DNA of 33,114 nucleotides from a virus, in the IMG/VR virus record IMGVR_UViG_3300046370_000613, positions 1-33,114 of that record, one strand, 5' to 3'. The stretch's first letter is position 1, and each line of letters begins with the position of its first letter. Shown here piece after piece: positions 1 to 33,114 of this stretch. The notes under the pieces were generated by a model that was not told where the DNA came from, ran no database searches, and was given only the letters and a program-made list of their open reading frames with translations. A program made the position numbers and the translations under genes.

Positions 1-1
1 T

Positions 2-616
2 GGACAAGAATTATTGGAAGAATTACTATCTAAAATAAATAAAACAAAAAAGCCCGAACCTGAGCAAAAATTTGGCGAGCCAATTAATACAGATTGCCCA
101 ATCAAGCCTGGCCGAGCTATTGATCCAGCTTTATTAGCTTTGAATGAAAATGGAGAAACTCTTGCTTTTTGTTGTAAATCTTGCGTGGATAAATTTAATT
201 CTCAAAAAAAACAGCAATATAAAAATAAATTTGTGAAAGACAGGAACTCGGTTCGTGCATCCGAGCTAAGTTCTCCAGCACCAATAGGTCATGTAATTCG
301 AGAGTTCGGCGGATCAGATCGCGAACAAATTGAAAACGCAAATACAGAACCTTCAACAACTCAAGTTTTAAATTTAATCAATGGTTTTGTAGAAACAAGA
401 ATTATAAATAATAAAAATTCTGAAGTAGTTAAGTTAATAAAACAGCAAAAAACATTAGATAATAAAATAAAAGTTGGCTTTAAGTCTATTTTAAATAGAA
501 AACCTTCTATAGCAGAGTTAAAATTATTCAAAGACGCATTGATAAATAAAGATAATGTATATAAAGAAATAATATGGACTTTAATAAATTCACATGAATA
601 CATTTTTATAAAATAA
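2..616 (+). CDS. PSD1/DUF1553-family protein, C-terminal part (5' partial) with a YHS-like Cys cluster
   Basis: The reading frame is open to the first base, so the gene starts outside the window; the TTG at 14 is only an in-frame codon. Two parts are visible. A Cys-containing stretch (NTDCPI ... AFCCKSCVDKF, about residues 26-61 counted from the TTG) resembles YHS/TRASH-type metal-binding domains. The last 120 residues match the C-terminal core of DUF1553 (PSD1) proteins: RASELSSPAPIGHVIREFG, then SDREQIENAN, a TTQVLNLINGF stretch, and a final INSHEYIFIK. These proteins are typical of Planctomycetes and Verrucomicrobia and are usually paired with a DUF1501 gene, as here, 18 bases downstream. 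Function is unknown. The odd point is its presence beside phage replication genes. The family call is fairly sure; the YHS call is tentative. Confidence 0.72.
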   Translation, partial: GQELLEELLSKINKTKKPEPEQKFGEPINTDCPIKPGRAIDPALLALNENGETLAFCCKSCVDKFNSQKKQQYKNKFVKDRNSVRASELSSPAPIGHVIREFGGSDREQIENANTEPSTTQVLNLINGFVETRIINNKNSEVVKLIKQQKTLDNKIKVGFKSILNRKPSIAELKLFKDALINKDNVYKEIIWTLINSHEYIFIK

Positions 617-634
617 TTAAAAGAAAAATATAAT

Positions 635-1933
635 ATGAAAACAAATTTTAAAAACATAGATGAGTTAGGTAGAAGAGAATTTATCGCACATGCCGCAAAA
701 GCTTGCTTTGGTGTCGGATTAATGCCTATGGCTGGAGCTTATATACATAATAACGTACAAGCGCTTGAAGCGGGCGCTAGACTTGCTTCTGCAAGGCATG
801 TCATTTACCTAAATATGTCTGGAGCTATGTCTCACTTGGACACTTTTGGAACGAAACCAGATTGTCCTGAGATTCAAGGCCCTACAAAATCTATTGCTAC
901 TACGGCTGATGGCATACTGCTTTCTGAATATTTGCCTAAAACCGCACAATTAATGCATCATGCATCAATAATTAAAACTATGGTTACAAGTCAGGGCGCT
1001 CATGAACAAGCAAGTTATCTGATGCATACAAGTTACTTAAAAAGAGGTACTATAGTTCATCCTACTTTTGGTAGTTGGGTTTCTAAATTATCTGGTTCGA
1101 TTAACGAAACAATTCCGTCGAATATTAAAATAGGAGGTGGAGGATTAGGAGCTGGGTTCTTGGAATCTAAATATGGTCCACTTTCAATTAATAACCCAAA
1201 ATCAGGTTTAGCCAATAGTAAACTGGCAGGGTATTTAGATAAAGAGCATTTTCAAGGAAGAATATCTCTAATTGAAAAACTTAATTCTAATTTCGCAACA
1301 GAATTTCCTCAGAAAAAAATAAGAGCATACTCAGACCTTTATAAAGATGCTATAAAATTAATGAATAGCGAAGACTTAAAAGCTTTTGATATATCCCAAG
1401 AGTCAGATAAAATTCATGAACTTTACGGATCAACAAATTTTGGACAAGGATGCTTATTGGCTAGAAGATTGGTTGAAAACAGAGTTCGTTACATTGAAGT
1501 TACGCGAGGAGGGTGGGATACTCATGATAATAATTTTGAAAGGGTGCAAGAAAATTGCTCAGATATAGATCAAGCTTTAAGCGCTCTTTTAATTGATCTC
1601 GAAATGCGTGGATTATTAAATGATACTTTAGTTGTATTAACTTCTGAATTCGGAAGAACTCCTAACATTAACGGCAGAGATGGAAGAGATCATTGGCCTT
1701 ATTGTTTTACTGCATTTATGGCGGGAGGAGGAATCAAACAAGGTTTTTCTTATGGAGAAACAGATGATAAAGGAAGATCTCCGAAAGAAGGTAAGCCAAT
1801 CAAGCCTGAAGATTTAAATGCAACAATAGCTTATGCTCTAGGATTACCCTTGAATGATGTGCAATACTCGCCTTCTGGACGACCTTTTACGCTTGCAAAC
1901 AAAGGAACTCCTTTATTTGATATATTAGCTTAA
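635..1933 (+). CDS. DUF1501 family protein with twin-arginine signal
   Basis: The 432-residue product matches DUF1501, a sulfatase/alkaline-phosphatase-fold family with no established reaction. The N-terminus has a twin-arginine motif (GRREFI, residues 12-17) followed by a hydrophobic stretch to about residue 37, so export in folded form is likely. Family hallmarks include YLNMSGAMSHLDTFGTKP near residue 60, RGGWDTHDNNF around 290 and SEFGRTPNINGRDGRDHWP around 337-355. Length is close to the family norm, so the gene looks intact. It follows the DUF1553 gene directly, the usual cellular pairing, and probably shares its transcript. No Shine-Dalgarno sequence is seen; a TATAAT abuts the ATG. 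An exported DUF1501 enzyme in a phage is unexpected; host-surface or polysaccharide modification is speculation. Confidence 0.88.
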   Translation: MKTNFKNIDELGRREFIAHAAKACFGVGLMPMAGAYIHNNVQALEAGARLASARHVIYLNMSGAMSHLDTFGTKPDCPEIQGPTKSIATTADGILLSEYLPKTAQLMHHASIIKTMVTSQGAHEQASYLMHTSYLKRGTIVHPTFGSWVSKLSGSINETIPSNIKIGGGGLGAGFLESKYGPLSINNPKSGLANSKLAGYLDKEHFQGRISLIEKLNSNFATEFPQKKIRAYSDLYKDAIKLMNSEDLKAFDISQESDKIHELYGSTNFGQGCLLARRLVENRVRYIEVTRGGWDTHDNNFERVQENCSDIDQALSALLIDLEMRGLLNDTLVVLTSEFGRTPNINGRDGRDHWPYCFTAFMAGGGIKQGFSYGETDDKGRSPKEGKPIKPEDLNATIAYALGLPLNDVQYSPSGRPFTLANKGTPLFDILA

Positions 1934-1943
1934 AATTACGTGT

Positions 1944-1975
1944 AACTTAGTTTTCCCTCGGCCGAGGTAAAAGTT
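1944..1975. other. inverted repeat centred on CCTCGGCCGAGG
   Basis: A perfect 12-base palindrome (1956-1967) is extended by TTTT/AAAA and AAC/GTT arms, between the DUF1501 stop and the nrdA promoter. No long T-run follows on either strand, so it is at best a weak terminator; an operator for nrdA is the alternative. Confidence 0.45.
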
Positions 1976-1996
1976 ATTGACATAAGTGATTTTGCG

Positions 1997-2028
1997 TTGA
2001 CACTTGGTCGATAAAATGCTAATATAAT
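1997..2028 (+). promoter_or_regulatory. sigma-70-type promoter of nrdA
   Basis: TTGACA at 1997-2002 is followed by TAATAT at 2020-2025 (17-base spacer), overlapping a TATAAT at 2023-2028. The nrdA ATG lies 9-12 bases further on, leaving no room for a ribosome site. Confidence 0.6.
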
Positions 2029-2037
2029 AACATCAAT

Positions 2038-4494
2038 ATGAATATCAATGTAAAAAAACGAAACGGTAGGCTCCAACCTTTTTTAGTGGAAAAAATTAAC
2101 GCAAATGTAGAAAGAGCATGTCACGAAGTAGAAGAAACTTCTGTCAGTGAAATTGTTTTAGATGCTCAATTACAACTTTTTGATAAAATCACAACCTCCG
2201 AAATAGATAAAGCTTTAATATTATCAGCTAGAGAAAAAATAGAAAAAGAGCCAAACTATAATTTTGTGGCAGCGAGATTACTTCTCAATACTGTATATAA
2301 AGAAGTGTTCAAAGAAGGCGTAGATTCTGATGCATTCAGGCTGCAATATAGAAAAAGCTTCATACAAAATATAAAAAAATTAGTTAAGCTCGAAAAACTT
2401 AGTCCTAAAATGTTGGATTTTGATTTATCGAAATTATCAGAAGCAATAAAAATAAGAAGAGATAAAGATTTTAAATATTTAGGTATTCAAATCTTAACAG
2501 ACAGATATTTTATTAGGCATGATGATAAAATCATGGAAGCTCCACAATGTTTTTGGATGAGAGTTGCCATGGGTTTGGCAATTAATGAGCAAAACAAAGA
2601 TGAATGGGCGATTAAATTTTATGATATGTTTAGTCAATTTTTATATACATCTTCTACTCCAACCCTTTTTAATAGCGGAACTGTTAGATCTCAATTAAGT
2701 TCTTGTTACTTAAATACCTTTGATGATAGCATTGATGGAATTTTTGATGGAGCCTGGCAAGAAGCTAGAAAAAGCAAATATGCAGGAGGGTTAGGGCTAG
2801 ATGTTACCCCTTTTAGATCTACAGGCTCTCATATTAAAGGCACAAACGGAATTTCAAGTGGACTTGTCCCTTGGTTAAAGATTTATAATGATCTATTGGT
2901 AGCAGTAAATCAAGGCGGCAAACGCCCAGGAGCAGGCTGTGCCTATCTTGAGCCTTGGCATTTAGATTTTGAAGACTTTTTAAATCTTCGCCGAAACACT
3001 GGAGATGATAGACTGCGGTGTCACGACATGAATACCGCTTCTTGGATTCCTGATGAATTTATGCGAAGAGTTCAAAATCAAGATGATTGGTACTTTTTTG
3101 ACCCTAGAGAAGCTGATTTGCACGATTGCTTTGGGGAAGAGTTTGATGAAAAATATAATCAATTATGCGCTCGAGCAGAACAAGGTTTAATAAAAAATTA
3201 CCGAATAACACCCGCTAAAGAACTGTGGAAAAAGATGTTGAAGGTGTTATTTGAGACTTCGCACCCATGGAATACATTCAAAGATCCATGCAATATTCGC
3301 TATACAAATCAACACGAAGGGGTTGTACATAGCAGTAATTTATGCACAGAAATTACGCTTCATACAAAAGCTTCAAAATATGACAAGGGTCATAAAACAG
3401 AAATTGGTGAAACTGCAGTTTGCAATCTTGGATCAGTCAATTTATTAAATCACATGAACGAAGATCTAACTGATCTCGATTACATAAAATTGCAAGAAAC
3501 AATTCATACAGCAATTAGAGCATTAGATAATGTTGTAGATCTGAATTTTTATCCAACAAAAGAAGCTGAAAATAGTAATTTAAGACACCGCCCAATTGGA
3601 TTAGGAATGATGGCTCTTCACGATGTGCTTCATAAAATGAATATAAATATAGATAGCGATGAAGCTGCAAGATTTAATGATAAACTTTTTGAGTTTTATT
3701 CAATGCATGCGATTTATGCTAGTTCTTTATTAGCGGAAGAACGTGGTAAATACGAAACTTACGAAGGTTCTTTGTGGAGTGGAGGAGTATTTCCAATTGA
3801 TTCTTATAATAATTTAATGGTTTATAGAGGTAAACAAAAAGTACCCGAACAGCCTGCTACTGGTAAACCTTTGACCGGTCAGGGTCAAACTTTTAAAGAA
3901 TGGGCAAAAGTTAGAACTCATGTCAATGAATTCGGAATGAGAAACTCAAATGTTATGGCTATAGCGCCAACAGCAACGATTGGTTACATAAATGGAGTAG
4001 AGCAAAGTATAGAGCCCAATTTTTCTGTTCTTTTTGTTTACGAGAATAAAAGCGGCAATTTCTTTATCACTAATCAACATTTTATTGATGACATGAAAAG
4101 CGAGGGGCTATGGAATTCTGAGATTGCAAAATTAATTAAAAGTGTTGATGGAGACCTTTCTTTATTAAACGGGGATATCCCAAGTTGGATTAAAGATAAA
4201 TATAAAACTGCTTTTGATAGAGATATGTTTAAACTAATTGAATGTAATTCTGTTAGACAGAAATGGATTGATCAAGCGGTAAGCTTTAATTTGTACAATA
4301 AATCTACTTCCTTAAAGTATTTAAATGATATTTATGTAGCTTGTTGGGAAGCAGGTTTAAAAACAACTTATTATCTCAGGAATAGAGCTGCATCAAAAGT
4401 AGAAAAATCTACGGGCGAAAAAGAAACTGAAAGTCCATCTGCTTGCAGTATTGAAGCTATGAAAAATGGCGGAACATGTGAAAGCTGTCAATAA
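2038..4494 (+). CDS. nrdA: ribonucleoside-diphosphate reductase, class I large subunit
   Basis: The 818-residue R1 subunit reduces ribonucleoside diphosphates to dNTP precursors. Residues 1-92 form an ATP-cone (KKRNGRLQPF ... NYNFVAARLLL), so allosteric control by ATP/dATP is expected. Catalytic residues are in place: C223 in LSSCYLNT and C462 in VCNLGSVNL are the redox pair, and N434, C436 and E438 in SNLCTEI are the active-site group with the thiyl cysteine. A YY pair near the C-terminus (KTTYYLRN) fits the radical pathway. The tail ends in GGTCESCQ, a CxxC that can be re-reduced by thioredoxin or glutaredoxin. nrdB follows after 52 bases with its own promoter. Phages use such enzymes to feed replication. 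The enzyme appears complete. Confidence 0.96.
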   Translation: MNINVKKRNGRLQPFLVEKINANVERACHEVEETSVSEIVLDAQLQLFDKITTSEIDKALILSAREKIEKEPNYNFVAARLLLNTVYKEVFKEGVDSDAFRLQYRKSFIQNIKKLVKLEKLSPKMLDFDLSKLSEAIKIRRDKDFKYLGIQILTDRYFIRHDDKIMEAPQCFWMRVAMGLAINEQNKDEWAIKFYDMFSQFLYTSSTPTLFNSGTVRSQLSSCYLNTFDDSIDGIFDGAWQEARKSKYAGGLGLDVTPFRSTGSHIKGTNGISSGLVPWLKIYNDLLVAVNQGGKRPGAGCAYLEPWHLDFEDFLNLRRNTGDDRLRCHDMNTASWIPDEFMRRVQNQDDWYFFDPREADLHDCFGEEFDEKYNQLCARAEQGLIKNYRITPAKELWKKMLKVLFETSHPWNTFKDPCNIRYTNQHEGVVHSSNLCTEITLHTKASKYDKGHKTEIGETAVCNLGSVNLLNHMNEDLTDLDYIKLQETIHTAIRALDNVVDLNFYPTKEAENSNLRHRPIGLGMMALHDVLHKMNINIDSDEAARFNDKLFEFYSMHAIYASSLLAEERGKYETYEGSLWSGGVFPIDSYNNLMVYRGKQKVPEQPATGKPLTGQGQTFKEWAKVRTHVNEFGMRNSNVMAIAPTATIGYINGVEQSIEPNFSVLFVYENKSGNFFITNQHFIDDMKSEGLWNSEIAKLIKSVDGDLSLLNGDIPSWIKDKYKTAFDRDMFKLIECNSVRQKWIDQAVSFNLYNKSTSLKYLNDIYVACWEAGLKTTYYLRNRAASKVEKSTGEKETESPSACSIEAMKNGGTCESCQ

Positions 4495-4510
4495 TTGATC
4501 TTTTTTTTAA

Positions 4511-4539
4511 TTGACTTCGTTATCTTATACTGATATAAT
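4511..4539 (+). promoter_or_regulatory. sigma-70-type promoter of nrdB, leaderless geometry
   Basis: TTGACT (4511-4516), exactly 17 bases, then a perfect TATAAT (4534-4539). The nrdB ATG at 4547 is 7 bases beyond the -10, where +1 is expected. The in-frame TTG at 4511 is the -35 box, not a start codon. Confidence 0.8.
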
Positions 4540-4546
4540 ACAAAAC

Positions 4547-5560
4547 ATGGAAGATAAAACTGGAAAACTATTAACTAAAGACGTAGCTGGTGTAAATAGA
4601 ATTTTGCCGCATAAGCATAAATATGCCTGGGATTTATTCTTAAAAAGCTGCGCGAATAATTGGATGCCTACTGAAATCAGTATGCAAAACGATATTAAAC
4701 AATGGAAAAATAATGAAATTACAGAAGATGAAAAATTACTTGTTAAACGCTGTCTTGGATTTTTTGCTGGAAGTGAGTCTCTGGTTGGTAATAATCTTTT
4801 GTTATCTGCCTTTCGCTATGTTACGGATGCTGAGTGTCGCCAGTACATCTTGCGGCAAGCATTTGAAGAAAGCCTTCACAATCTTACGGTAGTTTATGTA
4901 TGTGATAGCTTGGATTTAGACATTGAAGAGGTTTTCGCTGCGTATGAAACGATTCCAAGCATTAAAGCTAAAGATGATTTCTTAATGCAAATTACGAATG
5001 ACATCAGTGCTCAAGATTTCAACCCCAATACAAAGCAAGGTAAGCAAGAAATATTAAGAAATTTTTTAACGTACTGGATTGTATGCGAAGGAACATTCTT
5101 TTTTAGTGGCTTTGCCATGCTTCTTGCCCTTGGTAGGCAAAATAAATTACAAGGAATTTCTGATCAAATAAAATACACGCTCAGGGATGAAAGTTCTCAT
5201 ATTGCATTTGGTACATATATAATCAACACGATTATTGAGCAAGAACCTTCAATTTGGACAAAACAAATGCAAGAAGAATTTGTAGAACATATGAAAAAAG
5301 CTGTTGAGCTTGAAATAGCTTATGCTCACGATGTTTTACCTACAGGGATTCTAGGTTTAAATGCAGAAATGTTTGTAGATTATATGCATTATATAGGAAA
5401 TAGAAGGTTAGAAGCGATAGGTTTAGATTATAGATTTCCTAGCGATAAAAACCCATTTCCATGGCTTGGAGAAGTTGTTGACGTTCAAGCTATGGGTAAC
5501 TTTTTTGAACGTCGAGTTAGAGAATACCAACAAAGTGGGTCTCTAGACGATGATTTTTGA
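4547..5560 (+). CDS. nrdB: ribonucleoside-diphosphate reductase, class I small subunit, tyrosine-less (class Ic-like)
   Basis: The 337-residue R2 protein houses the metal cofactor that starts the radical in NrdA. The six metal ligands are E77 (SESL), E108 and H111 (FEESLHN), E181 (CEGTFFF), E215 and H218 (RDESSH). The radical tyrosine of E. coli R2 (Y122) lies four residues after the first histidine; here that position is V115. The first ligand is Glu rather than Asp. Both traits define the Chlamydia-type class Ic R2, which uses a Mn/Fe cofactor instead of a tyrosyl radical and carries Phe, Leu or Val at this site. Y327 near the C-terminus fits the radical path to R1. The start at 4547 is chosen because an extension would run through the promoter. 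A terminator follows at 5583. Confidence 0.95.
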   Translation: MEDKTGKLLTKDVAGVNRILPHKHKYAWDLFLKSCANNWMPTEISMQNDIKQWKNNEITEDEKLLVKRCLGFFAGSESLVGNNLLLSAFRYVTDAECRQYILRQAFEESLHNLTVVYVCDSLDLDIEEVFAAYETIPSIKAKDDFLMQITNDISAQDFNPNTKQGKQEILRNFLTYWIVCEGTFFFSGFAMLLALGRQNKLQGISDQIKYTLRDESSHIAFGTYIINTIIEQEPSIWTKQMQEEFVEHMKKAVELEIAYAHDVLPTGILGLNAEMFVDYMHYIGNRRLEAIGLDYRFPSDKNPFPWLGEVVDVQAMGNFFERRVREYQQSGSLDDDF

Positions 5561-5582
5561 TTTTTGGTTATTAGTTATGGCC

Positions 5583-5605
5583 AGCCGCCTTCGGGCGGCT
5601 TTTTA
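5583..5605 (+). terminator. rho-independent terminator after nrdB
   Basis: Stem AGCCGCC/GGCGGCT with a stable TTCG loop and a T-run at 5600-5604. It is almost identical to the terminator at 7372. Confidence 0.92.
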
Positions 5606-5661
5606 TTGCTTAGAAAGCGAGTTTTACTTCTCAACTCTGAGTTTTTCCTGTATATATAAGT

Positions 5662-7347
5662 ATGAGCAAAAAATTAAGCGCTAAAGAGCTGTCGGTTAAT
5701 CAAGGTAAAGTTAAGTTAACGGCAGAAAACGGAAATCTTATTGTCAACACTGTTGACGAGAATGGAGAATTGGTTGAGATTACATCTACAACAAAAAGAG
5801 AACAAGAAATTTCAAGTTTAGCAGTCCTAGCTTCAGAGTCGGAGTCTTTACAAACCATCGCTACAAGCCACTCAACTTATGGAGCAGTAAGAACTGACAT
5901 TGCTAAAGGAGATGGCAGTTCTCAGCAAACATTTGTACTTGACGATAGACAATTCTCTTCAAAACCAATTGTTACGGCGACATTAGTAGGTAACGAAAAT
6001 GACCCAAAACATTATGTTTTAATCTCCGATATATCAGAAACATCTTCGGAAGGAATTTACCAAGTAACTTTTGAATTTTCCGATGAAATTTCACAGTATC
6101 AATCAGATGGAACCACTTTGACAAATTATAAGTTGAACATTTTAGCAGTGGTTGATGGAACTGATAGTGATCTTGATGGAATTCCAGATCATACAGATAC
6201 AGATGATGATAATGATGGAATTCTTGACGTAGACGAGCCTAACCCAATATTAACTGAAGATGAAGATAGTGGCTTTTATTTAGTTAACGATACAATTCAA
6301 AGTAGCTACTCAGCTTCTGAGGCAGCACTACCAAACTTAAGCGAGGATGGAAATTCTCTCGCTATTGCTTATCCTAACAGTCAAGTTCTAAGAGTGTTTG
6401 ATATAGATGGTTCAAATGGGTGGGTGCAAAGAGGAGATGATATAACTATAGAATCTTCATTTTATTCAGTAAGAAACTTAGGAGAACCTGACGACAGACG
6501 AATTAGTTTAAGTGGAGACGGAAATAGAGTTGCAGTATCATTCGCAGCTTCAAGCGTTAGATCGCATGATGTTCAAGTTTTTGAATGGGCGAATAATTCA
6601 TGGAGTCAAATTGGAGGAGATGTAACTAATTCCGATCCTCTTTCATCTGAAATTTTTGCCTCAAGTATCGAATTAGATTATGACGGTTCTACTTTAGTTA
6701 CAGGGTCAATTGGGGATACAGCTGGATCGACTAGTTCAAAAATGAGAGTATTTACTTTTAATGGATCTAGCTGGTCACAGCAAGGATCATCAATATCAGT
6801 TGGGGCGGCAGTAGCGATTAATAGAGATGGATCAGTTGTTGCTGCAACTCCAAGGCAGGCTACTCATACTGCGCAAATATATGAATGGAACACATCAAAT
6901 TCTTCGTGGGACCAAAAAGGTTCTAATATCTCCATGGGCTCTGGAGGCAGTTATTATGGAAGGGTTAGTTTATCATCAGATGGAAATACGGCTTTAATTG
7001 CGAATCCTAATGTAAATTCCTTGAAAGTTTATGATTGGAATAATGCTAATTCTAGTTGGGAAATTAGAGGTTCCGCAATCAGTCATTCAAAGTTCCGCTC
7101 TGCATCTATAAGTAATGATGGATTAAAATTATTAGTTGCATCTAAAAATGGTCATTCTGCGCTTGCTAAAGTCATGATTTATGCTTGGAGCGATACAAAT
7201 AGTTCTTGGGATCTTCAGGGTACCGTTGAAGGCCCTAATACTTTTTTAGCAAGACATATTGCTGATATGAGTAAAAATGGAGAAAGATTTGCTGTAGCAG
7301 GAAGCAATAGTTCGGATACAAAAGTATATCAAATTTCAAATTCTTAA
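5662..7347 (+). CDS. large beta-propeller-like virion or adhesion protein with Ca-binding repeats
   Basis: The 561-residue product has three parts. An N-terminal beta-sandwich (about residues 85-165) resembles H-type lectin domains (FSSKPIVTATL ... YKLNILAVVDG) and recurs in the protein at 14415-15206. Residues 166-192 are an Asp-rich thrombospondin-type-3-like run (DSDLDGIPDHTDTDDDNDG), probably calcium-binding. The rest is about six repeats with an alternating pattern of LSxDGNxxA and VxxWxxxNSSWxxxG, as in FG-GAP or WD40-like propellers. There is no signal peptide. Tail fibre or receptor-binding protein is the likeliest role. The gene sits alone between two matching terminators, with a TGTATATA element 9 bases before ATG resembling the minus-strand gene starts, so late expression is inferred. 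Confidence 0.7.
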   Translation: MSKKLSAKELSVNQGKVKLTAENGNLIVNTVDENGELVEITSTTKREQEISSLAVLASESESLQTIATSHSTYGAVRTDIAKGDGSSQQTFVLDDRQFSSKPIVTATLVGNENDPKHYVLISDISETSSEGIYQVTFEFSDEISQYQSDGTTLTNYKLNILAVVDGTDSDLDGIPDHTDTDDDNDGILDVDEPNPILTEDEDSGFYLVNDTIQSSYSASEAALPNLSEDGNSLAIAYPNSQVLRVFDIDGSNGWVQRGDDITIESSFYSVRNLGEPDDRRISLSGDGNRVAVSFAASSVRSHDVQVFEWANNSWSQIGGDVTNSDPLSSEIFASSIELDYDGSTLVTGSIGDTAGSTSSKMRVFTFNGSSWSQQGSSISVGAAVAINRDGSVVAATPRQATHTAQIYEWNTSNSSWDQKGSNISMGSGGSYYGRVSLSSDGNTALIANPNVNSLKVYDWNNANSSWEIRGSAISHSKFRSASISNDGLKLLVASKNGHSALAKVMIYAWSDTNSSWDLQGTVEGPNTFLARHIADMSKNGERFAVAGSNSSDTKVYQISNS

Positions 7348-7371
7348 ACTCGTAAAAATATACAATCTTAA

Positions 7372-7395
7372 AAGCCGCCTTCGGGCGGCTTTTTG
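7372..7395 (+). terminator. rho-independent terminator after the adhesin-like gene
   Basis: Stem AAGCCGCC/GGCGGCTT with a TTCG loop and a T-run to 7394. The core is identical to the 5583 terminator, so the pair brackets the gene at 5662-7347. Confidence 0.92.
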
Positions 7396-7403
7396 TTATA
7401 CGC

Positions 7404-7432
7404 TTGACAATCCAAGCTTTTTTTGCTAAAAT
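7404..7432 (+). promoter_or_regulatory. sigma-70-type promoter of the replicase operon, leaderless geometry
   Basis: TTGACA (7404-7409), 17-base spacer, TAAAAT (7427-7432). The ATG of the first replicase gene lies 6 bases downstream. It directly follows a terminator, so this is a clean transcription start. Confidence 0.8.
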
Positions 7433-7438
7433 ATTTGC

Positions 7439-8197
7439 ATGTTACCTTTATTTAAAAGTCATTATTCGATAGGAAAAAGTATACTAACTTTAAACGACCC
7501 AAGTGATCATAAAGAAGGAGGGTCAGACAGTATCTTTTCTATAGCGCAAGAAAATAACCTTAAAGAACTTGTTTTAGTAGAAGACTCCCTCACAGGGTTT
7601 CTTCAAGCCAAAAAAAATGCCGATAAATTAAATATGAAATTAATTTTTGGATTAAGAATTAATATGAAAGAAGACGCCTCACTAACAAACAAAGAAGACT
7701 CTTCAAATAGCTCTCATAAAATTATTCTTTTTGCAAAAAACTCTAAAGGATGCCAACTATTAAATGAAATATATAGCGAAGCATTTACAAAATGTCAAAA
7801 TAGTGTAGACGAAAAACTTTTAAAAAAATATTGGAATAAAAAACATTTAATTTTAGCAATTCCATTTTATGATAGTTTTATATTTAATAATTTAATGAAA
7901 TTTGCAAACTGCACACCAAGTTTTTCTTTTTGTGATCCAACATATTTCATTGAAGATAATGGCTTGCCTTTTGATCGCTTCCTTCAACAAAAAGTCAAGA
8001 ACTTCGCGGCAAAAAATAAAAATAAAGTAGAACTAACAAAAAGTATATACTATAAAAATAAAAAAGACGTAACCGCCTTACAAACATACAAATGTATAAC
8101 TGGTCGTACTTTTGGAGTAAAGACTTTATCCAAGCCAAATTTAGATCATTTCGGAAGCAATGAGTTTTGCTTCGAAAGTTGGAAAGAACATAACTAA
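7439..8197 (+). CDS. stand-alone PHP-domain-like subunit of the DnaE-type replicase
   Basis: The 252-residue protein resembles the N-terminal PHP region of bacterial DNA polymerase III alpha. Near the start FKSHYSIGKSIL stands where DnaE has its HxHxxYS metal motif, with most metal residues missing. FSIAQENNLKELVLVEDS fits the following helix-strand. The last 40 residues (TALQTYKCITGRTFG ... NEFCFESWKEHN) match the DnaE segment that normally runs into the polymerase palm. It stops there and a separate exonuclease gene follows after 11 bases, so the PHP part is probably a structural subunit that pairs with the polymerase at 8850. The metal site looks degenerate, so no enzymatic activity is assumed. 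It is the first gene of the replicase operon. Confidence 0.68.
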   Translation: MLPLFKSHYSIGKSILTLNDPSDHKEGGSDSIFSIAQENNLKELVLVEDSLTGFLQAKKNADKLNMKLIFGLRINMKEDASLTNKEDSSNSSHKIILFAKNSKGCQLLNEIYSEAFTKCQNSVDEKLLKKYWNKKHLILAIPFYDSFIFNNLMKFANCTPSFSFCDPTYFIEDNGLPFDRFLQQKVKNFAAKNKNKVELTKSIYYKNKKDVTALQTYKCITGRTFGVKTLSKPNLDHFGSNEFCFESWKEHN

Positions 8198-8208
8198 TAA
8201 ATTATAAA

Positions 8209-8853
8209 ATGAAAGAATCCCTTCTTAGATTTAAACCTAAACAAAAATATCTACTTTTTGATTATGAAACATGTAATCTTAATTTAGTAGACAACAACAA
8301 ACCCTGGCAGTTAGCATTTCTTGTTATAGAAAACAATAAGATTGTAGAATCAAAAGATTATTGGTTAAAATGGGACAATCTAAATGTCTCACCAGAAGCC
8401 GCAAAGATAACTGGCTTTACTGAAGCTAAATACAAAAAGAAAGCGTCTTGCCCCAAAGCTGCATTAGATCATTTTGAAAAGTACCTATATGATGATTCTT
8501 ACATTAAGGTAGGGCATAACTTATTAGGCTTTGATGTTTATATGCATAATATGCACAGAAAATTAGTTGATGCTAAATCACAATCAGATTTTAGTTATAC
8601 AGAACACTTAGTAGATACTTTATGTTTAGCAAAAGCATTGAAAAAAAGAATAAAACTTGACAAGGATGATGATTTTTTGGCTTGGCAATATCGCCTTAAC
8701 CACCTAATTGAAAGAGGTTTAAGTTGCAATCTCAAACAATGTTGTAAAGATTTTGATGTAGATTTTGATGAAAAAAAACTACATGATGCTCTTTATGATA
8801 TTAATGTTAACTTTCAGGTTTTTAAAAAAATGATATGGGAAATAGAAATATGA
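8209..8853 (+). CDS. DnaQ-like 3'-5' exonuclease (DEDDh), replicase proofreading subunit
   Basis: The 214-residue protein carries the DEDDh exonuclease residues: D18 and E20 in LFDYETCN (ExoI), D110 in VGHNLLGFD (ExoII), H192 and D197 in LHDALYDIN (ExoIII). This is the proofreading fold of DnaQ/epsilon and of the exonuclease inside PolC. The gene lies between the PHP and polymerase genes, the same order in which PolC carries these domains in one chain. Its stop overlaps the polymerase start in an ATGA (8850-8853), so translation is likely coupled. Proofreading for the phage replicase is a strong inference. Confidence 0.85.
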   Translation: MKESLLRFKPKQKYLLFDYETCNLNLVDNNKPWQLAFLVIENNKIVESKDYWLKWDNLNVSPEAAKITGFTEAKYKKKASCPKAALDHFEKYLYDDSYIKVGHNLLGFDVYMHNMHRKLVDAKSQSDFSYTEHLVDTLCLAKALKKRIKLDKDDDFLAWQYRLNHLIERGLSCNLKQCCKDFDVDFDEKKLHDALYDINVNFQVFKKMIWEIEI

Positions 8854-11408
8854 GTTTTACAGAACAATTTACAAAATACGAAAACTGCTGTCCTCCAGGC
8901 GTAAGATTACCAGAGATTAAAATTGAACAAAAGTATTATGACATGCTTGAAGCAGATAATACTATATCAAATTACGACTTTCTTCGTAAGCTATGCCATA
9001 AAGGAGTATATGATAAAGGAATAGATAAATATAAAAATAAAAAAGATTATTTTGATCGTGCAAAATCAGAATTAAAAATATTAAATGAATTAGGATTTAT
9101 TGATTATATTTTATTAAATTGGGATATATTAAATTTCTGTCACGAGAATGATATTCCTACAGGCCCAGGAAGAGGTTCTGCGGCAGGATCTTTGGTTCTT
9201 TATTTGATTGGAGTAACAAATGTTGATCCTGTAGAGTATAATTTATTTTTTGAACGTTTTGTATCTAAAAGCCGAGCAAGAAAAATAGAGCATGAGGGAA
9301 TAACTTATTTAGATGGAAGCTTATTGGCTGATGTTGATAATGATATCGCTTACGAAAGAAGAGCTGAAGTTATTTCTTATATTGAAAAGAAACATCCTTC
9401 TAGGACAGCGAAAATTTTAACTCTTAATACATTAAGTGGAAAATTATGCGTCAAAGAGTGTGGTAAAATCGTTGGAGAATTAACAGAGCAAGAAGTCAAT
9501 ATTGTTAGTGATTCTATACCCAAGAAATTTGGAGTTGTAATGCCTCTTAAATCTGCTATCGAAGAAAGTGAAAAGTTTACAGATTGGGCTTCTAATAATG
9601 GAGAAATTTTTAACATCGCTTTAAAATTAGAAGGTCTCAATAAAAACACAGGAGTTCACCCTAGTGGTATTGCAATATCGTTTGATACAATTACAAATAT
9701 CTGCCCAATACAAAAGTCTAATGACGGAGCTTTAGTCACAGGTTACGATATGAACTGGGTATCCGAGTTAATGGTTAAGTTTGATATTCTAGGGTTAAGA
9801 ACATTGAGTGTTATATATGATGTTTGCAAGTCTTTAGGAATTGATTGTAATGAAATAGATCTTCATGATGAAAAAGTATTTACTCCACTTCAAAGTCTTC
9901 GCACGCCACATGGTTTATTTCAATTAGAATCAGATACAAACTATAGGGTTTGCAAAAAAATCAAGCCGAATAGTTTGGAAAAATTAAGTGCTGTCGTAGC
10001 AATTGGAAGGCCTGGAGCTTTAGAATTCTTAGATAGCTATGCAACATATGCAGAAACAGATGAAGCGCAGGTTATTCATGAATTCTTCTCTGATGTTTTA
10101 GATTATACAGGAGGTATTCCATTGTATCAAGAACAGTTGATGCAAATGGCCGTGAAGGTAGGATTTACTTTAGACGAATCTGAACAACTCAGAAGAATTG
10201 TAGGAAAGAAAAAAGTGGATCAAATGCCCGCTTGGAAAGCAAAAATTCAGAAAAAAATTCAAGACAATGACTTGTCTTCAGAAATTGGCGATATTTTATG
10301 GAGTGTTGCAGAAGATAGTGCAAACTATTCTTTTAATAAATCTCACTCTTTAAGTTATTCTGTTCTTGCTGCATGGACAACATACTTAAAATTTAAATAT
10401 CCTCAACAATTTTTCTTATCCTTATTGAAGATGACAAAGTATGAACCCGCCCCTCAAGAAGAGATAGCAAAAATCAGTAAAGAACTATCTCATTTTGGCA
10501 TAAAACTTCTGTCTCCAGATTTAGCCAAGTCCAATATGGATTTCGATATAGAAGGAAAAGACATTAGATTCGGATTAAATAGCATTAAAGGAGTCAGCGA
10601 AAAATCCTTAGAAGCTTTAAAAGATTTTAGATCTACAGAAACTCCAACAAAATATGATATCTTTCTTGCTGCAAAACAAGCAGGATTGAATATTGGGGTC
10701 TTGAGTGCGCTTATTCAAGCTGGCGCTTTAGAAAGTAAAAGCTCTAACCGCTCATTAACGGTTTTAGAAGCGCAAGCATTTAACCTCCTAACTGATAGAG
10801 AAAAGAGAAACTTTATTGCTCTTGGAGATAAATATGAATATAAGCTACTGAACTGCATTGCCGACGCTAAAAAAGGAGATTTAGTCGGTGATGATGGTAA
10901 GCCTTTGATGAAAGAGTCTAGGTTTAAAACTTTCAAGAAAAAATACGATATCTATAAGTCAATTTACGACAAAAATAAACAGTATGAAGAATTTGCTAAT
11001 TGGTATTTCGAAACAGAATTGCTAGGCTATAGTCACAGCTCAAACCTCAAAAGCTGTTTTACAGATTCTTATAATTCATTAAAAGATTCAAGAGATTTAA
11101 TTTCTATGGAATCAGATGATAGAGGAAAATTTATTGGGGTAGTAGAAGACTGCATTAAAAGAACTTCAAGAAATGGAAATAAATACATGAAATTATCAAT
11201 TACAGATGAGTTCGGAAGGTATGACGCGATGTTATTAAATTCCAGAAGAGGTAATTTTTATGATAAATATTTTGAACAAAAGAAGAAAACTCCAAGCAAA
11301 AAAAATATAATAGTTGTATATGGAAGAAAAGCAGAAGATATCATTTTCCTTGATTCAATCAATATCATGGATGAAAAAATATACATGAAAATGTCTGACG
11401 TTAAGTAA
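8850..11408 (+). CDS. dnaE: DNA polymerase III alpha-type replicative polymerase lacking its PHP domain
   Basis: The 852-residue product is the C-family polymerase core. The palm motif GRGSAAGSLV is at 107-116; the catalytic aspartates lie in ADVDND (D161, D163, D165), a variant of the usual PDFDVDF. Further landmarks are NTGVHPSGIAISF, FDILGLRTL, LFQLESDTNYR, IGRPGAL, PLYQEQLMQMA and SFNKSHSLSYSVLAAW, then the helix-hairpin-helix region and an OB fold from about residue 760 (FIGVVEDCIKRTSRNGNKYM). The start at 8850 is chosen for the ATGA overlap with the exonuclease; an in-frame ATG at 8835 is possible. The PHP part is encoded separately at 7439. No clamp or clamp loader is in the window. 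Confidence 0.93.
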   Translation: MSFTEQFTKYENCCPPGVRLPEIKIEQKYYDMLEADNTISNYDFLRKLCHKGVYDKGIDKYKNKKDYFDRAKSELKILNELGFIDYILLNWDILNFCHENDIPTGPGRGSAAGSLVLYLIGVTNVDPVEYNLFFERFVSKSRARKIEHEGITYLDGSLLADVDNDIAYERRAEVISYIEKKHPSRTAKILTLNTLSGKLCVKECGKIVGELTEQEVNIVSDSIPKKFGVVMPLKSAIEESEKFTDWASNNGEIFNIALKLEGLNKNTGVHPSGIAISFDTITNICPIQKSNDGALVTGYDMNWVSELMVKFDILGLRTLSVIYDVCKSLGIDCNEIDLHDEKVFTPLQSLRTPHGLFQLESDTNYRVCKKIKPNSLEKLSAVVAIGRPGALEFLDSYATYAETDEAQVIHEFFSDVLDYTGGIPLYQEQLMQMAVKVGFTLDESEQLRRIVGKKKVDQMPAWKAKIQKKIQDNDLSSEIGDILWSVAEDSANYSFNKSHSLSYSVLAAWTTYLKFKYPQQFFLSLLKMTKYEPAPQEEIAKISKELSHFGIKLLSPDLAKSNMDFDIEGKDIRFGLNSIKGVSEKSLEALKDFRSTETPTKYDIFLAAKQAGLNIGVLSALIQAGALESKSSNRSLTVLEAQAFNLLTDREKRNFIALGDKYEYKLLNCIADAKKGDLVGDDGKPLMKESRFKTFKKKYDIYKSIYDKNKQYEEFANWYFETELLGYSHSSNLKSCFTDSYNSLKDSRDLISMESDDRGKFIGVVEDCIKRTSRNGNKYMKLSITDEFGRYDAMLLNSRRGNFYDKYFEQKKKTPSKKNIIVVYGRKAEDIIFLDSINIMDEKIYMKMSDVK

Positions 11409-11424
11409 TTTAGAGTGTAATTCA

Positions 11425-13893
11425 ATGAAGATGACTCCTAAACCTAATTTTACGCCAAGAGCGCAACAAGCAATAAATGAGGCAAAAAAAGTAGCAGCTA
11501 TTTTTAATAACGATTATGTTACTTTAGAGCATTTATTTTATGGAATGGTTAATTTAAGTGCAGGTATTTTGAGTGAAATATTATTTTTACTCCAAATAGA
11601 TCCTGATATGTTAAAACAGCAAATAGAATTATCTTTTTTTAAATTCCCCGAAGATGAAGAGCCGGAAGAGCTGGGGCAACCTGAGTACGATGAACATTTT
11701 CATCTTGTATTAAAGGTTTCTGCATCAATTAGCGAAAAACTAGGTCATGAATATGTAGGTATAGAACATATTTTGCTTGCTTTATTAAAATACGAACAAT
11801 CAGAAATACCAAATTTCTTTAAAGATTTTAATGCTACAGAAGAAGATATTATCGCAGAGGTAAGAGAATATTTACATTTATCAAAAGAACACAAACCACC
11901 AAAGTCAGGAAGAGTAAAATTAATTAAAAAAAATTTATCAAAACCCACAGAAGTTAAACTTCAAAATTTAGAAAAATTTGCGACAAATTTAAATGAGTTA
12001 GCAAAGCAAGGAAAGTTTGACAATATAATTGGTAAAGAGCGAGAAATTTATGACGCATCAGAAATTCTTTGCAGAAGAACAAAAAATAATCCAGTTCTTC
12101 TTGGTGAGCCTGGAGTAGGAAAAACTGCGATCGTTGAAGGCTTAACTCAAAAGATTGTAGCAGGCACATGCTCAGACTTCCTATTGACAAAGATTATATA
12201 TTCTCTTGATTTAGGCTCTTTAATCGCCGGAACGAAGTATAGAGGGCAGTTTGAGGAGAGACTAAAGGGTATCATCGAAGAAGTAAAGAAAAACCAAGAT
12301 ATCATCCTCTTTATCGACGAAATCCATACCTTAGTTGGCGCGGGTAGTGCCGAAGGAAGTATGGACGCTGCAAACTTATTAAAACCTTTATTAGCTAGAG
12401 GAGAAATAAAATGCATTGGAGCGACAACTCAAAACGAGTATAAAAAAAGCATTTTGAAAGATGGAGCGTTAGATAGAAGATTTCAAGCGATTAAAGTTTC
12501 AGAGCCAAACACAGAAGAAACATTGCAAATTATGAACGGTCTTAAATCTAAATACGAATCATTTCACAGTGTTAATTACTCAGAGGAAGTAATTGAGCTA
12601 ATTGTGAAGCTTGCGAATAAATATGTTCTAGACAAGCAATTTCCTGATAAAGCAATTGATATTATGGATCAGGCAGGCTCAAAGGTAAAAATCAAAAACA
12701 TCGAAAGGCCTCAACTTGCTAAAGATATTGAAAAAGAATTAGAAACTCTAGCTTTAGAAGAATCTAAACTGCAAAGCTCAGGCAATTCATATCTTGAGTT
12801 AGAAGATCGTCAATTAGATTTATTAGAAGAGTATGATAAGGTTATCTCTGAATGGTCTGCAAAGATTATGAAGAATAAAATTCTAGTTAAACCTAATGAT
12901 ATATACGAAGTCTTATCAGCCAGAACTGGAATTCCGGTAAATGAAATATCTAAAAAAGATTCGGAAAAAGTCTTAGGTTTATTTAAAAATTTATCAAAAA
13001 GAATTATCGGTCAAGAAACAGCAATAAAAGAAATTTCAGAATCTATTTTAAGGTCTAAATCTGGACTACAAGACTCAGGTAAGCCTGTTGGAAGTTTTCT
13101 TCTTGTAGGTACAAGTGGAACAGGAAAAACGCATACAGCAAAATGTATAGCTGAATTTGTATACGGAAGCAAGAATTCTTTAATACAGATAGATATGAGT
13201 GAATTCTCCGAAAAAATATCCTCTAGTAGATTAACAGGTGCATCACCAGGGTATGTAGGTTATGAAGAAGGGGGAGAGCTGACAGAAAAAATAAGAAGAA
13301 ATCCTTATAGTGTAATTTTATTTGACGAAATTGAAAAAGCTCACCCAGAAGTATTAAATATTTTATTACAAATCTTAGAAGAAGGATTTTTAACTGATAA
13401 TTCTGGCAGAAAAGTTTATTTCAATAATGCAATAATAATACTAACTGGGAATATAGGTGGAGAAAAAGCAGCTAAGCCGAATATTGGTTTTGGGGGAGCA
13501 GCCTCAACTGAGTCCGTGGCAAAAGATAAACTTAAGACAGAACTCAAATCATTTTTTAAGCCTGAATTCTTAAATAGGTTAAATGAAATAGTATTGTTTA
13601 ATGATTTTGGACTGGATGAGCTTATTAAAATATGCAAGCTTGAAATGAATAATCTTGGAAATAAATTGAAAGAAAAGGATATTAAACTTTCTTTTACTCG
13701 CGGAGTATTAAAATATATATCAGAAAAAGCTATTCAAGAAAAAATGGGAGCAAGACCGATAAAAAGAATTATACAAAAATTAATTGAAAATGAATTAAGT
13801 AGATTAATTCTTAGTAAAACCTTACCAAGTGGAGGATCAATCAAATTCTCTTTAAAGAAAGACGAATTAGATTATAAAATTACGGAAGAATAG
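11425..13893 (+). CDS. ClpA/ClpC-like AAA+ unfoldase with ClpP-docking loop
   Basis: The 822-residue Hsp100 protein has an N-terminal Clp repeat domain (1-150), a first AAA+ module with Walker A GEPGVGKT (227-234) and Walker B LFIDEIH (295-301), a short ClpC-length middle domain around 430-480, and a second module with GTSGTGKT (562-569) and LFDEIEKAHP (632-641). An IGFGG loop at 687-691 occupies the position of the IGF/IGL tripeptide that docks ClpA, ClpC and ClpX onto ClpP. ClpB lacks that loop and has a longer middle domain, so this should be a protease-coupled unfoldase. No ClpP gene is in the window, so use of host ClpP is inferred. It follows the polymerase by 16 bases and overlaps the opposing gene by 14 bases. 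Confidence 0.92.
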   Translation: MKMTPKPNFTPRAQQAINEAKKVAAIFNNDYVTLEHLFYGMVNLSAGILSEILFLLQIDPDMLKQQIELSFFKFPEDEEPEELGQPEYDEHFHLVLKVSASISEKLGHEYVGIEHILLALLKYEQSEIPNFFKDFNATEEDIIAEVREYLHLSKEHKPPKSGRVKLIKKNLSKPTEVKLQNLEKFATNLNELAKQGKFDNIIGKEREIYDASEILCRRTKNNPVLLGEPGVGKTAIVEGLTQKIVAGTCSDFLLTKIIYSLDLGSLIAGTKYRGQFEERLKGIIEEVKKNQDIILFIDEIHTLVGAGSAEGSMDAANLLKPLLARGEIKCIGATTQNEYKKSILKDGALDRRFQAIKVSEPNTEETLQIMNGLKSKYESFHSVNYSEEVIELIVKLANKYVLDKQFPDKAIDIMDQAGSKVKIKNIERPQLAKDIEKELETLALEESKLQSSGNSYLELEDRQLDLLEEYDKVISEWSAKIMKNKILVKPNDIYEVLSARTGIPVNEISKKDSEKVLGLFKNLSKRIIGQETAIKEISESILRSKSGLQDSGKPVGSFLLVGTSGTGKTHTAKCIAEFVYGSKNSLIQIDMSEFSEKISSSRLTGASPGYVGYEEGGELTEKIRRNPYSVILFDEIEKAHPEVLNILLQILEEGFLTDNSGRKVYFNNAIIILTGNIGGEKAAKPNIGFGGAASTESVAKDKLKTELKSFFKPEFLNRLNEIVLFNDFGLDELIKICKLEMNNLGNKLKEKDIKLSFTRGVLKYISEKAIQEKMGARPIKRIIQKLIENELSRLILSKTLPSGGSIKFSLKKDELDYKITEE

Positions 13894-14389
13894 GTTTTAC
13901 AGGGTTGGGTAATTCTGGATTACCTGGCTCCATAGGATCATGGAACTTCTCCGAAACATTATTATGGAGGTCTTCAGATACATTATCTTTATTCCCATTA
14001 TAAATACTCATGCATGCAGAAAATCTATCTCCCTGAACGGGATATCTTTTTTTCATGTTTCCATCTAATATGCAGCGAGTTATAAATTGGTCTCCAGTTT
14101 CTTGAGCTGCAGGAACAGGATATCTTTTATCTTCGTTAGATAAGAAATTGTTTTTGTCTTCCTCAGACTCTTCTTTTTCTTCTTGCTTTGGAAATATCTT
14201 TTCATATTCATAATACCTCATCGCTTCATCAATCAATTCATATGCTTCTGTAACATTCTTTCTTACCCAATCATCAACAACAGAATCATCTTTGATTGCA
14301 TCAAACATTACTCGAGCTTTTTTCCATACATGAAATAACTCAGATTTTAATTTTTTATTTATATTGTTTGCGTCGGATATATCATTCAT
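13880..14389 (-). CDS. hypothetical phage protein with a Cys-containing C-terminal motif
   Basis: The 169-residue product is unrecognised as a named family. Residues 1-70 look helical; a run of acidic and lysine residues (KQEEKEESEEDKNN) follows. A conserved-looking segment then has DKRYPVPAAQETGDQF, ITRCILDGNMKKRYP and FSACMSIYNG, an arrangement I associate with phage head proteins. The C-terminus is proline-rich (EPGNPELPNPVKPILP). It is last in the minus-strand structural block and its 3' end overlaps that of the clpC gene. A TATAAT lies 7 bases before the ATG and a GTGTA 15 bases before it. A virion or head-assembly role is a guess from position. Confidence 0.6.
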   Translation of the reverse strand: MNDISDANNINKKLKSELFHVWKKARVMFDAIKDDSVVDDWVRKNVTEAYELIDEAMRYYEYEKIFPKQEEKEESEEDKNNFLSNEDKRYPVPAAQETGDQFITRCILDGNMKKRYPVQGDRFSACMSIYNGNKDNVSEDLHNNVSEKFHDPMEPGNPELPNPVKPILP

Positions 14390-14414
14390 AGTACAAATTA
14401 TATTTACACATTTA

Positions 14415-15206
14415 TTAGTAATAATATCTATCTATATTTGGGTTTTGGCCTGTAGCTGGAGCATCGCTTCCATAAACTTGGTTAGGTTTCGCTCCGTATA
14501 AATTATATGCATATACTAAACTTTTAACTCTTTCCTGAGAATCAAGATAAGCTTCTCTATAACTTTTTGCAGTTACATTTTTATTTGATTTTTGAATCAT
14601 TGAATCCCCTTCTTTTATTACCTGAAAATCAGGAGCTCCATTGCTTCCATCAATACCCCTCAAAACTTGCCTTTGAGCTTTTCTATTATATTCACTTAAG
14701 TATAATTCTCTCAATATAGCTTGCTCTTCAAGATTAAATTCTTTTGGATTGTAACCGCTAAAAGAAGTGAAAATTAAATTGTTTAATTCTCCTAAATGAC
14801 CCTCTAGCCAATTGGTGATTAAATTAATTTCTGTATCTCTTTTTTCTCCAGATATTTCAAATCCAATTTCTTCATCGTATATTTTAGTTGCAAGTTGATT
14901 TAAAATTACTCCACTTTGTGAAACTTCGACTTCGGCTTCCTCCTCTAATGAATAAGAACCTGTTAGCTGTGCGCTGATATTAAGGTTGTAATTATTATTC
15001 GACAAAGCTGCATCAAAATTTATATAAAATCCAGAAGTAGATACGTTTGATAGTAAATAGGGTACAAATTCCGAAACTGTATCATTTTGCAAAGATATAT
15101 TCACAAGGGGTGCTTCTGTAAAATTTTCAGGAAAATTTACAAAATAACTATTAGAACCACTTGGTAAATTCTTGGTAAATGAAACAATTTCTGGAGTATT
15201 AATCAT
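14415..15206 (-). CDS. virion protein candidate with H-type-lectin-like N-terminal domain
   Basis: In the 263-residue product, residues 1-85 form a predicted beta-sandwich (SYFVNFPENFTEAPLVNISL ... STSGFYINFD ... YNLNISA) that resembles H-type lectins and the N-terminal domain of the protein at 5662-7347. The rest is mostly helical and rich in Glu and Lys, ending in a flexible Asn/Gly/Tyr tail (NPNIDRYYY). The start codon overlaps the end of the upstream gene by 8 bases, so translation is probably coupled to it. A lectin-like domain in a structural cluster suggests a decoration, head-fibre or tail-attachment protein; this is inference. Confidence 0.6.
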   Translation of the reverse strand: MINTPEIVSFTKNLPSGSNSYFVNFPENFTEAPLVNISLQNDTVSEFVPYLLSNVSTSGFYINFDAALSNNNYNLNISAQLTGSYSLEEEAEVEVSQSGVILNQLATKIYDEEIGFEISGEKRDTEINLITNWLEGHLGELNNLIFTSFSGYNPKEFNLEEQAILRELYLSEYNRKAQRQVLRGIDGSNGAPDFQVIKEGDSMIQKSNKNVTAKSYREAYLDSQERVKSLVYAYNLYGAKPNQVYGSDAPATGQNPNIDRYYY

Positions 15207-15606
15207 TTAAGTAATCAATAACTTTTTTATGTTTTGGGTTTTTAGGGTCAAGATTTATTGGTTCTCCCATAACTTGAACACTTCCTTTGCCATATAAACT
15301 AGAATCAAAAGCTCTTTTAATTTTGTTTTTTAGAACAGTTTTGTTGCCCGCAGGAAATACCCCTACTTTCACCGCAAAAGCTTGAAGATCGGTAAGGTTC
15401 ATATCTTGAAGCATTTCATTAAAAATATTCTTGTCGTTAGTTTTGAAAGGATTTATTTTAGCTATACCTAAAATATCCTCTAATTCCCTAGCTTTTGAAA
15501 CTTGATCCTCATAAGTTTTTCCGTTTGTTTGTTGAAGATTTTCAAGTTTATCTTGCTTCGTTTTCGAAGCCTTTGATTTACTCGTTGTTGTTTTTTTTCT
15601 TGCCAT
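15199..15606 (-). CDS. small basic structural protein with SAP/HeH-like helices
   Basis: The 135-residue product has a Lys/Ser/Thr-rich basic N-terminus (MARKKTTTSKSKASKTKQ), then a helical region. MNLTDLQAFAVKVG followed by NKTVLKNKIKRAF resembles the two-helix SAP/HeH nucleic-acid-binding fold. The tail has PINLDPKNPKHKKVIDYL. A good Shine-Dalgarno element (AAGGAAAAAGG) ends 8 bases before ATG, unusual in this window and suggestive of high expression. It lies downstream of the capsid terminator, with a GTGTA motif further upstream. A DNA-binding head or internal virion protein is likely but unproven. Confidence 0.62.
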   Translation of the reverse strand: MARKKTTTSKSKASKTKQDKLENLQQTNGKTYEDQVSKARELEDILGIAKINPFKTNDKNIFNEMLQDMNLTDLQAFAVKVGVFPAGNKTVLKNKIKRAFDSSLYGKGSVQVMGEPINLDPKNPKHKKVIDYLND

Positions 15607-15660
15607 ATTGTTTACCTTTTTCCTTATAGATTAATACACTAATATATTATAAATTGATAA

Positions 15661-15693
15661 AATAAAAAATCCACCTCAGTCGCCTGAGGTGGA
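15661..15693 (-). terminator. rho-independent terminator after the major capsid gene
   Basis: A 10-bp perfect stem (TCCACCTCAG/CTGAGGTGGA, 15670-15693) with a 4-base loop, followed on the minus strand by a T-rich tract. It closes the packaging/capsid transcript ahead of the 135-residue gene. Confidence 0.9.
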
Positions 15694-15722
15694 CTTTTAT
15701 AAAACGTTAATTTTAAATAAAA

Positions 15723-16868
15723 TTAAACGATAAGACCAAGCAACACGCGGTCATCGATGATCATACGGCCTTCCTCAAGAGAACCGTAGTAACCAACTTT
15801 AGATTGACGTGTAACGAATTGGTCGTCTGCGACTAGAGAAAATTCATCTCCAGACTCAGAATCAGTAGCTACTGCACGAATCATAGATTCGCGTGATAAA
15901 TCTACACCAACAACAATCTGCTCTGTTGACAATAAGGCCTGAGCAGCACCTGCATTGACTGGTACAGAGTAGTTATCTGCAAATGTAGTAGATCCTGCAG
16001 CTGCATCGAAAACATTATTCCATTTTTGGTCAACACCCATTTCATTATACTCTTGAATGGATACGCCATAAAATTCTGGAATTCCAGCGCTATTAAATAC
16101 TGCTTCACGCATGCTGTCTGTACCAGCGATTCCGTCTCCAGCAGTTGGTGCTCCACCTGCTCCACCAATTGTATTAATTGGGTTATAAGCTAAACCGCGA
16201 ATTTCTTCTACGATTTCTGGAGAAACCAAGATATCTGTAATTCCTCTTCCTCTACGCTCGCTAGGAGTACCACCTGTCCAAGCAGTATTAATACGCTTAG
16301 CCTTAGTGAATAACTTATTAAGGTCGGAAAGTAAGAAACGTCCAGACTGAGCAGAACGAATAATATGCTGTTCGCTATTTGTGTTAGCGTTAGCCAAAGC
16401 AGTCATAATCATGGAAGCAGAAGTTTTTTCTTGTTTAAGAAGAATTTCTTGCGCCATGCGTGTGAAAGTTTTGCTTACAACGTCGAGTCTTGAACGAGAA
16501 GCGTAGCGTTTATCAAAACTTAATGCACTATCAAGTGTGTAAGTCGTGAACTTAAGCTCGCTTTGAGAAGGTGCTACCTGATTGGTAGGAAGGCCTCCTG
16601 GAACAGACTGACTCCAGATTTGGATGTAATCTTCATCAGTAATATCGTGATAAAGGTCCAAAGGAATACTTGGACTTTCTTCGCTGTTAAACTGAAGAGA
16701 ACTAAACATGTTGCTCACTGTAGGGGCTGTATTAACAACCTCAGCTAAAACTGGTCCAATGAACTCAGCTAAAGCTGTTTGAGCTTCGTATGCTACATCT
16801 CTGTTTTTTGAAGCCATAGCTTTGATAAGCTCGACTTGCTCGGGTGTTCTTTCTAAAGTAATTTTCAT
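15723..16868 (-). CDS. major capsid protein (HK97-fold candidate)
   Basis: The 381-residue protein has the length and layout of a phage major capsid protein. It has a helical N-terminal arm, a beta-rich E-loop-like region (SIPLDLYHDITDEDYIQIW), a long spine-type helix (TFTRMAQEILLKQEKTSASM), LVSPEIVEEIRGLAYNP typical of the A-domain, and a beta-rich C-terminus (SKVGYYGSLEEGRMIIDDRV). Genomic position supports it: it follows the protease/scaffold and decoration genes and ends at a strong terminator. The start has a Shine-Dalgarno AAGGA 9 bases upstream, fitting high expression. The fold is inferred from layout rather than a decisive motif. Confidence 0.82.
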   Translation of the reverse strand: MKITLERTPEQVELIKAMASKNRDVAYEAQTALAEFIGPVLAEVVNTAPTVSNMFSSLQFNSEESPSIPLDLYHDITDEDYIQIWSQSVPGGLPTNQVAPSQSELKFTTYTLDSALSFDKRYASRSRLDVVSKTFTRMAQEILLKQEKTSASMIMTALANANTNSEQHIIRSAQSGRFLLSDLNKLFTKAKRINTAWTGGTPSERRGRGITDILVSPEIVEEIRGLAYNPINTIGGAGGAPTAGDGIAGTDSMREAVFNSAGIPEFYGVSIQEYNEMGVDQKWNNVFDAAAGSTTFADNYSVPVNAGAAQALLSTEQIVVGVDLSRESMIRAVATDSESGDEFSLVADDQFVTRQSKVGYYGSLEEGRMIIDDRVLLGLIV

Positions 16869-16885
16869 TTTTAAATTTCCTTGTG

Positions 16886-17512
16886 TTAGAAGCTGATTTT
16901 GCAGAGATATTTCTTATTAGAGCTTTTATCACTTTCTTCTCCGACAGCGATAACAGTTCCAACAACTGTTCCAGTAGTTGCTGTTTCAAGCTTTCCAGCG
17001 TCAGAAGCAGAAACTTCTAAATCGTCTCCCAATGAAGGAGCGGCTGCAAATGCAGATCCAGCTAAAAGAACAAGGCCCTTAGTCAAAACAGGAACTGATT
17101 GACCTGGAAGTACGCCTTGTGCTTCGTCTAGTTTTTGTTTATAAGATATCATCTTTTCTCCATTTTCGTCAAAAGCCAAGGTTTCACGAAGTGTGATTCC
17201 AAGAGCTCTTGTGGAGCCATCAGCAGGAGCAACAGTCATACCTGTATTAGCGGGGTATCCATTGAATCCAATATGCGCACTGCTAAAGCTAGCACCAAGA
17301 TAATCACGAAGATTATCTGGAGTAGAGCTGCGCAATTCGGAAACCTCACCAGGTAGAGCTCCCGCACTTACAGTAACAACGACGCCTGCGTCGAAGTCGC
17401 CGCTTCCATTAGAAACGAAACTCGAAAGAGTTTTGCCGCTAACGTCCAAGGCGAACATATTCACAACATCATGTTCACTGTAGTCTCGGTATGGTAGTAT
17501 TCTTTTTGCCAT
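16886..17512 (-). CDS. capsid decoration/stabilisation protein candidate
   Basis: The 208-residue product is small, Ala/Gly/Ser/Val-rich and beta-rich, with no membrane segment. The C-terminal half (VPVLTKGLVLLAGSAFAA ... TGTVVGTVIAVGEES) resembles DUF2190-type or similar head-decoration beta-barrels. It lies between protease-scaffold and major capsid genes, the usual place for a decoration protein, with 17 bases to the capsid start. The ATG follows an A/T-only stretch with TATAAT 11 bases upstream and no Shine-Dalgarno. Decoration is the best reading; a minor head protein is the alternative. Confidence 0.65.
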   Translation of the reverse strand: MAKRILPYRDYSEHDVVNMFALDVSGKTLSSFVSNGSGDFDAGVVVTVSAGALPGEVSELRSSTPDNLRDYLGASFSSAHIGFNGYPANTGMTVAPADGSTRALGITLRETLAFDENGEKMISYKQKLDEAQGVLPGQSVPVLTKGLVLLAGSAFAAAPSLGDDLEVSASDAGKLETATTGTVVGTVIAVGEESDKSSNKKYLCKISF

Positions 17513-17531
17513 AATTTTTTTCTATTATATA

Positions 17532-19151
17532 TTAATATGAAATTTTAACAGATTCTTTGAAAGTTTTTGCGAAACGTTCGCGTAAAGAATCTTTTTGGGA
17601 GGAAGCTTCGTTGTTGTTAACAACTGCTGCTTCTTCAACTTCTAATGAATCTAAAGCTTCGGAAACTTCGTCTGCAGATTCATCTTCTTGTGTTTCTTCA
17701 GCTGCTTGAGCTTCAGAAGCTTCTGCTGTTTCTGAAATTTCAGATTCTTGAGAAGTTTCTGAGGCTTCTGAAATGCGCTTTTCAACTTCTTGAGCTACGC
17801 GATCTTCAAAAGCTTTTTGTTCTGCAGCGATAAATTCTTTATTTTTATGCTTCCACACTTTTGCAAGTTTTTCTTGGTATTGAGCGAATGATTCTTCGCT
17901 TTCATCAAGAGAAGAAAGTTCAGAGGCGACAATTTTAGAATCGTCGTCATCAAGTTGATAAATTTCGTTTAATAACTCCATGCGAGAGTTAAAACGAACT
18001 TCTGATTCTCTGGCGTCATTTTCCTTTTCAAGAGTCTCAAGTTTTTCTTGAGTAGATGCAAGTTGTTCTTCAACTTCTGACATTTTTTCTTGAAGAGAAT
18101 TTTGAGCCTGAACAGCCTCTTCTTTTTCAGCTTTAGCTTTTTCAAGGTCAGCGACATACTGTTCGCCTTTCTCGCGGATAGCCTCGATAAACACTTTAGA
18201 AATGCTTGCGACACTTTCCTCAGAGAAATCTTGCTTGCCAAGCTTTTCGTCTAAAGCTGCTCGGAATTCATTGATGATTTGATCTTTATCCATAATATTT
18301 GTATTAGGTTCTTTGTTTAGTACATTTTCTTCCTTCGAATGGGAAATTTTTTTACTCTTTGTTAAAATTTTATTTATTGGCTCTGGTCTGCAATCCGCTT
18401 CAGTTTTTAATTCTACGTCTTGCGTTATTAGACCTTTTACATCTGCAGCGGGGTTAGAGGTGAATCCAATTCCAAGAGGATAAATATCTCCAACAATTAA
18501 TCTATTAACTTTTCTTCCGTCTTGAAGAGTGCCTTTGCCGCCCAAAGATTTTAAGTATGGAGAATAAGCCTCTACTTCTTGAGGGTCATCGATAATTGTT
18601 GATTCGTGAAGATCATCCCCACCAACAGAAATAACATAATCATTGAAACCTATTTCCCAACTAGCAGAAACAGTGTGAAAAAAATCGCTATCAGGATCTG
18701 TTGAGTTTGCAACTAAATCTGCAAACTCTTTACTTGCAGTTTTGTATATTACTGCAGCCAAAGCGATATTATAAGTTCCTTCCTCAACCAATGCTTCTTC
18801 GTCAGTCATTAAAGATGTTGAGTCATCTTTTCTTGAAAATCCAGCGGATACAATATGTCCAACAATATTATCTCTATCGTGCTCAATATTAGTGGGCTTG
18901 TGAACAAAGTAATCTTTTATTCTTACGGCTGCAGAACTATCAATTCCATCTCCATTTTTATTAAATTTATTTACTACAGCTGCATTAAATGCGACGCCTA
19001 ATAGATCTATATTTTTATCTAAATCTATATTTGTAGGAATCAACGGTTTTAAAGCTTCCAAAGATGCTTTACTTATATTCGTATTTTCAATATCACTAGA
19101 GGCAGATATAATACTATTAAAGTGTGTGGTGTATTTATATTTTTTAGACAT
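17532..19151 (-). CDS. prohead protease-scaffold fusion
   Basis: The 539-residue product joins two modules. Residues 1-200 look like a phage prohead serine protease: a candidate catalytic His in NIEHDRDNIVGHI (H91) and Ser in HTVSASWEIG (around 162-164), in herpesvirus-assemblin-like order. Residues 285-539 are a charged coiled coil (EQYVADLEKAKAEKEEAVQA onward) with an acidic Ser/Glu/Ala run near 470-515, typical of scaffolding cores that are digested. An internal ATG at 18293 (MDKDQIINEF) begins exactly at the scaffold module, so a separate scaffold product, as with lambda Nu3, is possible. Start 19151 is preferred over a GTG at 19166 because it has a weak AGGTG upstream. It follows TerL directly; the portal expected here is absent. 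Confidence 0.78.
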   Translation of the reverse strand: MSKKYKYTTHFNSIISASSDIENTNISKASLEALKPLIPTNIDLDKNIDLLGVAFNAAVVNKFNKNGDGIDSSAAVRIKDYFVHKPTNIEHDRDNIVGHIVSAGFSRKDDSTSLMTDEEALVEEGTYNIALAAVIYKTASKEFADLVANSTDPDSDFFHTVSASWEIGFNDYVISVGGDDLHESTIIDDPQEVEAYSPYLKSLGGKGTLQDGRKVNRLIVGDIYPLGIGFTSNPAADVKGLITQDVELKTEADCRPEPINKILTKSKKISHSKEENVLNKEPNTNIMDKDQIINEFRAALDEKLGKQDFSEESVASISKVFIEAIREKGEQYVADLEKAKAEKEEAVQAQNSLQEKMSEVEEQLASTQEKLETLEKENDARESEVRFNSRMELLNEIYQLDDDDSKIVASELSSLDESEESFAQYQEKLAKVWKHKNKEFIAAEQKAFEDRVAQEVEKRISEASETSQESEISETAEASEAQAAEETQEDESADEVSEALDSLEVEEAAVVNNNEASSQKDSLRERFAKTFKESVKISY

Positions 19152-19166
19152 TTGTATGTAGTACAC

Positions 19167-21038
19167 CTAGTTGATAAACATGGGAGTAAAAGTATAATTT
19201 ACTTTATCGGCTTTAACAGTCACTATATCATAATAAAGCTTAACCATCCAATTTCCTAATATAAGTGCAGAATAACTATCTTTTCTTGCTTTTTCTGGCC
19301 CGGTTTGCCTTTTTAAACTTGGAGGTAAGTCAAAAGTTTGAGTTCCTCCTGCTGAAGTTGTAATTTGAACGAGAGAGCATTGAGTCTTTATCAAATTCAT
19401 CATGTCAAATTGGTGCTCTACGAAATCGATCATTTTTGCTGCATTGGTTTGGCGCTCTAAACTTTGAGATGTACGTAAAAATTTTATATCCTGAATCGGA
19501 ATCTTTTTTTGTCTTTGTTCGTTATAAGCGTCGTCAATAGCCCTTGATGCAAAAAATATTCTACGATGATCAAAATTAGCTTGAAGAAGCTCGTTTGCCA
19601 ACCTAATCCATTGACTAGTTGGTTTTCTCAGGTAACATATAGTCTTATCTTCTAAATTATATTCTTTTTTTCCTTCTATTAATTTTTGTTGATAATGCTC
19701 AAGATCATCAAAATTTGTATTCAAGCATTTGATATTCATTTTATTCTTCTTAAACAAACTACTTTCATTTGCAGCATTTATAAATTGAACGCCTCCATTA
19801 TAGTCTCCAATAATACTTACAACATTAAAATGTGTTAATAAATAATAAAAATAAAATATATGTTGTTTTAAATTTGTTCCACTTAAAGCGTAGCTATGAA
19901 CTACGGTTCCAATTCTTTTTTCATCATTAAGCTTTATTATCATCATAGCAAAGTCATCACTACTTTCACTCTCCGCCCAACTTGGGTCGAATGCAAGAAT
20001 GTATTTCTGATCAGGCTCTCCCTTAACTTCTATATGGGGATTTTCTCCATCTTTTAGCGTGCAGGCTGCCATTTTTGAAGTTTTAAAATATCCGCTGCTA
20101 TCATCAGTAAAAATCGAACCGAACTCTCGATCGAATTGACTTTGACTCATTGTAGATTTTGCTTGATCAAGTAGGTTTTGATCGTATAATTGCTTGGGTG
20201 CGCAGTCATAACTAAATTGCATAATAACTCTGTGCGCCTCAGATTGTTTGGTGCTTCCAGTTTGTATTAAATTTTCAAACTGTTCATATGCTTTATACAT
20301 ATACTCGAATTTGTAACTTGCAGATGACAAAGCTATCAGTTTATTGTTTGGCCATATATGACGATCGTCTTCAGCCATCTCTCCTTTTTCTATCAAGGTT
20401 GTTTCTAAATTGTAAAGCTCTTCCCTTTGAGTCGGATTTTCAACCACACTCAAGAAAGGTATGATAACCTCATTATAAATTCGTTCAGGCATCAAAGCAA
20501 ACTCATCGATAATTATTCTATGAAAACGAAATCCGCGAAGTTTTTCACCGTCACCCAAAGGTAATGCTCGTATCCTACTACTTCCAATTTCCAACAACCA
20601 TTCATCGTTACTTTTGGACTTATGGGTTATGCATTGAGAAAGATATGTCGCGCCAGGCTTAGAAGCGATATCTTCTATTTTTTTAAATATCATTTTTGCC
20701 TGACGAAATGATTTGGATAAAATTCCGATCTCAACACCTTGATTCATTATTGCATCTAAATAAGCATAAATTGCAGTAGTAAATGATTTACTCATTCCCC
20801 GACTCCACACGCCCATGAAATAATCGGTGCTGAACATAGCCTTAATAGCCATATGTTGAAAAGGAAATAACTGCACTCCACTAATTAAATCCGCAGTAAA
20901 AGTTATATTCTCTCTTAAAAATTTATAGAGCAAAATTTTAGCTTCTTTTTCTTCGATAAAACCTTCAATTTTACTTAGTTTTTCATTAAAGTCCTCTTCG
21001 CCTCTGCGAGATAATTGATTTCCTGTTTCCCAAGCCAT
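19167..21038 (-). CDS. terL: terminase large subunit
   Basis: The 623-residue DNA-packaging motor protein has an N-terminal ATPase and a C-terminal RNase H-type nuclease. The adenine-binding region is FPFQHMAIKAMF; the Walker A is SRGMSKSF (79-86), with Ser where most P-loops have Gly before Lys; Walker B with catalytic Glu is IIIDE (175-179); coupling motif III is ALSSASYKF (236-244). The nuclease acidic residues are D351 in LAFDPSWAES, D412 in SIIGDYNGG and D502/D503 in AIDDAYNE. The gene overlaps the ERCC4-nuclease stop by one base (TAATG). It appears complete. Confidence 0.93.
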   Translation of the reverse strand: MAWETGNQLSRRGEEDFNEKLSKIEGFIEEKEAKILLYKFLRENITFTADLISGVQLFPFQHMAIKAMFSTDYFMGVWSRGMSKSFTTAIYAYLDAIMNQGVEIGILSKSFRQAKMIFKKIEDIASKPGATYLSQCITHKSKSNDEWLLEIGSSRIRALPLGDGEKLRGFRFHRIIIDEFALMPERIYNEVIIPFLSVVENPTQREELYNLETTLIEKGEMAEDDRHIWPNNKLIALSSASYKFEYMYKAYEQFENLIQTGSTKQSEAHRVIMQFSYDCAPKQLYDQNLLDQAKSTMSQSQFDREFGSIFTDDSSGYFKTSKMAACTLKDGENPHIEVKGEPDQKYILAFDPSWAESESSDDFAMMIIKLNDEKRIGTVVHSYALSGTNLKQHIFYFYYLLTHFNVVSIIGDYNGGVQFINAANESSLFKKNKMNIKCLNTNFDDLEHYQQKLIEGKKEYNLEDKTICYLRKPTSQWIRLANELLQANFDHRRIFFASRAIDDAYNEQRQKKIPIQDIKFLRTSQSLERQTNAAKMIDFVEHQFDMMNLIKTQCSLVQITTSAGGTQTFDLPPSLKRQTGPEKARKDSYSALILGNWMVKLYYDIVTVKADKVNYTFTPMFIN

Positions 21039-21961
21039 TATATTATTTTATTGCTGATATAGTATTGTAAATCTACGTCCCACAATTTTCTTCCCAAGGT
21101 TAAAAGTTTTGGAATTATATTTTCAGATTGCTCTCTTCCTCCAGTAAATATAAATTGACAGTGCCCAGCGAAGTCGTGATTTAGTACTCTCATATTATGG
21201 TATATATATTTCATATTCGAAGTGTGAGGAGACCATCTATTTCTAGATTCCATTGTGGACATGTCTGTTTCTGTTACGATAAATAAATAGCTATCAAATT
21301 TTTTTGTTCGTTCAAGTTCTGCCCTAAATCTTTTTAAGTTATTTTTGCTGAGGGTAGATTTAAAATCTGTTTCGCTTTTACGATCTACATAAGTGTAATC
21401 GTAATGCTCTTTTCCTACAGCATAATCTCCAAAATCTAATTTTAAAAATTCAGAGTTAGAAAAGCTCAATGGCTGCTGCTCTCTTGTGTCTATAAATATT
21501 TTTAAGTCTTTGTCAACAGGATTAACCCACTCTTTCGGCAATCCAGATCCAAACATAGGCTTGATGGAAGCTAGTTCGCAAGCCTTGGAATAAGATCCAA
21601 AATGTTTTTTGTATAAATCTATTGTTGGTAATTCACTTGTTTTTAATTCTAAATGAGAGGGAGCTCTTGATAGATTTTTCTTTTCAATTCTTCTTTTTAA
21701 TAATTTTAAAATATATTCTTTTACTGTTTCAGAGTCTTCCCGTTCACACCATTTTAATAGTTGCTGTCTATTCGAAAAGTCTTTGGCGAAATAATCTTCT
21801 TTATTTTTAAATGGCAAAGGTTCGCCTGAATATAAATTATATCTAGGATAATATTTTGTATAATATTCTGCGAGCATAATTTTATGACATTTTAGATGAG
21901 CATGTAAACTTCTCTCAGAAGTAAATTCTTCAGAACAAATTTTACATTTATAAGATTTCAT
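21038..21961 (-). CDS. C2H2 zinc-finger / ERCC4-type nuclease
   Basis: The 307-residue product (from the ATG at 21961) starts with a C2H2 zinc finger: C6, C9, H22, H26 in YKCKICSEEFTSERSLHAH. A helical middle region (about 65-135) may bind DNA. Residues 153-255 match the ERCC4/XPF nuclease: FIDTREQQPL (D158, E161), LDFGDYAVG (D177, D180), YVDRKSETDF (the ERKxxxD motif with Asp for Glu), then LKRFRAELERTKKF and SYLFIVTE. ERCC4 nucleases cut branched or flapped DNA. Start 21961 gives an ATGA overlap with the upstream gene; a start at 21988 is less likely. Lying directly before terL, it may resolve replication branches before packaging. Confidence 0.85.
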   Translation of the reverse strand: MKSYKCKICSEEFTSERSLHAHLKCHKIMLAEYYTKYYPRYNLYSGEPLPFKNKEDYFAKDFSNRQQLLKWCEREDSETVKEYILKLLKRRIEKKNLSRAPSHLELKTSELPTIDLYKKHFGSYSKACELASIKPMFGSGLPKEWVNPVDKDLKIFIDTREQQPLSFSNSEFLKLDFGDYAVGKEHYDYTYVDRKSETDFKSTLSKNNLKRFRAELERTKKFDSYLFIVTETDMSTMESRNRWSPHTSNMKYIYHNMRVLNHDFAGHCQFIFTGGREQSENIIPKLLTLGRKLWDVDLQYYISNKII

Positions 21962-22632
21962 TTTTCGAAATCGTATACTTCTAACCATGAAGGATCAAAT
22001 CTTCTGCGAGGCCCAAGCATTCCATTTCTTTGTCCGTACCAAAACATTTTAACAAATATTCTAGGAACATTGAATTTAAATCCTGAAGAGTTTTTTACTT
22101 TAGGGGTTTCAGAATATAATCTTCGATATAATATTGGGGCGCCTACTTTATCCATTCTACAATCCTGTATCAATACATTTCTTACCATAGGGCGATCGAT
22201 ATCATCATAATCTGTCCAATTACCTAAATCAATACAAGCTCCATCATAGAATTTACTAAAAGAATTAACAAAAGTACAATTTATAAAAGATAAATTTTTT
22301 ACTCCACCTTTTGCAGTAATATGTTGTTTTGTGTTTTGAGATATAAATTTACAATTTTTAAAAGTTATATTTTCTCCTCTAACTATATCTACGCAATCTT
22401 CATATCCTCCAAAAATAGTACAATTATCTACGTTTACATTTCTACAGAACGAAAGCTTTAATCCTTCTGACACTCCTGAGCCATTGATCTCACAATTGTT
22501 TATAGTTAATGCGTATTGTTTTTGTCCAGGCCTCCAACTAAAACCTAATGCATTCTTATCATTAAACTTAGACTGCATATCTTCCAGATTATCTTGCGAG
22601 AAATTTTCTCCGTCTATCCTTAAAGTGCTCAT
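21958..22632 (-). CDS. right-handed beta-helix protein (pectate-lyase-like fold)
   Basis: The 224-residue product has about five rungs with an NxxFxNC-type pattern: LTINNCEINGSG, NVNVDNCTIFGG, NITFKNCKFIS, NLSFINCTFVNS and NVLIQDCRM. That is a parallel beta-helix with stacked Asn/Cys positions. The C-terminus is basic and aromatic (FWYGQRNGMLGPRRRFDP). No catalytic lyase motif is evident. Beta-helices in phages are usually tailspike or fibre parts, yet this one sits inside the packaging operon, overlapping its upstream neighbour by 1 base and the nuclease by 4. A structural or carbohydrate-binding role is possible; the function is unknown. Confidence 0.75.
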   Translation of the reverse strand: MSTLRIDGENFSQDNLEDMQSKFNDKNALGFSWRPGQKQYALTINNCEINGSGVSEGLKLSFCRNVNVDNCTIFGGYEDCVDIVRGENITFKNCKFISQNTKQHITAKGGVKNLSFINCTFVNSFSKFYDGACIDLGNWTDYDDIDRPMVRNVLIQDCRMDKVGAPILYRRLYSETPKVKNSSGFKFNVPRIFVKMFWYGQRNGMLGPRRRFDPSWLEVYDFEK

Positions 22633-23684
22633 TATACGATATCTTCTTTAGAGATTCCCAACACCCTCGCTTTCCAATCGGGCATCGACTCGATATGATC
22701 CGCTTCTTCTTTCGCTGACTTTTTCTGAAGTTCTGCGATCTTAATCATAACCTTTCTTTCTTCCTCTTCTTGAAACATTTGCACAAGCGCAAGTATATTA
22801 GCATTTTGTTGTTGTTTAGATGAAATTCGTTTTGATCGATCTCCTTGAAGTTTTTGAATCAATGACTCCATTCTCTTTTCGCATTGATTATATTCTTCAC
22901 TTTTAGTCTTTAATAGTTCTGCTAGACGAACGGTTAAATCTTGTTGATCTTCGGCGTCGTCAAACATTCTATTTAGTTTATTAATTGCGCCTTGAATATT
23001 TTTCAAATGAATATAGTCCATGCATACATTAATATATAAATTAATCTCGTCGCTTGTAAGATCAGGTTTATCCCAAGTAGCTCGTATAAATTCTGCCTCA
23101 AAAAGGTCTCTATCTTCTTGGGAGTCATAATTATTTATCACTTGTATAAGTCTAGGTGAAGATAAAAACGCCCCAAGAGATTCAATTCCTTTTCTTTCTG
23201 TTATGCTTAACTTATTTTCATTTATCGATGTCTGTGCAGAATCATTAATTTTCTTTATAATTTTGCTTGCAGCTTTTGGAGGAGAATATCTTTTAAAAAT
23301 AGCATTTTCTACAGCAGGAGTCTCTAGAGATTCGTTTGATTCAACATATTCATGAACACAAATATATTCTTGCTTTACTTTTGATATTCTTACATCTGGA
23401 AATAAAACTGCTGCTATTTGAGAACATGTCATTCCAGTCGAAATAGATTCGTCGATAAATTCTTTCTGTTGGTCATTTAATTTTATTGGTTCTGGAGCGA
23501 CAAAATGCTTTGTTTGGTATTCAATCTGACTTTCTGATAAAAACTTTCTGACGGCTCGCCCCTGCTTACTTCTTCCGTCAATATTTTCATCGTCGGGAAA
23601 AACAAGCCTAGTAAGATCGGTTAAATCTGTAATTTCTTCAGCATTATCAATTACAATTTTTTTTTGCTCTTCTGTTAGTTCCAT
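22632..23684 (-). CDS. HTH-repeat/coiled-coil protein, possible small terminase
   Basis: The 350-residue product has two similar short helical segments at the N-terminus (LTRLVFPDDENIDGRSKQG, about 24-42, and SQIAAVLFPDVRISKVKQEY, about 88-107) that look like winged or HTH-type repeats. A helical middle and a charged coiled coil follow (about 250-335; RLAELLKTKSEEYNQCEKRM and onward). DNA-binding plus oligomerising helices immediately upstream of packaging genes is the layout of a small terminase, but the protein is about twice the usual length and no family was recognised. It overlaps the sigma-like gene by 10 bases and the beta-helix gene by 1 base. Confidence 0.62.
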   Translation of the reverse strand: MELTEEQKKIVIDNAEEITDLTDLTRLVFPDDENIDGRSKQGRAVRKFLSESQIEYQTKHFVAPEPIKLNDQQKEFIDESISTGMTCSQIAAVLFPDVRISKVKQEYICVHEYVESNESLETPAVENAIFKRYSPPKAASKIIKKINDSAQTSINENKLSITERKGIESLGAFLSSPRLIQVINNYDSQEDRDLFEAEFIRATWDKPDLTSDEINLYINVCMDYIHLKNIQGAINKLNRMFDDAEDQQDLTVRLAELLKTKSEEYNQCEKRMESLIQKLQGDRSKRISSKQQQNANILALVQMFQEEEERKVMIKIAELQKKSAKEEADHIESMPDWKARVLGISKEDIV

Positions 23685-24418
23685 GGTATTGGATTTTTAG
23701 TATATATTACATCTTTTGTTTTTAATATTTCTTGAGCTTTTTGTTTGAATATTTTTTTAAGATTTTTTATTTGTTTATATCCAGCTTTCCTGCCTTTTTC
23801 ACTTGTTTTATAACCCATCTTTTTTGCAACTTTTTCTTCGTCCATATGTTGAATAAATAATAGGTCATATACTTGAAATTGTTTTTCGGATAATTCATGC
23901 TTCATAAATTCATTTAATTTGTCTTGAGCATCAGTCATATCAAAATCATGATCCTGTATAGCGTTCGCCTCATGAGAATGATTTTCTAAAGCTAAAGCCA
24001 TCTTTATTCCGTATGCAGGCTTCTTTGTTCTTTCCCACTTTGCGTATAAGGGGCAAGAAGAGTCCTGCAAGCCGCTTTTAGTGAATCCGCATAGCGAAGA
24101 CTCCCCTCCATTCTTAGTGGCGCAAGATTGATTGAATGGACAGCTTAAACAGGGGCGGACGAAATTGCTATAATTATTTCGCAAGATGTTTTTCATCTGA
24201 TTGGTGATGATTTTATTTATCCAAGGCTTTAAAGATCGACTTTGATCCCACTGATGCCATTTTTTGTGAATATGAGCTTTGATTATTTGCTCTACATCTT
24301 CAAAGTCAAACCACGCCAAAGAGTCAAGAAACCATTTTCCTCTCCGCTTTCTTATTTCGCAATCAATTTCATCGGACTTGTCCTCGTATTTAAATTTGGG
24401 ACTTTCTTGGTCTGCCAC
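23675..24418 (-). CDS. sigma-70-family RNA polymerase sigma factor, candidate late sigma
   Basis: The 247-residue product has sigma region 2 at about 38-82: DVEQIIKAHIHKKWHQWDQS, then RSLKPWINKIITNQMKNILR, the core-binding and -10-recognition helices. Region 4 is at about 176-232 (LSEKQFQVYDLLFIQ, DEEKVAKKMGYKTSEKGRK), a -35-type helix-turn-helix. Between them is an unusual cysteine cluster (C90, C93, C99, C110, C122) that could bind zinc or an Fe-S group. The start is taken as GTG 24418; an ATG at 24484 would overlap the upstream gene by 95 bases. By analogy with T4 gp55 it may direct late transcription. The sigma call is good; the late role is inferred. Confidence 0.75.
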   Translation of the reverse strand: MADQESPKFKYEDKSDEIDCEIRKRRGKWFLDSLAWFDFEDVEQIIKAHIHKKWHQWDQSRSLKPWINKIITNQMKNILRNNYSNFVRPCLSCPFNQSCATKNGGESSLCGFTKSGLQDSSCPLYAKWERTKKPAYGIKMALALENHSHEANAIQDHDFDMTDAQDKLNEFMKHELSEKQFQVYDLLFIQHMDEEKVAKKMGYKTSEKGRKAGYKQIKNLKKIFKQKAQEILKTKDVIYTKNPIPWN

Positions 24419-24737
24419 GTTTTTTAGGTTTTTTTGGTTTTGGGTCTTCTTTGAATTCTTCAAAAGCGTCAGCAGGAATAACATCTTTTAAGTCAAATTT
24501 ATTTCTGTCTTGTTCTATTGAGTAAGACAGTCTTGATATTTTTGGTACTTCGTAAATATCTACTCCATCAGGATCATCTACATGTAAATTTCTAGCTGTA
24601 GATATTTTTTTGGCGCTAGGTGCAGTTTTCGCTGCAGAAAGTATACTTAAACTCTCTCCGCAACCACCACAAAATTTAGGTGCCTGCAAAGAGTACATGT
24701 TTTTAAAACCACAATGAGGACAATATGAGAAAGCCAT
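24390..24737 (-). CDS. zinc-ribbon protein with C-terminal AT-hook
   Basis: The 115-residue product starts with a four-cysteine zinc ribbon: YCPHCGFKN and FCGGCGESL, spaced by about 14 residues. The C-terminus is a run of Lys/Pro/Arg ending in a classic AT-hook, KKRGRPRK. The AT-hook binds the minor groove of AT-rich DNA, fitting this genome. The gene overlaps the 5' end of the sigma-like gene by 29 bases, so the two are likely co-expressed. A transcription accessory factor is an attractive reading, possibly a T4 gp33-like partner for the sigma factor, but there is no direct evidence. Confidence 0.7.
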   Translation of the reverse strand: MAFSYCPHCGFKNMYSLQAPKFCGGCGESLSILSAAKTAPSAKKISTARNLHVDDPDGVDIYEVPKISRLSYSIEQDRNKFDLKDVIPADAFEEFKEDPKPKKPKKRGRPRKSQI

Positions 24738-24769
24738 AATATAATACTATATTATAACCTAAAAAAAAA

Positions 24770-25360
24770 TTATATCAAATAACCACTAATAACTCGAGCT
24801 TGTTTTTTCACAAATTCTTCTGCGTCAGGACCCCAGTTTCTATTTTCTTTTACATATTCCAAACAAATAACACCTATAATTCTTCCATTAATAGTTTTTA
24901 TTGGCCTTGCGAATAAACTTTTTACTCCTCTAGACTCCATAAAAGATTTGAAACCTATATCTTCTCCATAATTTGATATTTCTGCACATTTAAAAGTTTT
25001 TTCGTTGGCAATATTTTTTATTAATCCATGAAAGTTAGATATTCTTATGTTTTGCAGGCCTGTAGATTCACAGCTAATTCCTTCGCTCATTGTTTCGTAT
25101 GTACAGCTTAATTTTTGCTGGCTCTTCCCTGAAAAATAGTATTCGCCATTATGAAACTCTAAGATATATACTCTATCTGCGCTAGTTTCTGATTTTATAT
25201 ACTCTAATGCAGAAATTATATTTCCATGTACATTTGGATCGTAATTAAATTCTTTTTTCTTTTTGTCGTCATACTTCAACTTCAACCAAACACCTAACAC
25301 CGCTGTCCCTGCTGAGACGACACCTGTTAGCACGCTTACTATATCAAGACCATAATTCAT
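24770..25360 (-). CDS. membrane-anchored GAF-domain protein in the lysis cassette
   Basis: The 196-residue product has one N-terminal membrane segment (about 6-27, VSVLTGVVSAGTAVLGVWL) followed by a basic stretch (KYDDKKKKEF) that should face the cytoplasm. Residues 45-196 look like a GAF fold: ISALEYIKSETSADRVYILE, FHNGEYYF, FARPIKTINGRIIGVICLEY, and a final helix EEFVKKQARVISGYLI. GAF domains bind small ligands. The start overlaps the upstream lipoprotein gene in ATGA, and that gene overlaps the holin-like gene the same way. A ligand-sensing regulator of lysis timing is a hypothesis from context. Confidence 0.68.
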   Translation of the reverse strand: MNYGLDIVSVLTGVVSAGTAVLGVWLKLKYDDKKKKEFNYDPNVHGNIISALEYIKSETSADRVYILEFHNGEYYFSGKSQQKLSCTYETMSEGISCESTGLQNIRISNFHGLIKNIANEKTFKCAEISNYGEDIGFKSFMESRGVKSLFARPIKTINGRIIGVICLEYVKENRNWGPDAEEFVKKQARVISGYLI

Positions 25361-25584
25361 TTTTTAAATATAAGAGATGAGAATGTCAAAAGCATAACTA
25401 AAGCTATGATTAATCCAGCCCATATTAAGGGATTATAAATATCATACTTTTGAACTTCATTTGTAATATGTAATACATTATTTTCACCTTCGGGAGAAGG
25501 CGAAATTGTATTTTTTTTGCTTTTCTGTATGAATTTTGGCGAACAAGAACAAAATAATAAAAATATTATATATAATTTATTCAT
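25357..25584 (-). CDS. short lipoprotein-like protein with C-terminal membrane segment (possible u-spanin)
   Basis: The 75-residue product has a lipoprotein-type N-terminus (MNKLYIIFLLFCSCSPKF) with cysteines at 12 and 14; the lipobox is imperfect. A polar stretch follows (KKNTISPSPEGENN) and then a C-terminal membrane segment (about 52-72, PLIWAGLIIALVMLLTFSS). Outer-membrane lipid anchor plus C-terminal inner-membrane segment is the layout of unimolecular spanins such as T1 gp11, but this protein is much shorter. The start at 25584 gives an ATGA overlap with the holin-like gene; longer in-frame starts would run through that gene. Confidence 0.55.
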   Translation of the reverse strand: MNKLYIIFLLFCSCSPKFIQKSKKNTISPSPEGENNVLHITNEVQKYDIYNPLIWAGLIIALVMLLTFSSLIFKK

Positions 25585-26015
25585 CTTTTTTTGCTGGGAA
25601 TCGCATAAAAACCAACAACCATAAAGCAAAGATCCATAAAAGAAGCAAGCATCAATCCGCCAGTCATCTGAACAACCTCCCAGTCTTTTCCACCAAATAT
25701 CCAACTAAAAAATCCCCATTTAGAGCCCTCTCCACGAGGAACAATAATATCGTATGTTATGTGAGGATTAAATGCATAATAAATCATTAAAAAACACATC
25801 GTAAAAGTAATCGATAAAAACAAAACTCTACGGGTTGCTTTTACGAATCCATCTCCAGAGTTTTCTCGCTGACTTTCAATGAGTGCAGTGAGCATTTTAT
25901 CGTCTCTCGCGGCGAGCGCTAATTGATCTTGTCGCTTTTGTTCTAGCCATGCATTTAAGAGATTGCAGGCAAGTTTTATTGCCGCTCCAATTATTGTGTT
26001 CAAAATGGGCCCCAT
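25581..26015 (-). CDS. holin-like membrane protein
   Basis: The 144-residue product has an amphipathic N-terminus (MGPILNTIIGAAIKLACNLL), a polar helix, then two strong membrane segments at about 66-86 (VLFLSITFTMCFLMIYYAF) and 117-138 (QMTGGLMLASFMDLCFMVVG), and a basic C-terminus (SKKR). The pattern resembles three-TM holins of gene-transfer-agent type (GTA_holin_3TM). The operon with a lipoprotein/TM protein and a GAF protein supports a lysis role. No endolysin gene is visible nearby. A GTGTA element lies 9 bases upstream of ATG. Confidence 0.6.
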   Translation of the reverse strand: MGPILNTIIGAAIKLACNLLNAWLEQKRQDQLALAARDDKMLTALIESQRENSGDGFVKATRRVLFLSITFTMCFLMIYYAFNPHITYDIIVPRGEGSKWGFFSWIFGGKDWEVVQMTGGLMLASFMDLCFMVVGFYAIPSKKR

Positions 26016-26069
26016 GTATGTATATACACTCGTAATTTAAAAAAACATATTTTTAGTGTAATATAATAC
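26016..26069. promoter_or_regulatory. divergent start region with two outward GTGTA motifs
   Basis: On the minus strand GTGTA (26029-26025) lies 9 bases before the ATG of the holin-like gene; on the plus strand GTGTA (26056-26060) lies 9 bases before the ATG at 26070. No TTGACA-type -35 is present. Read as promoters, the overlapping -10-like hexamers (TGTATA, TGTAAT) are each 7 bases from ATG. Confidence 0.5.
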
Positions 26070-26273
26070 ATGTCGCACAAATCCATACTTGAAACACTTA
26101 GTCAAAATTTAAATTCATATCAATCAACTTGTTGGTTAAAGACAGAAAACGCTCATCTCGACGGATCATCTCCTGCAGAAATGATGATGGAAAATAAAAT
26201 AGACGAAGTAATAAAAATTCTTCCTCAAGAAATAAAAAGAATTAAAAACAAAAATAAAAACATAGAAAAGTAA
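26070..26273 (+). CDS. small DUF2384-like (MbcA/ParS/Xre antitoxin C-terminal) protein
   Basis: The 67-residue product contains CWLKTENAHLDGSSPAEMM followed by KIDEVIKIL, which resembles the DUF2384 signature (WLxTPNxxLxGxxPxExL ... GxxxVxxLL) of Xre/MbcA/ParS antitoxins that neutralise RES-domain NAD-degrading toxins. No toxin partner is adjacent and no DNA-binding domain precedes it. A short Lys/Asn-rich tail ends the protein. It is one of three plus-strand genes within the minus-strand block. The match is to a short motif and is tentative; blocking a host toxin is a hypothesis. Confidence 0.55.
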   Translation: MSHKSILETLSQNLNSYQSTCWLKTENAHLDGSSPAEMMMENKIDEVIKILPQEIKRIKNKNKNIEK

Positions 26274-26299
26274 TTTATATATTTTACCATATATTATAT

Positions 26300-26515
26300 A
26301 TGGATAATCAATTATCGATTACGAGTCTTGTTGTATTACTATTTTTCTTATGTTGGTTTGCGTGGGATCAAAATAAATTAATTCGATCTCAACAAGAAAA
26401 AATACTATTATTAGAACAAAAAATGATATTTCAAAGCTTGGTAATAGAAGCTACGCTTCAAAATAATAATTATTCCCCGATTCCAACTGATCCTAATTTG
26501 AATCCATTTAATTAA
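26300..26515 (+). CDS. small membrane protein with coiled coil
   Basis: The 71-residue product has one N-terminal membrane segment (about 6-23, SITSLVVLLFFLCWFAW), then a charged helix suited to a coiled coil (NKLIRSQQEKILLLEQKM) and a polar Asn/Pro-rich tail. This is the outline of an inner-membrane spanin (Rz-like) but about half the usual size, so that role is only a possibility. The ATG is embedded in an A/T-only stretch (TATATT 4 bases upstream) without a Shine-Dalgarno. It lies 26 bases after the DUF2384-like gene. Confidence 0.5.
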   Translation: MDNQLSITSLVVLLFFLCWFAWDQNKLIRSQQEKILLLEQKMIFQSLVIEATLQNNNYSPIPTDPNLNPFN

Positions 26516-26572
26516 CGCGAAACATATTTACTTTTTTACTTTAATAATTAAATATAATATATATTATACAGT

Positions 26573-26872
26573 ATGACAGATCAAACACAATCCAATGAAC
26601 AGGTTTCACCTGAACGAGAAAACGCAGCGGTACTACTCGCAAATGAATTCCTTGCGAGAGCAACAGTAGGAGAAGCTCTTGGGCAAATCTCCTTAAATGC
26701 TTTAGTTCAACTAGCTCAAAATCAAGCACTCGAACAAGGTAAGCAAAATGTTGAAAAAATGAGTAATGAAGAAGTAGAAGATTTTATAGCTGCCGCGAAA
26801 AAAAGAAGTGAAGAGCTTGCAGAGGCTACCGCCGAAGCAGCAGTTGAAGCTACTACAGAAGCTACGACTTAA
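26573..26872 (+). CDS. small acidic Ala/Glu-rich protein
   Basis: The 99-residue product is mostly helical. Residues 15-60 form an Ala/Leu/Gln-rich helix pair (AAVLLANEFLARATVGEALG); the last 20 residues are a degenerate EA(T/V) repeat (ATAEAAVEATTEATT), probably disordered. It has no membrane segment or recognised family. A TATATT lies 7 bases before ATG. Its 3' end overlaps the converging gene at 26862 by 11 bases. The function is unknown. Confidence 0.55.
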   Translation: MTDQTQSNEQVSPERENAAVLLANEFLARATVGEALGQISLNALVQLAQNQALEQGKQNVEKMSNEEVEDFIAAAKKRSEELAEATAEAAVEATTEATT

Positions 26873-27176
26873 GACTTTTTAAGTGTCTTATTATGTCAGC
26901 TAAGTTGGCATAATCAATACGATCCGTTATGTAATTTGCATCTCGGGTCGTTTTTATTTTATAGCCAGATTGTTTTTCGCCAACAACAATCATTTGAGAA
27001 ACAAAATCATGTGCGCCGTAAGATTTTAACCAATTCCAGTAGATCGCTCGCGTTCCAGGGGGACATTCAACAAGAATATCTTCAAATATAAATGATCTTG
27101 CAAATAATGTAACATCACGAAAACAAGATATTTCGCTTGGAGGTTCACTTAAGCAAGATTCAATAATTAAAATCAT
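26862..27176 (-). CDS. hypothetical small phage protein
   Basis: The 104-residue product is not recognised. It alternates strands and helices (MILIIESCL, TLFARSFIFEDILVECPPG, SQMIVVGEKQSGYKI, a final helix NLADIIRHLKSLK), suggesting a compact alpha/beta fold. There are no membrane segments or metal motifs. A GTGTA motif lies 9 bases before the ATG, the same spacing as at 26015 and 26070. It is preceded by a 63-residue gene on the same strand and overlaps the converging gene at its 3' end. Confidence 0.55.
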   Translation of the reverse strand: MILIIESCLSEPPSEISCFRDVTLFARSFIFEDILVECPPGTRAIYWNWLKSYGAHDFVSQMIVVGEKQSGYKIKTTRDANYITDRIDYANLADIIRHLKSLKS

Positions 27177-27196
27177 ATTTTTTATTACACAAACAA

Positions 27197-27388
27197 TTAT
27201 TCTGACTCATCAGTATAACTTGCAGTCATGCCATTTGTATAATAAACCTTAACTGATTTTCCTGCTACTACAACTTTGTATATGCCTTCTTTTACATCAG
27301 TATACTCGCAATCTTTTAATGTGTTGGTTGCGACATACATGTCATAAAGAATTTTGGCTTCGTTTTTTTCTGTATTTTCTTGGTTCAT
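27197..27388 (-). CDS. hypothetical small protein
   Basis: The 63-residue product has an N-terminal acidic helix (NEAKILYDMYVATNTL) and a C-terminal beta hairpin (GIYKVVVAGKSVKVYYTNG). It lies 2 bases after the fibre-like gene and 20 bases before the 104-residue gene on the same strand, so it is probably translated from one transcript with them. The bases before ATG are A/T only, with no Shine-Dalgarno. No family was recognised. Confidence 0.5.
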   Translation of the reverse strand: MNQENTEKNEAKILYDMYVATNTLKDCEYTDVKEGIYKVVVAGKSVKVYYTNGMTASYTDESE

Positions 27389-27390
27389 AT

Positions 27391-28641
27391 TTATATATAA
27401 TTAAAAATGTAAGATGATCTTGCAGTGCCATTCGGTCTGCCTGCGATTATATTTAAGCAACAATCCAATGCTCCTAAAGTCATTGTAGAACCAGTGTCCC
27501 CAGTACCATTGTAATTACCTCGCTCAACTTCAATCCTATTATTTGACAAAAGTCTTGCTCTGTAGTGCCATCCATTCTGAGCAAAGTTAATTGGATGGAT
27601 ACCAAAAGCATAACCTAGACTAAATATAACCTTACTACTATCTCCGTTTACCCATGTATTTACTGTAGAAAGTGGAAGTAAAACATATTCACAGAAAGGT
27701 GATAAATTATTTTGACCAGTTCCATATTGCGCGTTCAAAGCATTTAAACTTGAACTTGTTGCATTTCTTACTGAATTTCCATTTGAATTACCATGATTGA
27801 CGGTAGATAAATAACCAATACAAATATATAATTGACCATAACGACTAAATACTGACCATGCTAAATCAGCATTCCAAAGACATCCGTAACCAGGGACATT
27901 TTTTGGGTTTGTTGAGTGCACATTGGCTTTCGACGCGGTATATTGTTGCTGTGCAGCAGAAATCAGTACTGTAGTTGTATCAGTATCTTGAAATGAACCA
28001 TCTGTATAATATACTCTAAATTGAACATCATAGTTTGCTGGAAGATTTTGAAATACTGTAATCCCACCTGGGCTAATATCCATAATGGTTACTGTATACA
28101 TATTTCCGCCATTTGACTCTATAATTGTTTTAATTCTTTCCCAACCCCGAGCTCTCCATTCGTCAGAACTCTCTCCAGAAATTTGATAAATTTTATTTTG
28201 CGATCCAGACAGTGGTTGAAATCCTTGTCCATTCTGGGCGTTATATTCAACTTGATAATATGGCAAGCCAAGAGCGTAGTCAAAAGAGTATTCTAAATCG
28301 TAATGGTAAGGGTTTTTCCATGTAAGACCTGCGTGACGAGGTTGAACATTATATTCAAAACGTAAAATTTCCTTGGACGATGATATTGTAACGCCAAGTG
28401 ATCCAAAACCAGGTTGCAAACTTAAAGATATATTTGAAAAAGTTGCGCCAGTAAATTCACTAGCTGCATGCGGTGCGACATAGTCGCCGTTTGGTAATTC
28501 AATATCATTTTGCTCAGCAGAGTCAATTAAATTATTTAAAGAAATATTTTGAGATCCTAAATTAACACCATCTTTTCCGTTTAAAAATAATCTAATATCA
28601 TTAAATGAAAAATTTGAACTACTGGAAAATTGCTCACTCAC
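27391..28641 (-). CDS. fibre- or tail-associated virion protein candidate
   Basis: The 416-residue product is rich in Ser, Asn, Gly and Tyr with little charge, like phage fibre and adhesin proteins. The N-terminus (NFSFNDIRLFLNGKDGVNLG) resembles short phage baseplate or fibre attachment segments. The middle (about 175-230) has a fibronectin-like beta pattern (VTIMDISPGGITVFQNLPA, NYDVQFRVYYTDGS). The C-terminal half is Asn/Ser-rich and may form the receptor-contact part. It starts with GTG 6 bases after the PhoH stop. No tail-fibre family was firmly matched. Confidence 0.6.
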   Translation of the reverse strand: MSEQFSSSSNFSFNDIRLFLNGKDGVNLGSQNISLNNLIDSAEQNDIELPNGDYVAPHAASEFTGATFSNISLSLQPGFGSLGVTISSSKEILRFEYNVQPRHAGLTWKNPYHYDLEYSFDYALGLPYYQVEYNAQNGQGFQPLSGSQNKIYQISGESSDEWRARGWERIKTIIESNGGNMYTVTIMDISPGGITVFQNLPANYDVQFRVYYTDGSFQDTDTTTVLISAAQQQYTASKANVHSTNPKNVPGYGCLWNADLAWSVFSRYGQLYICIGYLSTVNHGNSNGNSVRNATSSSLNALNAQYGTGQNNLSPFCEYVLLPLSTVNTWVNGDSSKVIFSLGYAFGIHPINFAQNGWHYRARLLSNNRIEVERGNYNGTGDTGSTMTLGALDCCLNIIAGRPNGTARSSYIFNYI

Positions 28642-28647
28642 GATAAT

Positions 28648-29382
28648 TTATTTATCTTTTTTTTGTATTTTACTTATTACAAATTTTAATATTTCGCTAC
28701 GTTTTATATCCTCCGCTCCAAAATGAAATGTATGTATACCTTTTTCTTTACTTTCTACATCATTGAATAATGAATACATATCTGCAAATCCACTCTTACC
28801 ATTAATATCACTTTGCATTGGATCTCCACAAATAATTAATTTACTGCCGCGACCAAGCCGAGTCATTAAGGTAGTAAGTTCTTTGAATGTAAAATTCTGC
28901 GATTCATCAGCAATAACAATTTCATTCATCCAACTTGCGCCGCGAAGATAATTGATTGGCATGCCCTTGACAATATCCTTTTCTTTTAGTACGCTGGCTT
29001 GACCAGGAACTAAAAGTTCGTCCAACTTTTCGTTCATAGGCATCATATATGGATTGATTTTCTCTTGCATTTCGCCAGGAAGTGCGCCGAGACTCTTTTC
29101 ACCGCTTTCTGCAATCGTGCGAACATATGTTATTCCATGTTCATTGTTCATGTTATATAGCTGTAAAGCTCCATATATTGCTACATATGTCTTACTTGTC
29201 CCTGCGGGACCACTAATAAATATAATTTTTGATTCTCGGTCAAATATTATTTTTAATAAAGATAATTGCTTGTCCGTTAAGCTTATTTTTTTTAACTTTA
29301 TATTACGTTTGTGAATCGATGATGTGATTTTCTCAATCTCTTCATCGTCGGTAATCTCGGATTGTTTGCGTTTGCGAGCCAT
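28648..29382 (-). CDS. phoH: PhoH-family ATPase
   Basis: The 244-residue product is a PhoH-like P-loop ATPase. Walker A is ISGPAGTSKTYVA (G58-T65), with Ser63 where cellular PhoH has Gly; Walker B is EIVIADESQNF (154-164), and SKLIICGDPMQSDI follows, all family landmarks. The first 30 residues are basic. PhoH is common in marine phages; its role is unsettled, with RNA helicase or nuclease-linked activities proposed. It is the first gene of the minus-strand block, facing away from the early genes. TATATT lies 6 bases and GTGTA 15 bases upstream of ATG. Confidence 0.92.
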   Translation of the reverse strand: MARKRKQSEITDDEEIEKITSSIHKRNIKLKKISLTDKQLSLLKIIFDRESKIIFISGPAGTSKTYVAIYGALQLYNMNNEHGITYVRTIAESGEKSLGALPGEMQEKINPYMMPMNEKLDELLVPGQASVLKEKDIVKGMPINYLRGASWMNEIVIADESQNFTFKELTTLMTRLGRGSKLIICGDPMQSDINGKSGFADMYSLFNDVESKEKGIHTFHFGAEDIKRSEILKFVISKIQKKDK

Positions 29383-29544
29383 TTTACTAATATATTGTAC
29401 ACTGATTTAGGTTATTTTTATATAGGGTCTCGATTTTTTTTGACCCAAGCATATGTAGTAAATTATATAAAGTGAATTTGATATTGAAAAAAGGCACCCC
29501 CCGCCTCTCCTGCACAATTCGATTAAAAAATGAATTCATTTAAT

Positions 29545-29569
29545 GGGTAGGGTCTGTATGGGGGGAGGG
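29545..29569 (+). other. canonical G-quadruplex motif
   Basis: Four G-runs (GGG, GGG, GGGGGG, GGG) are separated by loops of 2, 7 and 1 bases within an otherwise AT-rich spacer. A six-C run at 29497-29502 could pair with the six-G run as an alternative structure. Confidence 0.75.
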
Positions 29570-29667
29570 TATACAAATAAATAAAACTTTTTTTAACTTT
29601 TTTTTCTATGTTTTCATAAGTACTTCTTTATCATATACTTATAGCACAAAGTTTTTTTGCTATGGGC

Positions 29668-29695
29668 TTGACTTTTGACCAAAGTATGTTAGATT
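29668..29695 (+). promoter_or_regulatory. sigma-70-type promoter with 40-base leader
   Basis: TTGACT (29668-29673), 16-base spacer, TAGATT (29690-29695). Unlike most in this region, the ATG is 40 bases downstream; the leader resembles that after the promoter at 32976. Confidence 0.7.
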
Positions 29696-29735
29696 GTATA
29701 TATAAGATTAAATAAACAATATAGAAAATAAAGAT

Positions 29736-30086
29736 ATGAAATCAATATACAATACAGACACAGAAGAATTTACTTTCAACTTTTTAATGGGCATCGATGG
29801 TGCAACTTACAGAATCGAAGCCGTAGCTTGCCAAGATGACATCTCAATGAGTGACTCATGCAAGCCTGAATATATCGATGTTTACATGGCAAAATTGGTA
29901 AACGAAAAAACAAACGAATTGACGGAATCTAATGTTTATAAAAATACAGATCTTTTAAAAATTGTAAGCGATAAGATCACAGAAAGATTAATTACAAACG
30001 CTAGTAAAACTTGGTTTGTTACAGACGCACCAAGAATTTTCCGTGAACAATTCGACACTTGCCTAGAAATAATGTTGCAAAAATAA
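29736..30086 (+). CDS. hypothetical early phage protein
   Basis: The 116-residue acidic product has an alternating beta pattern at the N-terminus (TEEFTFNFLMGIDGATYRIE), two cysteines around 37-47, and C-terminal helices (LLKIVSDKITERLI, IFREQFDTCLEIMLQ). No family was recognised. It is the first gene of the rightward small-gene array and has its own promoter with a 40-base A/T-rich leader containing at most a weak AAAGA ribosome site. By position it is expected to be expressed early. Confidence 0.6.
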   Translation: MKSIYNTDTEEFTFNFLMGIDGATYRIEAVACQDDISMSDSCKPEYIDVYMAKLVNEKTNELTESNVYKNTDLLKIVSDKITERLITNASKTWFVTDAPRIFREQFDTCLEIMLQK

Positions 30087-30109
30087 TAGACCAAAAAAAC
30101 AAAAAAAGC

Positions 30110-30137
30110 TTGCATTTTAAATCTTAAAACCTATAAT
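30110..30137 (+). promoter_or_regulatory. sigma-70-type promoter, leaderless geometry
   Basis: TTGCAT (30110-30115), 16-base spacer, TATAAT (30132-30137), ATG 8 bases later at 30146. Confidence 0.7.
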
Positions 30138-30145
30138 AAATAATT

Positions 30146-30361
30146 ATGAATAAATCACAAATACTTCTTAAAATAGAATCTTTAAACAATCGCCTCGATG
30201 CTTTTGAGTATGTTCGTGGAATCGGATGGTCTCCTGCTGAAGGCAAAGACAGAATTGAAATTCTTTCAGAAATTAAAAATTTAAGAGCTGAATTGCCTCG
30301 TGCAGAATACGAGCAAGAAGTTGCACAATACGGATGGAAGTCTGTGGAGCGTAATGCTTAA
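30146..30361 (+). CDS. hypothetical small early protein, coiled-coil-like
   Basis: The 71-residue product is largely helical and charged: KSQILLKIESLNNRLDAFEY, a short Gly/Trp loop (RGIGWSPAEG), then KDRIEILSEIKNLRAEL and EYEQEVAQYGW. A helical hairpin that oligomerises is plausible. No family was recognised. The ATG lies 8 bases after a TATAAT, so the mRNA should be nearly leaderless. It is followed by the first intergenic repeat element. Confidence 0.6.
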   Translation: MNKSQILLKIESLNNRLDAFEYVRGIGWSPAEGKDRIEILSEIKNLRAELPRAEYEQEVAQYGWKSVERNA

Positions 30362-30371
30362 AAAGATTGCA

Positions 30372-30453
30372 TAAGTTGTTGCATATCAGCAACTTACGCA
30401 AAAATTCCTAGGGCCGGTTTGCGTAACTCGTTGGTATACAGCGGCTTACAACA
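30372..30453. repeat. intergenic repeat element, copy 1 (central part apparently inverted)
   Basis: It begins with a hairpin TAAGTTGTTG/CAGCAACTTA (30372-30396). A central segment holds CCTAGGG and GGTTTGCG, then TAACTCGTTG and CGGCTTACAACA (to 30453). The frame CTTA ... AACTCGTTG ... CTTACAACA is shared with copies at 31500 and 32873, but the central 27 bases read as the reverse complement of theirs. A fourth partial copy of the right end, GATAATCAACAGCTTACAAC, lies at 30512-30531. Confidence 0.6.
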
Positions 30454-30553
30454 AACCTAAAACTTTTCTCAAAATAAACAAACTTTTTTTTGCGTGTTTG
30501 CATAAGTATATGATAATCAACAGCTTACAACACAAACTTTTTTTGTTTCAGGC

Positions 30554-30581
30554 TTGACTTTTGGTCAGAATGTGTTAGATT
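30554..30581 (+). promoter_or_regulatory. sigma-70-type promoter, leaderless geometry
   Basis: TTGACT (30554-30559) preceded by GGC, 16-base spacer, TAGATT (30576-30581), ATG 6 bases later. The core closely matches the promoter at 29668. Confidence 0.75.
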
Positions 30582-30587
30582 GTATAT

Positions 30588-30866
30588 ATGATTAAGACAA
30601 ATAAAACAACATTCAAAGCAATCGTTCATGTACACTCTATTGACGGAGATAAACTTCCATTGTGGAACACACATATGAACGCTTTTGTAGATACTAGCTT
30701 AACGCATCACATCTTAGAAATTACTGCTGAAAACAAGCACGAAGTCCGTGCTAAGATCTCTCGCATGATGCCAAAGCTACAACACAAAGTCCAACTTAAA
30801 AAAGGCTTTGAAAGAAAAGAGGGCGATAATGCTACTTGGTACATTCAACAAATTTATACAAAATAA
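30588..30866 (+). CDS. hypothetical small early protein
   Basis: The 92-residue basic product looks like a small alpha/beta protein: a strand TTFKAIVHVHSIDG, a His-rich segment (LTHHILEITAENKHE), a helix RAKISRMMPKLQHK and a final strand NATWYIQQIYTK. It has no cysteines or membrane segment, and no family was recognised. The ATG is 6 bases beyond the -10 with no Shine-Dalgarno. The gene sits between copy 1 of the intergenic repeat and the next promoter. Confidence 0.6.
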   Translation: MIKTNKTTFKAIVHVHSIDGDKLPLWNTHMNAFVDTSLTHHILEITAENKHEVRAKISRMMPKLQHKVQLKKGFERKEGDNATWYIQQIYTK

Positions 30867-30868
30867 GT

Positions 30869-30897
30869 TTGACACAATAAACAAAATACTTTAATCT
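30869..30897 (+). promoter_or_regulatory. sigma-70-type promoter, leaderless geometry
   Basis: TTGACA (30869-30874), 17-base spacer, TAATCT (30892-30897), ATG 8 bases later at 30906. It begins 2 bases after the preceding stop codon. Confidence 0.7.
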
Positions 30898-30905
30898 ACT
30901 ATCAT

Positions 30906-31121
30906 ATGACAACAAAACTTGAAGATAAATATCCAACTCTCAAAGTCGGACTTTCAATGTCCAAAGCCGAAGGAAACTTGAAGTTTCTCGCTCAAGCTAA
31001 AATGGCAACTCTCACACAAGGGGAAGCCGTACTCGACGCATTGCACGCATTACAACAAGCACGCAAGGCATACGCTGAAGTCACAAAAGAATTGAGTGAA
31101 TTAAGAGACGGCTTAAAATAA
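30906..31121 (+). CDS. small helical early protein, paralogue of 31886-32110
   Basis: The 71-residue product shares a motif with the 74-residue protein at 31886: KAEGNLKFLAQ, LTQGEAVLDALHALQQARKA here; EAEGNLNHLAR, ITQGMTILDALNAVQKARKA there. Both are predicted as two or three helices. The two genes are about 1 kb apart and each has its own promoter, so they probably arose by duplication within this array. The family is unknown. The stop codon overlaps a possible tiny ORF start in TAATG. Confidence 0.65.
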   Translation: MTTKLEDKYPTLKVGLSMSKAEGNLKFLAQAKMATLTQGEAVLDALHALQQARKAYAEVTKELSELRDGLK

Positions 31122-31192
31122 TGCTTGACATAATCATTCTGTCTGTCATAATAGGAATCATAACAACAATAAAAGAATCATGCGAAAAGTAA
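31121..31192 (+). CDS. possible 23-residue membrane peptide (uncertain)
   Basis: ATG at 31121 overlaps the preceding stop in TAATG and opens a 23-codon frame encoding a hydrophobic peptide (MLDIIILSVIIGIITT...) with a short charged tail. It overlaps the promoter at 31125 and the start of the next gene, so it may be chance. The same bases ATGCTTGAC recur at 31600 as a -35 context with no lasting frame. Confidence 0.2.
   Translation: MLDIIILSVIIGIITTIKESCEK
31125..31152 (+). promoter_or_regulatory. sigma-70-type promoter of the 31180 gene
   Basis: TTGACA (31125-31130), 16-base spacer, CATAAT (31147-31152), with a 27-base A-rich leader to ATG 31180. Confidence 0.55.
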
Positions 31193-31488
31193 CACAACAA
31201 ATTAAACAAGCATTTGAACGCCGCGAATCTAAGACGATTGGCAACACCACCACAGACGGCAATACCGTTTGGTTACATGGTAACGCGATTGTCAAGCGTG
31301 ACGCTGACGGCTTGGTTAGATGGTCGCTTGCAGGATGGAACACACCCACCACACGCGAACGCGTCAACGGCATAGCAAATGCCAATGTCTGCCAATTCAA
31401 ATTCGAACCTGTACTAAACGGGCAAGTAATTGACTCATCCGATTGGTTCGCATCGCCTAATTCATTGCCCGATCCTCTTGTGTTCTAA
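31180..31488 (+). CDS. conserved-type small phage protein (GNTT/LHGN/GWNTPTTRERVN)
   Basis: The 102-residue product has the ordered signature KTIGNTTTDGNTVWLHGNAI, SLAGWNTPTTRERVNGI, then a beta-rich tail (VCQFKFEPVLNGQVIDSSDW). I associate this pattern with a widespread family of uncharacterised small phage and plasmid proteins, usually near early genes; no function is established. Its base composition is richer in GC than its neighbours, which may mean recent acquisition. A terminator-containing repeat follows. Confidence 0.68.
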   Translation: MRKVTQQIKQAFERRESKTIGNTTTDGNTVWLHGNAIVKRDADGLVRWSLAGWNTPTTRERVNGIANANVCQFKFEPVLNGQVIDSSDWFASPNSLPDPLVF

Positions 31489-31499
31489 GTAGCACAAGA

Positions 31500-31567
31500 T
31501 CAACGACTTAGGGAAAACCGCCCTAGCCTTTTTTGCCTAACTCGTTGAATACCAACAACTTACAACA
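31500..31567 (+). repeat. intergenic repeat element, copy 2, containing a terminator
   Basis: TCAACGACTTA leads into a hairpin TAGGG/CCCTA (31509-31525) and a T-run (31529-31534), a likely terminator for the 31180 gene. It continues with TAACTCGTTGAATACCAAC and ACTTACAACA. It parallels copy 3 at 32873 along its whole length. Confidence 0.7.
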
Positions 31568-31603
31568 AAATGAAAAAAAAGTTAAAATAAATTAAAATAA
31601 TGC

Positions 31604-31632
31604 TTGACTTTTGCCGTTTTGTCTGATACATT
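31604..31632 (+). promoter_or_regulatory. sigma-70-type promoter, leaderless geometry
   Basis: TTGACT (31604-31609), 17-base spacer, TACATT (31627-31632), ATG 6 bases later at 31639. Confidence 0.78.
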
Positions 31633-31638
31633 GTTTAT

Positions 31639-31830
31639 ATGATTAAGAAAATAATAAACTCACTTCACGATTCAATCGCTTGTTTTTCTTTTGCGATTAT
31701 GTTATACATTACATCTTTTGTTTTTGTTTTTCCTTTCACGAATTATCATTCAAATTGGCTTTGTGTTACTGCAATAATTCCCGCCGTCTTGCTCGGTTTG
31801 TCTGCTCTATGGCTTAACTCAAGAAGGTAA
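31639..31830 (+). CDS. small two-span membrane protein
   Basis: The 63-residue product has two hydrophobic segments: about 13-33 (SIACFSFAIMLYITSFVFVF) and 40-58 (WLCVTAIIPAVLLGLSALW), with basic residues at both ends (MIKK at the start, NSRR at the end), so both termini probably lie in the cytoplasm. No family was recognised. A small early membrane protein could act in superinfection exclusion or envelope takeover, but nothing in the sequence shows this. The start codon sits 6 bases from the -10. Confidence 0.6.
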   Translation: MIKKIINSLHDSIACFSFAIMLYITSFVFVFPFTNYHSNWLCVTAIIPAVLLGLSALWLNSRR

Positions 31831-31848
31831 AAAAAAATAAAAAAAAGC

Positions 31849-31877
31849 TTGCAATTAGTTTTTAAATAGATTAGATT
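31849..31877 (+). promoter_or_regulatory. sigma-70-type promoter, leaderless geometry
   Basis: TTGCAA (31849-31854), 17-base spacer, TAGATT (31872-31877), ATG 8 bases later at 31886. Confidence 0.7.
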
Positions 31878-31885
31878 ATACTTAT

Positions 31886-32110
31886 ATGACAAACATAATA
31901 GAAAAAACAAAAGAAGAATTAAACTTGGATCTCGATCTTGGCTTGGCATTGGCTGAAGCTGAAGGTAACTTGAACCACTTAGCCCGTGAATCAAATTCAT
32001 CAGATTGGCAAGGCACAATCACGCAAGGCATGACTATCCTTGACGCATTGAACGCAGTTCAAAAAGCAAGAAAAGCCTTTCAAAAAATAAAGCAAAATAA
32101 ATCAAAATAA
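31886..32110 (+). CDS. small helical early protein, paralogue of 30906-31121
   Basis: The 74-residue product opens with a charged helix (MTNIIEKTKEELNLDLDLG) and carries the motif EAEGNLNHLAR ... ITQGMTILDALNAVQKARKA shared with the 71-residue protein at 30906. The tail is Lys/Gln-rich. The function is unknown. Its own promoter places the ATG 8 bases from the -10, and the next promoter starts 3 bases after its stop. Confidence 0.65.
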   Translation: MTNIIEKTKEELNLDLDLGLALAEAEGNLNHLARESNSSDWQGTITQGMTILDALNAVQKARKAFQKIKQNKSK

Positions 32111-32113
32111 AGT

Positions 32114-32142
32114 TTGACTTTTGCAGATAATTCCATTAGATT
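32114..32142 (+). promoter_or_regulatory. sigma-70-type promoter of a four-gene operon, leaderless geometry
   Basis: TTGACT (32114-32119), 17-base spacer, TAGATT (32137-32142), ATG 6 bases later at 32149. No further promoter is seen until the terminator at 32882. Confidence 0.78.
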
Positions 32143-32148
32143 ATACAT

Positions 32149-32346
32149 ATGATTAAGAATAATAAAATACAAGTTCGCATTAAAGAATGGTCAACCCATT
32201 GGTCAGTTAAGATCTTCGATCAAGGCATCGACTCGCAAGGCAATGATCGCCCACGCATCAGAATTGCATCAAGTCAATCATATCTCAATCGAATCATGAA
32301 AGAAGAAGGCTTCAATCAATTCCGTTTTAATGTAATCTTTCAATAA
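32149..32346 (+). CDS. hypothetical small basic early protein
   Basis: The 65-residue product has strand-rich ends (KIQVRIKEWSTHWSVKIFD; FNQFRFNVIF) and a central basic stretch (NDRPRIRIASSQSYLNRI). It might be a small nucleic-acid-binding or inhibitor protein, but no family was recognised. It is first of four closely packed genes (32149-32865) that share one promoter and one terminator. Confidence 0.6.
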   Translation: MIKNNKIQVRIKEWSTHWSVKIFDQGIDSQGNDRPRIRIASSQSYLNRIMKEEGFNQFRFNVIFQ

Positions 32347-32350
32347 TCAA

Positions 32351-32509
32351 ATGACAACGCAAGAAATAAGAAAAGAAATAATCACACTTCACAAAGTTCT
32401 CGGAGAGTGCATTTTAACAACCTCGCAAAGAGTCGCAATTAAAAATGAAATTGGTCAACTGCAAGATGAACTGCTCACCCTAGATCACCAAGATAACCTT
32501 ATAGACTAA
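32351..32509 (+). CDS. hypothetical 52-residue helical protein
   Basis: An ATG 4 bases after the preceding stop opens a 52-codon frame: MTTQEIRKEIITLHKVLGEC, then a second helix (SQRVAIKNEIGQLQDELLTL) and an acidic tail. The pattern fits a helical hairpin. Tight spacing to both neighbours and a charge pattern like the other small genes support it as real. There is no Shine-Dalgarno. No family was recognised. Confidence 0.55.
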   Translation: MTTQEIRKEIITLHKVLGECILTTSQRVAIKNEIGQLQDELLTLDHQDNLID

Positions 32510-32516
32510 AAATAAA

Positions 32517-32708
32517 ATGAAAAAAATATATGTTGTTCACCACCACCAAACTCAATACGGAGTTTTCTCATCATTAAAAGAAGCTGAAGCATTAGCGAAA
32601 AAATATCAAGTTTTTCTCACAATGTTTCGACTTAAAGATTGGAAAGGTCGCCTACTTGTCAAACAAGATGGGACTATCTCAGATCAACATCAACCTATCT
32701 TTGTTTAA
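32517..32708 (+). CDS. hypothetical small basic early protein
   Basis: The 63-residue product begins with a strand and a His triplet (MKKIYVVHHHQTQYGVFSS), then a helix (LKEAEALAKKYQVFL) and a strand-turn region (RLLVKQDGTISDQHQPIFV). It shares the strand-turn-helix order with the next gene product (INVFRNP ... THAQALEIAKKL), so the two may be distant relatives. It starts 7 bases after the preceding stop, with A-rich bases before ATG. Confidence 0.58.
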   Translation: MKKIYVVHHHQTQYGVFSSLKEAEALAKKYQVFLTMFRLKDWKGRLLVKQDGTISDQHQPIFV

Positions 32709-32709
32709 A

Positions 32710-32865
32710 ATGATAAATGTATTCAGAAATCCGAATTTCGCTAATTGGTTTAACATCGCCTTTAATGGCGAGTTAATTGACGGAGCAAGAACGCACGCAC
32801 AAGCTCTTGAAATAGCCAAGAAATTAAGCGTAAAGTACAACTCGCCAATACTTTCTTCTAAGTAA
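32710..32865 (+). CDS. hypothetical 51-residue early protein
   Basis: The 51-residue product (MINVFRNPNFANWFNIAFNG, THAQALEIAKKLSVKY) has a beta hairpin followed by one helix. The ATG at 32710 follows the previous stop by one base and is preferred over a longer in-frame start that would overlap that gene. It is last in the four-gene operon, with a terminator hairpin 16 bases after its stop. The function is unknown. Confidence 0.58.
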   Translation: MINVFRNPNFANWFNIAFNGELIDGARTHAQALEIAKKLSVKYNSPILSSK

Positions 32866-32872
32866 CTGAAGG

Positions 32873-32940
32873 TCAACAACTTAGGGCAAACCGCCCTAGC
32901 CGTTTTTGCGCAACTCCTTGATAGTCAGCGACTTACAACA
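32873..32940 (+). repeat. intergenic repeat element, copy 3, containing a terminator
   Basis: TCAACAACTTA leads into hairpin TAGGGC/GCCCTA (32882-32898) and a T-run (32903-32907), a likely terminator for the 32149-32865 operon. It continues with CAACTCCTTGATAGTCAG and CGACTTACAACA. It parallels copy 2 and precedes another promoter. Confidence 0.72.
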
Positions 32941-32975
32941 AAAGTAAAAATAATTAATCTTTTTTTAAAAAACGC

Positions 32976-33003
32976 TTGACTTTGCTCCATTTTCTGATAC
33001 ATT
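32976..33003 (+). promoter_or_regulatory. sigma-70-type promoter with 38-base leader
   Basis: TTGACT (32976-32981), 16-base spacer, TACATT (32998-33003). The leader to ATG 33042 begins GTATATATAA and has an A/T-only composition like the leader of the 29736 gene. Confidence 0.7.
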
Positions 33004-33041
33004 GTATATATAACATTAAATTAATATAACAAAAATAAATT

Positions 33042-33114
33042 ATGAATTACGATATCTTGCTTCTTTTAACTTTTATTCCTGCTTTCTTCTTTATGCACAA
33101 GTCTATGACAGAAA
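33042..33114 (+). CDS. small membrane protein, 3' partial
   Basis: An ATG after the promoter at 32976 opens a frame to the window end: MNYDILLLLTFIPAFFFMHK and onward. The visible 24 residues are a hydrophobic, probably membrane-spanning segment. The gene continues outside the window, so no family can be named. Confidence 0.45.
   Translation, partial: MNYDILLLLTFIPAFFFMHKSMTE

Follow-up and report, generated by a model that had tools for sequence, protein, structure and literature searches.

Members of a host-type envelope module, encoding the predicted exported proteins PSCyt2/PSD1 (DUF1549-DUF1553) and DUF1501, are carried by large and uncultured phages, most of them marine, of at least three families, as judged from terminase and capsid markers, and seem to have been acquired from marine Opitutia. 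The reading that we favour, with a probability of about 0.5, is that this is a host-derived exported auxiliary module, and that the phage copy maintains or boosts a host envelope complex during infection. The window, by which we mean the whole stretch of DNA analysed, corresponds to positions 1-33,114 (33,114 bases) of IMG/VR virus record IMGVR_UViG_3300046370_000613. Its main features are:

2..616, + strand: C-terminal fragment of a PSCyt2/DUF1549-PSD1/DUF1553 gene, 204 codons plus stop, truncated by the contig start
635..1933, + strand: intact DUF1501 gene, 432 aa, predicted alkaline-phosphatase/sulfatase-type fold
635..763, + strand: N-terminal leader of DUF1501, twin arginine at codons 13-14 (read from the sequence, end approximate)
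1934..2037, + strand: DUF1501-nrdA intergenic region, with a palindrome and a promoter-like site
2038..4494, + strand: nrdA, ribonucleotide reductase large subunit, phage gene
4511..5560, + strand: nrdB as listed ORF
7439..13893, + strand: PHP, exonuclease, Pol III alpha and ClpA/C-like genes, markers of the phage replication module
15723..16868, - strand: putative major capsid protein, named from its position in the structural block
19167..21038, - strand: terminase large subunit, which marks the contig as a tailed phage

Downstream of DUF1501 the genes follow in the order nrdA, nrdB, PHP, exonuclease, Pol III alpha and ClpA/C-like ATPase, and the opposite strand encodes the terminase, a PhoH-like protein and the putative capsid protein. 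The latter has no family match and no match among 50,697 phage records, and 567 related stretches were found in IMG/VR; we used it to define the phage lineage. Pol III alpha is divided into separate PHP, exonuclease and polymerase genes (7439-11408), in an order that is constant across the lineage. The TTG start of nrdB at 4511 overlaps a near-consensus promoter-like site, TTGACT-17-TATAAT (11/12, 4511-4539), and nrdB of L020 starts at the Met equivalent to ATG 4547, which is therefore probably the true start. Downstream of nrdB a 561-aa protein (5662-7347) lacks a convincing family match and contains a TSP3-like stretch, DSDLDGIPDHTDTDDDNDGILD, and propeller-like repeats; a relative is also found 3' of nrdB in L366 and L367. 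Positions 29595-33035 hold short genes with repeated promoter-like units, TTGACTTTTG ... TAGATTGTATATATAA (families D1, D4 and D5), together with five copies of a 37-nt element, D2, and inverted copies. This is probably a regulated early region.

An earlier note had described a DUF1553-DUF1501 pair at the start of the window. The pair is present, but its first gene is only the C-terminal fragment of a DUF1549-DUF1553 protein. The 5' end of ORF 2-616 is open, and its product, 71% identical to the L002 protein, aligns over its whole length to the last ~200 residues of proteins of 714-808 aa that related phages encode upstream of DUF1501. Being a fragment, it scores weakly and under the cut-off against PF07587/DUF1553 (E 2.8e-4). 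Its full-length relatives match both PF07583/DUF1549 (E 1e-42 to 1e-45) and PF07587 (E 1e-24 to 1e-29), and PSCyt2/PSD1 (DUF1549-DUF1553) plus DUF1501 is therefore the better name for the pair. These relatives combine both domains in a single protein with an N-terminal leader, which is Sec-like, an SHD1-like domain and a CxxCH motif, whereas the window has the C-terminal part only. The motif occurs as CAQCH in all 18 aligned phage copies, and CAQCHDHPFDRW could be a c-type haem site. With the pattern used, we found one TRASH/YHS-like Cys insert in ORF 2-616 (TDCPIKPGRAIDPALLALNENGETLAFCCKSC) and in window-type phage copies, one or two in most close host orthologues, and none in the L017 group or the second phage group. 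The phage proteins are mostly shorter than complete host orthologues (675-765 versus 816-844 aa). A fold search with a PSCyt2/PSD1 model (pLDDT 85) revealed no overall structural relative (best E 0.17); local matches were to the SHD1 domain and to phycobilisome-linker-like domains.

The ORF at 635-1933 matches PF07394 (DUF1501) over 389 of 390 positions (E 2.9e-108; 363 bits against a Pfam cut-off of 27) and has no internal stops. Its twin-arginine signal is intact, as the earlier note had stated. The leader, MKTNFKNIDELGRREFIAHAAKACFGVGLMPMAGAYIHNNVQA, reads as a twin arginine at residues 13-14, a hydrophobic stretch and a possible VQA cleavage site. Every cellular (49/49) and phage (18/18) sequence has R13, and R14 is absent from a single phage sequence (49/49 and 17/18). 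With the twin-arginine leader and hydrophobic core of a Tat substrate, the protein is predicted to be exported. The positions invariant in cellular sequences (R13, H123, D295, E338-F-G-R341, R351 and H353) are all present in the 18 phage rows of the DUF1501 alignment (A4), and H123, D295, E338, R341, R351 and H353 are suggestive of an active site.

A Foldseek search of the PDB with the AF2 model (pLDDT 89, pTM 0.85) returned sulfatases and lipoteichoic acid synthases (E 2e-8 to 1e-5), suggesting a fold of the alkaline-phosphatase-superfamily type, though at a TM-score of about 0.4. The stretch TLVVLTSEFGR lines up with the sulfatase stretch T-S-D-H/Q-G, so that E338 may occupy the metal-binding position of sulfatases. 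The predicted fold would fit an enzyme that hydrolyses sulfated or phosphorylated polymers, yet the formylglycine nucleophile motif C/S-x-P-x-R is missing from both the window translation and the A4 consensus, and an S1 sulfatase proper was rejected on this ground. A known anti-phage defence system was also rejected, since a search of PADLOC-DB gave no match at E 0.01.

The sulfatase/alkaline-phosphatase-type fold would also suit a virion or adsorption component, with DUF1501 acting as a tail- or capsid-borne glycan hydrolase, and large phages can carry glycan-active proteins. Such a role is nevertheless highly improbable given the export leaders, the location within the replication module, away from the structural block, the absence of any PHROG match and the frequent pairing with a host-type CxxCH protein.

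That DUF1501 lies next to phage nrdA was confirmed; the two genes are on the same strand and separated by 104 nt. The gap contains a 12-nt palindrome, CCTCGGCCGAGG, and a promoter-like site, TTGACA-17-TAATAT (1997-2025); sites of this kind are about as frequent in the region as expected by chance. Palindrome and promoter-like site suggest that nrdA may be transcribed separately from DUF1501. A terminator was rejected, as the palindrome folds no better than shuffled sequences (hairpin z-score -0.55). The earlier note had proposed looking in related contigs for DUF1501 beside nrdA. Relatives do have the pair near nrdAB, but in other gene orders, and the exact order DUF1501-nrdA was found in no other contig examined. 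Ribonucleotide reductase genes are within 10 kb of the module in 28 of 49 other contigs from the two main phage groups, and adjacency to nrdA is typical of only part of one phage lineage. In L017 the genes nrdA, nrdB, PSCyt2 and DUF1501 are arranged head to tail, with PSCyt2 starting 32 nt past nrdB.

The location at a contig end and the junction unique to the window contig would be consistent with an assembly artefact or misbinned host DNA. A chimera of phage and host DNA is improbable, however, because the GC3 of the window DUF1501 (21%) is near that of nrdA (23%) and below that of the close host orthologues (36-42%, one at 73%); it thus fits the phage and not the host. The genes also sit among phage genes on dozens of independent contigs, and we give the artefact explanation almost no credence.

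A scan of IMG/VR with the window DUF1501 protein revealed another 35 loci, one at 41% identity and nearly all of the others at 60-83%, and a scan with the PSCyt2/PSD1 alignment revealed 37 loci, many on contigs that the first scan had not returned. Most loci have window-type nrdAB, PHP, exonuclease, Pol III alpha, Clp or capsid genes inside the fetched 10 kb. DUF1501 relatives are thus found on dozens of contigs of up to 222 kb, with terminase, capsid, Pol III and ribonucleotide reductase genes. Absence of the pair from all related phages, which the earlier note had named as speaking against its proposal, was therefore not what we found: the pair recurs in them. Among isolated-phage records there was no full DUF1501 and no PSCyt2 match.

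A phrog_2-type terminase was detected in 10 of 11 large virus records tested. In G012 (197 kb) and G017 (222 kb) this terminase scores much better, there is no match to the window capsid protein, and gene content is otherwise unlike that of the window; it is from these markers that we count at least three phage families carrying module members. DUF1501 was present in 30 and PSCyt2 in 17 of 50 records examined, figures that do not represent prevalence, as the records were partly picked for having DUF1501. The large records G007 and G009 (195 and 206 kb) have DUF1501 and lack PSCyt2, and neither gene is present in G022 and G023 (163 and 200 kb), which share the capsid lineage. The module is therefore non-essential, although each absence is provisional because every record is classed as linear.

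Several loci differ from that of the window. L023 encodes a second DUF1501 (12911-14242) from a different Verrucomicrobial paralogue group, adjoining a 549-aa protein (11305-12954) without a Pfam match; a candidate second copy in L024 (ORF 12988-14343) is not DUF1501 and was rejected. In L343 (G021) PSCyt2 is absent and a divergent DUF1501 (1399-2673) is followed by a protein with TSP3 repeats; this 211-kb phage belongs to the capsid lineage of the window. In L035 (G012), a large phage unrelated to that of the window, the region 11449-14124 encodes, beside the phage's own PSCyt2-DUF1501 pair, an outer-membrane-barrel-like protein and two exported proteins, one SHD1-like and one EF-hand-like. 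A phrog_7595 protein is encoded between PSCyt2 and DUF1501 in several second-group phages (L134 3573-4310 and others), and directly 3' of DUF1501 in L003 (11287-12060).

The best cellular matches to the window DUF1501 are from Opitutia (Verrucomicrobiota), where four genomes have copies at 74-77% identity and another four at 64-65%; beyond these eight genomes identity falls to about 50%. The closest cellular copies form one orthologous group in Opitutia, within a locus of conserved order, PSCyt2/PSD1 - DUF1501 - PSCyt1 (PSCyt1 in L356: Pfam E 1.6e-28). In several genomes an octahaem cytochrome gene precedes PSCyt2/PSD1, and SufS-like and often sulfatase genes follow PSCyt1; labels beyond the Pfam hits reflect our own interpretation of the sequences. 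Around the host copies we recognised no viral genes. The phages carry only PSCyt2/PSD1 and DUF1501 of this three-gene locus. PSCyt1 was found in none of 30 phage records, whereas two hosts gave 15 and 30 matches, and we therefore rejected the idea that it is carried elsewhere in the phage genome.

In the trees of both genes the phage copies are nested with Opitutia. In the DUF1501 tree the window group is sister to hosts L037 and L356 (94/95), L332 is sister to hosts L360-L363 (100/100), and L017, L020 and L036 group with L038 and L359 (87/76); for two other phage groups the sampling includes no host sister. In the PSCyt2/PSD1 tree L017 and L023 group with L038 and L359 (100/99), and the window-type group is placed beside all these hosts jointly, not L037 and L356 specifically. 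A single phage clade was rejected in both trees (p-AU 1e-58 for DUF1501 and 4e-49 for PSCyt2/PSD1), in tests that presuppose the model and a group named in advance. The fixed host synteny and the nesting of phages among hosts point to transfer from host to phage, apparently several times, as the simplest reading; single phage-to-host events are possible. Marine Opitutia are likely the hosts of these phages, judging from gene similarity. DUF1501 paralogues number 19 and 26 in the hosts that carry the closest orthologues, and despite this abundance the main phage group appears to derive from one orthologous group. Movement between phages is indicated as well, because identities of Pol III alpha and DUF1501 disagree: the window shares 87% and 51%, respectively, with L137, and 64% and 81% with L007.

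Both genes are under strong purifying selection. For pairs with measurable synonymous change, dN/dS is 0.02-0.07 for DUF1501 and 0.045-0.054 for PSCyt2/PSD1, values that are rough because synonymous sites are near saturation, and none of the pairs suggested relaxed constraint. This bears on the possibility that the genes are passenger cargo unrelated to infection, for example at a hot spot of genomic exchange beside nrdAB. The patchy distribution (30/50 records), the varying gene order around nrdAB and the repeated exchange with hosts would all be in line with cargo. The low dN/dS at near-saturated synonymous sites, a GC3 adapted to the phage, the presence in at least three phage families and the recurrence of the same orthologue in the main phage group, although hosts hold many paralogues, make it improbable.

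An outer-membrane-barrel-like protein of ~217 aa (alignment A6) with a signal peptide and a C-terminal Phe (L012 9225-9878, L033 9256-9909, L027 13942-14595 and others) is also common in the phage lineage, with 33 of the 50 records examined encoding it. In L012 and L033 its gene is located 92-123 nt upstream of DUF1501. It was not found in the hosts tested. As it occurs in 24 of 30 records with DUF1501 and in 9 of 20 without, we rejected it as a fixed third member of the module and regard it as a gene of the lineage.

The main rival to an auxiliary module is receptor change or superinfection exclusion, in which an altered phage version would remodel or replace a surface complex that serves as receptor and so exclude other phages. 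In support of this, the proteins are predicted to be exported and of envelope type, the phage PSCyt2/PSD1 is mostly shorter than that of the host and has fewer TRASH/YHS-like inserts, and the lineage encodes the outer-membrane barrel, in L012 and L033 just upstream of DUF1501. Furthermore, near phage relatives have different module alleles (L137, L007), which fits the expectation of an arms race. However, the predicted active-site residues and CxxCH, which a decoy could lose, are retained without exception, dN/dS is low with no apparent diversifying selection, and the presence of the barrel in phages without DUF1501 makes it an independent gene. We therefore consider receptor change or exclusion unlikely, if less so than the other rivals.

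The auxiliary-module reading may be put as follows. PSCyt2/PSD1 and DUF1501 would have been acquired together, apparently repeatedly, from the conserved Opitutia locus, and their expression may often be timed with that of nrdAB or the replication genes, as the position of the pair just past nrdB in L017 suggests. From export onward we infer the steps. The two proteins would leave the cytoplasm by separate routes, PSCyt2/PSD1 through its Sec-like and DUF1501 through its Tat-like leader, and come together in the periplasm or on the outer envelope. The phage would thereby supply two of the three parts of a host complex, or DUF1501 alone; the host PSCyt1 cytochrome protein would be the third partner, joined by host PSCyt2 where the phage has only DUF1501. 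Once host expression drops, the complex would stay working or be boosted, favouring replication. The set would then be auxiliary metabolic or envelope-maintaining, by analogy with the photosystem genes of cyanophages. We infer the label "auxiliary metabolic", because to our knowledge neither the DUF1501 nor the PSCyt/PSD families have a known biochemical function in any organism, hosts included. The earlier note had likewise proposed that these may be host-derived auxiliary genes, acting on host surface or envelope polymers. This finds partial support: the host origin, from two trees, the export signals and the recurrence agree with it, while the action on polymers is conjectural.

A bolder version, which we hold tentatively and at somewhat less than even odds, is that phages of Verrucomicrobiota bring replacement parts for an exported PVC-type complex of CxxCH and alkaline-phosphatase-fold proteins that, with host PSCyt1, controls an envelope process relevant to infection, such as energy supply, supply of sulfated glycans or entry of rival phages. 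If true, it would hint at a function for some very numerous unknown families. The genomes of many Planctomycetes and Verrucomicrobia each encode tens of DUF1501 and PSCyt/PSD proteins, and ten genomes tested had from 10 to at least 79 DUF1501 matches. Uptake by at least three phage families, with the dominant group derived from one orthologous Opitutia set, would single out a host locus that matters in infection. The phage versions are compact minimal forms, two proteins or DUF1501 alone, in which function could be tested. The missing function limits what can be said of mechanism, yet makes the system all the more valuable as a handle. Furthermore, the analysis suggests marine Opitutia as hosts of a large uncultured phage group without close isolated relatives.

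Passages in PMC4452313 and PMC4960237 attribute the DUF1501 module of Planctomycetes and Verrucomicrobia to Kamneva et al. 2012, and PSCyt/PSD domains have been described in Verrucomicrobia (PMC5615132). The phage pair shares with these modules the families, the order of the first two genes, the leaders and the invariant residues. It differs in being located on phage genomes, in the missing PSCyt1 (0/30) and in a mostly shortened PSCyt2/PSD1. In Proteobacteria, DUF1800-DUF1501 pairs are linked to bacterial chitin synthase genes (PMC5122149). There too a DUF1501 with a twin-arginine leader lies beside a partner, but the partner family is another one and the pairs are chromosomal, with no phage involved. 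S1 sulfatases and LtaS-type enzymes share the predicted overall fold of DUF1501, at only 9-14% identity, a TM-score of about 0.4 and without the nucleophile motif.

In the papers searched we found no phage role for DUF1501 or PSCyt modules; the one phage paper among them that mentions DUF1501 reports a weak hit of a 61-aa protein. One divergent DUF1501, A0A6J5M742 from an uncultured Caudovirales phage, is already deposited in BFVD and shows only 14% identity in a structural alignment. Host-derived auxiliary genes are already known in phages, and as far as the literature searched shows, members of this PVC envelope module have not been described among them. Like auxiliary genes generally, those reported here are on virus genomes with hallmark genes and are nested phylogenetically among cellular homologues. 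The cyanophage gene psbA is a host-derived auxiliary metabolic gene of this kind, and the phage module resembles such genes in its host origin, apparent repeated exchange, purifying selection and frequent location near nucleotide-metabolism genes. Unlike psbA-type genes, it encodes no known metabolic enzyme but two predicted exported proteins that belong to an envelope module of PVC type.
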